Origin: Cryobacterium sp.
GTDB lineage: Bacteria; Actinomycetota; Actinomycetes; Actinomycetales; Microbacteriaceae
Direction: 5' to 3'
Assembly (NCBI GenBank): GCA_019638975.1
Contig: JAHBST010000001.1
Location: 19,619 to 83,618, forward strand
DNA length: 64,000 nucleotides
The notes under the pieces are model-generated. The model was given only the letters and a program-made list of their open reading frames with translations, was not told the DNA's origin and searched no databases. Below, in pieces: positions 1-64,000 of the stretch. Made by a program: the position numbers and the translations under genes. The stretch's first letter is position 1, and each line of letters opens with the position of its first letter.

Positions 1-66
1 GCCCCCCATATTAGGGGTAGAAAGCGAACTCTGCCAGCAATCCTCGTTTTTCTCAGGCGTTGACGG

Positions 67-2349
<2,283 letters not shown>

Positions 2350-2384
2350 TTAAGCGCGGCGCCCGACATTTCCTGGAGCCGAAT

Positions 2385-2747
2385 TCACTCCCAGCAAAGG
2401 CAGAACGGGTGCCCCGAGGGGTCCGCGAACACTTCGAATCCACCCGAAGCATCGTGATCACGCGCGGGCTGGAGCATGGTCGCGCCGAGAGCGAGTGCTT
2501 CCTCGCGGGCTGTGCGGATGTCGTCGACGTACAAGTCGAGGTGAATCTGCTGAGGTTCGCCATCCGGCCAATCCGGTCGAACGTGATTCGGCGCGAGCTG
2601 GAAACCAAGCTCGGGCTTGCCTCCAACGCTCACGGTGTGCCAGTCGTCTTCGGCGTCGACGGTTCCGCCCAGCAGCCCCGCCCAGAACGCGCTCTCCGTG
2701 GCGAGATCGGCAGTATCGAATACGACGATTTGACGGGATATCTTCAT
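2385..2747 (-). CDS. VOC family (glyoxalase-like) protein
   Basis: A 120-residue single-module member of the vicinal oxygen chelate fold. Visible hallmarks are the early F-D-T-A-D and F-W-A-G-L-L segments, a central I-H-L-D-L strand, and a C-terminal F-A-D-P-S-G-H-P-F-C-L strand. This is the arrangement of the actinobacterial glyoxalase-like subgroup, in which substrates are mostly unknown. It sits between argS (52 nt upstream) and ligA (44 nt downstream) on the same strand and may be read through from argS. The ATG at 2747 is the natural start. The fold assignment is firm; the reaction cannot be named. Confidence 0.85.
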   Translation of the reverse strand: MKISRQIVVFDTADLATESAFWAGLLGGTVDAEDDWHTVSVGGKPELGFQLAPNHVRPDWPDGEPQQIHLDLYVDDIRTAREEALALGATMLQPARDHDASGGFEVFADPSGHPFCLCWE

Positions 2748-2799
2748 GCGGAGATTTTCGCATGTCGCACCGACATCCGGATCGGCAGAAGTGTTCGGA

Positions 2800-4458
2800 C
2801 TACATCCGCTCCGGCGCGGAGACCCCGATCAAGCCGAGGCCGTTGCGCAAAACCACGCCGGTTGCGTCGTTGAGCCACAAGCGAGTCCGGTGGACGTCGG
2901 TGACCGATTCGTCGCCGAGCGGCGTCACTCGGCAGTTGTCGTACCAGCGGTGGTATGCAGCCGCGAGCTCTTCGAGGTATCGCGCGACGCGATGAGGTTC
3001 GCGGAGCCGCGCGGCCTGAGCGACGATCCGCGGAAATTCGGCGAGCAGGCCGACGAGATTGTTTTCGGTCTCGTGCGTCAGCAGTTCGGGTTCGAACACG
3101 CTGCGATCAACGCCGGATTGGGCCGCGTTTCGCGCAACCTGGTGGGTGCGAGCGTGCGCGTATTGCACATAGAACACGGGGTTGTCGTTCGTGCGTTTCG
3201 TGAGCAATTCGGGGTCGAGAGTGAGCGGGGAGTCGGCGGGGTACCGCGCGAGGGAGTAGCGGAGCGCATCCGTCCCGAGCCATTCGCGCAAATCGTCGAG
3301 CTCGATGATGTTTCCCGCGCGCTTGGAAAGCCGGGCACCGTTGATGCTCACGAGTTGGCCGATGAGCACCTCGATGTCTCTCTCGGGATCATCCCCCGCG
3401 GCGCCCGCGAGCGCCTTCAAGCGATGGACATAACCGTGATGATCGGCACCAAGGAGATAAATCTTGTGCGCAAAGCCGCGATCCCCTTTATCGAGGTAGT
3501 ACGCCGCGTCGGATGCGAAGTAGGTGTACACGCCGTTGCTTCGCCGGATGACGCGGTCCTTGTCGTCCCCAAAATCGGTCGTGCGCACCCACACGGCTCC
3601 ATCCTGTTCGAACACGTGGCCTTGAGCGCGCAACCTCTCGATCGCACGTTCGACATGGCTCGACCCCGTCTCATCCGCCGCGTGCAGCGAACGCTCGCTG
3701 AACCACACATTGAATTTCACGTTGAATTTCGCCAGGGACTCGCGAATGTCCGAGAGCTGGAGCGCATATCCGGCCTCGCGCGCAAGGTCGCGTGCGGCAT
3801 CCGGCTCGAGCGACAGGATCTCCGGGTGCTGCACTTTTACGCGCGCCGCCAGGTCCGCCACGTACTTTCCGGGGTATCCATTCTCCGGGGTCGGCTCGCC
3901 CATGAGAGCGGCGTAGACGGACGCGCCGAAGTTGTCCATTTGGTTTCCGGCGTCGTTGATGTAGAACTCGCTTACCATGCGAGCGCCGGATGCCGTCAGC
4001 ACGCGCGCGATGGAATCGCCGAGCGCCGCCCAGCGCGTGTGACCGATGTGGAGTGGGCCGGTCGGGTTCGCCGATACGAATTCGAGGTTGATGGATTGTC
4101 CGGCGAGCGCATCATTTCGGCCGTACGCTTCGCCGCGCTCGACGATCGTTTGCGCGATAGCGCCCGCGGCCCCCGCATTCAATCGAATGTTGATGAAACC
4201 GGGGCCAGCGACTTCCACCCTCGACACTCCGTCGAGATCGCCGATCGGACCGGACAGCGCGCTGGCAAGTTCCCGCGGGGCGACAGATAGTGGCTTTGCG
4301 AGCTTCATGGCGATGTTGAGGGTCCAATCGCCATGATCGCGATTCTTGGGACGTTCGAGTGTGACCTCGTCGGACGTCACCGTGACGTCGCCACCCCGAC
4401 GGTCGAGTTCCGCCGTGACGATCTCAAACAGCGCGGCGGAGAGTTCGGCGGGAGTCAC
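2800..4458 (-). CDS. argS: Arginyl-tRNA synthetase
   Basis: Charges tRNA-Arg with arginine in the cytoplasm. The 552-residue protein carries an N-terminal tRNA-recognition domain, the class I HIGH motif (N-P-T-G-P-L-H-I-G-H) about 115 residues in, a relaxed KMSKS-type loop (A-R-L-S-K-R-A-G) and a C-terminal DALR-type anticodon-binding helical domain ending in E-R-M. The start is GTG at 4458. It is transcribed away from the tRNA-Arg(CCG) gene that begins 105 nt beyond its start, so a synthetase and a cognate tRNA share one short intergenic region. The common actinobacterial neighbours lysA, hom and thrC do not follow; a VOC gene and ligA do. Confidence 0.97.
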   Translation of the reverse strand: MTPAELSAALFEIVTAELDRRGGDVTVTSDEVTLERPKNRDHGDWTLNIAMKLAKPLSVAPRELASALSGPIGDLDGVSRVEVAGPGFINIRLNAGAAGAIAQTIVERGEAYGRNDALAGQSINLEFVSANPTGPLHIGHTRWAALGDSIARVLTASGARMVSEFYINDAGNQMDNFGASVYAALMGEPTPENGYPGKYVADLAARVKVQHPEILSLEPDAARDLAREAGYALQLSDIRESLAKFNVKFNVWFSERSLHAADETGSSHVERAIERLRAQGHVFEQDGAVWVRTTDFGDDKDRVIRRSNGVYTYFASDAAYYLDKGDRGFAHKIYLLGADHHGYVHRLKALAGAAGDDPERDIEVLIGQLVSINGARLSKRAGNIIELDDLREWLGTDALRYSLARYPADSPLTLDPELLTKRTNDNPVFYVQYAHARTHQVARNAAQSGVDRSVFEPELLTHETENNLVGLLAEFPRIVAQAARLREPHRVARYLEELAAAYHRWYDNCRVTPLGDESVTDVHRTRLWLNDATGVVLRNGLGLIGVSAPERM

Positions 4459-4563
4459 GAGAACCGATTCTATCCGGGGGACGCGAGCGCGGTTCGTCGG
4501 CGCTGCGGGGAGGATGCACGATTAAGCGAGCGTGCCGGCTGGTAACCTTGTCACGCACTCCTG

Positions 4564-4636
4564 GCCCCCATAGCTCAGGGGATAGAGCGTCTGCCTCCGG
4601 AGCAGAAGGCCGCAGGTTCAAATCCTGCTGGGGGCA
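4564..4636 (+). tRNA. tRNA-Arg (anticodon CCG)
   Basis: A 73-nt cloverleaf. The 5' acceptor strand GCCCCCA pairs with the 3' strand TGGGGGC, followed by discriminator A at 4636. The D arm (AGCTCAGGGGATAGAGC), the anticodon arm CTGC-CTCCGGA-GCAG and the T arm GCAGG-TTCAAAT-CCTGC are all complete. The loop centre CCG reads CGG arginine codons. CCA is not encoded. No second copy of the 3' end was found downstream that would mark an integration site. Confidence 0.97.
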
Positions 4637-4682
4637 CTTTTGTCACAGGGCACGCTCGTTCGGCGTGTTGCCACGCGCTCTC

Positions 4683-5261
4683 TCAACGGCGCACGCGATA
4701 GCGCAAGTGAAGCACCCGGTTGCCCTGAACCACATCAGGGTCCTCCAACAAGTGCTCTGCGTGGACCGACCCGAAGTAACGTTTGCCGGACCCGAACACG
4801 ACGGGCGCGACATCCATGCGCACCTCATCGATCAGACCCGCCGCAAACGCTTGACCACCGACGTCGCCGGCCGCGAACTCGACGATGCGGTCCCCCGCGA
4901 GCTCTTGGGCTCTGGCCACGGCCGCTTCGACTCCGTCGACGAAATGAAACGGCGCGTTCGGATCCCAGCCCACGGGCTTCGGCCGATGTGTCACCACGAC
5001 GACGTGTTCGATCCCGCTCGGCGGCATCCCGTCCCAGCCGTTCGTGATGTCGAACACGTGGCGGCCCGCGATCGTCACGCCGATCTGGTCCCAATAGGGC
5101 CGGATGTGGTCGTAGGAGGTCTGGGACACCTTCAGGACGCCGCTGTCATCCAAGGGCACGTCCCCGCTGACCAACCACTCGAACAGCGGACCCGGATCGT
5201 CATTATCCGATGCAATGTAACCATCCACTGAGACCGACGCATTAATGACTACTTTCCCCAT
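4683..5261 (-). CDS. Dihydrofolate reductase/RibD C-terminal family protein
   Basis: A 192-residue protein of the RibD C-terminal/DHFR-like fold. It opens with V-V-I-N-A-S-V-S-V-D-G-Y-I-A, the family's first strand and NADPH-loop signature, has a central G-R-H-V-F-D segment, and ends with the typical I-D-E-V-R-M-D-V-A-P-V-V-F-G-S-G strand and turn. Such stand-alone proteins are common in soil actinobacteria; most are probably NADPH-dependent reductases, but substrates are rarely known and this is unlikely to be the main folate enzyme. The ATG at 5261 has a strong AGGAGGA site. It faces the tRNA-Arg gene tail to tail. Confidence 0.85.
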   Translation of the reverse strand: MGKVVINASVSVDGYIASDNDDPGPLFEWLVSGDVPLDDSGVLKVSQTSYDHIRPYWDQIGVTIAGRHVFDITNGWDGMPPSGIEHVVVVTHRPKPVGWDPNAPFHFVDGVEAAVARAQELAGDRIVEFAAGDVGGQAFAAGLIDEVRMDVAPVVFGSGKRYFGSVHAEHLLEDPDVVQGNRVLHLRYRVRR

Positions 5262-5361
5262 TGGTTCCTCCTTTGTGAGCAGTCCACGTCTCGAGTGCCG
5301 TGAGGGGCCGCTCGAGTGAGAAATCGATCGGCCGGCAGCGGTCAGCCCCCGGGCCTGTACC

Positions 5362-6126
5362 GTGAACTTTCATGGTCTCACCGCGCCGTCGGATTTCACT
5401 ATGCCCCCGTATTATCGTGTCGTGATTGCCAGCCAAATCCATGCGGTGGTACTTGAATCCTCTGATCCCCGGCGCGCCGCCGAGTTCTGGGGCGCGCTGC
5501 TGAATCGCCCACCGATCCGGGAAAACCCCGGGGTTTCGCTTGCGGGCACACCGCGTCAGGTGGGACTCCGATTTGTCTCTGAGGATTCTGGCGGCGGGCG
5601 CGACCTCCTTCACCTTCACCTCATTACTGACGGAACCCGCAACCAGGACGACATCGTCGCAACGTGCATTGAGCTGGGCGCTTCGCACATCGACGTCGGC
5701 CAAAAACCGGAAGAGCCCCATGTCGTTTTGGCGGACGCGGTGGGCGAAGCGTTTTGCGTGATCGAAGACTCGAACCGCTACCTTGCGGGGTGCGGTCCAC
5801 TCGCGGAAGTGACCTGCGTTGGCACGCGAACTGTTGGCATTTTTTGGAGTGAGGTACTTCAGTGGCCTCTCGTATGGGAGGAAGGCGAAGAGACCGCTAT
5901 ACAGTCTCCCTTTGGTGGCACGAAGCTCGCGTGGAGCGGGCATCCCGGGGCGGCTGAAGCCGACACTTGTCGCCAGTTTTTCGAACTCACGACGTCGCGG
6001 AGCCAGCTCGATCGTGAGACTTCGCGCCTGCTCGGCCTCGGGGCAATCTATCGCGGCACGGGCGAGAACGGCGAAGAAGTTTTCGGTGACCCGGACGGCA
6101 CCAAATTTGTTCTTCGCACGCGCTAA
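5362..6126 (+). CDS. Two-module VOC (glyoxalase-like) protein
   Basis: A 254-residue protein made of two consecutive VOC modules. The first opens I-H-A-V-V-L-E-S-S-D-P-R-R-A-A-E-F-W; the second closes E-V-F-G-D-P-D-G-T-K-F-V-L. The start is uncertain: a GTG at 5362 gives the full length, whereas an ATG at 5401 would begin just before the first beta strand, and neither has a convincing ribosome site. It is divergent from the DHFR-like gene. Base composition looks lower in GC than the neighbouring core genes by eye, in keeping with an accessory region. Substrate unknown. Confidence 0.8.
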   Translation: MNFHGLTAPSDFTMPPYYRVVIASQIHAVVLESSDPRRAAEFWGALLNRPPIRENPGVSLAGTPRQVGLRFVSEDSGGGRDLLHLHLITDGTRNQDDIVATCIELGASHIDVGQKPEEPHVVLADAVGEAFCVIEDSNRYLAGCGPLAEVTCVGTRTVGIFWSEVLQWPLVWEEGEETAIQSPFGGTKLAWSGHPGAAEADTCRQFFELTTSRSQLDRETSRLLGLGAIYRGTGENGEEVFGDPDGTKFVLRTR

Positions 6127-6169
6127 GCCGGATCCCGGCCGCCCGACGTGGGAGCTCGGCGGATTTTCC

Positions 6170-6270
6170 ATCCAGCCCACTGGACCGCATCAATGACGCA
6201 AAACCGAATTCCCTCGGAGTCCTGCAAGATTACATAACGAGCATCATTCACCGTAAAACTCAGCAGGCAA
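6170..6270 (-). pseudogene. Relic of a VOC-domain C-terminus
   Basis: Read on the minus strand, this stretch contains Y-V-I-L-Q-D-S-E-G-I-R-F-C-V-I-D-A, which matches the closing strand of small VOC proteins (consensus like L-x-D-P-E-G-N-x-F-C-V). The residues before and after do not continue the fold and no full VOC module exists here. I read it as the decayed tail of a deleted VOC gene between two live genes. It could be chance, but the match of about 15 residues is long for that. Confidence 0.5.
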
Positions 6271-6288
6271 CTCCGCATCCGGATTCGT

Positions 6289-6618
6289 CTACGCCGAGGG
6301 CCGGTCGAGTTCGTCAAGAAGCTCAACCGCGGCACGAGTGTAGTCAGTGATCCAGCGATCGAAAATTCGTTTGATCGGAAGCGGTGCGAGTGCCAATTGG
6401 CGTTCCCTGCCTACTCTTCGGCCGGTCACCAATTCGGCATGCTCGAGAACCCTCAAGTGCTGAAGCACCGTCGTACGGTCCACTTCGGTGAACATAGTGC
6501 ACAGGGCCCCCGTCGATAGAGGTTCTTGTTTCAGCGCGTCAAGCATGCGCCGGCGCAGGGGTGATGCGAGCGCCTTGAACACCAGATCGTCTGGGTTCTT
6601 GACAGCCGGTTCACTCAT
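6289..6618 (-). CDS. ArsR-family winged-helix regulator
   Basis: A 109-residue winged-helix protein of the ArsR type (L-A-S-P-L-R-R-R-M-L-D-A-L then T-T-V-L-Q-H-L-R-V-L-E-H-A-E-L-V). No metal-binding cysteines are visible, so it belongs to the non-metal group usually paired with SRPBCC genes. The frame is open further upstream to 6681, but that would run into the divergent SRPBCC gene; the ATG at 6618 gives the normal length and lies on a palindrome shared with the opposite start codon. It probably represses itself and the divergent gene. Confidence 0.88.
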   Translation of the reverse strand: MSEPAVKNPDDLVFKALASPLRRRMLDALKQEPLSTGALCTMFTEVDRTTVLQHLRVLEHAELVTGRRVGRERQLALAPLPIKRIFDRWITDYTRAAVELLDELDRPSA

Positions 6619-6637
6619 GTTATAAAAATACAACATG
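6599..6637 (+). promoter_or_regulatory. Divergent leaderless promoter with CATGTT-N10-AACATG operator
   Basis: On the plus strand TTGACA (6599-6604), a 16-nt spacer and TATAAA (6621-6626) form a near-consensus sigma-70 promoter. The -10 box ends 8 nt before the ATG at 6635, so the transcript should begin at or next to the start codon. On the minus strand TATTTT (6630-6625) lies 6 nt before the ATG at 6618. A perfect inverted repeat (CATGTT 6616-6621, AACATG 6632-6637) covers both starts. It is the natural binding site for the ArsR protein encoded on the minus strand. Confidence 0.7.
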
Positions 6638-7099
6638 ACTAAGGAATTGGACTCTCTCTCCTTCACCGTGTCGGGCCACATCGCCCGACCGCCCGCCGAT
6701 GTCTACGAGGCCGTCGCAGATCCGGCGCAGCTCTCGCAATATTTCACGACCGGCGGAGCCAGGGGTCGCCTGGAGGTTGGGGCTGATGTTTCGTGGGACT
6801 TCGCTGACTTTCCCGGCCGATTCCCGGTCACCGTCGTGGAGGCAGATCCGCCGCGCAAGCTTGTGATTCGGTGGCAGGGAATTGCCTCCGTGGAGGCCGA
6901 GACCTCCACCACATTCGAGTTCGAGCCCGTCGACCACGGGACCCGCACACTCGTCACAATTACCGAGTCGTCGTGGCTCGTCACCCCGGATGGCGCAAAG
7001 CAAGCGTTTGGCAATTGCTTCGGTTGGACCGGCATGCTCGCCGCTATGAAGGCGTGGATTGAGCACGGCATCAACCTGCGCGAAGGGTTCTACGTCTGA
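6635..7099 (+). CDS. SRPBCC domain protein (AHSA1/START-like)
   Basis: A 154-residue protein of the SRPBCC/AHSA1 fold: an N-terminal strand S-G-H-I-A-R-P-P-A-D-V-Y-E-A-V-A-D-P, a central W-D-F-A-D-F-P-G-R-F-P-V-T-V-V-E segment and a long C-terminal helix (G-W-T-G-M-L-A-A-M-K-A-W-I-E-H-G). These proteins form a hydrophobic cavity for small ligands, and in actinobacteria they are often encoded with an ArsR repressor. Here the repressor is divergent, with 16 nt between the two start codons. Ligand unknown. Confidence 0.87.
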   Translation: MTKELDSLSFTVSGHIARPPADVYEAVADPAQLSQYFTTGGARGRLEVGADVSWDFADFPGRFPVTVVEADPPRKLVIRWQGIASVEAETSTTFEFEPVDHGTRTLVTITESSWLVTPDGAKQAFGNCFGWTGMLAAMKAWIEHGINLREGFYV

Positions 7100-7165
7100 C
7101 GGATTCGCGCGACAGCCGGATGCCGCGAAGCTACGGCGGGGGCGGCTAATGTGCGGTCGAGGTGT

Positions 7166-7456
7166 ATGTCGATGGGAATGGTCACGATCGACGTCGCGGA
7201 GACGAACGACGGTTGGTTCGTTGTTCTCAAGGGTGGAGGCTTGCCGGTCATGCTTGCGTTCCAGAAAGTGGATGACCCCACTCCCGGAAAGAACAAGATT
7301 CATCTCGATCTGAACGCTCCCGACCTCGACGTCGAGGTCGATCGCTTGCTCGCCGCGGGCGCAACGCTCATCGGGCGGCGCGGGGACGAGAGCTTCCGAT
7401 GGGTTACACTCGCCGATCCTCAAGGAAACCAGTTCGACGTGGCTCAATACGGTTGA
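7166..7456 (+). CDS. VOC-family protein lacking its N-terminal strand (probably truncated)
   Basis: About 96 residues that match only the later part of a small VOC protein: L-P-V-M-L-A-F-Q-K-V, then G-K-N-K-I-H-L-D-L and the closing L-A-D-P-Q-G-N-Q-F-D-V. The usual first 25-30 residues (with a D-P-x-x-x-x-x-F-W motif) are missing, and none of the upstream frames supplies them. Possible starts are GTG 7151, ATG 7166 (weak GAGG upstream) and ATG 7175. It is probably a 5'-truncated gene, though a short functional form cannot be excluded. It overlaps the convergent hydrolase gene by 13 nt. Confidence 0.6.
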   Translation: MSMGMVTIDVAETNDGWFVVLKGGGLPVMLAFQKVDDPTPGKNKIHLDLNAPDLDVEVDRLLAAGATLIGRRGDESFRWVTLADPQGNQFDVAQYG

Positions 7457-8373
7457 GTCGGGCCAGAATCCGGTACGCCGCGCCGAGCGGGTTCGCTGGC
7501 TGACGTTCCAGAAAGCACTTCGCGCAGCTTTTGGGCGAACGCTTCCGGTTTGCCCGGATATCCCGAGTCCTCAGCCGCGAATCCTCCGTGGTGACTCGGA
7601 AACACGATCGCCTCATGCCCGAGCAGCGTCGCGGTAGCCACGGCACACCTCCCGGTAAGTACGCCGTCGGACTCCTCGCCAACGCCGAGCACGATACGGA
7701 CTGGCGATGCCTTGAGCCTCGCGACGTCGATCTGAAAGTCAGTGACGTCGCCAGAACTGCCCGAGAGAAGGGGGTCGTCACGCGATCCGTCATCCGCGGA
7801 GGGCAGCCCGAACATCGCCGGATCCGGTTCAGGCAAGGCGAAATACTCGTCCGTGAACTCGCCGCGCCACGACGTCATCGCAATGAACGCTGCCATGCCT
7901 GCCCCGAACCCGCGTGCGTTGTATGCGGCCGTGACCGCCGCCGATGCTCGCTCTGCCGCTTCGCGATCGGGCAACACTTCCAGGATCGGAGGCTCGTGCG
8001 CCACGAGGGTGACGAGATCCTCTGGATGAGCGGCAACGAGCGCGAGCGCCGTCACGGCTCCGCCGCTGCTCGCGAACATTTCGACCGGGCCTGCACCGAT
8101 TGCGGTAATGACGGCGTGCACGTCCTCGGCCTGGAGGGCGGGCGAGTTCGTCGTTTTGCCGTCGTGACGCACGCTCCGACTCGCTCCGCGCGGATCGTAG
8201 GTCACGACCACGCGATCAGGAAAGTACGAGGCAAGAGCCCGGAACCCGCTCGCGTCCATGGGCTGGCCGATCATCATGAGCGGTGGTTTCTCCGCCGAGT
8301 CGAGCTCGCCGACGACGTCATAGACGATGTCCGCGTCGCCGCTTTGTACTGTGTAAGTGTTCAACTCTGGCAC
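7444..8373 (-). CDS. Alpha/beta hydrolase
   Basis: A 309-residue alpha/beta hydrolase-fold enzyme. Visible are the V-V-T-Y-D-P-R-G strand and turn, a nucleophile elbow F-A-S-S-G-G-A-V (G-x-S-x-G-like, with A-S-S-G-G) and a C-terminal H-H-G-G-F segment that supplies the catalytic histidine. The sequence resembles non-haem peroxidase/esterase-like hydrolases of actinobacteria. The substrate is unknown. The start at 8373 is ATG. It is divergent from the ArsR gene at 8478, leaving about 100 nt that contain that gene's promoter. Confidence 0.85.
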   Translation of the reverse strand: MPELNTYTVQSGDADIVYDVVGELDSAEKPPLMMIGQPMDASGFRALASYFPDRVVVTYDPRGASRSVRHDGKTTNSPALQAEDVHAVITAIGAGPVEMFASSGGAVTALALVAAHPEDLVTLVAHEPPILEVLPDREAAERASAAVTAAYNARGFGAGMAAFIAMTSWRGEFTDEYFALPEPDPAMFGLPSADDGSRDDPLLSGSSGDVTDFQIDVARLKASPVRIVLGVGEESDGVLTGRCAVATATLLGHEAIVFPSHHGGFAAEDSGYPGKPEAFAQKLREVLSGTSASEPARRGVPDSGPTQPY

Positions 8374-8440
8374 CTCCGGTCGATATCGATGTTGGCCTCA
8401 AACTAGTCGCCGCAATTCGGAAAATCTGCGTGTTGCATGA

Positions 8441-8485
8441 TTGCGCCGCGGGCCCGTACAGAGTAGCGTACAACCAAATGGTTGT
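8441..8485 (+). promoter_or_regulatory. Leaderless promoter and palindromic operator on the arsR start codon
   Basis: ACAACCA (8470-8476) and TGGTTGT (8479-8485) are perfect arms around AA, and the gene's ATG (8478-8480) lies within this 16-nt palindrome. Upstream, TTGCGC (8441-8446), a 17-nt spacer and TAGCGT (8464-8469) make a plausible promoter. The -10 box ends 8 nt before the ATG, so the mRNA would be leaderless. Binding of the encoded ArsR protein here would block both transcription initiation and its own expression. Confidence 0.6.
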
Positions 8486-8831
8486 ATTAGGACTGTCCGA
8501 TTCGGACGTGAACCGCATCTTCCGAGCTCTCGCCGATGCGACTCGTCGCGACATCGTGCGCCGCACCCTCGTCGCCGATGTTTCAGTGTCGCAATTGGCC
8601 GACTCCTATGCGATGTCGTTCGCGGCGGTTCAGAAACATGTCGCCATTTTGGAAGAAGCGCTGCTCGTGACGAAAGAACCCCGAGGCCGCGAGCGAATGG
8701 TCAGGGCCAATCCCGATCGCATCCGACAGGCCCAAAACCTGCTCGATCGTTTCGAGGCACTGTGGCGTTCGCGCATCGACCGCCTCGACAGTCTGCTCGC
8801 CGAAGACGACCCCACGCGTCCAGGACCTTAG
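8478..8831 (+). CDS. ArsR-family winged-helix regulator
   Basis: A 117-residue ArsR-type repressor: I-F-R-A-L-A-D-A-T-R-R-D-I-V-R-R, the recognition helix M-S-F-A-A-V-Q-K-H-V-A-I-L-E and the wing E-P-R-G-R-E-R-M-V. It belongs to the group that controls SRPBCC genes, and its neighbour 29 nt downstream encodes a double SRPBCC protein. The frame is open upstream to 8283, but the ATG at 8478 starts exactly where homologues start and sits on a palindrome, so it was chosen. Confidence 0.9.
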   Translation: MVVLGLSDSDVNRIFRALADATRRDIVRRTLVADVSVSQLADSYAMSFAAVQKHVAILEEALLVTKEPRGRERMVRANPDRIRQAQNLLDRFEALWRSRIDRLDSLLAEDDPTRPGP

Positions 8832-8860
8832 CCACCACAAACCTCAACGAAAGGCGCATC

Positions 8861-9841
8861 ATGCCCCTCACCTCCGTCGAAAAGGATCTCGACCAGCTCA
8901 CGATTGCGATCGTCGCCGACTTCCCGGTTCCTCTGCGCCGGTTGTGGGATGCCTACCTCGACCCCCGTCAGCTGGAGCGGTTCTGGGGACCTCCCACCTA
9001 CCCCGCGAAATTCTTTCGCCACGACGCGGCTGTCGGCGGACGCAGCGTCTACGCGATGACCGGCCCGGAGGGAGACGTGCACTACGGATGCTGGGAATGG
9101 AAATCGATCGATCCGCTCCACTCGTTCGAGGTCCTCGACTGGTTCGCGGATGCCGCGGGCAATCCGAACACGGACTTGCCCGCGATGCACGCGGACTTCG
9201 TGTTCGATGAAACGAGCGCAGGAAGCAGGCTGACGACGACGTCGCGATTCGACTCTCTCGAGCAAATGCAGCAACTCCTCGACATGGGAGTGCTGGAAGG
9301 CACGCGCGAAGCGATGTCTCAAATCGACACGGTGCTCGCGGATCTGGCCTCGTTCGCCAGGGAACGCGGCACCGAAGCGAACATCCTCAGCGAAACCCAA
9401 GTGCGGGTCGCACGCTTGATCCGCGGCACGGTCGGCCAGGTCTGGCAGGCACACAACGATGCTGCGCTCATGAAGCGATGGCTTCTCGGGCCGGACGGTT
9501 GGTCGATGCCCGTGTGCGAGATTGCGACCAATGTCGGCGACAGCTACCGCTACGAGTGGCAGCGGGATGGCGGCGACGAGCGATTCGGCTTCACCGGCGA
9601 GCTGCTCGAATCAGTTGAGCCGTATCGCGCCGTCACGACCGAAGCGATGATCGGGATGAACTTCCCCGCCACGCTCAACGAATTGACCCTCACGGCCGTC
9701 GACGGCGGAACTTTGCTCTCGCTCGTCATCACCTACGCGAACGCCGAGCAGCGCGACGCCGTTCTTGCGACGGGTATGACGGATGGCATGGAGACGAGTT
9801 ACCAACGCCTCGAAGGGCTGCTGGCGACTGCCGCAGCATGA
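8861..9841 (+). CDS. Tandem two-domain SRPBCC (AHSA1-type) protein
   Basis: A 326-residue protein with two SRPBCC modules. The first (about 10-160) carries the AHSA1 signature L-W-D-A-Y-L-D-P-R-Q-L-E-R-F-W-G-P-P; the second (about 175-325) carries V-W-Q-A-H-N-D-A-A-L-M-K-R-W-L-L-G-P-D-G-W. Each module usually binds a small hydrophobic ligand; no catalytic role can be assigned. An AAAGG stretch lies upstream of the ATG at 8861. It forms an operon with the preceding ArsR gene and is presumably repressed by it. Confidence 0.87.
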   Translation: MPLTSVEKDLDQLTIAIVADFPVPLRRLWDAYLDPRQLERFWGPPTYPAKFFRHDAAVGGRSVYAMTGPEGDVHYGCWEWKSIDPLHSFEVLDWFADAAGNPNTDLPAMHADFVFDETSAGSRLTTTSRFDSLEQMQQLLDMGVLEGTREAMSQIDTVLADLASFARERGTEANILSETQVRVARLIRGTVGQVWQAHNDAALMKRWLLGPDGWSMPVCEIATNVGDSYRYEWQRDGGDERFGFTGELLESVEPYRAVTTEAMIGMNFPATLNELTLTAVDGGTLLSLVITYANAEQRDAVLATGMTDGMETSYQRLEGLLATAAA

Positions 9842-9971
9842 TTGCTTCAGGGCGAGCGATCACGATCGTCGACGGGTCCGTCGGCGTAGTCACGGAGGGC
9901 CGCCGGAAGCTCGTCAACCCCTGACGCGGCGACCAAAGGGCGGCAAAAAGCGGCGCCGCCTACGATTGAGT

Positions 9972-11141
9972 ATGAGCACTCCTGATTCCGCGCCCGAATT
10001 GCTCCGCCTCGGCGTGCTGGCGACCTCGCGCAAGCCCGACGAGCGACGCCTTCCCATCCACCCCGCGCACGTCGAGAGAATCGACGCGGACATCCGCGCA
10101 AAAATGACCCTTGAACGCGGTTACGGGGTCAGGTTCGGGGTCGACGATGAAGAACTCGAGCCGCTGGTTGGCGGAATGTCCGACCGCGACGATGTCATCG
10201 CGAACTCCGAGGTCGTGCTTCTGCCAAAGCCCCAGGAGTCGGATGTCCGCGAACTCCGAGGCGGCCAGGTCTTGTGGGGCTGGCCGCACTGCGTGCAGGA
10301 TCGCGCGATCACGCAACTGGCGATCGACAAAGGCCTCACCCTGATCGCCTGGGAGGCGATGAACCACTGGCAGTCCGACGGCGGGTTCGGCTTGCACGTG
10401 TTTCACAAGAACAACGAGCTCGCGGGCTATTGCTCCGTGATTCACGCGCTGGAGTTGTGCGGTTCCACGGGCGACTATGGGCGCAGGCTCAGCGCCGTCG
10501 TGATCGGATTCGGTGCCACCGCGCGCGGGGCCGTGACGGCGCTCAACGCCCACGGAATCCATGACGTGCGCGTTCTCACCAACCGGGAGACTGCCGCGGT
10601 AGGCTCGCCGATCCCGTCGGTCGATATCATCCAGTTCGAACACAGCGACGAAGCGCCATTCGAGAGCACCGTCAACGCGGATGACGGACCCGTGAGTCTC
10701 GTTCCGTTCCTCGCCGAGAACGACATCGTCGTCAATTGCACCCTTCAGGATCCGAACGCCCCACTCACGTACTTGCGGACCGAAGATCTCGACGCGTTTC
10801 GTCCCGGCAGCCTCATTGTCGACGTTTCGATCGACGAGGGAATGGGGTTCTCCTGGGCGCGGCCGACATCCTTCGCGGACCCCATGTTCACGGTCGGCGG
10901 TTCAACCAACTATTACGCGGTAGATCACAGCCCGTCGCTGTTGTGGAATTCGGCCACCTGGGAGATCAGCGAAGCGCTTTTGCCGTTCCTGCGCACCGTG
11001 ATGGAGGGCCCGTCATCGTGGGCGAAGTCCGACACGATTCAGCGCGCAATCGAGATCGAGGAAGGCCGCATTCGCAATGCCGCGATTCTCGAATTCCAGG
11101 GCCGTTCATCGACCTACCCGTACCTCGCCGAACCCGCGTGA
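9972..11141 (+). CDS. N5-(carboxyethyl)ornithine synthase-like dehydrogenase
   Basis: A 389-residue protein of the alanine dehydrogenase/saccharopine reductase type. It has the N-terminal substrate domain (R-L-G-V-L-A-T-S-R-K-P-D-E-R-R-L-P-I-H-P), a Rossmann segment (A-V-V-I-G-F-G-A-T-A-R-G-A) and the conserved I-V-D-V-S-I-D-E-G-M-G-F loop. This pattern matches N5-(carboxyethyl)ornithine synthases, which reductively condense pyruvate with ornithine using NADPH. The substrate is inferred from family resemblance only. The ATG at 9972 was preferred to an upstream start at 9783, which would overlap the SRPBCC gene. The 130 nt before it hold no other gene. Confidence 0.75.
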   Translation: MSTPDSAPELLRLGVLATSRKPDERRLPIHPAHVERIDADIRAKMTLERGYGVRFGVDDEELEPLVGGMSDRDDVIANSEVVLLPKPQESDVRELRGGQVLWGWPHCVQDRAITQLAIDKGLTLIAWEAMNHWQSDGGFGLHVFHKNNELAGYCSVIHALELCGSTGDYGRRLSAVVIGFGATARGAVTALNAHGIHDVRVLTNRETAAVGSPIPSVDIIQFEHSDEAPFESTVNADDGPVSLVPFLAENDIVVNCTLQDPNAPLTYLRTEDLDAFRPGSLIVDVSIDEGMGFSWARPTSFADPMFTVGGSTNYYAVDHSPSLLWNSATWEISEALLPFLRTVMEGPSSWAKSDTIQRAIEIEEGRIRNAAILEFQGRSSTYPYLAEPA

Positions 11142-11183
11142 GGCTGAACGTGTCGGCAGAAATGGTTTCCGCTCGCCCGTCCT

Positions 11184-11948
11184 TCATCGATTCAGCTCGA
11201 GTCGTTGCCAACTGACGGTCGTGAGAACAACGGCGAGCGCGGCGAGCGGGAGCACGAGAAGCAACTGGATGCCGGAAACGTCGGCGCCACCACTCGCCGC
11301 CCACAGGCCAGGGGCAGACAGGGTGAACCAGCCGCCGGCTCCCGAAATGACCGCGACTTGCGCAGCGACGAGAATTCCGATCACGGCGCCGATACCGGCG
11401 ATGATCGACCGGGCCAGAGTCGCCACCCATGCGACGGGCACCGCGATGGCACCGGTCAACACGGCGAGACCCACTTGCCGGGCTGCGGCGGGTACGAGGT
11501 CGAGCGGGATGGGTCCGAGGCCGAAAATCACACCGGCGAGCAGTAGCGCGGCAAGCAACGCCACACTCGACCCGGCGCACCACACCGCGTAGACCGTGAG
11601 TTTCGCGAGGGCGATTGTCGAGCGGCGGATGGGAAGCGCGAAGAGCCCCGTGATCGCACCGTCGGTGAACTCGCGGCCGAACATCCAACTCAGGACGACT
11701 CCGAACCCCAGGAGCGCGGCGGCGGCAGTGACTTGCGCTGCGGTCGCCAAGTATCCTTCCCACCCGCCCGGATCAATGAGCGGTCCGAGTTTCGCCGCGA
11801 GCCCCGCATCGGTGGTGTTCACGGCGAGGAGCATCGACGAACACATGAGCGCGATCCCGATCACGAGAAGCGCGGTCGTCGTACGGACGAGAGTTGCACG
11901 CGCCAGCTTCGACCATTCCGTCACGAGTGCGGGAATCATGCCGCGCAC
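11184..11948 (-). CDS. ABC transporter permease (ABC-2 type)
   Basis: A 254-residue integral membrane protein with about six hydrophobic segments, beginning with L-V-R-T-T-T-A-L-L-V-I-G-I-A-L-M near residue 20. It is the membrane partner of the ATP-binding protein encoded just upstream, whose last 13 nt overlap its start. Together with the TetR gene these form a three-gene operon of the regulator-controlled exporter type. The substrate is unknown; lipids, peptides or drugs are all possible. The C-terminal Q-R-L-E-L-N-R is probably cytoplasmic. Confidence 0.85.
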   Translation of the reverse strand: MRGMIPALVTEWSKLARATLVRTTTALLVIGIALMCSSMLLAVNTTDAGLAAKLGPLIDPGGWEGYLATAAQVTAAAALLGFGVVLSWMFGREFTDGAITGLFALPIRRSTIALAKLTVYAVWCAGSSVALLAALLLAGVIFGLGPIPLDLVPAAARQVGLAVLTGAIAVPVAWVATLARSIIAGIGAVIGILVAAQVAVISGAGGWFTLSAPGLWAASGGADVSGIQLLLVLPLAALAVVLTTVSWQRLELNR

Positions 11949-12682
11949 TCCCCGCTGCCAGGGGCCGACACCCTAGCGCCGTCGTCATCGTGAACGAGCT
12001 CGAAGAAGGAGCGCTCGATATCGATTCCTTTCGGATCGAGGCTGCCGATGATGCGACCGTGATTCAGGACCGAGATCCGATTCGCGATCCTCGCGACCTC
12101 GTCAAGATGATGGCTGCTCACGAGCACACCGGCACCCCGGGCAACGCTTGCGAGAAGGCGTTCCCTGAGCAGGATGACGCCGTTCGGGTCGAGCGCGTTC
12201 GTCGGCTCATCGAGCACGATGACGCGAGGGTCATGCTGAAGGGCAGATGCCAGTCCGAGCCGCTGGCGGTTGCCGAGTGACAGCTTTCTCGACGGACGGT
12301 TCACAGAGGGCTCGAGGGCGAAGTCTCGAACGATGTTTTCGACCACGGCCGGGATTCGCCGTGCCGGGATCCGGTGCAACCGAGCGCCAAGCTCCAGGTT
12401 GCGTCGAACGGTGAGCTCTCCGTACGCGAGCGGATATTCCACGAGGTGCCCGACCGACCCCCAGTCCGTTTCCGCGATGGAACGCCCGAGAATTCTCACG
12501 CTTCCGCTGCGGGGTCGCAGCATCCCGAGGAGAAGCCGCATGAGCGTCGACTTGCCGGCACCGTTCAACCCCACGAGAGCGTGGACTTCCCCTTGCTCCA
12601 CATCGATGTCCACTCCCCTCACACCCGCGGTTTCATCGAACATCCGCTCAACCGAGCGCGCTTCAATCGCGAGCTCAGCCAT
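11936..12682 (-). CDS. ABC transporter ATP-binding protein
   Basis: A 248-residue ATPase subunit with Walker A G-L-N-G-A-G-K-S-T, an ABC signature reading L-S-L-G-N-R-Q-R-L-G (a mild variant of LSGGQ), Walker B V-I-V-L-D-E-P-T-N-A-L and the switch histidine in V-S-S-H-H-L-D-E. The frame is open upstream to 12790 inside the TetR gene, but the ATG at 12682 fits the family start and overlaps the TetR stop by 8 nt, indicating translational coupling. It energises the permease at 11184-11948. Confidence 0.93.
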   Translation of the reverse strand: MAELAIEARSVERMFDETAGVRGVDIDVEQGEVHALVGLNGAGKSTLMRLLLGMLRPRSGSVRILGRSIAETDWGSVGHLVEYPLAYGELTVRRNLELGARLHRIPARRIPAVVENIVRDFALEPSVNRPSRKLSLGNRQRLGLASALQHDPRVIVLDEPTNALDPNGVILLRERLLASVARGAGVLVSSHHLDEVARIANRISVLNHGRIIGSLDPKGIDIERSFFELVHDDDGARVSAPGSGECAA

Positions 12683-13229
12683 GATTGGCCTCGAGAATGT
12701 CGAGCGCGCCGAGGATCGCGCTGCTGAGGGATTCGTCTTCCGCCATGCTCCAGTCGAGCAACGCCGCGTTGAGAGCGCCCAGCACAGCACCGGCGACCAC
12801 GCGAGAGGTTCGGTCGGAAATCAGTCCGGAAGAGAGGGCTTCCGCAATGACGGCTTCCGTGGCCGTCGAGTTCTTTCCGAGAGCGGAGTGCAACGCGGGC
12901 GTGGAGGCCACGATGCGGAGTCGGGTGCGAAGGTCCTCTTCGGCCCCGTCCGGCAGTCGGGACCACACGGCCCGGATGCCGCGGACAGCGCGCACGAATG
13001 GCGGCAGCATGTCAGGTTGTCGCGCGATCGCTTCGCCGATTTCCGGATCGAACGGATCGTCGATGAGAACGGACTCTTTCGACGGAAAGTGCCGAAAGAA
13101 GGTCATCTCAGACACGCCCGCGGTCGAGGCGATGAGTGCGACGCTCGTCGCCTCATACCCGAATTGCGCAAACAGCCTCACAGCGGTGGCGCGAAGATTC
13201 TCGCGCGTCCGCTCAATCTTGGTGGTCAT
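12675..13229 (-). CDS. TetR/AcrR family repressor
   Basis: A 184-residue regulator with an N-terminal TetR helix-turn-helix (R-L-F-A-Q-F-G-Y-E-A-T-S-V through S-E-M-T-F-F-R-H-F-P-S-K-E) and an all-helical ligand domain. First gene of the exporter operon; a perfect 17-bp palindrome lies 7 nt upstream of its start and is the expected operator. Classic arrangement for self-regulated, ligand-relieved export. Confidence 0.93.
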   Translation of the reverse strand: MTTKIERTRENLRATAVRLFAQFGYEATSVALIASTAGVSEMTFFRHFPSKESVLIDDPFDPEIGEAIARQPDMLPPFVRAVRGIRAVWSRLPDGAEEDLRTRLRIVASTPALHSALGKNSTATEAVIAEALSSGLISDRTSRVVAGAVLGALNAALLDWSMAEDESLSSAILGALDILEANHG

Positions 13230-13235
13230 GGATTT

Positions 13236-13252
13236 ATGTTAGTGACTAACAT
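13236..13252. promoter_or_regulatory. 17-bp perfect palindrome, TetR operator candidate
   Basis: ATGTTAGTGACTAACAT: two 8-nt arms around a single G. It begins 7 nt upstream of the TetR start and 55 nt before the glycerate kinase start, so a bound repressor could affect both directions. The TTAGTGACTAA core resembles known TetR-type sites with an odd centre. Confidence 0.75.
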
Positions 13253-13306
13253 TTCGTCATGCAAGATTGAGCGGCTTCGCGGAAGGATTTGCGGCACAGT
13301 GAAGAC

Positions 13307-14428
13307 ATGGGATTAACGGTCGTCGTCGCCCCCGATTCGTTCAAAGGATCCCTCGGCGCGCGTGAGGTCGCACAAGCTCTCGCGCGCGGATGGCTGGGCG
13401 TGCGCCCTGACGACGACCTCGTCGCCATTCCGCAGGCAGACGGCGGCGAGGGAACGCTCGACGCCATCGCCGCGACGCTCCCCGACTCGCGAACAAACCC
13501 CTGGCGTGACGCCGGTCCGGTGACGGGACCCGACGGCCGGTCGACGCCCGGCATCTGGCTCGAGCTTCCGCGCCGCGTCGGGGTCGTCGAGCTCGCGCAA
13601 TGCTCGGGCATCTCCCTCATGAGCGCGCTCGACCCGCTCGCGGCGACGACTCGCGGTCTCGGCGAGGTTATTCGCCACACACTGGAACACGGAATCGAGT
13701 CGCTCGTCATCGCGCTCGGCGGGTCAGCGTCGACGGATGGCGGTGCCGGCGCGCTCTCCGCTCTCGGCGCCCGCTTGACCGATCGGAGCGGAAAGACCTT
13801 GCCTCGCGGCGGCGCGCCCCTCATGGAACTCGCCGACGTCGATCGCACGTCATTGCTCGCGCCGCCGAAAGGAGGCGTCACGCTCCTGGCGGATGTGGCG
13901 ACGCCTTTGCTCGGTCCGCGCGGAGCGGCGGTGGTCTTCGGACCCCAGAAGGGCGCGACGGCCGACGACGTGGCACTTCTCGACGCGGCCCTCACTCGCT
14001 TCGCAACCGTCTTCGGCGGTTCTCCGGATGCCCCCGGCGGCGGCGCGGCGGGTGGAACCGCGTACGGATTTGCGACCGCGTGGGGAGCCGCAATCGAATC
14101 CGGTGCACGCGCGGTGCAGCGACTCACCGGGCTTTCGCGCGCAATCCGCACCGCGGATGTCGTCCTGACGGGAGAGGGGCACTTCGACGCGACGTCCCTC
14201 GACGGGAAAGTGGTCGGCGAATTGCTCCGCCTCGCCCGGCGGCATTCCGTTCCCACTGGCCTCATCGTCGGGGACATGGATCCCGGACTGAACTCCGAAG
14301 TGAACGGCGTGTGGACGTGCGCGCTCGCGGCGTTAGCCGGCTCGAAAGACCATTCGCTGAGCGACCCCGATCGATACCTCGAGCAGGCAGGTCACGATGC
14401 GGCCGTGCACTTCGGCATGTCGCGGTGA
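13307..14428 (+). CDS. Glycerate kinase
   Basis: Phosphorylates D-glycerate with ATP, feeding photorespiratory, glyoxylate or serine-derived carbon into glycolysis. The 373-residue product shows the family's first strand V-V-V-A-P-D-S-F-K-G-S-L, the glycine-rich G-G-S-A-S-T-D-G-G-A-G loop around 140, and the V-L-T-G-E-G-H-F-D strand near 290. It belongs to the GarK/GlxK group. The ATG at 13307 was chosen over a TTG six codons upstream. It is divergent from the TetR operon and convergent with the ScfR-like gene, 27 nt away. Confidence 0.93.
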   Translation: MGLTVVVAPDSFKGSLGAREVAQALARGWLGVRPDDDLVAIPQADGGEGTLDAIAATLPDSRTNPWRDAGPVTGPDGRSTPGIWLELPRRVGVVELAQCSGISLMSALDPLAATTRGLGEVIRHTLEHGIESLVIALGGSASTDGGAGALSALGARLTDRSGKTLPRGGAPLMELADVDRTSLLAPPKGGVTLLADVATPLLGPRGAAVVFGPQKGATADDVALLDAALTRFATVFGGSPDAPGGGAAGGTAYGFATAWGAAIESGARAVQRLTGLSRAIRTADVVLTGEGHFDATSLDGKVVGELLRLARRHSVPTGLIVGDMDPGLNSEVNGVWTCALAALAGSKDHSLSDPDRYLEQAGHDAAVHFGMSR

Positions 14429-14455
14429 TCGGCGTCGGTCGCCTGGGGCTCCGAC

Positions 14456-15886
14456 TCAGCTTCCGGAGTGGGCTTCGAGGAAGTCGTAGAGTTCGGTATC
14501 GTCCACTCCGGGGAAAGTGCCGGAGGGAAGAGGGGACAGGATGTGCGCGTGCAGTCGCGCGCTCGCCCATGCTTTTCGTGACCAGCGGGCGGCGAGCTCG
14601 CCGGCGGGTCGGCGACAGCAATTCACATCCGGGCACGTCGATGACTGCCGATTGGTCGTTTCTCGGCCACGGAACCACTTCGCGTCGTTGAAGGGAACTC
14701 CGAATGTGATCGAGAACTCCTCCGCTTGCGAGGTGCCGATTTGCGTCGAGCACCAGAAGGTGCCCGCCGGGGTATCCGTGTACTGGTAGAACTCCGTCGT
14801 ACGGTTCGTGCGCTCGAATGCCAATCGCGCGCTCCAGTGCCGGCACACGATTTGGCCCTCGGTCGATCCCGTCACATCCGTGGGCAATCGAAGTCCGTCG
14901 TTCTCGTATCCCTTGTAGAGAGCACCATCCTCGCCCACTCGAAGAAAGTGAACGGTCATGTCGAGGTGGCTCGTCGCAAGATTGGTGAATCGCAAGGCGG
15001 CGGCCTCGTGCGTTACGCCGAACGCATCCCGAAAGTCCTCAATCGCAAGGTTCTTGTCGGCCTTCGCGACTTTCAGGAAGTCCACCGATTGCTTGAGAGG
15101 CATGAGGCACGCTGCCGCGAAGTAGTTGATTTCGAGTCGTTGCCTCAGGAATTCCGCGTAACTGTCCGGTTCGTGGTGGCCGAGAAGCCGATGCGCGAGC
15201 GCTTGCAATGCCATCGAGCGCAAGCCGTGTCCGCCCGGAATCGATGCGGGCGGCAGATAGATGCGACCATTCTCCAGGTCGGTGACCGATCGAGTCGAGT
15301 GCGGAAGGTCTGCGACGAAAATGAGATCGAAGCCGAGCTTTTTCGCCATGAGGCTGACCGTGCGATGCGTGAGGGCTCCCGTGGAGTGCCCCGCGAGTCG
15401 AAGCTGCTCTTGCGCGAGTTCCTCGATTTCGGGAATGTAGTTGTCTTTCGTCCGCATCAATTGGCGGAGCTCCGTGTTCGCTCTCCTGGCCTCTTCCGGA
15501 GTCGCTATCGCTTCTTTGGCGCGGCGCGCGAGCTCATGGTGAAGCCCCACGAGAGACTCGAGGGTCTCATCCGGCAAGGTGCGAGACGGTCGGATGACCG
15601 GCAGGCCGAGCCCCGCATAGACCGTGCTGCGCTGCATCCGTTCGAGTTCGATTTCCATGGCGGCGCGCTGCGAGGGAGGCGTCGGATCGAGCAAGTCCGA
15701 AACCTCGACCCCGACTGTCTGAGCGATGGCCTGCAGAAGCGACAGCCTCGGCTCTCGCCGACCGTTTTCCATGAGCGAGAGCTGGCTGCCCGCGATCCCC
15801 ACTTCCTGACCGAGCTGATCGAGAGTGAACCCGGATGCCGTACGGAAGTGTCGGATGCGTTGCCCCAGCGTCGCAAGATCGGTCAT
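14456..15886 (-). CDS. XRE-family regulator of the ScfR/RamB type
   Basis: A 476-residue regulator with an N-terminal XRE helix-turn-helix (T-L-D-Q-L-G-Q-E-V-G-I-A-G-S-Q-L-S-L-M-E-N-G), a middle region resembling the IrrE-type metallopeptidase fold but with a degenerate A-L-A-H-R-L-L-G-H motif, and a C-terminal domain with a cysteine cluster C-P-D-V-N-C-C. This matches RamB/ScfR regulators of acetate, propionate and glyoxylate metabolism. The ATG at 15886 follows GGAAAAC; a GTG at 15895 is the alternative. It is divergent from pckG, with an inverted repeat between them, so pckG is a likely target. Confidence 0.85.
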   Translation of the reverse strand: MTDLATLGQRIRHFRTASGFTLDQLGQEVGIAGSQLSLMENGRREPRLSLLQAIAQTVGVEVSDLLDPTPPSQRAAMEIELERMQRSTVYAGLGLPVIRPSRTLPDETLESLVGLHHELARRAKEAIATPEEARRANTELRQLMRTKDNYIPEIEELAQEQLRLAGHSTGALTHRTVSLMAKKLGFDLIFVADLPHSTRSVTDLENGRIYLPPASIPGGHGLRSMALQALAHRLLGHHEPDSYAEFLRQRLEINYFAAACLMPLKQSVDFLKVAKADKNLAIEDFRDAFGVTHEAAALRFTNLATSHLDMTVHFLRVGEDGALYKGYENDGLRLPTDVTGSTEGQIVCRHWSARLAFERTNRTTEFYQYTDTPAGTFWCSTQIGTSQAEEFSITFGVPFNDAKWFRGRETTNRQSSTCPDVNCCRRPAGELAARWSRKAWASARLHAHILSPLPSGTFPGVDDTELYDFLEAHSGS

Positions 15887-15899
15887 GTTTTCCACTGTA

Positions 15900-15933
15900 G
15901 TGAAAGTTTGGAGGTTCTTTCCACGACTTTCAC
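15900..15933. promoter_or_regulatory. GTGAAAGT-N18-ACTTTCAC inverted repeat between scfR-like gene and pckG
   Basis: The 8-nt arms are perfect (15900-15907 and 15926-15933). The repeat lies just upstream of the regulator's start and about 70 nt before the pckG start. The left arm runs into AAAGTTTGGA, which shares A-A-A-G-T-T-T-G with RamB-type sites as known from corynebacteria. It is a good candidate operator for the ScfR-like protein on both genes; assignment is inferred from position and pattern. Confidence 0.5.
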
Positions 15934-16000
15934 CGGAAATCCCCCGTAAGTGGGCGCAGAATGTGAGGAGTAGCGATTTTGACCGGGATCAGGAGACACC

Positions 16001-17863
16001 ATGACCCTCACCGCCCCCCAGCGAACGAGACTCACCGGAGACACGACCATGAATGATGAGTTTGCCGTTCCGCAGAATGCGCCGAAGTCGGTCATCGCGT
16101 GGGTCGAGGAGATCGCGAAACTCACGAAGCCCGAAAACATCCATTGGTGCGATGGTTCCGCTCAGGAATACGACCGCCTCACGCGCTCCATGATCGAAAC
16201 CGGTACCCTGCTTCGCCTGAATCCGGAACATCGTCCTTACAGCTTCCTCGCGCGGAGCGACCCGAAGGATGTCGCTCGCGTTGAAGCACGCACTTTCATT
16301 TGCTCGGCGGATCCGGACGATGCCGGACCGACGAACAATTGGCGCGACCCGAAAGAAATGCGCGCAACCCTCAAAGAACTCTTCGACGGCAGCATGCGCG
16401 GTCGAACGATGTACGTCATTCCGTTCTCCATGGGCCCGCTCGGCAGTCCCTTCGCGAAACTCGGCGTGCAAGTCACTGACTCCCCGTACGTCGTGGCCAG
16501 CATGTCGATCATGACCCGCATGGGTTCTGCGGCATTGGATCTGATCGGGCCGAAAACCCCCTGGGTTCCCGCGGTGCACAGCGTTGGCGCACCCCTGCTC
16601 GACGGCGAAAAGGACGTCCCTTGGCCGTCGAATGACACGAAATACATCACCCATTTCCCGGAAAGCCGCGAAATCTGGTCCTTCGGCTCCGCCTACGGCG
16701 GAAACGCCTTGCTGGCCAAGAAGTCTTTCGCCTTGCGCATCGCATCAGTGATTGCTCGCGACGAGGGGTGGCTCGCCGAGCACATGCTGATCCTCAAGGT
16801 CACCAACCCCCGCGGTCGCGTCTTCCACGTCGCCGCGGCCTTCCCGTCCGCGTGCGGGAAGACGAACCTCGCCATGTTGCGCCCATCCATTCCGGGCTGG
16901 AAGGTCGAGACGATCGGCGACGACATCGCGTGGCTGCGTCCGGGGCCGGATGGGCGGCTGCGCGCCATCAATCCGGAGGCCGGCTTCTTCGGTGTCGCGC
17001 CCGGCACGAGCCCCACCACGAACGCGACGGCGGTCGACACGGTGTGGGGAAACACGATCTTCACGAATGTCGCCTTGCGTGACGACGGCGATGTGTGGTG
17101 GGAGGGCCTCACCGACAAGGCCCCCGACCACTTGACCGATTGGCAGGGGAACGACTGGACTCCGGCATCCGGAACCCCGGCTGCCCACCCGAATTCGCGC
17201 TTCACCGTCGCCGCCCGGCAGGCACCATCGATCGCCGACTCGTGGGACGATCCCAACGGCGTCGTGCTGGACGCGATCATTTTCGGCGGGCGCCGCGCCC
17301 ACAATGTCCCGCTCGTCGTCGAAGCTCGAGACTGGGAGCACGGCGTCTACATGGGCGCGACGATCTCGTCAGAGCGCACCGCGGCCGCCGAGGGCAAGGT
17401 CGGTGAATTGCGGCGCGACCCGTTCGCCATGATGCCGTTTTGCGGATACAACATGGCAGACCACTGGTCGCACTGGCTGGGAATGGGCGAAACGTTGCGG
17501 AAGAACGCCGTCGTTCCGCGCATTTTCCAGGTTAACTGGTTCCGCAAGGGCGACGACGGTCGCTTCCTGTGGCCGGGCTTCGCCGAGAACTCTCGCGTTC
17601 TGGCCTGGATCCTCGACCGCGTGGACGCTCAGACGGGAGCCGTCGACACACCACTCGGACTGGTACCGCGGGACGGCGGAATCGATCGCACGGGCCTCGA
17701 GGTGAGCGACGACGACTGGAGCGAACTCTTCGCGATCGACAATTCTGCCTGGCTCGATGAACTCGACGGCACGGAAGCGTTTTTCGAGAAGTTCGGCGAT
17801 CGGCTGCCCGAAGCGTTGCCCCGCCAATTGAGCGACATCCGGCAACGGCTGCAATCCTCGTAG
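16001..17863 (+). CDS. pckG: Phosphoenolpyruvate carboxykinase (GTP)
   Basis: Converts oxaloacetate and GTP to phosphoenolpyruvate, CO2 and GDP, the first step of gluconeogenesis from TCA intermediates. The 620-residue product has the GTP-type P-loop [10 protein letters not shown] at about 281-290 with the hyper-reactive cysteine at 285 and lysine at 287. It also has the Mn-binding and substrate segments [12 protein letters not shown] and F-G-G-R-R. The ATG at 16001 has AGGAGA at good spacing; a second in-frame ATG at 16049 also has GGAGA upstream and is a possible alternative. It is divergent from the ScfR-like regulator. Confidence 0.97.
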
Positions 17864-18007
17864 AACTTCGTCGGCCGCAGGCCCAACGATGAGGGCGACT
17901 TCGTCGTCTAGGTAGGTGTGACCTCCATTTCACTTCCCGCTGTGCGCGATGCGACCCACGACCTCCGATCGACCGCGAGAATGGGTGCAGCGGGAAGGAG
18001 GGCACGA

Positions 18008-18556
18008 GTGAGAGAGAACGACGCGATTCCGCTCGCGGCATCCTGGGAGCTCGTCGTCACGCAATTGGTTCGGGAGCGCGGCGCCGCTTTGCAGCGATAC
18101 GCCTTCCTTTTGTGCGGCAATCCGGATGACGCGGCAGATCTCGTTCAGGACGCACTCGTCAAGACCTTCGGCCGATTGCGCAACGGATTCAGCGTCACGA
18201 GTGCTGAAGCTTACGTCCGCAAAGCGATTCTCAACACGTACCTGGATGGCGGTCGGCGCCGCTCGCGGTGGAGGCGGATCGCTCATTTGGAAGTGACACC
18301 GGAATCCCTCGATTCCGAGTCGCCGACAACCGAACTTCGGCTGGACGTCCTCAACCAGCTTCAACGCCTCGCTCCCCGCGAGCGCGCGTGCATCATCCTT
18401 CGCTACTACGCAGACTTGAAAGTGGACGAAATCGCCGAAACGCTCGCCATCAGCTCGGGAGCCGTCAAGCGCTATGTGAGCGACGCGCTCGCCAAGCTCG
18501 CGGTCTCGGTGACTCTCGGGAAGCTGAGCGAGAAGGGAGAGCGCCATGCCGACTGA
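18008..18556 (+). CDS. SigE-family RNA polymerase sigma factor
   Basis: A 182-residue sigma-70 group IV protein of the streptomycete SigE-like subfamily. Region 2 includes L-C-G-N-P-D-D-A-A-D-L-V-Q-D-A-L-V-K-T-F; region 4 includes L-A-P-R-E-R-A-C-I-I-L-R-Y-Y-A-D-L and the helix-turn-helix around I-S-S-G-A-V-K-R-Y-V. The frame is open from 17918, but GTG 18008 has a strong AAGGAGGG at 5-nt spacing and gives the usual family length. It overlaps the next gene by 11 nt, which suggests a sigma/anti-sigma pair. The 144 nt before it after pckG hold no gene. Confidence 0.92.
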   Translation: MRENDAIPLAASWELVVTQLVRERGAALQRYAFLLCGNPDDAADLVQDALVKTFGRLRNGFSVTSAEAYVRKAILNTYLDGGRRRSRWRRIAHLEVTPESLDSESPTTELRLDVLNQLQRLAPRERACIILRYYADLKVDEIAETLAISSGAVKRYVSDALAKLAVSVTLGKLSEKGERHAD

Positions 18557-19331
18557 ATCGGAGTTCCGCGATCAACTTCGGCGCGCGACATCGGCTCCAT
18601 TGCCCCCCATCGACGCGGATGCGGTCATCCGGCAAGCGAAGTCGCGTCGCGCTCCGCGACGAGTAGCTTTCGGGGCGATGACGGTGCTCGCGGTCGCCGG
18701 CGTGACGACGCTCGGAGTGTTCACGCTGCCGTCGCTTCTGCCGGGTGGAGTCGGGGCATCAGACACTTCGGCGCCCGCGTACCAATCCCAGGTCTCCGAT
18801 TCGGGGAAAGATGCCCCCGGTGGATATGCGGAAGGAATCGTTGAGCCGCCGAGCGCGGAGTCGCGATCGTCGGCGAAGTGCGGGGAGGCCCCTCTTGTCG
18901 TTCCGCCGAATTCCTGGGGTCTCGTGGTGACCGGATCGTTCCCGGCATCGGCTCCTGCCGACGGCTCCCCCGTCTCGGGCACGGTGACGCTGACAAATCA
19001 GGGAACAACGCGCGTGGTCGGGGTGACGCCTTCGCAAGTCGTCATCGCACTCGCGCACGACGGCACAACCGTGTGGCACAGCAACGGCGCTGTCGATGCA
19101 CGCGGACGTCGCGTGGACCTTCGACCGGGTGAATCCCTGAGCTACCCCGCGCAATTCACGCCCGTCGAGTGCACGGCCGCGGATGACCGGGGCAGCGAGT
19201 TCCCCCACGACCTGCCGGCGTTGGCACCCGGCGACTACACGGTTTCTGCGACGATCGAGTTCCTACCGGACGCTGAGTCGAGCGGCGGAACCGTCGTGTC
19301 GGGGCCAGCGAGCATGATCACGCTCCGATAG
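18546..19331 (+). CDS. Single-pass membrane protein coupled to the sigma factor, possible anti-sigma
   Basis: A 261-residue protein with about 38 cytoplasmic residues (R-D-Q-L-R-R-A-T-S-A-P-L-P-P), one transmembrane helix (about 40-62) and an external domain of about 200 residues. The external part has an Ig-like pattern (G-T-V-T-L-T-N-Q-G-T-T-R-V-V-G) and two cysteines. No zinc anti-sigma H-x3-C-x2-C motif is present, so an anti-sigma role is inferred only from the 11-nt overlap with the sigma gene and the topology. The cytoplasmic stub is short for known sigma-binding domains. Confidence 0.7.
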   Translation: MPTESEFRDQLRRATSAPLPPIDADAVIRQAKSRRAPRRVAFGAMTVLAVAGVTTLGVFTLPSLLPGGVGASDTSAPAYQSQVSDSGKDAPGGYAEGIVEPPSAESRSSAKCGEAPLVVPPNSWGLVVTGSFPASAPADGSPVSGTVTLTNQGTTRVVGVTPSQVVIALAHDGTTVWHSNGAVDARGRRVDLRPGESLSYPAQFTPVECTAADDRGSEFPHDLPALAPGDYTVSATIEFLPDAESSGGTVVSGPASMITLR

Positions 19332-19363
19332 CCGATCCCGAATCGCACGGGCAATCGTCCTTA

Positions 19364-19408
19364 AACGCGACGATCGCTGCCACAACGTCGGGGCAGCGAT
19401 CGCGCGTT
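19364..19408. terminator. Bidirectional stem-loop terminator
   Basis: AACGCG (19364-19369), one bulged A, then CGATCGCTGCC (19371-19381) pair with GGCAGCGATCG (19392-19402) and CGCGTT (19403-19408) around a 10-nt loop: 17 base pairs. It lies between two convergent genes. The T tracts on either side are short (TTATTTA on the plus strand, TTTAAGG on the minus strand), but the stem is strong. Confidence 0.75.
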
Positions 19409-19423
19409 ATTTACCTGGAGTGA

Positions 19424-19978
19424 CTACTTCTTGTTGAGGACGTAGAGCAATCCAGTCAGGGCCACCACGATAGCGAAAATGAGTCCGATGACCCAATTCG
19501 CGAGGGCGGCAACCATACCCATCAAGCCGAGGAAGTACAGCAGCGCAAGCAGGAATACCGCCCACATGGCCCACTTCGCCAGCCCTCGTGCGACACCCTT
19601 TTGCATGATGGCGATGGCGGCAAACAGCGTTCCCACAACCACCAGGATCGCGGTCACCCATCCGAGCGCGCCGTCCACCATGCCGCCGAACGCGGGCACG
19701 AGCGCCCACAAGAGCGTGCCCAGTGCGGCCGCCCACAAGCCGACCTTTCCGAGCATGCTGTTGCCTACGGCACCATTGGAGCCGGTCTGGCCCCACGCAA
19801 CAAGGAAGAAGCCGATCGCCACGACGATCAGACCGATAATGCCGAGCCACTTCACAATGTCGCCGGAGGTACCCGCCTGACCGAGCACGATCGCGAGCAG
19901 CCAGAGGAAACCTCCGACGAGAAGCCCGCCGCCACCGTAGATCCGCCAGTTTGCGGTGTCCTTGTCAACAGTTGTCAT
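19424..19978 (-). CDS. Integral membrane protein with six to seven TM segments
   Basis: A 184-residue very hydrophobic protein with repeated helices (G-G-L-L-V-G-G-F-L-W-L-L-A, I-I-G-L-I-V-V-A-I-G-F-F-L, F-L-L-A-L-L-Y-F-L-G-L and others) and a short lysine C-terminus. I do not recognise the family. The ATG at 19978 has AAGGAA upstream; the 13 residues before it in the same frame are excluded on that basis. It is divergent from a PspA gene, which hints at a membrane-stress role, but this is context only. Confidence 0.75.
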   Translation of the reverse strand: MTTVDKDTANWRIYGGGGLLVGGFLWLLAIVLGQAGTSGDIVKWLGIIGLIVVAIGFFLVAWGQTGSNGAVGNSMLGKVGLWAAALGTLLWALVPAFGGMVDGALGWVTAILVVVGTLFAAIAIMQKGVARGLAKWAMWAVFLLALLYFLGLMGMVAALANWVIGLIFAIVVALTGLLYVLNKK

Positions 19979-20230
19979 AGTTGATTCCTTATTCCTTTCG
20001 GAAATCACCACGGCCACGATGACCGCGACGCGCCTATTGTGGCAGCACCCCGCGCTCGTGTAAATGGAACACGCACAAAATGCTGGGTTTCACCTGAGAA
20101 GTTGACGATTCCCAGCGTATTCGCGGCAATCGATGAGGAAAGCCCGCGAAATTCTGGTGCTTTCGCTCACGGCGATTGCTCCACTACCGTGGGAGAACAC
20201 ACGTGACGCCCGATAGAAAAGGAAACGCCC

Positions 20231-20974
20231 ATGGTGAAGCAGTCAATTTTCGGCAGGATCGCGCAATTGGCCAAGGCCAACATCAACGCGCTGCTCGATT
20301 CAGCGGAAGACCCCGCAATGATGCTTGACCAAATGGTGCGGGATTACACGAACAACATCGCCGAAGCGGAAAGCGCGATCGCTCAAACCATCGGGAACCT
20401 TCGCCTCCTCGAGCAGGACCACGCCGAGGATGTCTCCAACGCACAGGACTGGGGCAGCAAGGCTCTTGCCGCGAGCCGGAAGGGCGACGAATTGCGCGCG
20501 GCCGGAAACACTGCGGATGCCGATAAATTCGACAATCTTGCCAAGGTGGCTCTCGGACGCCAGTTGTCCGCAGAAAAGGAAGCGAAGGCCGCCGAGCCGA
20601 CGATCGCAAGCCAGACCGAGGTCGTCGACAAGCTCAAGAAGGGCCTCGACGGCATGCGGGGCAAGCTCACCGAGTTGTCCTCCAAGCGTGATGAACTCAT
20701 CGCGCGGGCGAAGACCGCGAGCGCCCAGCAGCAAGTGATGGATGCCATGAAGAGCATCGACCTATTGGATCCGACGAGCGAGATCAGCCGCTTCGAGGAG
20801 AAGATCCGACGCGAAGAAGCGAAGGTCATCGGCCAGCAGGAGCTCGCAGCGTCGAGCCTCGATGCCCAGTTCGAGCAACTCGCCGATGGAGACAAAGAGG
20901 TCGAAGTCGACGCGAGGCTTGCGGCGCTCAAAGCGGGTGGAGATCCTCAGAAGGCGGTGACGTCGGGAGAGTAA
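20231..20974 (+). CDS. PspA/IM30 (ESCRT-III-like) family protein
   Basis: A 247-residue, almost fully helical protein of the PspA/IM30/Vipp1 family, which polymerises on damaged inner membrane to limit proton leak. The N-terminal amphipathic helix I-F-G-R-I-A-Q-L-A-K-A-N-I-N-A-L-L-D and the following A-E-D-P-A-M-M-L-D-Q-M-V-R-D-Y are diagnostic. Long coiled-coil heptads occupy about 30-150. The start ATG follows AAAAGGAAAC. It is divergent from a membrane protein across 252 nt, and an arginase-fold gene follows after 10 nt. Confidence 0.93.
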   Translation: MVKQSIFGRIAQLAKANINALLDSAEDPAMMLDQMVRDYTNNIAEAESAIAQTIGNLRLLEQDHAEDVSNAQDWGSKALAASRKGDELRAAGNTADADKFDNLAKVALGRQLSAEKEAKAAEPTIASQTEVVDKLKKGLDGMRGKLTELSSKRDELIARAKTASAQQQVMDAMKSIDLLDPTSEISRFEEKIRREEAKVIGQQELAASSLDAQFEQLADGDKEVEVDARLAALKAGGDPQKAVTSGE

Positions 20975-20984
20975 CCTCGACGCG

Positions 20985-21809
20985 ATGGACGTGAACTTTC
21001 TCGTCGCGCCGCAGTGGCAGGGCTCGGGTTCCACGAGAGCGATGCAATTAGTCGACGGCGCCGACGCCATTCGTGGTGACCTCCCGTCCTCCCGCACGAC
21101 CGTCATCGACATTCCGCTCGGCGCGGGCGAAAGCCTCGGGAGCGGCGTCCGTCGAATCAGCGCGATTCAGGCGGTGCGCGACCGGGCCGCGGATGCGCTG
21201 GCCGACGCCGAGGGGGTCACCATCACGATCGGGGGCGATTGCGGCGTCGAGCTCGCTCCGATCGCGCACGCCATCGAACAGCACCCCGGGGGAATGGCTC
21301 TCGTCTGGTTCGACGCGCACCCCGACCTCAACACACCGGAGAGTTCACCGTCGGGAGCGTTTCACGGCATGGTGCTGCGCACGTTGCTCGGCGACGGTTT
21401 CCCCTCGCTCGTGCCCGACCATCCCCTTTCCGCCGATCGGCTGGTACTCGCGGGAGTTCGGGCATTCGACGAACCGGAGGCCGAATGGATCGCCGAAACC
21501 GGCATTCGGATGCTGCCGGTCGATGACGTGTCGCCCGACAGCGTTGTGGAGGCGATCCGCGCAACGGGCGCGAGCGCCGTGTACCTCCACATCGACCTGG
21601 ACGTTCTCGATCCTTCCGAATTCACCTCGCTCGGGTTCCCGGAGCCGTTCGGTCTGTCGCTGGGGACTCTTCTCGAGACGATTCGGGCCATTGCCTCGAC
21701 CTTCGTCCTCGCGGGGGCCGGATTGTGTGAATTCGCGCCGCCCGGTCCGGATGCCGCGGCCGACGACCTGCCGACCATCCTGCGGATCATCGGCACCCTC
21801 ACGACGTGA
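20985..21809 (+). CDS. Arginase/agmatinase-fold family protein with an altered metal site
   Basis: A 274-residue ureohydrolase-fold protein. The metal-binding strands are visible as G-G-D-C (86 is Cys where arginases have His), D-A-H-P-D-L-N (Asp110, His112, Asp114) and H-I-D-L-D-V-L-D-P (Asp204, Asp206). True arginases and agmatinases use G-G-D-H as the first ligand segment, so either the metal site is changed or the protein acts on another substrate. It lies 10 nt after pspA and 24 nt before a crotonase gene on the same strand. Confidence 0.85.
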   Translation: MDVNFLVAPQWQGSGSTRAMQLVDGADAIRGDLPSSRTTVIDIPLGAGESLGSGVRRISAIQAVRDRAADALADAEGVTITIGGDCGVELAPIAHAIEQHPGGMALVWFDAHPDLNTPESSPSGAFHGMVLRTLLGDGFPSLVPDHPLSADRLVLAGVRAFDEPEAEWIAETGIRMLPVDDVSPDSVVEAIRATGASAVYLHIDLDVLDPSEFTSLGFPEPFGLSLGTLLETIRAIASTFVLAGAGLCEFAPPGPDAAADDLPTILRIIGTLTT

Positions 21810-21833
21810 CGAGGTTCGGCCTAGGCTGACGGC

Positions 21834-22646
21834 ATGAGCAGCGAGAGCACCGAATCCGACGAAGCATCACCGCGCATTACCGTCGAACGTGATGGGCAGG
21901 TCCTGCTCATTGGCCTCAATCGGCCCGCCAAACGAAATGCCGCGGATTTCCGGTTGCTGCAGGAACTCGCGAGTGCTTACGGTGAACTCGACCGGAACCC
22001 GGACCTTCGCGCCGGATTCGTGTTCGCGCACGGCGACCACTTCACGGGCGGGCTCGATCTCGCCGATGTCGGCCCCCGCATCGGGCCCGAGGGGCTCGAT
22101 ATGATCCCCGACGGTGGCATCAACCCGTGGGCTGTCGACGGTCGCGCCGTGAGCAAGCCCGTCGTGATCGCGGTGCAAGGCATGTGCCTGACTCTCGGTA
22201 TCGAACTCGTGCTCGCGAGTGACATCGCCGTTGCCGCAGAGACCGCGACCTTCTCGCAAATCGAGGTGAGCCGGGGCATTCTGCCTTTCGGCGGAGCGAC
22301 GATCCGGTTGCCGAGAACCGTCGGTTGGGGCAACGCGATGCGCTGGATGCTCACGGGCGACAGCTTCGACGCCGCAGAAGCACTTCGCATCGGGCTCGTG
22401 CAGGAGCTCGTGCCGCACGGCGAACAGCATGCGCGCGGCCTCGAACTCGCGCGGAGAATTGCGGCGCAAGCACCGCTCGCGGTGCAAGCGACCCTGGCGA
22501 ATGCTCGCCTCGCCGTGCGCGAGGGTGATGCCGCTGCAGAAGCCCGGTTGCAGCCTGAACTCGTCCGGCTCGCCGCTACCGAGGACGCCCGCCTCGGCAT
22601 GGAGTCGTTCGTCGCTCGAACGGCAGCGACTTTCGTCGGACGGTAA
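21834..22646 (+). CDS. Enoyl-CoA hydratase/isomerase (crotonase) family protein
   Basis: A 270-residue crotonase-fold protein: L-N-R-P-A-K-R-N-A near residue 31 (the CoA-contacting segment), an oxyanion-hole strand F-T-G-G-L-D-L-A-D-V, and I-E-V-S-R-G-I-L-P-F-G-G-A-T-I-R-L-P-R. The first catalytic glutamate of hydratases appears kept (I-E-V), but where hydratases have the second glutamate (in the helix after the L-P-R-x-V-G turn) the sequence reads N-A-M-R-W-M. Water addition to enoyl-CoA is therefore doubtful. It lies 9 nt from the flavoprotein gene downstream. Confidence 0.88.
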   Translation: MSSESTESDEASPRITVERDGQVLLIGLNRPAKRNAADFRLLQELASAYGELDRNPDLRAGFVFAHGDHFTGGLDLADVGPRIGPEGLDMIPDGGINPWAVDGRAVSKPVVIAVQGMCLTLGIELVLASDIAVAAETATFSQIEVSRGILPFGGATIRLPRTVGWGNAMRWMLTGDSFDAAEALRIGLVQELVPHGEQHARGLELARRIAAQAPLAVQATLANARLAVREGDAAAEARLQPELVRLAATEDARLGMESFVARTAATFVGR

Positions 22647-22655
22647 TCTCGAACG

Positions 22656-24065
22656 ATGAACGACTACGACGTCATCGTGATCGGCGCGGGTTCCACAGGC
22701 GAGAACGTCGCGGACCGCGCGAGGGCCGGCGGGCTCACGACACTCATCGTCGAAAGCGAACTCGTCGGCGGGGATTGCTCCTATTGGGCCTGCACTCCGT
22801 CCAAAGCGTTGTTGCGCAGCGCTGGAGCATTGCGCGCGGCCCAGCGCGTGGGCGGCGCCCGCGAAGCGGTTTCCGGACGCCTCGACGTCGCAGCCGTTTT
22901 CGCGCGCCGCGACAACGCCGTTCACGAGTGGTCCGACGACGGGCAAGTGAAATGGCTCGCCTCCGCCGGAATCGACCTCGTGCGCGGCGAGGGACGGATC
23001 ACGGGCGAGCGGGAAGTGACCGTCCGCACGGCGAATGGGCACGATGAGCGCTACCGGGCACGCCACGCCGTCGCCGTGTGCACCGGTTCGGCCGCCTTGC
23101 TTCCGGACATTCCCGGACTTGTGGACGCCGAACCGTGGACGAGCCGGGACGCGACGAGCGCGAAGGAGGCCCCCGCGAGTCTCGCGATCCTGGGCGGCGG
23201 AGTGGTCGGCGTCGAAATGGCGACCGCCTATGCAGGGTTCGGCACGGAGGTGACCCTCCTCGCTCGCAGCGGACTTCTCTCGACGGAAGAGCCATTCGCC
23301 GGCGAGCTCGTGCGCGAGGGCCTCACCGAACTCGGCGCACGCGTCATCACCGGCGTCTCCCCGACATCCGTCCGGAGGGAAAGCGGCTCGATCCACGTCG
23401 CCCTCGACGACGGAACGACGATCACTGCGGAGGAGTTGCTGGTCGCGACGGGGAGAGTGCCCCGCACAACCGGGCTCGGACTCGATAGCGTCGGCCTGAG
23501 GGATGGCGAATGGCTCGACGTCGACGACACCATGCGAGTGGCCGGATTCGACTGGCTGTACGCGGTTGGAGACGTCAATCACCGAGTTCTCCTGACCCAC
23601 CAGGGCAAGTATCAGGCGAGAGCAGCGGGCGAGGTCATCGCCGCCCGGGCGCACGGCGACGCGGTCGACGACGCGGATTGGGGCCGGCACGTCGCGACCG
23701 CCGATCATGAGTCGGTTCCGCAAGTCACTTTCAGCGAGCCGGAGGTCGCGTCCGTCGGATTGACCGAAGCGGCCGCCCGGGCCGCCGGCCACGACATCCG
23801 CGTCGTCGACTACAACCTCGGATGGACGGCAGGTGCGAGCCTGTACGCGGACGGCTACCAGGGTCGAGCACGAATGATCGTCGACGAGTCGCGCGGAGTC
23901 GTCATCGGCGCGACTTTCGTCGGCGCCGATGTGGCCGAATTGCTCCACGCCGCGACGATCGCGATCGTTGGAGCAGTTCCGATTTCCCGCCTCTGGCACG
24001 CCGTTCCCGCATTCCCCACGATGAGCGAGGTGTGGTTGCGCCTCTTGGAGAGCTATCGAGGCTAG
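22656..24065 (+). CDS. Class I pyridine nucleotide-disulfide oxidoreductase
   Basis: A 469-residue flavoprotein with an N-terminal FAD dinucleotide motif V-I-V-I-G-A-G-S-T-G, a redox-active pair Cys41 and Cys46 in G-G-D-C-S-Y-W-A-C-T-P-S-K, a second dinucleotide motif I-L-G-G-G-V-V-G-V-E for NAD(P)H, and a C-terminal dimer domain. In lipoamide dehydrogenase and mercuric reductase-like enzymes the C-terminus reads H-P-T-x-S-E, with the histidine catalytic; here it is A-F-P-T-M-S-E. Electron acceptor unknown. Its stop codon overlaps the stop of the convergent glycosyltransferase gene in a shared CTAG. Confidence 0.93.
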   Translation: MNDYDVIVIGAGSTGENVADRARAGGLTTLIVESELVGGDCSYWACTPSKALLRSAGALRAAQRVGGAREAVSGRLDVAAVFARRDNAVHEWSDDGQVKWLASAGIDLVRGEGRITGEREVTVRTANGHDERYRARHAVAVCTGSAALLPDIPGLVDAEPWTSRDATSAKEAPASLAILGGGVVGVEMATAYAGFGTEVTLLARSGLLSTEEPFAGELVREGLTELGARVITGVSPTSVRRESGSIHVALDDGTTITAEELLVATGRVPRTTGLGLDSVGLRDGEWLDVDDTMRVAGFDWLYAVGDVNHRVLLTHQGKYQARAAGEVIAARAHGDAVDDADWGRHVATADHESVPQVTFSEPEVASVGLTEAAARAAGHDIRVVDYNLGWTAGASLYADGYQGRARMIVDESRGVVIGATFVGADVAELLHAATIAIVGAVPISRLWHAVPAFPTMSEVWLRLLESYRG

Positions 24066-25288
24066 AGGCTCGCGTACACACCGAGTAACGCCGTCGCCGA
24101 CGCAGCCCACGTGTATCCGAGAGCGTGATCGCGCGCGGTCGCCGAGAGGGATTCGCGAAACTCCCGATCAGCGAGCAAGCCGGCGATCGTGCTCGCCCAC
24201 ACGCCGGGATCGCGCGAATTCACGAGCACACCGGAAATCCCGTTGGCGACGGATTCGCGCATTCCGCTGCCCTGGAAACCAACGACGGGTGTTCCGCTCG
24301 CCGCCGATTCGAGCGCGACGAGGCCGAAGGTCTCACTCCTCGAGGTCATGAGAGTGAGGTCGGCTGCGGCGAATAGTTCAGCAAGCTCCGTGCGCCCGAG
24401 TGCGCCGACGAAACGGACGTGCTCGTCGATCCCGAGCTCTTCCGCGAGAGATCGCAATCGTGCCAGGTATTCTTCATCGCCGGGAGTCGGTTCCCCCACG
24501 ATCACGAGAACGGGGACGGGCACACTGCCGGCGGCGAGAACACCGAGGGCTCGGATCGCGAGCTCCTGGTCCTTGAGCGGTTGCACTCTGCCCACCACGG
24601 CGAGAATGGGTCGCCCCTCCGCAATAGCCATGGTCGATCGAACTCGGTCGCCGACACCGGGTCGATGAGGGCGGAAGAGGTCGACATCCACTCCGGGCGG
24701 AATCACCCACACCCGGTCTGCGGGAGCTCTCACCCGTTCGAGCAGAAACGTCGCCTCGGCGGCGGAACCGGCGACGATCGCACTCGCCTGACTTGCCAAA
24801 TAAGCTTCCGAACGGATGCGGAACTCCGGTTCCACACCTGCCCCGGGCTCCGCGAAATCGTCTTTCATCGCGGCCAGGGTGTGGAAACTCTGCACGAAGG
24901 GGATGCCGAATTCCAGCGCGACGGGCAGAGCGGCGACTCCGCTCAACCAATAGTGCGCATGGATGACGTCATAGTGCCCGTTCGGTCGCCGTGCCAACTC
25001 TGCGATCGCTTCACCGAACTCGTCGGAAACGGCAGGGAGGCCGGCCTTTTCGATCGCTCCCGGTCCGCCGGCGGCGACCTCCCGCAGCATGACCCCGGTC
25101 TCGAGCTGTCGTTCGCGCGGTTCCCCGATGGCCCTCGTGAGAAGGTCGACCTCCACGCCGTGCCGCGCCAACTCGCCCGCGAGAGACAACAGAGACACGT
25201 TCATCCCGCCCGCATCCCCGATGCCCGGTTCCGCCGAAGGAGAGGTGTGCATCGATACGAACGCGACGCGCGTGGGGAGGCCGGTCAT
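24062..25288 (-). CDS. Glycosyltransferase family 4, MshA-like (D-inositol-3-phosphate glycosyltransferase)
   Basis: A 408-residue GT-B fold enzyme. The N-terminus M-H-T-S-P-S-A-E-P-G-I-G-D-A-G-G-M-N is very close to the acceptor loop of MshA, which joins N-acetylglucosamine to inositol-3-phosphate in the first step of mycothiol synthesis. Further support comes from V-G-R-V-Q-P-L-K in the donor domain and the E-x7-E motif in S-R-S-E-T-F-G-L-V-A-L-E. The alternative is another GT4 enzyme using UDP or GDP sugars. The start is ATG at 25288; a small HExxH gene is divergent 57 nt away. Confidence 0.85.
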   Translation of the reverse strand: MTGLPTRVAFVSMHTSPSAEPGIGDAGGMNVSLLSLAGELARHGVEVDLLTRAIGEPRERQLETGVMLREVAAGGPGAIEKAGLPAVSDEFGEAIAELARRPNGHYDVIHAHYWLSGVAALPVALEFGIPFVQSFHTLAAMKDDFAEPGAGVEPEFRIRSEAYLASQASAIVAGSAAEATFLLERVRAPADRVWVIPPGVDVDLFRPHRPGVGDRVRSTMAIAEGRPILAVVGRVQPLKDQELAIRALGVLAAGSVPVPVLVIVGEPTPGDEEYLARLRSLAEELGIDEHVRFVGALGRTELAELFAAADLTLMTSRSETFGLVALESAASGTPVVGFQGSGMRESVANGISGVLVNSRDPGVWASTIAGLLADREFRESLSATARDHALGYTWAASATALLGVYASL

Positions 25289-25345
25289 GCCATCACTGTA
25301 TTGCCTCCCACTCGGGCGCCGCCGCGAGATGCTAGAACAGTCACC

Positions 25346-25777
25346 ATGGGCATTGCCGGTTCACGATTCGAACGCGGGACGACGGCGCTCGTACGCAGAA
25401 TATCCGCGGTCCCCTGGTTGCGTGCCGCCATCCTGAGTCCCGTCGTGGCGCGACCCGGTTACTGGTTCGCGACTCTGTGCGGACTCGTGTGGGGCGCCGT
25501 GCTGAGCCGTGGCCGCATTCGCCGGCAGAACGGGGTCATCGTCGCGCGCAAGTGCCCCGAGTGGGCGTTCGGTCGAGGAGGCACGACCATCGGGGCCGTG
25601 TTCCTCACTCGCGACGCACTGAGCGAGGGAGTTCTCGCGCACGAGGCGGTTCATCGAGCCCAGTGGAAGCGCTATGGCCTCGCGTTCATTCCGCTCTACA
25701 TCGCGGCGGGCCAGACAGGGACCGCCAATCGTTTCGAGATCGAGGCCGGACTCGAGCGCGGCGGCTACGTCGCCTAA
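25346..25777 (+). CDS. Small membrane-associated protein with an HExxH motif
   Basis: A 143-residue protein not assigned to a named family. It has a hydrophobic segment (G-Y-W-F-A-T-L-C-G-L-V-W-G-A-V-L, about 38-53), then G-G-T-T-I-G-A-V-F-L-T, then A-H-E-A-V-H-R-A-Q-W-K-R-Y-G with His99, Glu100 and His103 forming the zinc-protease signature, a second hydrophobic stretch (F-I-P-L-Y-I-A-A-G) and N-R-F-E-I-E-A, where a glutamate could be the third ligand. The whole suggests a minimal zincin-like domain. The ATG at 25346 was chosen from a frame open far upstream; it starts shortly after the divergent glycosyltransferase start. Confidence 0.75.
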   Translation: MGIAGSRFERGTTALVRRISAVPWLRAAILSPVVARPGYWFATLCGLVWGAVLSRGRIRRQNGVIVARKCPEWAFGRGGTTIGAVFLTRDALSEGVLAHEAVHRAQWKRYGLAFIPLYIAAGQTGTANRFEIEAGLERGGYVA

Positions 25778-25798
25778 CGCTGTTCAAAGCACGGCACG

Positions 25799-27214
25799 CT
25801 ACCACTGCGGCGGGTGACGGTCCTGCCAGCGCAGTCGGCGCTCAAGCTGCGCGCCGAGAGAAACGAGAACATGTTCGCCGCCTGGCCTGCCGATGAGCTG
25901 CACGCCCATTGGCAGGCCATCCGCCGTTTGTGCGACGGGCAGCGTGATGGCCGGCAATCCGGACACATTCACAAAGGACGTGAACGGCGTGTATTGAACC
26001 TGCTGGGCAAAATTGAGTTCGGCATCGTCGGGGTCGTACCAACCGAGGGGCCGCGGCGTCATCGCGAGCGCGGGAGTGAGGATGGCGTCGAATCCCGAGA
26101 ATTGGCGAATGATCGAACGCTCGAACATCGCGAGAGCGGCGAGTGATTCGGCGAGCGCACGGGCGCCGATCTCCCGACCGCGCGCCACAAGCCACTGCGT
26201 GAGCGGTTCGAGTTTTCCGAGGTCGTCCCCTTCGACCGGGATGCTCGACGCGCCGGCTTGCCAGATCGTGCGGAACGCGGGCGCGTACGTGGCGTCCGGT
26301 TCGAGCGCGACTTCCTCGATTCCGTGCCCCAAAGCGTTCAGTTCGCGACGTGCCACCTCCAGTGCGCCCGTAGCGTCGGGTGCGATCCGGATGTCGTAAG
26401 CGTCGTCCCACGGCGAGTTCGTCGTCACGCCGATCTGATAGCGACCCTCACCGCGCACCGCGGATCCGAGAAGCGGACCCTCACCCCGATCCGGGGCGCG
26501 AAGCGCGAACGGGTAGTCGCCGCCGCGCGCCATCGCATCCAGCATCATCGCGGCATCCGCGACCGTCCGGGCCAACGGTCCGGGAACGACGAGGCCGGCG
26601 AGTTTGTCGACTCCCGATCCGGAGGGAATGAGCCCTCGAGAGGGCTTGATGCCGACGAGACCGCATGCTGCCGCGGGAATGCGGATCGAGCCGCCCCCGT
26701 CGGAACCGGGAGCGAAGGGAATCAAACCGGCGGCCACCGCGACGGCGGCGCCTCCGCTCGAACCTCCCGGACCGAGTGCCGTGTCGTACGGATTTCTCGC
26801 GAGCGGCCCGATCCGGTTCTCGGTATAGGACGGCAACCCGAACTCCGGCGTGTTTGTCTTGCCGAGGCTATTGGCGCCCGCCGCATCCATGACGTGCACG
26901 AGCTCATCGGAGAACTCGGGAATCCAATCTGCGAACAACCGGGAACCGAAAGACGTGGGCACTCCCGCACGCTGCACCAGGTCCTTGTCGGCGAACGGCA
27001 CGCCCCACAATGGTGCGGTCCTCGGCATGCTGGACTCGATGGTTTGCGCACGAGCGAGCGCCAGTTCGGCGGTCACGGTCACGAAAGCGCCCAGGAGCGG
27101 ATTCAGCCGCTCGATTCGTTCAAGGTAGTGGAGCGCGAGTTCCGTCGGCGTCACTTCGCCCTTGTGAAGCCAGCTCCATTGCTCGTGCGCGCTCAGGTGG
27201 TGAAGTTCGAACAC
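25799..27214 (-). CDS. Amidase (amidase signature family)
   Basis: A 471-residue amidase with the complete Ser-cisSer-Lys triad: Lys77 in F-A-D-K-D, the G-G-S-S-G-G loop at 150-155 (Ser152) and nucleophile Ser176 in D-G-G-G-S-I-R-I-P-A. It resembles GatA in fold, but no gatB or gatC is nearby and the C-terminus is of the general amidase type, so hydrolysis of a small amide is more likely than tRNA amidation. The ATG at 27214 faces the GntR operon across about 100 nt that contain that operon's promoter. Confidence 0.92.
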   Translation of the reverse strand: MFELHHLSAHEQWSWLHKGEVTPTELALHYLERIERLNPLLGAFVTVTAELALARAQTIESSMPRTAPLWGVPFADKDLVQRAGVPTSFGSRLFADWIPEFSDELVHVMDAAGANSLGKTNTPEFGLPSYTENRIGPLARNPYDTALGPGGSSGGAAVAVAAGLIPFAPGSDGGGSIRIPAAACGLVGIKPSRGLIPSGSGVDKLAGLVVPGPLARTVADAAMMLDAMARGGDYPFALRAPDRGEGPLLGSAVRGEGRYQIGVTTNSPWDDAYDIRIAPDATGALEVARRELNALGHGIEEVALEPDATYAPAFRTIWQAGASSIPVEGDDLGKLEPLTQWLVARGREIGARALAESLAALAMFERSIIRQFSGFDAILTPALAMTPRPLGWYDPDDAELNFAQQVQYTPFTSFVNVSGLPAITLPVAQTADGLPMGVQLIGRPGGEHVLVSLGAQLERRLRWQDRHPPQW

Positions 27215-27235
27215 GGATCGAGCCTACGCGCGAAG

Positions 27236-27284
27236 TTGACAACGAATCGGTTCTATGGTTAGTTAGTCAAGTACCGAACCATAG
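27236..27284 (+). promoter_or_regulatory. Promoter and operator of the YtrA-type GntR operon
   Basis: TTGACA at 27236-27241 is a consensus -35; TAGTTA at 27260-27265 is a weak -10 with an 18-nt spacer. The perfect inverted repeat CTATGGTT (27253-27260) and AACCATAG (27277-27284), with a 16-nt spacer, overlaps the -10 and the start region. A GntR/YtrA dimer bound there would block the operon. The gene's GTG start follows 33 nt after the repeat. Confidence 0.6.
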
Positions 27285-27317
27285 TAGTGATGCGCAGGAG
27301 AGAGGAAAGCGGAAAAC

Positions 27318-27674
27318 GTGGACGACTCCCGCCCGATCTTCATTCAGATCGCAGAGCAGATTCAAAACGAAATACTCAGCGGCGCACTCGCCGAAGGGTC
27401 CCAAGTGCCCTCGACGAACGAATACGCCGCGTTCTACCGGATCAACCCCGCGACAGCGGGAAAAGGGATCAACCTCCTCGTCGACTCCGGAATCCTATTC
27501 AAGAAGAGAGGAATCGGCATGTTCGTAGCCGAGGGTTCGCGCGCGAGGATCGTCTCCGACCGGCGCGAGCAGTTCCATGCCGAATTCGTCACACCGCTCG
27601 TCGTAGAAGCCACTTCTCTCGGCATCACGCCCGCGGAACTCACCGACATGATCATGAAAGAAGGAAACGCATGA
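27318..27674 (+). CDS. GntR-family regulator, YtrA subfamily
   Basis: A 118-residue protein consisting of a GntR winged helix (I-F-I-Q-I-A-E-Q-I-Q-N-E-I-L-S-G then V-P-S-T-N-E-Y-A-A-F-Y-R-I-N-P-A-T-A) followed by a short helical dimerisation tail of about 45 residues, typical of YtrA regulators. These usually repress an adjacent ABC transporter operon and respond to cell-envelope antibiotics or related stress. The GTG start is preceded by GGAAA. It overlaps the ABC ATPase gene by 4 nt (ATGA). Confidence 0.92.
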   Translation: MDDSRPIFIQIAEQIQNEILSGALAEGSQVPSTNEYAAFYRINPATAGKGINLLVDSGILFKKRGIGMFVAEGSRARIVSDRREQFHAEFVTPLVVEATSLGITPAELTDMIMKEGNA

Positions 27675-28561
27675 CCGCCGCGATAGAAGTCACGGGCCTC
27701 AGCCGCCGCTTCGGATCCGTCCGCGCCGTCGACGACGTGACTTTCACCATTCAGGAGGGCGGAATTTGCGGACTGCTCGGGCGCAACGGAGCGGGCAAGA
27801 CAACGCTCATGCAATTGCTGACCGGTCAGGACTTCGCAACGACCGGAACCATCCGCGTTTTCGGAGAGTCCCCCGTCGAGAATGCCGGCGTCCTGCGCAA
27901 CGTGTGCTTCATCAAGGAGAGCCAGAAGTACCCGGACGACTTCCGAGTGAAGCACGTCATGAAGAGCGCCCCCTGGTTCTTCGGCAATTGGGATGCCGAC
28001 TTCGCACGCGAACTCGTCGAAGAGTTTCGACTCCCGCTCGACCGCAAGATCAAGAAACTCTCCCGCGGCCAATTGTCATCCATCGGCGTCATCGTCGGAC
28101 TGGCCTCCCGTGCGCCGCTCACCTTCTTCGACGAGCCCTATCTCGGACTGGATGCCGTAGCCCGGCAGCTCTTCTATGACCGACTCCTCAAGGACTACGC
28201 GGAGCACCCGCGCACGGTAGTGCTCTCCACCCACCTCATCGACGAAGTGAGCAACTTGCTCGAGCACGTGCTCGTGATCGACAACGGTCGCATCGTCATC
28301 GACGATTCGGCGGACAATCTTCGCAGCTCGGCGACGACAGTGGCCGGAACGAAGTCCGCGGTCGACGCCTTCGCTCGCGGAAAGCAGGAATTGCACCGCG
28401 ACTCGATCGGCGGAATCGCCTCGGTCACGCTCGGTGGCCTGAGCGCGGACGACCGCCGTGCCGCCTTAGCCGCCGGACTGGAACTCGCTCCCGTGTCCCT
28501 CCAGCAACTCATCATCCGCAAAACCAGCACTCCCGACAAGGAAATCGAGTACAGCGCATGA
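27671..28561 (+). CDS. ABC transporter ATP-binding protein
   Basis: A 296-residue ATPase with Walker A G-R-N-G-A-G-K-T-T, a divergent signature L-S-R-G-Q-L-S-S, Walker B L-T-F-F-D-E-P-Y-L-G-L-D and H-loop L-S-T-H-L-I-D-E. The C-terminal extension of about 80 residues is usual for exporters of this group. An AAGGAAAC site precedes the ATG at 27671. Start and stop each overlap the neighbouring genes by 4 nt, so gntR, ATPase and permease are one translationally coupled operon. Confidence 0.93.
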   Translation: MTAAIEVTGLSRRFGSVRAVDDVTFTIQEGGICGLLGRNGAGKTTLMQLLTGQDFATTGTIRVFGESPVENAGVLRNVCFIKESQKYPDDFRVKHVMKSAPWFFGNWDADFARELVEEFRLPLDRKIKKLSRGQLSSIGVIVGLASRAPLTFFDEPYLGLDAVARQLFYDRLLKDYAEHPRTVVLSTHLIDEVSNLLEHVLVIDNGRIVIDDSADNLRSSATTVAGTKSAVDAFARGKQELHRDSIGGIASVTLGGLSADDRRAALAAGLELAPVSLQQLIIRKTSTPDKEIEYSA

Positions 28562-29325
28562 CTTCCGCAACACAAACCATTCCCACGCGCGCGCCCAGCG
28601 GACTGACGCGCATCCTCAATGTCACCCGGCTTCACTTCGTCAATCGGGGTCAAATCGTCGTCGTGCCGTGGATGATCATGACGTTCATTTTCGCCGTCAC
28701 ACTCGTGATCGGTTGGATTCTTCGAGACACCCTGACGATGAAGGAGCTCGCCGACGCGAACAGCGGTATGCAATACAGCGGCGCGATCGGCTACTTCCTC
28801 GTCTACATGCTCGTGATCGCCGTCATGGCAATCAGCCAGACGTTCCCCTTCGCGCAAAGCTACAGCGTGACGCGACGCGACTTCTATATCGGAACCGTGC
28901 TTGCGTTCGCGACGTTGTCCGTGCTGTATTCGCTCGCCATCACCGTGCTCGGCTGGATCGAGGACGTGACGCACGGTTGGGGACTGCACGTGACCCTGTT
29001 CAACCCCAGCTACCTGGGGCCGAACGTCGTCGACCACTTTTACGTCTTCCTCGTGCTGTTCCTCTTCTTCTTCATGATGGGAATTGCGACGGCGAGCGTG
29101 TACGTGCGGTGGAAGGTCAACGGGATGCTCGTGTTCTTCGCCGCTCTCGCTCTCGTGATCCTCGGCCTCGTGGTCCTCGCCACCGTCACCTCGAGCTGGT
29201 CGGCGGTCGGCATGTGGTTCGCGGCCACGGGCTTCGTCGGGGTGGTCTCGTGGACTCTCGTCCCGACATCCCTCGCGATTCTCGTCGGATATCTGCTGCT
29301 GAGAAGAGCCGCGCCGCACAACTAG
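28558..29325 (+). CDS. ABC transporter membrane protein
   Basis: A 255-residue protein with six transmembrane segments, including W-M-I-M-T-F-I-F-A-V-T-L-V-I-G-W-I-L near 40-57 and Y-F-L-V-Y-M-L-V-I-A-V-M-A-I. It is the permease of the YtrA-controlled transporter and shares no recognisable substrate signature. Its start overlaps the ATPase stop by 4 nt. A gap of 57 nt separates it from the following lipoprotein gene. Confidence 0.85.
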   Translation: MTSATQTIPTRAPSGLTRILNVTRLHFVNRGQIVVVPWMIMTFIFAVTLVIGWILRDTLTMKELADANSGMQYSGAIGYFLVYMLVIAVMAISQTFPFAQSYSVTRRDFYIGTVLAFATLSVLYSLAITVLGWIEDVTHGWGLHVTLFNPSYLGPNVVDHFYVFLVLFLFFFMMGIATASVYVRWKVNGMLVFFAALALVILGLVVLATVTSSWSAVGMWFAATGFVGVVSWTLVPTSLAILVGYLLLRRAAPHN

Positions 29326-29382
29326 CTCCTGATAGATTGCTCTTCAATTCGGCAACGACCGACCCCGAGGGAGCTGATCTCG

Positions 29383-29991
29383 ATGAACCGAAACACGATC
29401 CATTTGATTGCCGGCACTACTCTTGCGGTCGTGCTCGCCGCGGGACTCACAGGGTGCGATCCGGCCGGCCCCGCGCCGTCAGGTTCGCCCTCCGAGTCCT
29501 CGGCAAGTAGCGCGTCGCCGAGTCCGACCGAGGCTCCCGCGGCGTTTGTCGCACCGACGAGTTGCACGCAATTGCTCGGTGCGAGCCTGGAGTCTTCCCT
29601 CACCGCCGACGGAACGGTTCTGTTCAGTGGTCCGGGCGGAACGGGACTTTATCCCGGAATCGAGAGTGCCCAGGATGGCGGCAGTCCGCTCAGTTGCGTG
29701 TATGGGAAGGACATGGTCGACCTCAGCACCTTCGAATTGGCCGCGCAGGGTTTGACACAGGATGCGCACGAAGGAGTGCTCGCCGAATTGGAGACCCGCG
29801 GGATGACCGAAGTGGCCGCTGGCGACACGGTGACATTCACTCAGACCGGCGACGAAGGATCGACGCCCGCCATCATCCATATTCTCAAACCGGACAGCTG
29901 GGTCACCGCGTACAGCACCTTCGGAGGAACCGCTCGGCTTGCCGAGATAACCGGATGGGCGAACACGGTAGAGACACAGGTCTACCCGTGA
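29383..29991 (+). CDS. Putative lipoprotein of unknown function
   Basis: A 202-residue exported protein. The signal peptide ends in the lipobox L-T-G-C with the lipidated cysteine at 25, followed by a Ser/Pro-rich linker of about 30 residues (typical for crossing the wall) and a globular domain of about 145 residues with two cysteines (S-C-T-Q-L and L-S-C-V-Y-G). I do not recognise the domain. It follows the YtrA operon on the same strand but has its own spacing. Confidence 0.8.
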   Translation: MNRNTIHLIAGTTLAVVLAAGLTGCDPAGPAPSGSPSESSASSASPSPTEAPAAFVAPTSCTQLLGASLESSLTADGTVLFSGPGGTGLYPGIESAQDGGSPLSCVYGKDMVDLSTFELAAQGLTQDAHEGVLAELETRGMTEVAAGDTVTFTQTGDEGSTPAIIHILKPDSWVTAYSTFGGTARLAEITGWANTVETQVYP

Positions 29992-30037
29992 GCGCTACTG
30001 GGCCAGTTCTCAGGGTTTACTGCCCTAGTATCAGTTC

Positions 30038-31264
30038 GTGAGTGAACAGCGTCCCCGGGGAAACCGCCGCGAATCCGAGCCGACGGTTGCCCGCCACGGG
30101 CGGCTCCGCCAATCGGGCCCCTTCGGCACGATCGTCAAATTCCTTGCCGCCGCTCTCGCGGTCGTATTGGTCAGCGGCACGGCCGTCGTCGGCTATGCCG
30201 TATGGGATCTCGCCAGTTCGGTGAAGCCCGGCGTCGCGCTGATCGGCGAGACGATCGGTCCCCCGCCGGACATCGGCGCGATCGAGGGCGGCGTCAACTT
30301 GCTTCTCGTGGGAAGCGACAGCGGGCAGGGTGACCCTCGCTACGGCCGCCGCGGCGAGAACCTCAACGACGTGACGATACTTTTGCACATCTCCGCCGAC
30401 CACACGAACGCGACGGTCGTGAGCTTTCCGCGGGACCTTTTCGTGCCGATTCCATCGTGCCCGCGCCAGCCGGGGCCCGGCAATTGGGGTGCGCAGGCAT
30501 CCAACAAGATCAACGTCGCCTTGACCTATGGCGGGCTCGCGTGCGTCGTGAAGACGGTCTCCGAGCTCACGGGCGTCAGCATCCCGTTCGCCGCGAAGAT
30601 CGAATTCAATGGCGTCATTGAAATGTCGAACGCCATCGGCGGCGTCACCGTGTGCGTGGCGAGCGCGATCAACGATGGCCAAATCGGGCTCAAGCTCTCG
30701 AAGGGCCAGCACACTCTCAAGGGAATTCAGGCCTTGCTCTTCCTGCGGAGCAGGTACGGAGTGAACGGCGGAACGGACCTCGCGAGAATCAGCAATCAAC
30801 AGGTCTTCATGTCGGCGCTCGTGCGTCAGGCGAAAGCCGCGTCGACCCTGTCCGATCCGATCAAGGTCTACGGACTGGCGAAAGCGGCAGTCGACAACAT
30901 GCAAGTGTCGAACAGCCTTCGGAATCCTGTGACGCTCGCCTCGATCGCCGTCGCCATGAAGGACATCGACCCGAGAAACATCCAGCTCATCCAGTACCCG
31001 AGTCGCTTCGGCAGCAGCAACGGTCAGGGCGGCGTGCTTCCCATTCAGGATGCCGCGAATGTCCTGTTCGCGGCCATCAAGAACGATCAGCCGGTCAAGC
31101 TGAGCGGCACGACGGGCCCGGGATCGAGTCTCGACCCGCACGCGACTGCTGCGCCCGTCGATCCGTCGAACCCGCCGATTCAGGGCGCCGTCAAGCTGCC
31201 TTCCGTGATCACGGGGCAGAACTCGGCGCAACAGACCTGTTCGAAGGGTCAGACTTACCGTTAG
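30038..31264 (+). CDS. LCP (LytR-CpsA-Psr) family cell-wall glycopolymer ligase
   Basis: A 408-residue membrane-anchored enzyme of the LCP family, which transfers lipid-linked glycopolymers to peptidoglycan. It has a cytoplasmic N-terminus of about 30 residues rich in arginine, a transmembrane helix (F-L-A-A-A-L-A-V-V-L-V-S-G-T-A-V-V-G-Y), and the core LCP strands N-L-L-L-V-G-S-D-S, S-F-P-R-D-L, N-K-I-N-V-A and F-L-R-S-R-Y-G. The conserved Arg and Asp residues that bind the pyrophosphate are present in those strands. The GTG start at 30038 gives normal length. Confidence 0.92.
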   Translation: MSEQRPRGNRRESEPTVARHGRLRQSGPFGTIVKFLAAALAVVLVSGTAVVGYAVWDLASSVKPGVALIGETIGPPPDIGAIEGGVNLLLVGSDSGQGDPRYGRRGENLNDVTILLHISADHTNATVVSFPRDLFVPIPSCPRQPGPGNWGAQASNKINVALTYGGLACVVKTVSELTGVSIPFAAKIEFNGVIEMSNAIGGVTVCVASAINDGQIGLKLSKGQHTLKGIQALLFLRSRYGVNGGTDLARISNQQVFMSALVRQAKAASTLSDPIKVYGLAKAAVDNMQVSNSLRNPVTLASIAVAMKDIDPRNIQLIQYPSRFGSSNGQGGVLPIQDAANVLFAAIKNDQPVKLSGTTGPGSSLDPHATAAPVDPSNPPIQGAVKLPSVITGQNSAQQTCSKGQTYR

Positions 31265-31287
31265 GACCCCTTTGGGCCACGCGATCG

Positions 31288-31653
31288 CTACTCGAGTTCG
31301 GCCCGCAAGGATGACACGAGTCGCTCGAATTCGGCGGGTGCCGCCTCGATAACCCGCCGGCTCACCCAGCGGCCGATCCGGTGGCCGGTTTCCGCGACGT
31401 TCACGAGCGCGTGTTCGAGAGTTGAGCCGGAATCGTCGGGAACGACGCGATATTCCGCGCGATACCACCATCCGCCCTGAACGATGACGAGCCAGGCGCT
31501 CGAGTCTGCCGTGAAGAGGCTCTCTGCGCCGGAACCAGGATCGAAGCGCCGCTCGAGTGAATCGAAAATCGCTCGCGGGCGAGCGGTGAAGTGAGCGTGA
31601 AACTCGTGGAGCACGATCGCGTGAGCGGGCCTTTCCCGGGGAGCTTCAGGCAT
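31288..31653 (-). CDS. SRPBCC-like polyketide cyclase family protein
   Basis: A 121-residue protein opening H-A-I-V-L-H-E-F-H-A-H-F-T-A-R-P, with W-W-Y-R-A-E-Y-R-V-V-P-D-D-S-G-S-T-L in the middle and a long C-terminal helix. The pattern fits a small SRPBCC fold, but the similarity is weak. The ATG at 31653 overlaps the glgP stop by 8 nt, so it is translated after glgP; the frame extends upstream to 31824 inside glgP and that extension is rejected. Function unknown. Confidence 0.7.
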   Translation of the reverse strand: MPEAPRERPAHAIVLHEFHAHFTARPRAIFDSLERRFDPGSGAESLFTADSSAWLVIVQGGWWYRAEYRVVPDDSGSTLEHALVNVAETGHRIGRWVSRRVIEAAPAEFERLVSSLRAELE

Positions 31654-34243
31654 GATCGGAACCGACGGCGGTCGCGACAAGACCGAGCTCTGCATCGCTC
31701 GTGAGACCGGGGTGCCGGGGAACGACGCGAACGGTGTAACCGAAGCTTCCAGCGCTCGCGAGGCGAACCGTCCCGGCGAACTGCACCATGCCCGCAGCGC
31801 CGGATTCGACAGCCCCCGTGTCATCCGGAGTGAGTTCCAATCGTTCCGGCGAAATCAGTTCGTCATTGGAATGAGCCGGTCCGTACAGCAATTCGACGAG
31901 AACGTCGTCGAGCGACAATCCGTCGAGCTGGACTTTCGCGCGGACATGAAGCTCCTCGCCGACTTCCGGAACGGAGTCGACTCCCCCGGATTCGACGTAT
32001 CCGACGCTCACCCGGGGCCACGCCTCGACGATCTTCGCTTTCCATGCCGCGAGTTCCCGTGCCCCGCGGTAGTCGTCGAGCGCGAGCGTCGTCGCGGAAT
32101 CCGCTGCGGGGATGTACAAGCGTTCGACGTACTCCCGGACCATCCGATCAGCGCTCAAGGCCGGCGAAAGCGTCGCGAGAGTGTGACGGATCGACTCGAC
32201 CCAGCGCGTCGGCACTCCCGTCTCGTCGCGATCGTAAAATCTCGGAGCGACCTGATGTTCGATGAGGTCGTACAACGCGGATGCCTCAAGTTCATCGCGT
32301 TCGGCAGAGTCTCCCGCCGCGTCCGCACTCGGGATCGCCCAGCCGTTTTCTCCGTCGAAGAACTCTGCCCACCAGCCATCGAGGATCGACAGATTGAGGG
32401 ATCCGTTCATGGCAGCCTTCATGCCGCTCGTGCCACACGCCTCGAGCGGGCGCAAGGGATTGTTGAGCCATACGTCGGTGCCCGGGTACAGCACTTGCGC
32501 CATGCCGATGTCGTAGTTGGGCAGAAACACCAGACGACCCCGGATCGCGGGTTCGTTCGCGAACCTGACAAGGCGCTGGATGAGCCGCTTCCCCTCATCG
32601 TCGGCGGGGTGGGACTTCCCCGCGACGACGATTTGCACGGGCCGTTCCGGATCGCACAGGATCGACCGAAGCCGATCCTCGTCGTGGAGCATGAGTGTCA
32701 GTCGCTTGTAGGTGGGCACTCGGCGCGCGAATCCGATCGTGAGCACGTGCGGATCCAGCAAGGAGTCGTACCAGACAGGAGGTTGCGCGTTCGCGTGCTG
32801 ATTCCGCCATGCAGCCGCCATCCGGGCGCGGGCATCGTGCACAAGTTTTCCCCGAAGCTCGGTACGGAGGTTCCAGATGTCGGCATCGCTGACGGAATCG
32901 GAAAGCCAGTCGCACGACGTCGTGTCGTGTGTTCCGAGTTTGTCGGCCGCGAGCCGAGACACGGATCGATCCGTCCACGTGGCAGCGTGAACTCCGTTCG
33001 TCACCGACGTGATGGGAACTTCGTTGCTGTCGAAGCCCGGCCACAGCGCGCCGAACATCCGTCGGCTGACTTCGCCGTGCAATCGCGAAACCCCATTCGC
33101 CCTTTGCGCGAGCCGCAACCCCATCACCGCCATGTTGAACGTGTCCTCAACACCGCCGTCATAGTCTTCTGCGCCGAGCGCCAGGACATCAGCCACGTCC
33201 ACTCCCGGCAAGAGGTCGGTCGAGAAATACCGTTCGACGAGGTCTGCGTCGAATCGATCGATTCCCGCGGCCACCGGAGTGTGGGTCGTGAACACGGTTC
33301 CCGCCCGCACGACCTCGAGTGCTTCGTGGAAGTTCATTCCCGCGGCGATCAGTTCCCGGATTCGTTCGACGCCGAGAAAGCCGGCGTGCCCTTCGTTGGT
33401 GTGGAAGATCACGGGTGCGGGAGAGTTGTTCAATTGCGAATACAGGGAAATCGCGCGGACGCCGCCGATTCCAAGAAGAAGCTCCTGAAGCAAACGGTGC
33501 TCGCCGCCTCCCCCATAAAGCCGATCGGTCACCGAACGCAATTCATCGTCGTTTTCGGGGATGTCGGTATCGAGCAGCAAAAGCGAGACCCGGCCGACCG
33601 AGACGTGCCAGATTCTCGCGTACAGAACTCCGCTGTCGGGGAGAGCGAGCGCGATGTGCGCCGCGGATCCGTCTGGCTGTCGCACCACCGTGAGGGGCAG
33701 CCCGTCGGGGTCCAGCACCGGATACGACTCCTGTTGCCAGCCGTCGCTCGAGATTGACTGGGCGAAATACCCTGAACGGTAGAACAGTCCGGCAGCGATA
33801 ATCGGAACGCCAAGATCCGATGCGCTCTTCAAGTGGTCGCCCGCGAGAATTCCGAGTCCCCCCGAATACTGCGGCAAAGCGGTTGCCACGCCGAACTCGG
33901 GGGAAAGGTACGCGATCGACGCCGGAACGTCCTCTCCGAGCGACTGATACCAACGCGGTTCGGTGAGATATTCGTGGAGGTCGTTCGCGAGAGCATTCGC
34001 CCGGCCGAGGAATTCGCTGTCCGCCGCGAGCTCGGCGATGCGTCGTTCATCGAGAGTTCCGAGCACGGCGATCGGATCGTGCCCGGTTGCTTCCCACTGA
34101 CCGGGTGAAAGCTGCTCGAACAATTCCCGCGTCGGCACATGCCACGACCAGCGCAGATTCGTGGCCAACTCGTCCAGGACTCCGAGGGAATCCGGGAGAA
34201 CCGGCTGCACGCTGAATCGTCTGATCGCTTTCACGGGAATCAA
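31646..34243 (-). CDS. glgP: Alpha-glucan phosphorylase
   Basis: Releases glucose-1-phosphate from alpha-1,4-glucans with PLP as cofactor. The 865-residue product is the long actinobacterial form with an N-terminal extra domain (V-L-D-E-L-A-T-N-L-R-W-S-W-H), the Y-L-S-P-E-F-G and Y-S-G-G-L-G-I-L-A-G-D-H segments, and the PLP-lysine motif A-C-G-T-S-G-M-K-A-A-M-N-G in the C-terminal part. It is 31 nt downstream of the sipW-like gene on the same strand and overlaps the small SRPBCC gene. GlgE and GlgB are encoded 4.6 kb away on the other strand. Confidence 0.95.
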   Translation of the reverse strand: MIPVKAIRRFSVQPVLPDSLGVLDELATNLRWSWHVPTRELFEQLSPGQWEATGHDPIAVLGTLDERRIAELAADSEFLGRANALANDLHEYLTEPRWYQSLGEDVPASIAYLSPEFGVATALPQYSGGLGILAGDHLKSASDLGVPIIAAGLFYRSGYFAQSISSDGWQQESYPVLDPDGLPLTVVRQPDGSAAHIALALPDSGVLYARIWHVSVGRVSLLLLDTDIPENDDELRSVTDRLYGGGGEHRLLQELLLGIGGVRAISLYSQLNNSPAPVIFHTNEGHAGFLGVERIRELIAAGMNFHEALEVVRAGTVFTTHTPVAAGIDRFDADLVERYFSTDLLPGVDVADVLALGAEDYDGGVEDTFNMAVMGLRLAQRANGVSRLHGEVSRRMFGALWPGFDSNEVPITSVTNGVHAATWTDRSVSRLAADKLGTHDTTSCDWLSDSVSDADIWNLRTELRGKLVHDARARMAAAWRNQHANAQPPVWYDSLLDPHVLTIGFARRVPTYKRLTLMLHDEDRLRSILCDPERPVQIVVAGKSHPADDEGKRLIQRLVRFANEPAIRGRLVFLPNYDIGMAQVLYPGTDVWLNNPLRPLEACGTSGMKAAMNGSLNLSILDGWWAEFFDGENGWAIPSADAAGDSAERDELEASALYDLIEHQVAPRFYDRDETGVPTRWVESIRHTLATLSPALSADRMVREYVERLYIPAADSATTLALDDYRGARELAAWKAKIVEAWPRVSVGYVESGGVDSVPEVGEELHVRAKVQLDGLSLDDVLVELLYGPAHSNDELISPERLELTPDDTGAVESGAAGMVQFAGTVRLASAGSFGYTVRVVPRHPGLTSDAELGLVATAVGSDHA

Positions 34244-34274
34244 GCCTAGGCGAGTCCGAGGTTGCTCTCGCGCG

Positions 34275-34904
34275 TCAAGCGTCGGGAGTCGAGCTCATCC
34301 CCTGCGACGCGGCCGGAATGCTTGCGTTGCCTGCCTTTTCGCCTCGCTTGCGTTTGGCGGCCGAAGCGATCGAGCTCGCGACGGCGTAGCCCGCGTACAG
34401 AAATAAACCGCCCGCAAGCACGGGGACGACCCATCCGCGATTCTCGCCACCGACGAAAGTGTTGACCCATCCGAGATACGGGATGCTGTACCAGACTTCG
34501 CCGCGAATCTGGACAGGCAGGACTGGCGCTTCATCCGCCGCGCCGTTGGCATCCCCCTTCAGGGTGAAGCTTGTCTTGCCGTTCGACGAGTGGGTGATCG
34601 CGATGACGCGGTGAGTGACGAATACGTCCTTGCCGGACTCCAGTTGGTAGGTGATCGGCATGCCGATCCGGATCGCCTCCGGCTCGATCGGTCGCACGAT
34701 GACGAGGGTTCCCGGCGGATACGCGGGCTTCATCGAATTCGTGAGGATCGTCATCGGCGTCGAACCCGTGACGGCCGGCACGAGGATCGCGAGAACCCCC
34801 ACGAGAACGACGAGAGCGAGCAACCCGGCGCTGATCCCCCAGCCGAGGTAGTACAGAAGTCCCCTGGCCTTGCGTTCAGGCTCGGCCCGACGACGTCCAC
34901 TCAT
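34275..34904 (-). CDS. SipW-like signal peptidase I (ER/archaeal type)
   Basis: A 209-residue membrane peptidase. One N-terminal helix (L-L-A-L-V-V-L-V-G-V-L-A-I-L, about 28-43) precedes the nucleophile Ser57 in T-N-S-M-K-P. The base is His98 (T-H-R-V-I), as in SipW and eukaryotic signal peptidases, instead of the lysine of ordinary bacterial enzymes, and G-D-A-N-G-A-A-D (117-124) supplies the acidic residue. A second helix lies at about 158-182. Such enzymes process the special signal peptides of TasA/camelysin-type proteins, three of which are encoded in the same operon. Its start overlaps the wall-anchored protein's stop by 4 nt. Confidence 0.92.
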   Translation of the reverse strand: MSGRRRAEPERKARGLLYYLGWGISAGLLALVVLVGVLAILVPAVTGSTPMTILTNSMKPAYPPGTLVIVRPIEPEAIRIGMPITYQLESGKDVFVTHRVIAITHSSNGKTSFTLKGDANGAADEAPVLPVQIRGEVWYSIPYLGWVNTFVGGENRGWVVPVLAGGLFLYAGYAVASSIASAAKRKRGEKAGNASIPAASQGMSSTPDA

Positions 34905-35614
34905 TCTCGCGGCTCCTTGCGTCGCCTCGCGGCAACGACGAAGAAGAGTCCCACGCCGATTACCGAGGCTGCCCCAATGATAAGGGCGATCGGCGGCTCA
35001 GCCCCGGTCATTGCGAGCGGAATCGTTCCTCCGCCGCCCGACACCGGGATCGTGACTCCCGAGCTGCATACTGTGGGGGGCACGCTGCCGACGACCGCGT
35101 CGCTCAGCGAAATCTGGAACGAAAACGTCGCCGTCGCATCCTGACCCGTGCGACCGCTGAGGTCTCCGAGCGCGAGATTTGCGGAAACTTTGACGACCCC
35201 TCCGGGTGGGACGAGCTCGCCTTCCGTCAGCACGCGACACGGTTGCGCATCCGCGAGAGTCGCGGATGAACCGGGGTAGCTCGTGGTCCCGGCGGATACG
35301 GTCAGAGCGTGCGCGAGAACGGGGTCGGAGACCGTCACGTTCGACAGCGACACTCGCAGGAATCCTGCGGCCGAACTCGCATTGCGCACAAACAGATCCA
35401 CTGCCTGACTGTCGCCCGGCACGGTGACGGTGATCTGGTTGAACAACGCGGTGGGCAGGCTCGACGTAAACGTCACGCCGTCCCGACTCACTTGAATTTC
35501 CGTGGACGCGGATGCCGGCCCCACCGCTCCCCCGAGCATGATGGCGAGGATTGCGGCGCCGGTCGCCGCAATCCTGACCGCACGCGCGGAGAGCCTCGAG
35601 TCCAGGTTTCGCAT
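34901..35614 (-). CDS. Wall-anchored surface protein with LAMTG sorting signal
   Basis: A 237-residue protein with a standard signal peptide (hydrophobic I-A-A-T-G-A-A-I-L-A-I-M-L-G-G-A, cleavage likely after A-S-A near 46), a beta-rich domain of about 150 residues, a glycine-rich turn, and a C-terminal sorting signal: L-A-M-T-G (about 200-204), a hydrophobic helix and R-R-R-K-E-P-R-E. LAxTG is the type read by class E sortases in actinobacteria; no sortase is encoded in the window. The ATG at 35614 shares one base with the upstream TGA. It probably anchors the fibre proteins encoded upstream. Confidence 0.82.
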   Translation of the reverse strand: MRNLDSRLSARAVRIAATGAAILAIMLGGAVGPASASTEIQVSRDGVTFTSSLPTALFNQITVTVPGDSQAVDLFVRNASSAAGFLRVSLSNVTVSDPVLAHALTVSAGTTSYPGSSATLADAQPCRVLTEGELVPPGGVVKVSANLALGDLSGRTGQDATATFSFQISLSDAVVGSVPPTVCSSGVTIPVSGGGGTIPLAMTGAEPPIALIIGAASVIGVGLFFVVAARRRKEPRE

Positions 35615-37332
35615 CACTGACACTTGACGTAGGTGTATTGGAAGATCCAGACGCCTCCCGTGGCGACCACCACTTGGGATGTCCCGAGGACGGAGCCCGA
35701 CGAGTTCACCGCCTGCACGGGGTAGGTGCCATCGCTGAGGTTGAAGGGAGGATTGCCGCTGATCGTCGCCGATCCGGTATAGAACGTCCCGTTGTTCATG
35801 TCCGCCCACGTCGTCGCGTTGGTCCGCACTTGAAGCTTGTAGCTTTGCGGCGCCGACGGCGTGAACGAGTAAATCACCGTCTGGTTGGAACCCGATCCCG
35901 TGTTCGTGCATTGAAGGGTCGCGGGCGCCGAGCAGCTCAGGGAAGTGACACCACTCGTGGTCGACCGCCAGAGTCCGCTCGTTGCGAGCTGATTGCTGAG
36001 CCACATGGCACGCACATCGTACTTTCCATCCGCGCCGGTCAGGGCAGAAGGAAGAATGGTGATGGAACTCGCGCCAGCGGTCGCGTCACCCACGCCGGCC
36101 CACGTGCTGCCAGCGCTTGGCTTCGCCTGGAAATTGTAGGTGTCGATCGCCGCGCCACTCCACGAATACGTGACGCCGCCCCCGGCAGCCGAAGCGCACG
36201 ACAGCGTCATGGCCGGAACGTCCACGTCCTTCGTCGTGAGCGAGTACCGCTGGTTCGCCGACCCGTCGCACACCGCTTGGGCGTATTCGACCTCCGGATT
36301 GTAGACGCTCGTATTGTTCGGCTGGAGGCACAATCCGCTGTTGCGGTTGACGATCTGGTAGAAGCTGCCCGCTTGCTTCTGCAATTGCCATTCCTGGCTC
36401 ACGCGGGAGCCGTTGTCGGTTTCGAGGTCGACGGCGGCGAGCGCCGCTGTCGAGCTGCCCGCAACGTCAAGTCGCACGGCTTGAGCATGCCGTGGCGTCA
36501 TGTCGTAGTAGTTTCCGCTCGATCGCGTGAACTTCCACTCCTGGTTGTAGTCCCCCGTGGCATTGCCGGGCTTGCACGCGTAGTCGATTGCACCCGTGCC
36601 GCTCGCCGAGTTGGCGCCATACACGTCGAGGCAATTCAACGTGCCCTGATTCACGATTTGATACCACGTGTTCGGAGTCGGACCGAACGCGGGAAAAATC
36701 CATGCGGTCTTCTGGGTCGCCGTCGCGCTCGCGGATTGCGACCAATTTCCCACTGTGAGCGAAGCGGAAATGCTCGGCTGGATGGTCAGGGCACCCGCTG
36801 TTGCCGCGAGGTCGCCTCGCTCAGCGGCGCTCACGCGGATGCAATAGCTCGCGGTCGCGTTCTTGGCGAGGGTACCGGTGATCGGTGACCCCGTCGTTGC
36901 AACGGTGTCCCAATAACCCGAGATCGCTCCGCTCGGCGGCGTTCCGACCGCCGCGCAACCTCCCGTGTTGGTCGTGGACCAAATGGTCACGGCGAGCTTT
37001 GCGGCGAGCGCGGCATCCCCGGTATAGCCCAGCGACATCGTGAAGGTTCCCGGGGTCGAACTCGAGGTAACCGTGTTGTTCGTGAGAGTGACGCTTCCGG
37101 TTGTCTTCAACAGGTGATTTTGGAAGGTGAAAGCGTTCGAGTTGAACCCGGAAGTGGAGATCCCCAGAGTCGCGGCGCTCGCGGTGCTCGATGCCGTCGC
37201 ACCGGTAGTCCAGGCGGCATAGCTCGCCGTCCCGCCGATGAGGAGAAGGAACACAGCCACACCGGCGATGATTCCGTGTCGCGCGGACCGGAACGAAGGC
37301 CGACGGGGTTCGGTCTTGCGGTGGGCGCCCAT
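35614..37332 (-). CDS. SipW-type exported protein with ricin-like lectin and Ig/Fn3-like domains
   Basis: A 572-residue secreted protein. Residues 1-20 are basic; the hydrophobic helix at about 21-35 leads into G-G-T-A-S-Y-A-A-W, the SipW-type signal motif. Residues 40-205 form a camelysin/TasA-like beta domain (T-G-S-V-T-L-T-N-N-T-V). Residues 210-366 are a ricin-type beta-trefoil with repeats beginning W-Y-Q-I-V-N and F-Y-Q-I-V-N and Q-x-W-type ends (Q-E-W at 264 and 313, Q-R-Y at 361). Two further Ig/Fn3-like modules follow (about 375-470 and 472-560). A carbohydrate-binding tip or adhesin is likely. The ATG at 37332 lies 2 nt from the upstream stop. Confidence 0.85.
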   Translation of the reverse strand: MGAHRKTEPRRPSFRSARHGIIAGVAVFLLLIGGTASYAAWTTGATASSTASAATLGISTSGFNSNAFTFQNHLLKTTGSVTLTNNTVTSSSTPGTFTMSLGYTGDAALAAKLAVTIWSTTNTGGCAAVGTPPSGAISGYWDTVATTGSPITGTLAKNATASYCIRVSAAERGDLAATAGALTIQPSISASLTVGNWSQSASATATQKTAWIFPAFGPTPNTWYQIVNQGTLNCLDVYGANSASGTGAIDYACKPGNATGDYNQEWKFTRSSGNYYDMTPRHAQAVRLDVAGSSTAALAAVDLETDNGSRVSQEWQLQKQAGSFYQIVNRNSGLCLQPNNTSVYNPEVEYAQAVCDGSANQRYSLTTKDVDVPAMTLSCASAAGGGVTYSWSGAAIDTYNFQAKPSAGSTWAGVGDATAGASSITILPSALTGADGKYDVRAMWLSNQLATSGLWRSTTSGVTSLSCSAPATLQCTNTGSGSNQTVIYSFTPSAPQSYKLQVRTNATTWADMNNGTFYTGSATISGNPPFNLSDGTYPVQAVNSSGSVLGTSQVVVATGGVWIFQYTYVKCQ

Positions 37333-37334
37333 GA

Positions 37335-37889
37335 TCAGGTGCCCGTGGTCGACGTAAATGTGATCGTGAAGCTCTGGTTCGTCCCTTGCGCGCCCGACGG
37401 TGCGCTCGCGGGCATCGTCACTTGAACACAGACAAGCGACTGTTCGGACGCCGTGAACACTCCGAGGTTCGTCGGGGACACGGTCGAACTCGCACCGCTG
37501 ATCGTCGCCCCGCACGCGCCCTTCTTCAGATGAACCAGGAGAGGCCCGAATCCACCCGTTGTCAGGGCCGTGACGGTTCCGGACACGTTGCCGGTGTTCT
37601 TCACCGTGACTTGCTGTGAGACGACGTCTCCGGGAAGAAGCTTTGCCCACGCGGTGCCGTCGACCGCTGCGCTGGATGCGCCGTTGACGGTCAATCCCAT
37701 GGTGCCCGTCGTGATCGTCGCATTCGGGATGCTGCGAGCGCCGTTCCAGAGAGCGTACGTACCGCCGGCAGCGAAGGCGGCAATGACGCTGGCGCCCGCG
37801 ATCGCTGCTGTGGAGGCGAGCATGCCCCTAATGACGGGCCGCGGTGCGGTCGTAGCGCGGTGTCGCGGCTTCGTAGTTCTGGTGGGCAT
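37335..37889 (-). CDS. TasA/camelysin-like protein with SipW-type signal peptide
   Basis: A 184-residue exported protein. A basic N-terminus of about 20 residues is followed by a helix (M-L-A-S-T-A-A-I-A-G-A-S-V-I-A-A-F) ending in A-G-G-T-Y-A-L-W-N-G, the alternate signal motif cleaved by SipW-like peptidases. The mature part of about 140 residues is beta-rich and Thr/Ser/Gly-rich, with the family-typical V-T-V-K-N-T-G-N-V-S-G-T-V segment and two cysteines (G-A-C-G, L-V-C-V) that could form a disulfide. Likely a fibre subunit or its minor partner. It is separated by 85 nt from the first gene of the operon. Confidence 0.85.
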   Translation of the reverse strand: MPTRTTKPRHRATTAPRPVIRGMLASTAAIAGASVIAAFAAGGTYALWNGARSIPNATITTGTMGLTVNGASSAAVDGTAWAKLLPGDVVSQQVTVKNTGNVSGTVTALTTGGFGPLLVHLKKGACGATISGASSTVSPTNLGVFTASEQSLVCVQVTMPASAPSGAQGTNQSFTITFTSTTGT

Positions 37890-37974
37890 GATTCACCTCC
37901 TCACGAGGATCGGTTGTCGGAAAAGCCCGGAGTGGGTGCCCCGCCTGGGTGGAGGCGGGGCACCCCGGGGAACA

Positions 37975-38481
37975 TCAGAGGTGCTGGTCTACGCGGAAGG
38001 CCAGGCCGGTCAGGTTGATCGTCTTGCCTTGCGTCGCGTTGAGCGAGGTCGACTTGAACGCAGCCGTGACCTTGACGGGAAGGACGTACGTTCCCGCCGC
38101 GGCGATGTTGTACGTTCCGTCGCCGTTGCTCGTGACGTTGGCCGGGAGGGTCCCGGTGACCGTCAGCGTAATCGTGACATCGGCGATCAGCCCTGCGTCG
38201 CCCGTGATGCTCGACGGGTCAACCGAAAGGGTTCCCTTGATGTGGTCGCCGACGGCGGTCACGGAGACGCTCGCGGTGTACTCGTACGAGTCGCCCGGAA
38301 CCCAGTTCGTGGGAGCCGTGTTCCAGGTACCGGCAGTGGCGGTCATCGTCAGCGTTCCGGTGTTGATCGATCCGGCGTTGACGGTGTCCGTTGCGTTCCA
38401 GAGGGCGAGCGAGCCCGCACCTCCGAGAAGAAGAGCGATACCGGCGGCGCCGGCGATCGCAGCTTTGGTGAGCTTGTTCAT
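37975..38481 (-). CDS. TasA/camelysin-like protein with SipW-type signal peptide, first gene of the operon
   Basis: A 168-residue exported protein. M-N-K-L-T-K-A-A-I-A-G-A-A-G-I-A-L-L-L-G leads into G-G-A-G-S-L-A-L-W-N, the alternate signal motif. The mature part of about 138 residues alternates Thr/Val strands (G-T-L-T-M-T-A-T-A-G, A-S-V-S-V-T-A-V-G-D) and has no cysteine. Its place at the head of the operon and small size suit a major fibre subunit. The ATG at 38481 has AGGAC at 5-nt spacing; the frame stays open upstream (another ATG at 38559), but that extension would mask the signal peptide. Confidence 0.85.
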   Translation of the reverse strand: MNKLTKAAIAGAAGIALLLGGAGSLALWNATDTVNAGSINTGTLTMTATAGTWNTAPTNWVPGDSYEYTASVSVTAVGDHIKGTLSVDPSSITGDAGLIADVTITLTVTGTLPANVTSNGDGTYNIAAAGTYVLPVKVTAAFKSTSLNATQGKTINLTGLAFRVDQHL

Positions 38482-38812
38482 GGTGTGTCCTGTTCGGGTC
38501 AGGACCCGGGCACGCAGCATCCAGTTCAACTGGAAGCCCGCATTCGGGTCGCGGGTCATTTCAGTGTTCCGACTGGCGAATTCGCCGGCCGGTGGAATTA
38601 CCTGACTCGAATCAGTGCTGGATTCGGGCTCCGGTATATCCCCCGCTGAAGACTGTACTTGTCGGCACAAGGGAGGACAACGTTTGTACCCCACCCAAAA
38701 GTGGGCACACCCCCTCGGGGGCCATAGACACATGAGTATGCCTCGGCCTCTCGAGCGTGCGAATATCCCCTTGCGATAACCGAAATGGCCTGCCGTTCGC
38801 TACGGTCGAAGA
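38482..38812 (-). promoter_or_regulatory. 331-nt gene-free region: promoter and highly structured leader of the fibre operon
   Basis: No gene is seen here. On the minus strand a promoter TTGTCC (38680-38675), 17-nt spacer, TACAGT (38657-38652) would give a leader of about 165 nt. That leader holds a dense row of inverted repeats: GTCCTG/CAGGAC (38487-38505), GGGTC/GACCC (38496-38507), CCAGTT-C-AACTGG (38521-38533), CCCGC/GCGGG (38537-38555), GGCGAATTCGCC (38575-38586), CCGGCCGG (38585-38592) and GAATC/GATTC (38609-38625). The first includes the AGGAC ribosome site of the first gene and excludes the second, so two alternative folds are possible. On the plus strand the same region must hold the glgE promoter. 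A GC-rich hairpin (CCCCCTCGGGGG) lies upstream. Confidence 0.6.
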
Positions 38813-40822
38813 GTGAGCCCTGATTACCAGCCGACCTCGAGTCGGATACCGCAACGGCTGGTGTCGCCCCGACAGCCGACGGATCGATTTCCCCCGAAAG
38901 CCTGGGTCGGAGAAGTCGTGCCGTTCCGCGCTACCGTCTTCGCCGAAGGGCATGATTCACTGGGAGTCGAACTCGACCTCACTTCCCCCGCCAGCGCATC
39001 CGCTCGTCATCGCATGGAGCTGCGCTCGCCCGGCCTCGACTTGTGGGAAGCCCTCGTTCTCGTCGACGAACCCGGAATCTGGTCGTTTCGAATTCTCGCG
39101 TGGAAGGACGATTGGTCGACGTGGCTGCGGTCCGCGGAACTGAAGATTCCGGCTGGCGTGGATACCGAGCTGACCTTCGACGAGGGTGCAGCGCTGCTTG
39201 CGCGCGCCAGGTCCGCTGCCAAATCCTCGTCGTCGATTCGATTGATCGCTCGCGCGCTCGCCGTGCTCACGGATACCGCCTTGCCCGACTCGGAGCGACT
39301 CGCGATCGCGCGCGAAGAGGAACTCGAAAGGGCGCTTCGCGATCATCCGCTCGCCTCTCTGGAGACGACGGGAGAGCCACACGCGCTGCGCGTCGAACGG
39401 ACACGCGCTGGCGTCGGTAGCTGGTACGAGTTCTTCCCGCGATCGGAAGGGGCCAAGCGAAACAAGGACGGCACGTGGACGAGCGGAACGTTCGCGACCG
39501 CAGCGCGACGCTTGCCCGCCATCGCCGAGATGGGTTTCGACGTCGTCTACCTTCCGCCCATCCATCCGATCGGATCGAGCTTCCGCAAAGGCGCCAACAA
39601 CGCCCTGACCGCTGCGAAGCACGAACCAGGGTCCCCGTGGGCGATCGGCTCCCCCGCGGGCGGCCACGACGCCATCCACCCCGACCTCGGGACCGTCGCG
39701 GACTTCACGGCATTTCTGGCCGCGGCGAAGAAGAACTCCCTCGAGGTCGCGATCGATCTCGCTCTTCAATGCTCGCCCGACCATCCGTGGGTTTCCGAGC
39801 ATCCCGAGTGGTTCGCACATCGCGTCGATGGCACGATCGCGTTCGCGGAGAATCCGCCCAAAAAGTATCAGGACATCTACCCGCTCTCTTTCGACAACGA
39901 CGAAGCCGGCTTGCGCGCGGAGATTCTGCGCATCGTCCACTACTGGATTTCCGTGGGCGTGAAAATCTTCCGAGTCGACAATCCGCACACCAAACCGCTC
40001 CGATTCTGGGAATGGCTGCTCCACGAGGTCGCGCTCACGGACCCTGATGTCGTGTTTCTCGCCGAAGCGTTCACACGACCAGCCCCGCTTCACGCGCTCG
40101 CCGAAATCGGATTCCAGCAGTCCTACACCTATTTCACCTGGCGGAACACGAAGCCGGAACTCGAAGAGTATCTCACCGAGCTTTCCCACGATTCCAGCGA
40201 CTTCCTGCGGCCCAATCTGTTCGTGAACACACCCGACATCCTTACCGAATACCTCCAGTTCGGCGGAGTTCCCGCATACCGGATTCGCGCCGCAATCGCG
40301 GCAACCGCAAGTCCGAGCTGGGGGGTGTATTCCGGATACGAGTTGTTCGAGAACATCGCGCGCGACGGATCCGAAGAGAACATCGACAACGAGAAATACG
40401 AATACCGGCCGCGCGATTGGGCGAAGGCCGCTCGGAACGGGTCGACTCTCGCGCCGTACTTGCGCCAACTCAATCGAATCCGATCGGAACACCCGGCCTT
40501 GCGCCAATTGAAGAATCTCGCGGTGCACTGGAGCGACGATCCCGCGATCCTCGTGTACAGCAAGTTCCTCGAGAGCCGATTCACGGGCACCGGGCGCGAC
40601 GACGCCGTCATTGTCGTCGCCAACGTCGATCCGCATTCGGTTCGCGAAACGACCGTGCACCTCGATCTGGAGAGAATCGGTCTAGACGCCGAGGCACGAT
40701 TTGCCGTCACCGATCTGCTGACCGGCGAAAGCTTCGACTGGACTCGAGACAATTACGTTCGGCTCGATGCCTTCACCGCGCCGGTGCACATCCTTTCGGT
40801 GGAAGCGGCGGAGGCACGCTGA
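38813..40822 (+). CDS. glgE: Alpha-1,4-glucan:maltose-1-phosphate maltosyltransferase
   Basis: Extends alpha-glucan by transferring maltosyl units from maltose-1-phosphate. The 669-residue GH13_3 protein has an N-terminal beta domain, a catalytic barrel with the diagnostic [11 protein letters not shown] segment, the nucleophile region [10 protein letters not shown] and the acid E in F-L-A-E-A-F-T-R-P. The GTG at 38813 is the start. The stop overlaps the glgB start by 1 nt (TGATG). No treS or pep2 gene is in the window, so the source of maltose-1-phosphate is encoded elsewhere. Confidence 0.95.
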
Positions 40823-42996
40823 TGTCGCCGGCAAAGGCGGTCGACGCAGTCACCGAGGAGGAGCTTGCGGCGATTGCGGGGGGCCGCCACCCCGAACCGC
40901 ACTCTATTCTTGGGCAGCATGCTCGGGGCAGCGGTTGGGTGATCAGGGCGCGCCGACCGCTTGCCGCATCCGTGACGGCGATCCGCGCGAACGGTACGCG
41001 CATTCCCCTCCGCCACGTCTCGAGCGGCATTTGGCAGGGGACCGCTCGCGGGAGGGGCCAGCCCTATGTTCTCGAAACGACTTATGAATCCGGGCCCGAC
41101 TGGATTGCGGACGATCCCTACCGCTTCGTCCCGTCCATCGGAGAAGTCGATCTTTACCTTTTCGGCGAAGGGCGCCACGAGAAACTGTGGGATGCGCTCG
41201 GTGCTCACGCGAGACAGCACGAAGGCGTCGACGGCACCTCGTTCACCGTGTGGGCTCCGCACGCCCGCGCCGCCAGAGTCGTCGGCGATTTCAACAATTG
41301 GGACGGCACGGGAAGTGCCATGCGCCGGCTGGACGACAACGGCGTCTGGGAGCTCTTCCTTCCCGACGTCCGGCCGGGTGCCGCCTACAAATTCGAACTA
41401 CTGACGGCCGCGGGCAACTGGGTTCTTCGCGCGGATCCGATGGCGAGGCACTCCGAAATCCCGCCCGCCACGGCATCCCGGGTCACCGCGAGCGGATATG
41501 AATGGGCAGACTCCGACTGGATGAGCGATCGCGCCGGACGGGACCCGCTCACGAATCCGATGAGCGTCTTCGAAGTTCACGCCGGCTCATGGCGACCGGG
41601 ACTTGGCTACCGCGACCTTGCGACGGAACTCGTGGACTACGTTCGCGAACTCGGCTACACGCACGTCGAATTCCTGCCCCTCGCCGAGCATCCCTTTGGC
41701 GGATCCTGGGGATATCAGGTCACGGGCTACTACGCGCCAACCAGCCGATTCGGGGACCCCGACGACCTCCGGTACCTCATCGATCGACTACACGCGGCGG
41801 GCATCGGCGTCATCATGGACTGGGTCCCCGCACATTTCCCCAAAGATGAGTGGGCGCTCGCACGGTTCGACGGGGAAACTCTGTACGAGCACGGAGATCC
41901 ACAGCGCGGTGAACAACACGACTGGGGGACGCTCATCTTCGATTTCGGGCGATCCCAGGTTCGAAATTTTCTCGTCGCGAACGCCCTGTACTGGTTCGAC
42001 GAATTCCACGTGGACGGATTGCGAGTGGACGCCGTGGCGTCCATGCTGTACCTCGACTATTCGAAGAACGCCGGGGAGTGGACACCGAACAAATTCGGGG
42101 GCCGCGAGAACCTCGAAGCGATCGACCTTCTGAAGGAAGTCAACGCGACCGTCTACAAGCATCATCCGGGAATCGTGATGATCGCGGAAGAGTCGACGGC
42201 CTTCGCGGGAGTGACAGCGCCGACGAGCGCGGACGGGCTCGGCTTCGGACTCAAGTGGAACATGGGTTGGATGCACGACACCCTGCAATTCATGGCCGTC
42301 GATCCGCTGTACCGATCGCACCACCATGGAGAGCTCACGTTCAGCCTCGTGTACGCGTTCAGCGAGAATTTCCTGCTTCCCATCAGCCACGACGAAGTCG
42401 TTCACGGCAAAGGCTCGCTGCTGCAAAAAATGCCGGGAGACCAGTGGCAAAAGCTCGCGAACGTGCGAGCGTACCTCGCGTACCAATGGGCTCATCCCGG
42501 CAAGCAGCTTCTCTTCATGGGCCAGGAGTTCGGCCAGCCGTCGGAGTGGAGCGAGGAGCGCGGGCTCGATTGGTGGATTCTCGATCAGCCCGTCCATCGC
42601 GGCCTGCTCACCCTCGTGTCCCGCCTGAACCGCACTTATCGTGAGACGCCCGCGCTCTGGCAGCTCGACCACGAGTCGCGCGGGTTTCAATGGATCATCG
42701 GTGACGACAGCCGCAACAATGTGATCGCGTTCCTCCGCTGGACTTTCGACGGGGACCCGATCGCGGTCGTCATCAACTTCTCGGGGAACCCCGTCGGGCC
42801 GTATCGGATCGGGCTCCCCCGATTCGGCGAGTGGGTCGAGCTCCTGAACACGGACGCGATCGAGTTCGGCGGTTCCGGCGTGGGGAACCTCGGATCGATC
42901 ACGGCGGACGGGCCACCGCACAATGGCCAGCCGAATTCCGCGGAGATCACCCTTCCGCCTCTCGCCGCTTTGTGGCTCGCGCCGGCGCGGCTGTAG
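40822..42996 (+). CDS. glgB: 1,4-alpha-glucan branching enzyme
   Basis: Introduces alpha-1,6 branches into linear glucan made by GlgE or glycogen synthase. The 724-residue GH13_9 product has an N-terminal CBM48-like module ([19 protein letters not shown]), the catalytic nucleophile in [12 protein letters not shown], the acid in [10 protein letters not shown], and the S-H-D-E-V-V-H-G-K region. The frame is open upstream inside glgE; the ATG at 40822 is chosen for its 1-nt overlap with the glgE stop and normal length. Confidence 0.96.
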
Positions 42997-43008
42997 TGCG
43001 CAAGGCGC

Positions 43009-43947
43009 TCAGTACAAGAGGGAGGTGAGCCGCCGCCGCGCATTCGCCACGCGCGGGTCATCCGCTCCGGCGATCTCGAAGTAGGAAAGCAACCTCGTGC
43101 GGACCGCATCCTTCGACTTCGAGTCCAAACCCGCGAAGAGGTCCAGAAGCCGGCCGAAAGCATCGTCGAGGTGCCCACCTGAAACATCGAGGTCGGCGAC
43201 GGCGAGTTGGGATTCGAGGTCGTCGGGATTCGATGCTGCGGAGGCGCGGATGTCCTCGGCCGTCTTCCCGTCGAGTCGCGCCAAGAGCGAGACTTGCGCG
43301 AGTCCCGCAACCGCGAGGACATCGCGCGGATCCTGCGCGATCGCAGTGCGGTACTCGGAGATCGCCGCCTCAAAATCGCCTCGGTCGATCGCGTCGAAAG
43401 CAGCCTGGTGGTGCGGTGGAAGCGGTTCCTCGACCGGCGGATCGGCCGGATCGGCGGGAGCGGCCACTGCCGCACTCCCCGTGACACCATTTTGCGCGGC
43501 GATCGTGAGCACTTGTTCGAGAACGGATCGACTCTCGGCTTCGGGAAGCTCGCCCTCGTAGAGGGCCACGGGACGGCCGCCGATGACCGCCGCGACGGTG
43601 GGCGCCGCGGTCACTCGAAACGCTTGCGCCACTTGCGCGTTGAGCCGCGCGTCGACCGTGGCGAGGACGAGCTTTCCCGCGAAACCGCGGACGACTCGCT
43701 CCAGAGTCGCGGATGGACTTCCCGCGTACAATTCGACGATCACCGTCACAGTGCGGGAGAGTTCGAGCACTTCGCCGAAGTTGGCATCCGTCGCGGCGAA
43801 GACGAGGGACTCCACGACAGCCTCGCCGCTCGGCGGACCATCCGGATTCGCCGGACCGGCGCCCGCGGCAGGAGCGCCCGGCTTGTCGCGAAGAAGCGAG
43901 GACAAGTCGACCGCGCCCCGCAATTGTGTGGGTGGAAGGTCTGTCAC
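43009..43947 (-). CDS. YbbN-like thioredoxin-fold and TPR protein
   Basis: A 312-residue cytoplasmic protein combining a thioredoxin-like domain (about 45-165) with TPR-like helical repeats (about 180-312). In thioredoxins the active site follows the central strand as C-x-x-C; here V-E-L-Y-A-G-S-P-S-A has no cysteine, so it cannot act as a disulfide reductase. Related co-chaperones (YbbN/CnoX) hold clients for DnaK and GroEL. The GTG at 43947 overlaps the upstream stop by 4 nt (GTGA). Confidence 0.87.
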   Translation of the reverse strand: MTDLPPTQLRGAVDLSSLLRDKPGAPAAGAGPANPDGPPSGEAVVESLVFAATDANFGEVLELSRTVTVIVELYAGSPSATLERVVRGFAGKLVLATVDARLNAQVAQAFRVTAAPTVAAVIGGRPVALYEGELPEAESRSVLEQVLTIAAQNGVTGSAAVAAPADPADPPVEEPLPPHHQAAFDAIDRGDFEAAISEYRTAIAQDPRDVLAVAGLAQVSLLARLDGKTAEDIRASAASNPDDLESQLAVADLDVSGGHLDDAFGRLLDLFAGLDSKSKDAVRTRLLSYFEIAGADDPRVANARRRLTSLLY

Positions 43948-45704
43948 TTCAACTCCCTTGCTGCGATGAGCGCCGAGGCCCAACCGATGAGAACGATCTT
44001 CTCGTCGCTCGCGCCCGGAGGCACATAGAACAACAATTGGTCGCCATACGTCGCGATCGTTCCCTTTGTGGTGGACGATACTCGCGACAGCGACTTCACC
44101 GCGCCTTCCGCATTGATCACGGCGCCGGGCTCCGCCGGTTTGACGGTTTCGGTTTCATTCAAGTACACGGCTACCAGCGCTCCGCTGTCGTTCGTGACCA
44201 TGGGGATGACTTCGCCGATCCCGACGGCCGTCCCGAACGTCATCTTGGCTATGCGCGGAATCGAGGCGAGTCGCTTTTGCTTGGCGTCGTACCCGATCGA
44301 CGTGACCAGCGAATCGCTCCCGGTATCGAAATACTTCAGGAACGGACTGGATTCGCCGTTGAGCAGGACGTCGCCGTAGTCGAGCGCGAGCTCGTCCGGC
44401 TGCAAAGCGAAAATCTTGACGTCGGGCTGAAGCCGCTGGGTTCCCACGTTGGCCGCCGCCATCGCCGGCAGCACCGCTTCTGCCTCGAGTTGCACCGCGT
44501 AGACGACCTTGTAATTTTCGCGCGGAGTCTGCTGAACGAGCATGAGCGCCGTCGTTGCCGACGATTCGTCCTTCGGATCCCGGACCACCGTGAACACGGT
44601 GCGCGGCCACTTGTCGTTTTGCTGCGGAAGCGTGACTTCGACCGTGCTCGACGGGATCGGAGGCAAGGGGTCGTAATTCTTGTCCACTTTGCGGATGGCG
44701 TAGTTCGCCTCGCGGAATTGCAGTGCGGCCCCGTCGAATCGCTGCTGGATGAGATCCGTGTCGCGTTCGGCATCCGCTTGCTGCGCGACGAGCGAGATGC
44801 GGGACAGAATCGATTCGAGTTGCGGCTCGCTCACGACGGGAGGCTTCTCGGTGTTGACGGGTGGACCCGAGTCCGTGGGTGACGGCGAGGGCGTTTCGGC
44901 GCTGCTTCCGCCGAGGAATTCAGGCCAGGACTCTGCCGTGCACCCGGTGAGAACGAGGGCGCCGATGACAAGCACGGCCGACACCGAACCGAGCCTGCCG
45001 GCGGACCGTCTTCCGCGGGTCGCCGAGATCGCCTTCTGCTTCTGCACCGAAATTCGCGGCCGCTTGGGAGGCTTCGGCATCCTGGGTGGCCTGCGGCGCG
45101 GACCGCGGGCCTTGCGAAGATGCGAGAGCGCCCACAAATAGAGCCCGAGACCCGCGAGAAGCAAAAGCACACCGCCGACGATGAGAGGACCGGACCACGG
45201 AGTCCGGTTGTCGACGGGCCACGTGATGGACACTTGCCCCGGTGCCGGCGCGGAGCCATCCGAGAGAATGATGACGGAGATGTCGCGCGGAACGTTGACG
45301 ACGAAAGTCAGCGCGTTCTCGCGCGTGAACTCGGCCAGCCAGAGGTCCGAACCGTGCGGATCGGGCACGCTGGATTCGGTCCCCGACACGAGGGTGCTCG
45401 TGAGTTTCGACTTCTTCTTCTGAATCTGGATGCGGTTGTAGCTCGCGTCGCCGATCCACGCCAGCACATCGTTCGTTCTTCCGTATGCCGCGAATACTGT
45501 CCCGGTGCCGCTGATGTTGATCTTTTGGCGGCCATCATTCGCGTTGAGAACGGCGCCGTCGATGACCGTCACCGGGGCGCTCGAGGCGAGTTGAGCGGAT
45601 GCCGCGACGTGGTCCGGCTCCGCGAGGACCGTTCGCTGCGCGATTCCGTAACTGATCATCACGAACGCGACGATGAAGCTCACGATCGCAACAATGAACC
45701 GCAA
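43944..45704 (-). CDS. Three-TM membrane protein with an internal lipobox-like motif
   Basis: A 586-residue protein of unknown function. TM1 at about 3-23 is followed by an external domain of about 140 residues, TM2 at about 172-194, a very basic proline-rich cytoplasmic loop (R-R-R-P-P-R-M-P-K-P-P-K-R-P-R), and TM3 at about 238-254 ending in V-L-T-G-C. After that comes a Ser/Pro linker and a second external domain of about 300 residues that resembles a free lipoprotein. It looks like a membrane protein fused to a lipoprotein. The TTG at 45704 follows a strong GAGGAG site; an open stretch up to 46130 has no such site. It is upstream of and overlaps the ybbN-like gene. Confidence 0.75.
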   Translation of the reverse strand: MRFIVAIVSFIVAFVMISYGIAQRTVLAEPDHVAASAQLASSAPVTVIDGAVLNANDGRQKINISGTGTVFAAYGRTNDVLAWIGDASYNRIQIQKKKSKLTSTLVSGTESSVPDPHGSDLWLAEFTRENALTFVVNVPRDISVIILSDGSAPAPGQVSITWPVDNRTPWSGPLIVGGVLLLLAGLGLYLWALSHLRKARGPRRRPPRMPKPPKRPRISVQKQKAISATRGRRSAGRLGSVSAVLVIGALVLTGCTAESWPEFLGGSSAETPSPSPTDSGPPVNTEKPPVVSEPQLESILSRISLVAQQADAERDTDLIQQRFDGAALQFREANYAIRKVDKNYDPLPPIPSSTVEVTLPQQNDKWPRTVFTVVRDPKDESSATTALMLVQQTPRENYKVVYAVQLEAEAVLPAMAAANVGTQRLQPDVKIFALQPDELALDYGDVLLNGESSPFLKYFDTGSDSLVTSIGYDAKQKRLASIPRIAKMTFGTAVGIGEVIPMVTNDSGALVAVYLNETETVKPAEPGAVINAEGAVKSLSRVSSTTKGTIATYGDQLLFYVPPGASDEKIVLIGWASALIAARELK

Positions 45705-45993
45705 GTCGAACTCCTCTCGTGCTGCTCTCGTCCTCCGCCGCGGGCGCGACTCGTACCGAGCGACTGGAAACATTCGGTGGAATCGTCGTGCGGCTCCGGT
45801 CGAACCGGATCGGGCAGCAGGCAAAGACATTACAGAATAGCGCACGCAATCTGAAAGGTTCCCTATCGCGGGCTGGGAAGCTCGGTGCCGAGCGCTGCGG
45901 GAGAACTTTCGCCCTTGCCCGAAGACCCCACTAAACTCGACTCTGTCCGGCCCGAGCCCCGACAGGCGGCCGCCCACAAACCAGGGAGACGAT

Positions 45994-47583
45994 GTGGCAA
46001 CCGACGACGAGGCCTTTTCTACCGCGATGCGCGGGTACAACCGCGAAGAAGTGGACAACGCCCTCCAGGATTTGCGCCATGCCCTCAATAAAGCCAATAG
46101 CGACAAGGCGGAAAACGCAAAAGAGCTCAAGAGGCTGTCGGCACTCGTCGCGGACCTGCAGGCCGAGATCGACGAAATCGGAAGCCCGACCTACACGGGG
46201 CTCGGAACACGACTGGAGAACGTCCTTCGCGTCGCCGAAGAGCAATCGACTCGCCTGATCAGCCAGGCCGACATCGACGCGGAAAAACTCCGCAACAGCG
46301 TTCAGGGCGAAGTGAGCGCGTTGCGCGTGAACGCGATGGAGGAAGCGGACCGCATTATCGCGGACGCTAAAGCGAAGGCATCCGACACGCTCGATTCCGC
46401 TCGCGCGGAAGCCGAAGCTCTCTTGTCGCGCAGCACCGCCCAGGCCAAAGCGACGAATCAGGATGCGCTGAAAGAAGCAGCCTCGATCCGCGGCGCTGCG
46501 GCGACCGACGCTGCGGAGGCGAGGGCGACGGCCAAGCGCGAAGCAGCAGCAGCGCGCGCAGAAGCGGAACGGTATGCGGCGGAGCTTCGAGCGGCCGTCG
46601 TGGAGGAGACCACGCAAGCGAGCGAAGCGGCCGCGTCGCTCGCCCGGGATACTGAAAAGAATCGCAAGGAATTTGCGGCGGAGACCGAGAAGCAGTGGGG
46701 CGATCTCGCCCGCGATGTGGAACAGCAGCGGACAGATGCCGAGCGAGAGGTGCAGGCGACGCACGCGCAGCTTGCCGCCGAAGTGGAAAAAGCCCGAGCC
46801 GACCTCGACCGCGAACTTTCCGACGCCCGGAGCAAATTCGAGGAAGAAATGGAGGCGGCGCAAAGCAAACTCAAAAACGATACGGCCGCCGCACACTCGA
46901 AACTCGCCCTGGAAACGAAGTCGGCGAAGGCGGAGCTCGCGCGCACCATCCAGGAGGCACGAGCGAAGGTCGACGCCGAGATCGCGGACGCTCGCTCGGG
47001 CCTCGCGACCGACATGGAAAAAGCGCGAACCGACCTGGATCGAGAATTGGAGCAGACTCGCGCAGATTTCACGAACGAAATGGATCGGGCCCGCGCGGAA
47101 CTGGCATCCGAGCTTTCCACGTCGCGAGCGAAACTGAAGGCCGAAGCAAAAACCGCGAGGGCGGCACTCGACACCGAATTGACGACGCGCAGGGACGAAG
47201 CCGAGAAAGAGTACCTCGCGAAGCATCAGGATGCCGTGGCGCAAAATCAGAAATACCTCGAAGAGGCTCGCGCGCAGCTCGCGGAAGCCACGAAACGCGC
47301 GGAGGAGAAGCGTCGAGAAGTCGAGCAATTGGGCGCGGACGCGACGAAGGAAGCCGCCGAGGTGCGCGACGCGGCGAAGAAGCACGCGGCGGAAGTGCTT
47401 GCCAACGCGGAGTCCCGCGCGAAAGCTATGGTCGCCGACGCGGAAAAGCGGACGAACACTCTCGTGTCAGAAGCGGAAGAGCGGCTGGCCAAGATTAGAA
47501 TCGAGCGCGAAGCCGTCGCCGGTTACTTTGGGGCGCTTCGTACTGTTCTCGGCGACGCGGAGAAAGTCGCAGCAGACGAATAA
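45994..47583 (+). CDS. Long coiled-coil protein, DivIVA/Scy-like
   Basis: A 529-residue protein with a DivIVA-like N-terminus (A-M-R-G-Y-N-R-E-E-V-D-N-A-L) and then about 450 residues of Ala/Glu/Lys/Arg-rich coiled coil with almost no proline, ending in a short helix (G-Y-F-G-A-L-R-T-V-L). The build resembles Scy/FilP polar scaffolds of actinobacteria, which organise apical growth, though it is shorter than Scy. The GTG start at 45994 has GGGAGA upstream; an ATG two bases earlier is out of frame. The 289-nt gap to the divergent gene at 45704 holds nothing else recognised. An AI-2E transporter gene follows 18 nt downstream. Confidence 0.82.
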   Translation: MATDDEAFSTAMRGYNREEVDNALQDLRHALNKANSDKAENAKELKRLSALVADLQAEIDEIGSPTYTGLGTRLENVLRVAEEQSTRLISQADIDAEKLRNSVQGEVSALRVNAMEEADRIIADAKAKASDTLDSARAEAEALLSRSTAQAKATNQDALKEAASIRGAAATDAAEARATAKREAAAARAEAERYAAELRAAVVEETTQASEAAASLARDTEKNRKEFAAETEKQWGDLARDVEQQRTDAEREVQATHAQLAAEVEKARADLDRELSDARSKFEEEMEAAQSKLKNDTAAAHSKLALETKSAKAELARTIQEARAKVDAEIADARSGLATDMEKARTDLDRELEQTRADFTNEMDRARAELASELSTSRAKLKAEAKTARAALDTELTTRRDEAEKEYLAKHQDAVAQNQKYLEEARAQLAEATKRAEEKRREVEQLGADATKEAAEVRDAAKKHAAEVLANAESRAKAMVADAEKRTNTLVSEAEERLAKIRIEREAVAGYFGALRTVLGDAEKVAADE

Positions 47584-47601
47584 CACCGGCGAAGGGGCAC
47601 T

Positions 47602-48651
47602 GTGAAGATCCAGAACGCGTTTCGGCTCGGCCTCTTCGGCGGTCTCGGAGTGCTCGTCGCGATCGGCATCGGCGCCGCGATCGGTTCCCTGGCGACGATC
47701 ATCACTTACGTCGGTGCGGCGATCTTCCTCGCGCTGGGTCTCGATCCCGCAGTGTCGTGGCTGGAAAAGCACCGTTTCCCCCGATGGCTTGCCATACTCA
47801 CCGTCGTCGTCCTCGTGCTCGCCGTCTTCACGGGGCTCGTGTTCGCCGTGATCCCGGTCATCGTGGCCCAGACCTCCAATCTCATCAACGGCCTCACACC
47901 GTTGATCGCCGCGCTCGGCGACCAGGACAACAACTGGGTGGCTGCGGTTCAGAAGAATCTTCCCGACTACATCAATCTGCAGGCGATCATCGGCGGCGCG
48001 CTCGAGTTCATCAAGGAGAACATCACCTCGATCGGCGGCGGCGTATTGCAAGTCGGCCTCGGCATCGCCAGCGGAGCTTTCGGAATCATCATCGTCCTGA
48101 TTCTCACGCTGTATTTCGTCGCATCGCTCAACAACATGAAGCGCGGCCTCTACCAGCTCATCCCGGCGACGCGGCGGGCGCGGTTCACGGACATCGCCGA
48201 GCAAATCAGCGACTCGGTCGGCCGGTACGTCGTGGGCCAGGCGACGCTCGCGCTGTTCAACGGCATCCTGAGCTTCATCTACCTCTCGATCGTGAACGCC
48301 GAATACCCTGCGCTTTTCGCGTTCATCGCGTTCCTGTTCTCCCTCGTCCCGCTCGTCGGAACCCTGTCGGGAAGCATCCTCATCACACTCAGCTGCCTCG
48401 TCTTCGACGGCGTGCCGACCGCGCTCGCGGTGGGTATCTACTACATCGTCTATATGCAACTGGAGGCGTACGTCCTCAACCCGAACATCATGAATCGCGC
48501 GGTCAAAGTACCCGGCGTGATCGTCGTGATCGCTGCGCTTGCCGGTGGCACGCTTCTGGGCATTCTCGGGGCGCTCATCGCGATCCCCGTCGCGGCATCC
48601 GTTTTACTCATCATCAACCAGGTCGTCGTGCCGAGGCAGAACGAACTCTGA
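47602..48651 (+). CDS. AI-2E family transporter
   Basis: A 349-residue polytopic protein of the AI-2E (PerM/YdiK) family, with about seven or eight helices. Diagnostic stretches are Y-V-G-A-A-I-F-L-A-L-G-L-D-P near the N-terminus, the V-G-R-Y-V-V-G-Q-A-T-L-A region, and the C-terminal Y-Y-I-V-Y-M-Q-L-E-A-Y-V-L-N-P and G-A-L-I-A-I-P-V-A-A. Members export diverse small molecules or act as cation/proton antiporters; AI-2 itself is not implied. The start is GTG at 47602, 18 nt after the coiled-coil gene, so the two are likely co-transcribed. Confidence 0.93.
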   Translation: MKIQNAFRLGLFGGLGVLVAIGIGAAIGSLATIITYVGAAIFLALGLDPAVSWLEKHRFPRWLAILTVVVLVLAVFTGLVFAVIPVIVAQTSNLINGLTPLIAALGDQDNNWVAAVQKNLPDYINLQAIIGGALEFIKENITSIGGGVLQVGLGIASGAFGIIIVLILTLYFVASLNNMKRGLYQLIPATRRARFTDIAEQISDSVGRYVVGQATLALFNGILSFIYLSIVNAEYPALFAFIAFLFSLVPLVGTLSGSILITLSCLVFDGVPTALAVGIYYIVYMQLEAYVLNPNIMNRAVKVPGVIVVIAALAGGTLLGILGALIAIPVAASVLLIINQVVVPRQNEL

Positions 48652-48675
48652 CAGTCGTGCCGCGGAGTCGATCCT

Positions 48676-49386
48676 CTACTCGACCCATTCGGTCGGGAGC
48701 GGGAGCGCGCTCGGGTTCGCCGCTCGCACAATCTCCGTGAGCACTTTGCGCGTCTGCTCTTCGCCGACCCAGAGATGCTTGCCGCCGGCGATCGGAACAA
48801 TTTCCGTTTCCGGCAGAACGGCGAATCGTTCGCGCGCTTCGTCCGGGCGGAGGTAGTCGTCGAATTCGGGGATGATCGCGACAACGCGTTTGCCCGAGCC
48901 CGACCACGCGGCGATCTGATTCGCGCTTACGCGCTTGAGCGGTGGCGACAGGAGAATCGCACCGACGAGCGAATAGGCGAGCCCGTGCGCGAGCGCGACT
49001 TCCGTTCCGAACGACCAGCCGAGAAGCCACGGCCCCGGCAACTCACGTTCAGAAACGAACGCCATCGCGGCCTCGAGATCGTGCCGCTCGCTGATGCCCT
49101 CGCCGAACGCACCCTGTGAACGGCCCCGCGGCGAGGTCACGCCTCGAAAGTTGAACCGCAAAACGGCGAGATCGGCGAGGGCGGGAAGTCGCGCCGCGGC
49201 CTTGCGAATCACGTGAGAATCCATGAATCCGCCGCCCGTCGGGAGCGGATGCAGGCACACGAGCGTCGCGGCTGGGGGCGCGCTGAGCGGCACGGCGAGC
49301 TCGCCCACGAGGTCGAGTCCGTCGGACGTGTGAAGCACGATGTCTTCGCGGTGCGCAGGCAGCTCGACGCCGGATCGGATCTCCAT
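48676..49386 (-). CDS. Alpha/beta hydrolase
   Basis: A 236-residue hydrolase of the dienelactone hydrolase-like or short esterase type: V-C-L-H-P-L-P-T-G-G-G (oxyanion turn), F-N-F-R-G-V-T-S-P-R-G, nucleophile elbow G-W-S-F-G-T-E, the acid region P-E-F-D-D-Y and the catalytic histidine in G-G-K-H-L-W. Substrate unknown. The ATG at 49386 is chosen; it lies 2 nt after the stop of the zinc-ribbon gene upstream, so the two are coupled. Confidence 0.88.
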   Translation of the reverse strand: MEIRSGVELPAHREDIVLHTSDGLDLVGELAVPLSAPPAATLVCLHPLPTGGGFMDSHVIRKAAARLPALADLAVLRFNFRGVTSPRGRSQGAFGEGISERHDLEAAMAFVSERELPGPWLLGWSFGTEVALAHGLAYSLVGAILLSPPLKRVSANQIAAWSGSGKRVVAIIPEFDDYLRPDEARERFAVLPETEIVPIAGGKHLWVGEEQTRKVLTEIVRAANPSALPLPTEWVE

Positions 49387-49388
49387 GC

Positions 49389-49691
49389 CTAGCTGACCTT
49401 CCAGCAGTGGTTGTGCCAATGACGACGCGCAGACACGTCGGCCGCTTCACCCATGATCCCATCAGCACGCCATGCGACCGTGTGCTGCTGGCCGGGAGGA
49501 ACCTCGAGCCCGCATCCGGGACAGACATAGGACTTCACCGCAGAACTGCCGGACACGGGTTGCACATTCCACAACACTCCTCGGCGGGACTCCGTGCGGA
49601 GCGTGCCGTACAGTGCCCGCTGAAGCTCGCTGTCCTCAACCTCGCGATTCGCGGCATGCCCGCCGCGACGGGGACGATTGGAGCGGGGCAT
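49389..49691 (-). CDS. Small zinc-ribbon protein of unknown function
   Basis: A 100-residue basic protein. The second half carries a likely zinc site: C-P-G-C-G near 57-61, H70 in Q-Q-H-T-V-A-W, and the conserved ending R-R-H-W-H-N-H-C-W-K. Proteins of this build are widespread in actinobacteria, sometimes under the label ATP/GTP-binding protein, with no established function and no visible P-loop here. It overlaps nothing and sits 2 nt before the hydrolase gene. Confidence 0.8.
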   Translation of the reverse strand: MPRSNRPRRGGHAANREVEDSELQRALYGTLRTESRRGVLWNVQPVSGSSAVKSYVCPGCGLEVPPGQQHTVAWRADGIMGEAADVSARRHWHNHCWKVS

Positions 49692-49711
49692 GACTCAAGC
49701 CTAAGCGGAAC

Positions 49712-50323
49712 TCAATACCAGTTGTGCTGCTCGGAATGCTCCCACGCGCCGCACGGAGTGCCGTATCGTGCCGCGATGTAGCCGAGGCCCCATGTGATCT
49801 GAGTTGCCGGATTCGTCGCCCAATCGGCACCCGCGCTCGCCATCTTGTTGCCCGGCAATGCCTGGGGTATTCCGTACGCGCCGCTCACGGGATTCATCGC
49901 GAAAGTGTTCCAGTTGGACTCCCGCGTCCACAGCGCCACGAGGCAGCTGTACTCTCCTTCGTCCCAGCCTCTGGCCAGCACGAGTTCGTAAGCGATGGCT
50001 TGCGCCGTGCCGGGGTCGGGTTTGCCGACCGCGGGCGCCTTCGGCTTGAGCGTAATCCGATAGCCGTCGCGAACCACGGTGTTCGCGGTGACTCCGGCGT
50101 GGTTGAAATGCTGAGCGGATGCCGCCCCGCCCGGCGTCGGGCCGGAGGCAACGGCAAACGCGGAGTAGTCGGGCGCGATGACGGTCACGAGAACGATCGC
50201 GAGTGAAACGAAGAAGGAGAACACGGGAAGCCTGTGCCGGAATCCCCGCGGGCGCGCAAAAAACACCGCCCCGGCCCCCGTAGTCCGCGACAGGCTCAGG
50301 AAAAGATCCGTGTGCCTACCCAC
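49712..50323 (-). CDS. Lytic transglycosylase-like secreted protein
   Basis: A 203-residue exported protein. A membrane-spanning signal (F-S-F-F-V-S-L-A-I-V-L-V-T-V-I-A, about 36-51) precedes a linker and a C-terminal SLT-like domain of about 95 residues. The catalytic glutamate is in L-W-T-R-E-S-N-W-N, followed by G-A-Y-G-I-P-Q-A-L-P-G and G-L-G-Y-I-A-A-R-Y-G, as in actinobacterial resuscitation/aggregation-factor type transglycosylases. It would cleave the glycan strand of peptidoglycan outside the cell. The start at 50323 could also be further downstream, as the first 30 residues are poorly typical. Confidence 0.88.
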   Translation of the reverse strand: MGRHTDLFLSLSRTTGAGAVFFARPRGFRHRLPVFSFFVSLAIVLVTVIAPDYSAFAVASGPTPGGAASAQHFNHAGVTANTVVRDGYRITLKPKAPAVGKPDPGTAQAIAYELVLARGWDEGEYSCLVALWTRESNWNTFAMNPVSGAYGIPQALPGNKMASAGADWATNPATQITWGLGYIAARYGTPCGAWEHSEQHNWY

Positions 50324-50366
50324 AGTGTCAGGATTTTAGCCCAGATCGGGCGACATCGCGCCTTTT

Positions 50367-50918
50367 TCAGCGCACAGCGAGCATGACCTCGACGACGCTG
50401 TCCAGGAAATAGTCCACTTGCGCTTCGCGATAACCGCCCTTCCTGGGCCTGAACGCGATCGTCCGCACTTCGTCGACGCTCATCGGGGACGCCTTGAGGA
50501 AGTACTCGGCGAGGCGGTCACCGAAGGCGTCCACTTGCTTGCGGTCGTATCCGTCGGAGAGGATGCCGGCCCGACGGAAACGATTGCCTTTCGGTCGCGC
50601 CAGCCTGTCGATGATGTCCTTTGCGTTCCGACGCGCCGTGTTGAACCACGCTTCATCACCGGAGGTTTGCCGCGCTTTGTCCCGCTCGCGACTCGCGAAA
50701 GCATCTTCGAGGCGCTCGAGCGCGGCATCCACGTGGGCGGGCGAGTAGCCGCCCTTTTGCAGCGCGAACGATGTGCGGCGGATGTCGCTCGCGCCGAGAA
50801 CGGACGGAGCCCCCGGCTCGGCGTTGTACGCGCGTCGCGCATCTTCGAGAAAATCTTCGACCTGGTCGATGTCATAGCCGCGGCGGGAATTGCGCGTGCG
50901 GGGAAAAGTTGTACTCAC
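50367..50918 (-). CDS. Protein with four DivIVA-like repeats
   Basis: A 183-residue protein built from four copies of a short DivIVA-like unit: R-G-Y-D-I-D-Q-V-E-D-F-L, G-G-Y-S-P-A-H-V-D-A-A-L, D-G-Y-D-R-K-Q-V-D-A-F-G and G-G-Y-R-E-A-Q-V-D-Y-F-L. Single DivIVA domains bind curved membrane at poles and septa; the repeated form lacks the long coiled coil. The GTG at 50918 follows AGGAG very closely, and a GTG at 50936 is the alternative. It lies just upstream of nothing in the operon's flow, but downstream of cdsA (30 nt), on the same strand. Confidence 0.8.
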   Translation of the reverse strand: MSTTFPRTRNSRRGYDIDQVEDFLEDARRAYNAEPGAPSVLGASDIRRTSFALQKGGYSPAHVDAALERLEDAFASRERDKARQTSGDEAWFNTARRNAKDIIDRLARPKGNRFRRAGILSDGYDRKQVDAFGDRLAEYFLKASPMSVDEVRTIAFRPRKGGYREAQVDYFLDSVVEVMLAVR

Positions 50919-50948
50919 GCTCCTATTCTGCCTCACTCGCTTGCGGTC

Positions 50949-51968
50949 TCACGCAAAGAGAAGGAACAGGATGTACGCCGCCGCCGAACTGAGAACGATC
51001 GAATCCATCCGGTCGAGGAATCCGCCGTGGCCCGGCAGCCACGTGCTGATGTCTTTGATTCCGAGGTCCCGCTTGAGCAGGGATTCTGTGAGGTCTCCGA
51101 TCGTCGCCGTCGCGACGATGACGCCCCCGAATACGAACCCGAACCACCAAGGTTGGTGGATCATGAAGATCGATACCAGAATGCCGGCGATCGTCGCGGC
51201 AGCGACCGAGCCGGCGAATCCCTCCCAGGTCTTCTTCGGGCTGATGCGCGGTGCCATCGGATGCTTGCCGAACGTGAGCCCCGTGGCGTACGCGCCCGTG
51301 TCCACCGAAATGACGAGGATGAGGAACGCGAGAGTCCACCATTCCCCGCCATCCTTCGCCGCGAGCAAGACCGCGAAACTGGCGAGGAAAGGAATATAGA
51401 CCTGAATGAACGAACCCGCGGCGAGATCGCGCCACACATCTCGCGCCGAACCCCGCCGTCCGGGAACGGCAAGCTCGGCGACGCGCCACAGCACGACGAA
51501 CCCGATTCCGGCGAGCGAGACATACCATTTGCCGCTGTCGCCCAGATAGAACGCGGCGGGAACGGTTGCGAGAGCGGCGATCACGGTCGGCCACCTCGGC
51601 ACGCGTCGCCCGGAGGCGCGCAGCGCACTCGCGAGCTCGAAAGCGGTGAATCCGATGAGGAAGGCCGCAACGATCATGAAGAGTTCCTTCACGACGATGA
51701 GGCTGAACAGCATCGCGAACCCGAGGGCGAGTCCGATGAGTATCGCAAGCGGGAGGTTCCGTCCCGTTCTCGCCTCGATCTTCTCGTTGGCGTGATCGAT
51801 TTGCGCTCGCGTCGCCTCCATTTGCGCCTTGATCTCGGCGCGCGTGGCGGTCACTTGCGCGCGAATCTCCTCGCGAGTTGCGTCTGCGCGCGCTTCGATG
51901 TCGGCGCGACGGAACCGCCACCGATTCTTCGCCGGTGCTGGGGGCGCGTCAGCATCTTCATCCGGCAT
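50949..51968 (-). CDS. cdsA: Phosphatidate cytidylyltransferase
   Basis: Makes CDP-diacylglycerol from phosphatidate and CTP, the branch point of phospholipid synthesis. The 339-residue product has a soluble, helical N-terminus of about 70 residues rich in A-T-R-A-x-I repeats, about eight transmembrane helices, and the family signature S-L-L-K-R-D-L-G-I-K-D followed by P-G-H-G-G-F-L-D-R-M-D. The N-terminal coiled segment is additional to the enzyme core. It starts directly after the frr stop, without a gap. Confidence 0.96.
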   Translation of the reverse strand: MPDEDADAPPAPAKNRWRFRRADIEARADATREEIRAQVTATRAEIKAQMEATRAQIDHANEKIEARTGRNLPLAILIGLALGFAMLFSLIVVKELFMIVAAFLIGFTAFELASALRASGRRVPRWPTVIAALATVPAAFYLGDSGKWYVSLAGIGFVVLWRVAELAVPGRRGSARDVWRDLAAGSFIQVYIPFLASFAVLLAAKDGGEWWTLAFLILVISVDTGAYATGLTFGKHPMAPRISPKKTWEGFAGSVAAATIAGILVSIFMIHQPWWFGFVFGGVIVATATIGDLTESLLKRDLGIKDISTWLPGHGGFLDRMDSIVLSSAAAYILFLLFA

Positions 51969-52523
51969 TCAAACCTCGAGAAGCTCGGCTTCCTTCTTGC
52001 GCAACGCTTCATCGATGGCGTCCACCTGGCCCTTCGTGAGAGTCTCCAGCTCCTTTTCGGCGCGAGCGACTTCGTCGTCGCCGACCTCGGACTTGAGCTC
52101 ATCCAGGTCGTCTTTGGCCTTGCGCCGGATGTTGCGGATCGCGACCTTGGCATCCTCGCCTTTGCCGCGCACGATCTTGACGAATTCCTTGCGGCGATCT
52201 TCCGTGAGTTCGGGCAGCGTCGCTCGCACGACGGTTCCGTCGTTTCCGACATTCGCACCGAGGTTTGGGGTCGCGACGATCGCCTTCTCGATGTCCTTGA
52301 GCGCTCCCTTGTCATAAGGCGTGATGACGAGAGTCCGGGCGTCGGCGTTCTGAAGGCCGGCGAGCTGTGCGAGCGGTGTCGGCGTGCCGTAATAGTCGAC
52401 GAGCACTTTCTGGAACAAAGCGGGATTGGCACGGCCCGTGCGCACGCCGCTGAAATCGTCCTTGGCCACTTCCACGGCCTTGTGCATTTTGTCTTTCGCT
52501 TCCGCCAGTACGTCGCTGATCAC
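51969..52523 (-). CDS. frr: Ribosome recycling factor
   Basis: Splits post-termination ribosomes together with EF-G. The 184-residue protein has the standard length and the family features: A-E-A-K-D-K-M at the N-terminus, R-T-G-R-A-N-P-A-L and a C-terminal three-helix bundle with E-D-R-R-K-E-F-V-K. The GTG at 52523 has AAGGAG at 5-nt spacing and matches family starts; an 8-residue upstream extension is rejected. It lies between an EamA transporter gene and cdsA. Confidence 0.97.
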
Positions 52524-52556
52524 GTGCTCTCCTTCGTGTCGGGGCAATCTTACCGG

Positions 52557-53414
52557 CTAACCGATCGCCAGCAGAGCGATGCCGGTGAGCACGACGGCCG
52601 CTCCCGTGAGGCGTTGAGCCGGATGCGGTTCCTTGAAGAACAGCCATCCGGCAAGGCTTACGAGCACCACGCTCACTTCGCGCGCGGGCGCGACGAGGGA
52701 GACGGGAGCGAGTTGGATGGCGAGAAGAATGAGGATGTAGGCGAGAGGGGCGAGCACGCCCACGAGAATGACGGCGACCCAGTGGCGGCGGGCTGTTGCC
52801 GCAAGAGTGCCACGCGAACGGAGCGCGAGAGGCGCCAGCAGCGCGAACTGGAACATCACGCTTCCCCAATAGAGTCCGACGGCCGGCATTCCACCGAATG
52901 TCACCGCGGCGCTGTCCCACAGGGTATACACCGCGATGAGCACGCCGATCGCGAGTCCGAACAGGATGCCCGCGCGGTTGCCTCCCGGCGTCCCGCGCCC
53001 CGCGAGCCCCGTGATGACGACTCCGGCGATCACCGTCGCGGCCCCGATGAGCGCGACGACGCCGGGCCGCTCGCCGAACAGGATGATCGCGAAGACGACC
53101 GCGAGCAGGGGTCCCGTGCCTCGAGCGAGCGGATACACGACGGAAACATCGCCCGCGCGGTATCCGGCCTGCAGTAGGAAGAAATAGGCGACTTGGAGCG
53201 CGCCGCTCACGATGGCGAGCCAGGCCCAGTGAACCAGGTCCACGCGGGCGGCGGCGAGCGACCAGATCCCGAAAGGAAGGAACACCAGCGTTCCCACGAT
53301 GAAGCTCAGCCAGAGGAACCCGGGGCCGCTTGTGCCGGCACGTTTGATCGCAACATTCCAGATCGCGTGAGCGACGGCCGCAAAGGCGACGAGCGCGAGG
53401 ACGAGCGGCGACAT
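52557..53414 (-). CDS. EamA/DMT family transporter
   Basis: A 285-residue protein with ten predicted transmembrane helices in two homologous halves. The first half has V-A-H-A-I-W-N-V-A-I-K-R-A-G and Y-P-L-A-R-G-T-G-P, both typical of the drug/metabolite transporter superfamily. Substrate unknown. It stands 5 nt after pyrH and 33 nt before frr, inside a block where pyrH and frr are normally adjacent. The ATG at 53414 is chosen over an upstream frame extension inside pyrH. Confidence 0.92.
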   Translation of the reverse strand: MSPLVLALVAFAAVAHAIWNVAIKRAGTSGPGFLWLSFIVGTLVFLPFGIWSLAAARVDLVHWAWLAIVSGALQVAYFFLLQAGYRAGDVSVVYPLARGTGPLLAVVFAIILFGERPGVVALIGAATVIAGVVITGLAGRGTPGGNRAGILFGLAIGVLIAVYTLWDSAAVTFGGMPAVGLYWGSVMFQFALLAPLALRSRGTLAATARRHWVAVILVGVLAPLAYILILLAIQLAPVSLVAPAREVSVVLVSLAGWLFFKEPHPAQRLTGAAVVLTGIALLAIG

Positions 53415-53419
53415 CCTCG

Positions 53420-54133
53420 TCAGTTGCTGACGAGCGTGCCGATGTGTTCCCCGCGGATCGCTTTCGTGATGTTGCCGGCGGGCTCCATCCCGAAGACGAC
53501 CATCGGCATTCCGTTGTCCATGCACAGGCTGAACGCGGTCGAGTCGACGACTTTCAACCCCTGCACGAGAGCCTCCTGATACGTGACGCGTTCGAGCTTG
53601 GCCGCTTTCGCGTTTTTGCGCGGATCCCCGTCATACACGCCATCGACCCCGTTCTTCGCGACGAGCACGACATCCGCACCGATCTCGAGCGCACGCTGTG
53701 CGGCGACGGTATCGGTCGAAAAGTACGGCAGTCCTGCGCCCGCACCGAAAATCACGACGCGACCCTTCTCGAGGTGGCGTTCCGCTCGACGCGGAATATA
53801 GGGCTCGGCGACTTGAGTCATCGAGATCGCGGATTGCACGCGAGTGGCGGCGCCGGCCTGCTCGAGAAAGTCCTGCAGGGCGAGCGCGTTCATGACGGTA
53901 CCGAGCATGCCCATGTAGTCGGCGCGCCCGCGGTCCATGCCTCGCTGGGAGAGTTCAGCGCCGCGGAAGAAGTTCCCGCCGCCGACGACGATGGCGATTT
54001 CCACGTCGGCGGATGCTGCCGCGATTTCTTTCGCGAGACTGCTCACGACATCCGGATTGACTCCGAGCGCGCCGCCGCCGAAGGACTCGCCCGAGAGCTT
54101 GAGAAGAACGCGTCGGGTGTGTGATTCGGTCAT
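53420..54133 (-). CDS. pyrH: Uridylate kinase
   Basis: Phosphorylates UMP to UDP. The 237-residue bacterial-type UMP kinase opens L-L-K-L-S-G-E-S-F and shows [10 protein letters not shown], the [15 protein letters not shown] helix and the [13 protein letters not shown] segment. The ATG at 54133 has AGGAG at 7-nt spacing. A terminator separates it from tsf, but partial readthrough from rpsB-tsf is usual in this block. Confidence 0.97.
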
Positions 54134-54182
54134 GTTCTCTCCTCGGTTGGCCACTCGTAACAGATTATTCGGTTGTACACGC

Positions 54183-54214
54183 AAAAGGGGCCGGAGACAT
54201 CAGCCTCCGACCCC
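54183..54214 (-). terminator. Rho-independent terminator downstream of tsf
   Basis: On the minus strand GGGG-T-CGGAG and CTCCG-G-CCCC pair around an 8-nt loop, then TTTT (54186-54183) follows. The stem has one mismatch. It would end or attenuate the rpsB-tsf transcript before pyrH. Confidence 0.8.
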
Positions 54215-54227
54215 TCGTACACATCCG

Positions 54228-55055
54228 CTATGCGCCGACCTTGAACCGCGCAAAGCCCGTGACCGTGAGCCCGGCATCTTTCAGAACCTGCCCGATCGTG
54301 AGCTTGTTGTCTTTCGCGTAGTCCTGGTCAAGCAGGGAAACCTGCTTGAAGAAGGCTCCGATGCGTCCCTCGACGATTTTCGGGAGCGCCGCTTCGGGCT
54401 TGCCCTCGTTGCGGGAGATTTCCGTGACAATCTCGCGCTCCTTCTCGACGATGTCGGCAGGAACTTCGTCTCGCGTGAGGTATTGCGGATCGGCGAACGC
54501 GATGTGCTGGGCGACGCTGCGAGCCGTGTCCGCATCGGAGCCGGAGTAACCCACGACGACTCCAACCTGCGGCGGCAAGTCCTTGCTCGTCTTGTGCAGG
54601 TAGATGGCGTGGTGTTCGGCGTCCACGGACGCGACCTGGCGCAATTCGACTTTTTCGCCGAGCACGGCGGAGTCTTCGCTGATCAGGTCCGCGACTGACT
54701 TGGACCCGGCTTGCGCGGCAAGCGCCTCCTCGACCGAACCCGCGCGAGCGGCAGAGGCTGCGGTGAGGACGGCTTCCGCGAGGTTCACGAACTTGTCGCT
54801 CTTCGCGACGAAGTCGGTCTCGCACGCGAGTTCGATCATCGTCGCGGTGCCACCGTTTTCGACCGCGGCGACGAGCCCTTCGCTCGTCGAGCGATCGGCG
54901 CGCTTTGCGTTGTTCTTGGCACCCTTGAGGCGAAGAATCTCGACCGCCTTCTCCATGTCGCCATCTGCTTCGACGAGTGCGTTCTTGCTGTCCATCATTC
55001 CGGTTCCAAGGCGGTCACGGAGCGCCTTGACATCTGCGGCAGTGAAGTTTGCCAT
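54228..55055 (-). CDS. tsf: Elongation factor Ts
   Basis: Nucleotide exchange factor for EF-Tu. The 275-residue product has the N-terminal UBA-like domain with L-R-D-R-L-G-T-G-M-M-D-S-K-N-A-L, the conserved E-L-A-C-E-T-D-F-V-A segment of the core and the C-terminal module. It lies 24 nt downstream of rpsB in the usual operon and is followed by a terminator. Confidence 0.97.
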   Translation of the reverse strand: MANFTAADVKALRDRLGTGMMDSKNALVEADGDMEKAVEILRLKGAKNNAKRADRSTSEGLVAAVENGGTATMIELACETDFVAKSDKFVNLAEAVLTAASAARAGSVEEALAAQAGSKSVADLISEDSAVLGEKVELRQVASVDAEHHAIYLHKTSKDLPPQVGVVVGYSGSDADTARSVAQHIAFADPQYLTRDEVPADIVEKEREIVTEISRNEGKPEAALPKIVEGRIGAFFKQVSLLDQDYAKDNKLTIGQVLKDAGLTVTGFARFKVGA

Positions 55056-55079
55056 GTCGTGTTTCCTTTAGGTTCGTCG

Positions 55080-56258
55080 TTACTTGGTCTCAGTCGCCGC
55101 GTCGGCTTTTGACGGCGTCTTCTTCGCGGCTGGCGCCTTGGCGTCGGCCTTCTTGGCTGCAGGCTTGTCGGCCTTCGCAGGCTTGTCCGCTGCGGGCTCC
55201 CCGGCTGCGGGCTTGTCTGCTGCGGACTTGACGGCTGCGGACTTGACGGCTGCGGGCTTGTCTGCCTTCGCAGCCTTGCCGGCGTCGGGTTTTTCGGCCT
55301 TCGCCGACTTTTCGTCAGCAGCCTTTTCCGCCTTCGGCGCCTTGTCGGCTTCCGGCTTTTCGGCCTTCGGCGCCTTGACGGCTGCGGATTTTTCGGCCTT
55401 CGCAGGCTTATCGGTCACGGGCGTCTCGCCGTCGACGGCAGTGGCCGCATCCGGGGCCGAATCCTCCGCGGGCGACGGCGCCTTGTCGAATTCGGGCGTC
55501 CCGCTGTGCAGAAGCTCAGCTTCCCACTCGGCCATGGGCTCGGCGGCCTCGCCGTCGCCCTCCGACTTCTGGTGGCGCTGGATGAGACCCTCGGCCGCAG
55601 CATCCGCGACGATGCGCGTGAGCAAGGCGACGGAACGGATCGCGTCGTCGTTGCCGGGGATCGGGTACTGCACTTCGTCGGGGTCGCAGTTCGTGTCGAG
55701 GATGCCGATCACCGGGATCCCGAGCTTGCGCGCCTCATCGATCGCGAGGTGCTCCTTCTTGGTGTCGACGACCCACAGCGCCGAGGGTGTGCGGGTGAGG
55801 TTGCGGATACCGCCGAGGCTCTTGTGCAGCTTCGTGAGCTCGCGCTTCTTGATGAGGAGTTCCTTCTTCGTGAAACCTTTCGTCGTGTCGTCGAAGTCGA
55901 TCTCCTCGAGCTCCTTCATGCGCGCAAGACGCTTCGAGACCGTCTGGAAGTTGGTGAGAAGTCCGCCGAGCCACCGCTGGTTCACGAACGGCTGACCGAC
56001 GCGCTGAGCCTGCTCGGCGATCGCGCCTTGCGCTTGCTTCTTCGTGCCGACGAACAGGATCGTGCCGCCGTGCGCGACCGTCTCGCGAACGTAGTCGTAC
56101 GTCTTGTCGATGTAGGCGAGCGACTGCTGCAAGTCGATGATGTGGCTGCCGCTTCGTTCGGTGAGGATGAAACGCTTCATTTTCGGGTTCCAACGGCGGG
56201 TCTGGTGCCCGAAGTGAACGCCGCTATCGAGAAGCTGGCGAATGGTGACAACGGCCAT
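55080..56258 (-). CDS. rpsB: 30S ribosomal protein S2 with a long Ala/Lys/Pro-rich tail
   Basis: S2 binds the 30S head and body junction and is needed for binding of S1-type proteins. The first 250 residues are standard ([18 protein letters not shown] through G-L-I-Q-R-H-Q). Residues from about 255 to 392 (DNA 55083-55496) form a low-complexity tail of K-P-A-K-A-E-K and A-A-D-K-P-like units that roughly alternate positive and negative charge. Ordinary S2 is about 230-270 residues, so this is an unusually long extension. An AAAAGGAG site precedes the ATG at 56258. Confidence 0.97.
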
Positions 56259-56467
56259 GGCCGTCTCCTTTTCTGGCGCACGGCATCCGATGGATGGTGC
56301 ACCGCTCAGTTATTTTCCGCGCCGGTCGGCGTGGAACCTGGTGCCCGGCGCACATCCGCCTGGCTTTCGCCGGACTGAGTGGATGTGTTTGTGCGTTCGC
56401 TCGCTAAGTAACGATCGCTGCGGGCACGCGTAGTCACCCCGAAACCGGGGTGCGAAGATCAATGATA
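56259..56467 (-). promoter_or_regulatory. rpsB: rpsB leader with 5' hairpin
   Basis: On the minus strand a -10-like TATCAT lies at 56467-56462, which puts the transcript start near 56455 and gives a leader of about 195 nt. It begins with a perfect 7-bp hairpin, CACCCCG-loop-CGGGGTG (56436-56453, 4-nt loop). Long structured leaders of ribosomal protein genes commonly serve autoregulation; whether this one binds S2 is inference. No clear -35 was found. Confidence 0.45.
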
Positions 56468-56539
56468 GCAGTGTTTCTGCTCCTCCCCCGGTCGTGATCC
56501 GTCGCCTTGTCCACGGATGAGGCTGCCGGGTTCGATGAG

Positions 56540-57100
56540 ATGTCCGAAACCCTGCAGGCTCGATCCGTGCCCGCCTCGTCATCGACTCATCGCGTCCCGA
56601 AAGTGACCGCGATCGGGATGCTCGTCGTCCTGATGCTCACCGGCATTTCTCCGACCGCAATCGCGCTTCCCGATAGTGAAGCGGGCTCCGGGTGGTCGTG
56701 GCCGGTCGGCTCGCCTCACACCATCGTCCGCGCCTACATCGCGCCCGAAACGGCCTACTCCCGCGGCCATCGCGGAATCGACATCGGCGCCCCGGCGGGC
56801 GCGGACGTGCTCGCCCCAATCGACGGCGTCATCCACTTCTCAGGGTTCGTCGTCGACCGCGATCTCGTATCGATCGATCACGGCGGCGGCGTGATCTCGA
56901 GTTTTGAACCCGTGCTTTCCACGCTCGCCGAAGGAACCGTGGTGCGACGCGGCGAAAGAATCGGTGCCCTGCAGTCCGGCCACTGCGGGGCGCCGTGCCT
57001 CCACCTCGGTGTGCGAGTGCACGGGCAATACGTCTCTCCACTCAATTTTCTCGAGGGACTTGAGCGATCAGTTCTGCTGCCCACGCGTTCGCTCCCGTAG
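56540..57100 (+). CDS. M23 family metallopeptidase-like exported protein
   Basis: A 186-residue exported protein. After a signal helix (V-T-A-I-G-M-L-V-V-L-M-L-T-G-I) comes an M23 domain: G-H-R-G-I-D-I-G-A-P supplies His and Asp zinc ligands, and C-L-H-L-G-V-R-V the third. The catalytic first histidine of the usual H-x-H is a cysteine, a variant often seen in actinobacterial M23 proteins next to rpsB. It would process or regulate peptidoglycan outside the membrane. The ATG at 56540 was chosen over a TTG at 56507. It is divergent from rpsB. Confidence 0.88.
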   Translation: MSETLQARSVPASSSTHRVPKVTAIGMLVVLMLTGISPTAIALPDSEAGSGWSWPVGSPHTIVRAYIAPETAYSRGHRGIDIGAPAGADVLAPIDGVIHFSGFVVDRDLVSIDHGGGVISSFEPVLSTLAEGTVVRRGERIGALQSGHCGAPCLHLGVRVHGQYVSPLNFLEGLERSVLLPTRSLP

Positions 57101-57117
57101 CGGGTTTGCCGTTTCGT

Positions 57118-58020
57118 TCACGCCCGCGGATGCGCAGAGCGATAGCTTTCCTTGAGTCGCTCCGCCGACACGTGAGTGTAGATCTGGGTCGTGCCGAGGC
57201 TCGCGTGCCCGAGCAACTCCTGGACCGCACGAAGGTCGGCTCCGCCATCGAGCAAATGGGTCGCCGCCGTGTGGCGAAACGTGTGGGGCCCGGAAGGCCC
57301 CGACCCGGCGATGTCGATCAGTAGCGAGGCAACGATCTGGTACACGGTGCGAGTGCCCATTCGGTCACCGCGAGCACCGAGGAATACCGCCGGTGTCGCG
57401 CGCACGGCCAGTGCTGGACGTCCATCGTCGAGATAGCGGCTGAGCGCATTCGCCGCGGGAACCCCGAACGGCACGACTCGCTCTTTGGAGCCTTTGCCGG
57501 TCACTCTGACCGTGTGCCGGTCCAGATCGATGCGGTCGAGATCCAGCCCGACGAGTTCGCTCACGCGCAACGCTGACGCGTAGAGCAATTCGATGATCGC
57601 GACGTTACGCAATGCGACGGGATCTCCCGTGGCGGCGAGCGCAATCAGTGAGTCGAGGATGGTGTCGACTTGTTCTCGCGTGAGCACTCGAGGGAGGTGG
57701 GAGTCGGATTTCGGTGCGCGCAATCTGGCTGCGGCATCCGTTTCCACGAGGCCCGTTCGGTGTGCCCACTCGGTGAAACTCCTCGCCGCGGCCGATCGGC
57801 GCGCGAGTGTCGATTTCGCGAGGCCGTCCTGGGATGCCTGCCAGAGCCAGTCGCGAAGCAATTCGAGGTTGAGGTCGCCAACCTGATTCGCGTCGCGGCC
57901 GGATGCGAACGCCGAAAGGTTGGCGAGATCCGTGCGGTAGGAGCGCGCGGTGTTGTCGCTCAGACCCCGCTCGAGGCCGAGTTGGGTGATGAACGACCGC
58001 ACAGCCGACTCGAGGTCCAT
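57118..58020 (-). CDS. xerC: Tyrosine recombinase XerC
   Basis: Resolves chromosome dimers at dif with XerD. The 300-residue protein has an N-terminal core-binding domain ([10 protein letters not shown]) and a catalytic domain with Arg152 (S-A-L-R-V-S-E-L), Lys176, His246 and Arg249 (P-H-T-F-R-H), His272 (L-G-H-A-S) and nucleophile Tyr281 (Q-I-Y-T-H-V). The ATG at 58020 is preferred to a start 18 nt upstream. Its position beside dprA and rpsB is the usual chromosomal one, so it is not a phage integrase. Confidence 0.95.
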
Positions 58021-58069
58021 GCGTCTATGGTTGCGCACCTCGCCCTGTTCACGAGTCGCGCGCGCCGAA

Positions 58070-59038
58070 TCAGTCCGAGGCGGTCGCCTGGTCGGAGCTC
58101 GCGGCTTCCTGCGAATTGAAGGGCGACTTCTTGCTGGAGAACATTTCGATGCGCTGCTCAGGTGTCATCGCTTCGATTTGCGCCCAGTGTTCCGCGGAGA
58201 ATCCGGTGACTTCTGTTGTGTCGCCGACGGGCACGATCGAGTGCACGATCCGGTCGTCATACACGTGCACGACGTTGAATGCTTGCCCGAAATCGACGCC
58301 CGAGAGAATCCGGTCTTTCGCGGTCAAATCCAGCGTGTAGCACGTGGCGGCCGCGACCGATACCGGGATTCCGGCGAACGTGCTGTGGGTCGAATAATGC
58401 AGGTGGCCGGCGAGGATCGCCTTCACATCCGTTCCGCGGATGACGTCGGCGAGGCGCGATTGTTCTTGCAGTTCGAGCATTCCCATGGCGACGAGAAGCG
58501 GGGTGGGGATCGGCGGATGGTGCATCGCGAGGAGTGTGCCGTGCGGCGCGGGGGTCGCGAGCGTCTCGGCGAGCCAGTCGAGTTGCGGGGCCGTGAGATC
58601 TCCGTGGTGGTAGCCGGGTACGGTCGTGTCGAGCGCGATGATGCGCACACCATTGATGTCGTAGACGCGGTCTTGCGGTATTTCGAACGGATCGGTCTCG
58701 TCGGTGTGGACTGTGTCGAAAAGCTGGCGCGAGTAGTGCAGCCGCTCGTCGTGGTTGCCCATGACCCAGACGACGGTTGCGCCGAGGCGTTCGGCGACGG
58801 GTTCGACGAGTCCGCGAAGCCGTGAGTAGGCATCCGGTTCGCCGAGGTCGGCGAGGTCGCCCGTGAACACGATCGCTTCGGGTTTCGCTCCGGATGCTTC
58901 AAGCTGCGCGAGCGCCTGGCTCACGTGCTCGTCGGTCGGGACGCTGCCGTACAGTGGCCGCCCTCCGCCAAGAAAGTGGGTGTCGCTGATGTGCGCGATC
59001 GTGTGGAGCGGTGCCGAGTATTGTCCGAGTTGGATCAC
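58070..59038 (-). CDS. Calcineurin-like metallophosphoesterase (CpdA/Rv0805-like)
   Basis: A 322-residue class III phosphodiesterase-like protein with all five metal-binding segments: H-I-S-D-T-H-F, F-T-G-D-L-A-D, M-G-N-H-D-E-R, A-M-H-H-P-P and A-G-H-L-H-Y. The order and spacing match CpdA and Rv0805, which hydrolyse cyclic nucleotides and other phosphodiesters. Actual substrate unknown. The C-terminal tail of about 40 residues is Ser/Gln-rich. It is followed at 57118 by xerC on the same strand. Confidence 0.92.
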
Positions 59039-59047
59039 CGTTCAAGC

Positions 59048-59752
59048 TTATGGGGCGCTGGGTTCGCTCGGCGGTGCGTCGAGGGGTTCCGGTGCGGGTT
59101 TCGCTACCCCTGACCGCAAGTGCGACGGCGTCGCCGCGGGCACAAGCGTTGTGCCCGGGGACTTCGTCAGCAGCGCCGCGAGGTCTTCGTCGATGAGGGC
59201 TCGCATCCTGTCGTCCCGATGCCGTTCGTAATCAGCGTCTCGAGGGAGGTTTTCGATGTCGAGATTGTTTTCGATGTTTGCTGCGATCTCTCGCCATGCG
59301 TCTTTGCGCGCTGAGTCGACGAGGTGGGTAAGGAAGTCTGCGTCGGTCATTTGCTTCCGCAACTCGCGGCCCACATTTTCGGAAACCTCTTTGCGATGCT
59401 CCATGTTCTCGAGATCGTCGTAGCTGTACCCTTGCGAGTCGCGTTCGCTATTGGGGTTCAAGCGGAACTTCGTGATGAGCCCGGACAGGTACTCGACCTC
59501 GAGGTCGGTTTCCGTGGCAAGTTGCGCGAGTGCCGTTCGAGCGTCGTCTCGTGAGTGTTCAAGGAACCACGGTTGCTTGTCGGTAAGGATTTTCTTAATG
59601 AATCGGTTCTTGACCGCCATTCGGCTCGCGTATTCGGCAAGCAGCAGGCCTTCTTCGGTTGCTTCCTCGACGGTGAGGAACGCGTGCGGCGGCAGCATCG
59701 AGGAGTCGAACGGTTTCGCTGCGACGATTTTGGCGCGCCGACGAAACCACAT
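59048..59752 (-). CDS. Conserved hypothetical protein, helical
   Basis: A 234-residue soluble, charged protein of no recognised family. It starts M-W-F-R-R-R-A-K-I-V, is mostly alpha-helical (A-E-Y-A-S-R-M-A-V-K-N-R-F-I-K-K and R-K-D-A-W-R-E-I-A-A-N-I-E) and ends in a Pro/Ala-rich tail. Its start and codon use look like those of its neighbours. The stop is 9 nt before the phosphoesterase start, so both may be co-transcribed. Confidence 0.75.
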   Translation of the reverse strand: MWFRRRAKIVAAKPFDSSMLPPHAFLTVEEATEEGLLLAEYASRMAVKNRFIKKILTDKQPWFLEHSRDDARTALAQLATETDLEVEYLSGLITKFRLNPNSERDSQGYSYDDLENMEHRKEVSENVGRELRKQMTDADFLTHLVDSARKDAWREIAANIENNLDIENLPRDADYERHRDDRMRALIDEDLAALLTKSPGTTLVPAATPSHLRSGVAKPAPEPLDAPPSEPSAP

Positions 59753-59804
59753 CGTTGTCTTCGCCGCCTCTCACGATCGGTACCGCCGGCTCGATGCCAC
59801 TAGG

Positions 59805-61079
59805 TTACTTTGATCCTCCGGCACTCCGATCGGCGATGCCGACTTTCACCCAGCCTGATGCTCGCTCCGTCGCGGCACCGTCGATTTGCATGGCCCCCAG
59901 CACGCTTTGCACTGTTGCGATGGAGAGCCCCGACCGTGCCGCGATGTCGTCGACGAGCCGAGCGGAACGCGTGCTCATGGCATCCGAAACCCGCACACTG
60001 TCGGCACTCGGTTCGGAAGCAGTGACGGGCGGTTGCGAACGCGATTCGCTTCCGTCGGCCGTCGCGCCCGCCCGTTCCCGGTCGCCCGAGTGCGGCGCGA
60101 GTTCGGCCATTTCGTCCGCGTTCGTCACGCATACTGCATCGAATTCGCGGATGAGGCGATGGCAACCGGCTGAGGCTGCGCTCGTCACCGGGCCGGGCAC
60201 CGCTCCGAGCGGGCGGCCGAGCGCTGCCGCGTGCCCGGCCGTATTGAGCGAGCCGGAGCGCCACCCTGCCTCGAGGACGATCGTTGCGCCGCTCATCGCC
60301 GCGATGAGCCTGTTCCTTTGCAAGAATCGCCACTTCGTCGGAGCGGCCCCGCAAGGGAGTTCGGAGACGACGGCACCGGCATCCACAATTCTGGTGAGCA
60401 GCGCTTCGTGGCCGCTCGGGTAGAACCGGTCGACTCCTCCAGCAAGGACGGCGATCGTCTGGCCCGAGCTCGCGAGCGCCGCGCGGTGCGCCATGCCGTC
60501 GATCCCGTACGCGGCGCCCGACACTATCGTGTAGCCGCGATCGACGAGCCCCGCGGATGCCTCCATCGCGACGTGCTCGCCGTATCCGGTCGCGGCCCTC
60601 GCGCCGACGAGGGCGATGGAGGTTGCCGCAGTTTCGAGCGTGGATTCTCTCCCGCGCAGCCAAAGCGCGACGGGCGCGTGCGGCCCCAGGTCGTCGAATC
60701 CGCCCGGCCAGGCTACGTCGCCCGGAATGAGCAAGCGCACCCCGTACCTGGCCGCTTGCTTGAGTGCGAGGAGTGCGACGCGCGATTGAAGCCGGGGCAG
60801 CCAGCGCTCCACCGCTTGCTCGAGGTCTTCTCGCGTCGCGAGCCCGTCGATCGCGGCGACAAGCGTGTCGAGGCTTGCGCGCGAGACGATGGCATCCAGC
60901 GCCTTTGTCGCACCCATCGCCGCGATCAGAATTCCGGCCACACGGTCTCCCGGCTCCACGATCCCCGTCCAGGCCGCTCGCGCAAAACGTTCGTGAACGC
61001 CGTCGGTGTCGAGTTCCTCTCCCGCGATCGCCCGCACGAGCGGCGCGACTTCCGCGTCCTTCAAACCGAGAATGCTCAT
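59805..61079 (-). CDS. dprA: DNA-processing protein DprA
   Basis: Binds incoming single-stranded DNA and loads RecA in transformation; also common in species not known to take up DNA. The 424-residue product has the Rossmann core with V-G-A-R-A-A-T-G-Y-G, S-G-A-A-Y-G-I-D-G-M-A-H and Q-R-N-R-L-I-A-A-M-S-G, plus a C-terminal winged-helix region. The frame is open far upstream through yifB, but the ATG at 61079 overlaps the yifB stop by 4 nt and starts the family sequence. Confidence 0.95.
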   Translation of the reverse strand: MSILGLKDAEVAPLVRAIAGEELDTDGVHERFARAAWTGIVEPGDRVAGILIAAMGATKALDAIVSRASLDTLVAAIDGLATREDLEQAVERWLPRLQSRVALLALKQAARYGVRLLIPGDVAWPGGFDDLGPHAPVALWLRGRESTLETAATSIALVGARAATGYGEHVAMEASAGLVDRGYTIVSGAAYGIDGMAHRAALASSGQTIAVLAGGVDRFYPSGHEALLTRIVDAGAVVSELPCGAAPTKWRFLQRNRLIAAMSGATIVLEAGWRSGSLNTAGHAAALGRPLGAVPGPVTSAASAGCHRLIREFDAVCVTNADEMAELAPHSGDRERAGATADGSESRSQPPVTASEPSADSVRVSDAMSTRSARLVDDIAARSGLSIATVQSVLGAMQIDGAATERASGWVKVGIADRSAGGSK

Positions 61080-62611
61080 GACGAGAGTGCCTTTCTGAGG
61101 TAGAGAGCGCGACCGATGTGGTCGGCTGTCGGTGAATCGGTGCCCTCGAGGTCGGCGAGAGTCCATCCGACGCGCAACACCCTGTCGTATCCGCGCATCG
61201 TGATGCCGCCTCGCTCGAGAGCGCGGTCGATCGTCGCGGTCACGACCGAGCCGAGCCTCGCGTGCGGGCCGCGCAGCCAGAACCCGGGAACTTGCGAATT
61301 CACGTTCCACGGCGTTCCGTCGAGTCGCTCGGCGGCGCGCGCTCGCGCGATCGCGACACGCTCGCGCGCCACGGCCGACGTCAACTGTCCGCCGTCGCTC
61401 GCGAGTTTCAATTGAGCACTCGTGATCCGTTGCACGCGAAACTGGATGTCGATGCGGTCCAGGAGCGGACCCGATAGCCGCCCGAGGTAGCGGCGCCGCG
61501 CGGTCGGCGTGCACGTGCACTCCGAGTCGCGCGCCCCGTATTGCCCGCACGGGCACGGGTTGGCGGCAAGAATCAGCTGGAATCGACCCGGAAAGTGCGC
61601 GACGGCGTTCGCGCGATGGATGCTGATGACGCCCGATTCGAGCGGCTGGCGGAGCGCATCCAGCACCGAACTGTTGAACTCGGGTGCTTCGTCGAGGAAC
61701 AAAACTCCCCCGCTGGCTCTCGCGGCGGCTCCCGGTCGAATCTGTTTGCTGCCCCCGCCGATGAGAGCTGCGGCGGTCGCGGTGTGATGCGGCGACTCGA
61801 GCGGCGGGCGAGTGATGAGAGACTGACCGACTGGCAAGCCGCACAGCGAACGGATCGAGCTCACCTCGAGCGCCGCGGCGGCATCCAGATCGGGAAGGAT
61901 CCCCGGCAAGCGGGCAGCGAGCATCGTCTTGCCCGACCCGGGCGGCCCCAGCAGAAATGCGTGGTGACCACCCGCCGCGGCGACGACCAACGCCTCGACT
62001 GCATCCCCGTTGCCGATGACGTCCGCGAGATCGAGTTCTTCGTGGGCCGGTTCCTCCGGATGTGCCGGGAGTATCGGTTCCACGTCGATGGGTTCGAATT
62101 CTGCGCCGTGCCAAATGGCGGCTTCGCGAAGCGAAGCAACCGCCACGACACGGATGCCGGGGACGAGCTCGGCTTCCGCCGCGTTCCCGGTCGGCACCAT
62201 CACGATGTCGAAACCTGCCCCAGCGGCGGCAGAAACGGCGGGCAGTATTCCGGCGATGGGGCGGAGCCTCCCGTCGAGGCCGAGCTCGCCGAGGTGCACC
62301 GCTCGCGCAATCGACTCGGCGCGCACGACGCCGGCCGCAGCGAGAGTCGCCAACGCAATGCCGAGATCGAATCCGGAGCCTTGCTTGGGGAGCGCGGCGG
62401 GCGACAGGTTGACGGTCAGGCGCCGGCTCGGCAACTCGAAACCGGAGTTGGCGGCGGCAGCGAGCACGCGGTCGCGTGCTTCGCCGAGTGCGGCATCCGG
62501 AAGACCGATGAGAATGAACTTCGGCAATTGCGACGAGTAGTCCGCCTCGATTTCGACGATGGCGCCCTGGAGGCCGAGGAGAGCGACCGCTTGCGTGCGT
62601 CCGACGGGCAT
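61076..62611 (-). CDS. YifB/ComM-type AAA+ ATPase (Mg chelatase-like)
   Basis: A 511-residue AAA+ helicase-like protein related to ComM, which drives branch migration in natural transformation. It has an N-terminal Lon-like domain, Walker A G-P-P-G-S-G-K-T at 222-229, Walker B L-F-L-D-E-A-P-E-F, and a four-cysteine zinc loop C-P-C-G-Q-Y-G-A and C-T-C. The gene sits between yraN and dprA with overlaps of 1 and 4 nt, forming a tight operon. Confidence 0.95.
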   Translation of the reverse strand: MPVGRTQAVALLGLQGAIVEIEADYSSQLPKFILIGLPDAALGEARDRVLAAAANSGFELPSRRLTVNLSPAALPKQGSGFDLGIALATLAAAGVVRAESIARAVHLGELGLDGRLRPIAGILPAVSAAAGAGFDIVMVPTGNAAEAELVPGIRVVAVASLREAAIWHGAEFEPIDVEPILPAHPEEPAHEELDLADVIGNGDAVEALVVAAAGGHHAFLLGPPGSGKTMLAARLPGILPDLDAAAALEVSSIRSLCGLPVGQSLITRPPLESPHHTATAAALIGGGSKQIRPGAAARASGGVLFLDEAPEFNSSVLDALRQPLESGVISIHRANAVAHFPGRFQLILAANPCPCGQYGARDSECTCTPTARRRYLGRLSGPLLDRIDIQFRVQRITSAQLKLASDGGQLTSAVARERVAIARARAAERLDGTPWNVNSQVPGFWLRGPHARLGSVVTATIDRALERGGITMRGYDRVLRVGWTLADLEGTDSPTADHIGRALYLRKALSS

Positions 62612-62967
62612 CAGAACACCCGCCGCAAGTGTTCAATGAGCGGCGCCCGGCCCGCGGACGCGATCACCGAGATCGCATCGATGCGGATGACGCCCCGGCG
62701 ATACGGGTGCGCGTCGCACCACGCGTTCGCGAGTCGCTTCAGTCGGGCAAGTTTTTGCGCCGTGATCGCCTCGAACGGATGCCCGAACGCGGTGCTCGAG
62801 CGCGTCTTGACTTCGACGAAAACAGTGTCGTTGCCATCCCGCGCGACGAGGTCGATCTCGCCGCGCGCGCACCGCCAGTTGCGATCGATGACGGTGTAGC
62901 CGGCATCCGCAAGAAATTGCGCGGCGAGGTCCTCGCCGCGCTTGCCCAGGTCGTCTTTTGCCGCCAT
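62611..62967 (-). CDS. YraN family (UPF0102) endonuclease-like protein
   Basis: A 118-residue protein of the PD-(D/E)xK nuclease fold: G-E-D-L-A-A-Q-F-L, then R-G-E-I-D-L-V-A-R-D and V-F-V-E-V-K-T-R-S, which carry the Asp, Glu and Lys of the active site. The cellular role is unknown; its constant place before yifB and dprA suggests DNA processing. The stop overlaps the yifB start by 1 nt. The 95 nt upstream contain only a GGCCGCGGCC palindrome. Confidence 0.94.
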   Translation of the reverse strand: MAAKDDLGKRGEDLAAQFLADAGYTVIDRNWRCARGEIDLVARDGNDTVFVEVKTRSSTAFGHPFEAITAQKLARLKRLANAWCDAHPYRRGVIRIDAISVIASAGRAPLIEHLRRVF

Positions 62968-63062
62968 GCATCGAGGATGCCGGGCAGGTGCCGACCGCTC
63001 AGGGCCGCGGCCGCGATCCGGTCACTGAACGTCAGCCCGAGCGCTGTGGAGGAGTGGATCAG

Positions 63063-63431
63063 CTAGCTTACGTACACCTTGCGAATCGTCTCGGTGACCG
63101 TCCACACGGTGCGCTGGCCAGCCATGAGCCGCAGGACTGATCCAGGCGAAAGGTGCTCCACGCGATCCTCGTCGACGAACGAAACCGTCGCGGCACCCGA
63201 CAGCACGATGAAGAGTTCGTCCGCCTCGACATCCGTCACCGTGCCCGGAGTGAGCTCCCAGACTCCGACCTCCAGTCCCGAATACTCGCCAAGCGTTGCG
63301 GCACTCGCCGTCGGGGCGCCGTCGCGCACCTGCTCCGCTGGCACGGGCGAGTGCATTAACTCAAGTTCAACAGCATTCACCCCGGCACCGTCGTTGAAGT
63401 CGCGATGTCGACCGGACAGCTCCCCGCTCAC
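63063..63431 (-). CDS. Cupin-domain protein
   Basis: A 122-residue single-cupin protein. The core is V-W-E-L-T-P-G-T-V-T-D-V-E-A-D-E-L-F-I-V-L-S-G-A-A-T-V and H-L-S-P-G-S-V-L-R-L, matching the RmlC/ethanolamine-utilisation-type cupins found with FAD-dependent amine oxidases. The GTG at 63431 overlaps the oxidase stop by 4 nt (GTGA), so it is coupled to that gene. The upstream open frame to 63743 lies inside the oxidase and is rejected. Confidence 0.88.
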   Translation of the reverse strand: MSGELSGRHRDFNDGAGVNAVELELMHSPVPAEQVRDGAPTASAATLGEYSGLEVGVWELTPGTVTDVEADELFIVLSGAATVSFVDEDRVEHLSPGSVLRLMAGQRTVWTVTETIRKVYVS

Positions 63432-64000
63432 GAGTCGAACCCGAGCCCGAGCGCATCCAGGGTGCGCAATACAAAGTTGCGCTTTCCACGCTTGTGGTCG
63501 GCGCGGTTCATGGCCCATTTCGACACCGCAACACCCATCCAGGCAATCGGATCGGGCGGGAATGGGATCGGAAGCGACTTCACCATTTTCAGCTGTGTGC
63601 GCTCCGTCTTCAGCCCCCACAATTGGTCGAGCATGACGTTGGCGGCGAAGCGCGTGCCCGCGACACCCAGGCCGGTGAATCCGGCGACGTGCGCGACGCG
63701 ACCACCGCGCGCATGCCCGAAGAAAGCCGTGAAGCGACTGCACGTGTCGATCACCCCCGCCCAGCGATGCGTGAACTTGACGCCCTCCAGTTGCGGGAAC
63801 GTCGTGAAGAAGTGACTCGCGAGCAATCGGTGCGACGCGGGCCGATCGTCGTATTCGGGTTTGATCTTGCCGCCGAAATGGTAGATCGCGTCGTAGCCGC
63901 CGAAGAGGATTCGGTTGTCTTTCGTTAGCCGGTAGTAGTGGAACTGGTTAGCCATATCGGCTACACCCTGGCGGTTCTTCCAGCCGATCGACTCGAGCTG
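63428..64000 (-). CDS. FAD-dependent amine/amino-acid oxidoreductase (3' part, runs off the window)
   Basis: The last 190 residues of a DadA/glycine-oxidase-type flavoprotein. The coding frame is open to the window edge at 64000 (reading S-I-G-W-K-N-R-Q-G-V-A-D-M), so the start is outside. Visible features are Y-Y-R-L-T-K-D-N-R-I-L-F-G-G-Y-D, R-W-A-G-V-I-D-T and the FAD-binding end G-F-T-G-L-G-V-A-G-T-R. The sequence resembles gamma-glutamylputrescine-oxidase-like enzymes; the linked cupin supports amine catabolism. Substrate not proven. Confidence 0.88.
   Translation of the reverse strand, partial: QLESIGWKNRQGVADMANQFHYYRLTKDNRILFGGYDAIYHFGGKIKPEYDDRPASHRLLASHFFTTFPQLEGVKFTHRWAGVIDTCSRFTAFFGHARGGRVAHVAGFTGLGVAGTRFAANVMLDQLWGLKTERTQLKMVKSLPIPFPPDPIAWMGVAVSKWAMNRADHKRGKRNFVLRTLDALGLGFDS

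What the first reader, a model, noticed from the sequence alone, without database searches (positions are those of the whole stretch)
34275..38481. Self-contained surface-fibre operon: two TasA-like subunits, a lectin, a LAMTG anchor and a SipW-like peptidase
Five minus-strand genes, with 4-nt, 1-nt and 2-nt junctions and one 85-nt gap, encode everything a wall-attached fibre would need: two small beta-rich proteins with alternate signal peptides, a large lectin-bearing protein of the same export type, one wall-anchored protein and the dedicated signal peptidase. SipW-cognate proteins are known in Firmicutes (TasA) and alternate-signal proteins are known in actinobacteria; this combination with a ricin-type lectin and a sorting-signal anchor looks like a little-described assembly system.
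Basis: partly seen in the sequence, partly recalled or inferred. Interest (0 to 1): 0.82.

Follow-up and report, generated by a model that had tools for sequence, protein, structure and literature searches.

The report
Conserved SipW surface-fibre operon with lectin
An actinobacterium carries a compact five-gene cassette, shared with many of its relatives, that probably builds a sticky protein fibre on the cell surface from TasA-like subunits, a sugar-binding protein and a membrane or wall anchor; no fibre has yet been seen.

Summary
It is not a one-off: in 57 of the 60 best SipW loci from Microbacteriaceae genomes a TIGR04089-type subunit gene lies upstream of the peptidase on the same strand. 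The usual order is subunit 1, subunit 2, large SipW-type protein (ricin lectin in 23 of 39 scanned), tailed anchor, SipW. It behaves as a movable cassette: 18 of 56 copies lie between glgE and glgP; eight SipW-free genomes have glgE and glgP side by side. Subunit 1 looks like the major product: strongest codon bias in 21 of 27 operons, and a GC-rich hairpin right after it far more often than controls. Its AlphaFold model's best PDB hit is the TasA fibre (E 1.9e-4, but TM only 0.39). Subunit 2 scores as camelysin/TasA. LAMTG fits the only sortase found (class E), but strict LPxTG/LAxTG occurs in 9 of 27 orthologues; a C-terminal membrane stretch in all 27. Best reading: an actinobacterial relative of the TasA/CalY/BsaA fibre systems with a lectin adhesin and an anchored base. 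Fibre, adhesin position and donor strands are inferred.

The parts
37975..38481 (-). g1: small SipW-type subunit, proposed major shaft subunit (168 aa)
   Evidence: TIGR04089 116 bits, TIGR04088 29.9 bits; 26 of 26 aligned relatives match TIGR04089; AlphaFold beta-sandwich, best PDB hit TasA fibre 8aur; highest codon adaptation of the five in 21 of 27 operons
37934..37965 (-). 13-bp GC-rich hairpin 9 nt after the g1 stop codon, proposed attenuator or message protector
   Evidence: enriched after g1 in relatives, 24 of 56 with a perfect stem of 10 bp or more
37335..37889 (-). g2: second small SipW-type protein of camelysin/TasA family (184 aa)
   Evidence: PF12389 27.4 bits over cut-off 22.5; 15 of 26 relatives match PF12389 at E 0.01; AlphaFold model poor
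35614..37332 (-). g3: large SipW-type protein with ricin-type lectin, proposed adhesin (572 aa)
   Evidence: PF14200 and PF00652 over cut-off; A-x-W signal end in 24 of 27 orthologues; lectin in 23 of 39
34901..35614 (-). g4: anchor protein, ordinary signal peptide, LAMTG, C-terminal hydrophobic stretch, basic tail (237 aa)
   Evidence: sequence; NF058582 25.2 bits, just under cut-off 27; profile link to g2, 94.1%
34275..34904 (-). g5: SipW-like signal peptidase (209 aa)
   Evidence: TIGR02228 73.3 bits over cut-off 51.85; the Bacillus SipW model NF046067 matches at 65.8, under its cut-off 190; S57, H98, D118, D124 in columns conserved in at least 96% of 27 copies
31646..34210 (-). glgP, downstream flank and insertion-site landmark
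   Evidence: PF11897 and PF00343
38918..40822 (+). glgE, divergent upstream flank and insertion-site landmark
   Evidence: PF11896 and PF21702

Best explanation
The operon makes a thin, non-covalent surface fibre of the TasA/camelysin kind. g1, made in excess because a hairpin after its gene limits read-through or protects its message, is the shaft subunit. g2 is a minor shaft or adaptor subunit. g3 carries the lectin and sits at or along the fibre as adhesin. g4, held by its C-terminal membrane stretch and here probably joined to the wall by the class E sortase at LAMTG, is the base. g5 cleaves the alternate signal peptides of g1, g2 and g3, while g4 leaves by the ordinary signal peptidase; cleavage frees a new N-terminal segment that inserts as a donor strand into the next subunit. 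Shown: genes, families, conservation, movement as a unit, hairpin and codon-bias enrichment. Inferred: cleavage by g5, donor strands, the fibre itself, the place of each subunit, wall attachment and glycan binding.
For: Families over cut-off for g1, g2, g3, g5. Conserved gene order: 57 of 60 loci with g1 upstream of g5; 28 loci, 27 without a duplicate, with exactly five same-strand genes. g1 model best hit TasA fibre 8aur, E 1.9e-4, probability 1.00, with chaperone-usher pilins and an archaeal bundling pilus among the weaker hits, E 0.01-0.08. Profile links g2-g4 94.1%, g2-g3 84.6%, g1-g2 81.8% against at most 1.3% in 31 of 32 control comparisons, the other being g3 with its own lectin region. 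A-x-W/F signal end in g1 27 of 27, g3 24 of 27, g4 3 of 27. Hairpin and codon bias after and in g1. A class E sortase in the genome, the class that uses LAXTG (PMC5148588, passages). Parallels: predicted terminator after bsaA with short and read-through messages in C. perfringens (PMC7395162, passages); two camelysins in one operon with SipW in B. cereus (PMC10151520, passages); TasA-CalY heterofilaments with wall-located CapP (PMC13082335, abstract, outline and passages).
Against: No fibre has been seen. The g1 model has mean pLDDT 65.8 and its match to 8aur has TM 0.39/0.31 and rmsd 12.8; ranks 3-6 and many later hits are unrelated beta-sandwich proteins. The g2 model (pLDDT 56.2) has no hit under E 0.001 and none of the 50 listed is TasA. 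The g1 profile finds no TasA in the PDB by sequence, the g4 profile none among the 60 of 79 hits shown, the g2 profile only at E 0.49-0.56. g1-g4, g1-g3 and g3-g4 are not linked directly (16.7%, 0.4%, 1.1%). g2 meets the strict A-x-W/F test in only 13 of 27. No 10-bp stem after g1 in 32 of 56 loci, and no U-run in the window. Sorting signal not conserved.
Confidence: 0.55

Rival explanations
1. The proteins are exported and held at the surface but make an unordered matrix or coat, not fibres: monomeric or aggregated beta-sandwich proteins plus a lectin that binds the cell's own or foreign glycans.
For: Fold match of g1 is loose; g2 model poor; surface proteins with beta-sandwich folds are common; in B. 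cereus CalY is also described as a surface adhesin in early stationary phase (PMC13082335, passages).
Against: Best PDB hit of g1 is a fibre subunit in fibre form; g1 looks like the most strongly expressed member, as expected for a polymer subunit; dedicated SipW and two small subunits as in known fibre operons.
Confidence: 0.28
2. A sortase-assembled pilus of the SpaA kind, with subunits joined covalently.
For: A sorting signal on g4 and weak Foldseek hits of g1 to the RrgB pilus backbone, E 0.02-0.07.
Against: The only PF04203 match in the genome, 89.9% complete, is a class E sortase; class C scores 34.5 against a cut-off of 160. g1, g2 and g3 have no C-terminal sorting signal.
Confidence: 0.03
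3. g2 is a secreted metalloprotease (camelysin) and the operon a protease export unit.
For: PF12389 is named camelysin metallo-endopeptidase.
Against: The g2 sequence has no HExxH (motif recalled); TasA homologues are themselves called camelysins (PMC10151520, passages).
Confidence: 0.02
4. The operon works with the flanking glycogen genes, for example in handling or sensing glucan at the surface.
For: 18 of 56 copies lie between glgE and glgP.
Against: 30 of 56 copies have neither in the expected flank; glgE and glgP sit together without it in eight SipW-free genomes; the glg products are cytoplasmic (recalled).
Confidence: 0.04

Closest known systems
Bacillus subtilis tapA-sipW-tasA matrix fibre operon
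   Same: SipW-type peptidase with its substrates in one operon; TasA is the best fold hit of g1; TapA is an accessory thought to anchor and start fibres (PMC9674648, passages), a role proposed here for g4
   Different: No lectin protein or sorting signal is mentioned in the passages seen; here there are two small subunits, a large lectin protein and a tailed anchor; g5 is under the cut-off of the Bacillus SipW model
Bacillus cereus sipW-calY1-bc1280-calY2 (TasA, CalY, CapP)
   Same: Two camelysins plus a further secreted protein and SipW in one operon (PMC10151520, passages); TasA and CalY co-assemble, CapP sits at the cell wall (PMC13082335, abstract and passages)
   Different: CapP has a DUF4047 domain and repeats and works without sortase; here the extra proteins are a lectin and a LAMTG/membrane-tail protein with no DUF4047 match
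Clostridium perfringens sipW-bsaABCRSD
   Same: SipW with polymer-forming BsaA and a predicted terminator after bsaA giving a short and a read-through message (PMC7395162, passages); g2 matches the BsaA model weakly, 19.3 bits
   Different: g2 is far under the BsaA cut-off of 60; no lectin or two-component genes in the same arrangement
NCBIfam TIGR04089 / TIGR04088 (alternate-type, SipW-dependent signal peptide proteins)
   Same: g1 is a full member of both, over both cut-offs
   Different: The models name only the export type; they give no operon, structure or function
Archaeal bundling pili (AbpA, AbpX)
   Same: Among the weak hits of the g1 model (7ueg, E 0.02) and of the g2 profile (AbpX, E 0.055 and 0.14)
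   Different: Not significant matches; the describing paper is not held

Membership tests
TasA/camelysin-SipW fibre systems | SipW-type signal peptidase in the operon | tested here: met
   TIGR02228 73.3 bits over 51.85; Bacillus-specific NF046067 65.8, under 190
TasA/camelysin-SipW fibre systems | Operon substrates with SipW-type signal peptides | tested here: met
   TIGR04088 on g1 29.9 over 19; A-x-W/F end in g1 27 of 27, g2 13 of 27, g3 24 of 27, g4 3 of 27; cleavage itself untested
TasA/camelysin-SipW fibre systems | Subunit with TasA/camelysin fold | tested here: inconclusive
   g2 over PF12389 cut-off; g1 model best hit 8aur E 1.9e-4 but TM 0.39; g2 model no specific hit
[quoted passage not shown]
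   Residues 1-41 of the g1 model are disordered, which fits but does not show it; no multimer prediction on hand
TasA/camelysin-SipW fibre systems | Forms fibres | not testable with these tools
   Needs electron microscopy
TIGR04089 | Score over curated cut-off | tested here: met
   116 against 60
Class E sortase substrate (g4) | LAXTG, hydrophobic stretch, basic tail, and a class E sortase in the genome | tested here: met
   LAMTG tail; class E sortase 248.7 over 160. Curated anchor model NF058582 missed, 25.2 against 27; wall linkage untested
Sortase-assembled (class C) pili | Class C sortase and sorting signal on the shaft subunit | tested here: not met
   Only a class E sortase found; g1 and g2 have no sorting signal
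Ricin-type beta-trefoil lectin (g3) | Score over Pfam cut-off | tested here: met
   PF14200 59.3 over 25.6, PF00652 44.4 over 29; sugar binding untested
Camelysin metallopeptidase activity (g2) | Zinc-protease motif HExxH | tested here: not met
   Absent from the g2 sequence; motif recalled

The most novel reading that the evidence does not exclude
A complete base-shaft-tip pilus built by donor-strand exchange in Gram-positive actinobacteria, needing neither chaperone-usher nor pilus sortase: the three SipW substrates (g1, g2, g3) are the strand donors, the anchor g4, which leaves by an ordinary signal peptide, only accepts, so the dedicated peptidase is the assembly switch, and the third gene is an exchangeable adhesin slot.
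Probability: 0.3. Interest if true: 0.78.

Novelty: new variant of a known kind. Interest (0 to 1): 0.58.

Why it matters
A review seen in passages says TasA fibres have been studied mainly in Bacillus, with related systems widespread and present in archaea (PMC10903470). A conserved, movable actinobacterial cassette that adds an adhesin slot and an anchored base would show how such fibres can be attached to the cell and aimed at surfaces, and would give a function to proteins now named only for their signal peptide. A named, sequenced relative with the same five genes (Terrimesophilobacter mesophilus DSM 19267, L037, peptidase 79% identical) makes it directly testable.

Tried and rejected
Sortase-assembled pilus, metalloprotease and glycogen-linked readings: see rivals. 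Cytotoxin reading of g3: PF03498 reaches 17.4 bits against a cut-off of 22 and no catalytic domain was matched in any of the five proteins; I take it as the shared beta-trefoil shape. The promoter/terminator scan gave no help: 0 promoters (0.7 expected) and 1 terminator-like site, inside g5, against 3.8 expected from shuffles; it did not list the g1 hairpin, which lacks a U-run. One viral-contig scan found no relative of g1, and a plasmid search none. AlphaFold of g2 was uninformative. Solved-structure profile searches of g1 and g4 found no TasA (best 60 of 79 hits shown). The first gene-calling script merged g2 into g3 in the window (also used) and was replaced; counts come from the second, which still over-extends some starts (g1 and g2 of the window).

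Rows dropped: L037 is the same locus as L041 and was dropped. A1, A2 and A3 hold the window plus 25 of the 28 five-gene loci (window row replaced by the true start, L037 and L049 left out). In one search, 17 of 55 loci had no third-gene protein of 285 aa or more that was not a g2 or g4 match and were left out, so 38 plus the window were scanned. Of 73 family genomes without a SipW match, 20 were named and I examined 15.

Papers: passages only for PMC9674648, PMC10903470, PMC7395162, PMC5148588 and PMC10151520; passages, abstract and outline for PMC13082335; all others as search listings.
Full report
What is there. The window holds five minus-strand genes at 34275-38481 with the junctions stated. 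They lie between glgP (31646-34210, minus) and the divergent glgE and glgB (38918-42996, plus). The window comes from an unnamed assembly of 2.04 Mb in 148 contigs, 89.9% complete. The nearest named relative found is Terrimesophilobacter mesophilus DSM 19267, whose peptidase is 79% identical and whose operon has the same five genes.

What the proteins are. g1 is over the cut-offs of TIGR04089 and of the SipW-cognate signal peptide model TIGR04088; g2 is over the cut-off of PF12389, camelysin, although that match includes the signal peptide; g3 has a ricin-type lectin; g5 is a TIGR02228 signal peptidase; g4 ends in LAMTG, a hydrophobic stretch and basic residues, a little under the curated anchor models. 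S57, H98, D118 and D124 of g5 fall in columns that at least 96% of 27 aligned copies share; that these are the residues of a Ser-His type active site is recalled. By a strict motif search the A-x-W/F end of the signal peptide is in g1 27 of 27, g2 13 of 27, g3 24 of 27 and g4 3 of 27. Of the eight g2 misses printed, five read A-Y-L, A-F-L or the like and two have long N-terminal extensions. So the anchor is exported by what looks like an ordinary signal peptide.

Conservation. Of 199 family genomes, 126 match g5 at E 0.001 or better; this includes distant paralogues. I fetched the 60 best loci, in rank order, from 59 genomes. With my own gene caller 53 of 60 have g1 upstream of g5 on the same strand; tblastn adds four (L045, L065, L091, L099), giving 57 of 60. 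Of the other three, two are cut by a contig end (L055, L058) and one shows no g1 (L082). With the window and three named loci, 57 of 64 pass the gene-call test, and 28 of these, 27 without a duplicate, have exactly five same-strand genes. Named genomes of Cellulomonas and Arthrobacter hold the same kinds of part in another order (L038, L040). Across the class, TIGR04089 was found in 27 of 296 genomes, 23 over the cut-off.

A movable cassette. In 18 of 56 loci the operon lies between glgE and glgP; in 8 glgE but not glgP is in the expected flank (three of these have glgP upstream too); in 30 neither is in the expected flank. I examined 15 genomes without a g5 match: 9 have glgP and 12 have glgE. 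In 8 the two are divergent neighbours, with gaps of 168-356 nt in seven and 1011 nt in one (computed from the coordinates), against about 4.7 kb here. So the cassette is gained or lost as a unit at this site and lives elsewhere too.

The variable slot. Identity to the window copy is 32-70% for g1, 25-71% for g2, 27-60% for g4 and 18-67% for g3 in a larger set. Of 39 g3 proteins scanned at E 0.01, 23 match each of the two ricin lectin models, 10 fn3, 8 the below-cut-off CDtoxinA model, 4 a rhamnogalacturonan-lyase sheet domain, 3 DUF11, 3 Big_13 and 1 a cellulose-binding domain, overlaps possible.

The anchor. All 27 g4 orthologues have a C-terminal membrane stretch. A strict L[PA]xTG lies in the last 90 residues of 9 of 27, a looser form in 18 of 27. 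The genome's only PF04203 match is a class E sortase, 248.7 bits over a cut-off of 160, and class E enzymes use LAXTG (PMC5148588, passages). I read the membrane stretch as the general anchor and wall attachment as an option, likely used here.

Major and minor products. Codon adaptation to three translation-related window genes is highest for g1 in 21 of 27 operons. With its true start g1 (0.694) is passed by only two of 61 window genes, both of them reference genes; with the over-extended called start (0.661) it is fifth. The 85-nt gap after g1 folds strongly (-42.5 kcal/mol, z -2.8, 3 of 200 shuffles as good). A perfect stem of 10 bp or more lies within 60 nt after g1 in 24 of 56 loci, against 14 of 178 other same-strand junctions of 60 nt or more, 6 of 81 ends facing the other strand, and 3 of 2800 shuffles; within 90 nt it is 25 of 57 against 103 of 11400 random stretches. 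The stems differ in sequence between loci. C. perfringens makes a short sipW-bsaA message and a long read-through one, with a predicted terminator after bsaA (PMC7395162, passages), a close parallel.

Structure. The g1 model (five aligned sequences, mean pLDDT 65.8, about 78-87 over residues 61-140) is a beta-sandwich with a disordered N-terminus. Its best PDB hit is the TasA fibre 8aur: E 1.9e-4, probability 1.00, but TM 0.39/0.31 and rmsd 12.8. Only two hits pass E 0.001; the second is a fibrillar-adhesin domain, ranks 3-6 are other proteins, and chaperone-usher pilins and the archaeal pilus 7ueg follow at E 0.01-0.08 among unrelated beta-sandwiches. The g2 model is poor, with no hit under E 0.001. 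Profiles of mature regions link g2 with g4 (94.1%), g3 (84.6%) and g1 (81.8%); g1-g4 (16.7%), g3-g4 (1.1%) and g1-g3 (0.4%) are not linked directly. Of 32 control comparisons 31 gave at most 1.3%; the other was g3 with its own lectin region. By sequence, only the g2 profile reaches TasA and AbpX in the PDB, at E 0.055-0.56; g1 does not, and for g4 none is among the 60 of 79 hits shown.

Mechanism. I take g1 as shaft, g2 as minor subunit, g3 as lectin-bearing adhesin, g4 as base and g5 as the peptidase whose cut frees the donor strand. In TasA fibres the N-terminal strand of each subunit completes the next one (PMC9674648, passages). In B. cereus two camelysins co-assemble with the help of a wall-located protein (PMC13082335, abstract and passages). 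Every step after export is inference here.

Literature. None of 5.39 million held papers contains TIGR04089, TIGR04088 or 'alternate-type signal peptide', and of the eight papers that hold any of the five terms asked the two with 'SipW-dependent' are on Bacillus. Twelve papers hold SipW, TasA and Actinobacteria together; going by title and start of abstract none is about such an operon. 'SipW-like' and 'alternate signal-mediated exported' occur in none. Other searches listed only a part of many papers, and their listed rows mostly lacked the key term, so they say little. Subscription journals are mostly missing, among them the archaeal bundling pili paper.

Verdict.

Noticed in passing
L006 (G000:C94:30000-45000), about 4335-8171, minus: A second SipW-type locus in the same genome: a 215-aa protein with an alternate signal peptide, a second TIGR02228 peptidase (65 bits), a protein ending in LAYTG and a 601-aa protein with a similar N-terminus. 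It has no TIGR04089 match and looks like a different system.
   Followed up: partly
L061, about 7400-12800 and the genes just downstream of its peptidase: Two copies of the cassette's surface genes in a row (g1, g2, large protein, g4) around one peptidase.
   Followed up: no
L038 and L040 (Cellulomonas composti, Arthrobacter castelli): Related operons with g1-like, camelysin-like and LAxTG-tailed proteins around SipW but in another order, with a large repeat-type protein upstream.
   Followed up: no
window 45994-47583: High AT skew (0.285 at 46001-48000) over a 529-aa plus-strand gene.
   Followed up: no
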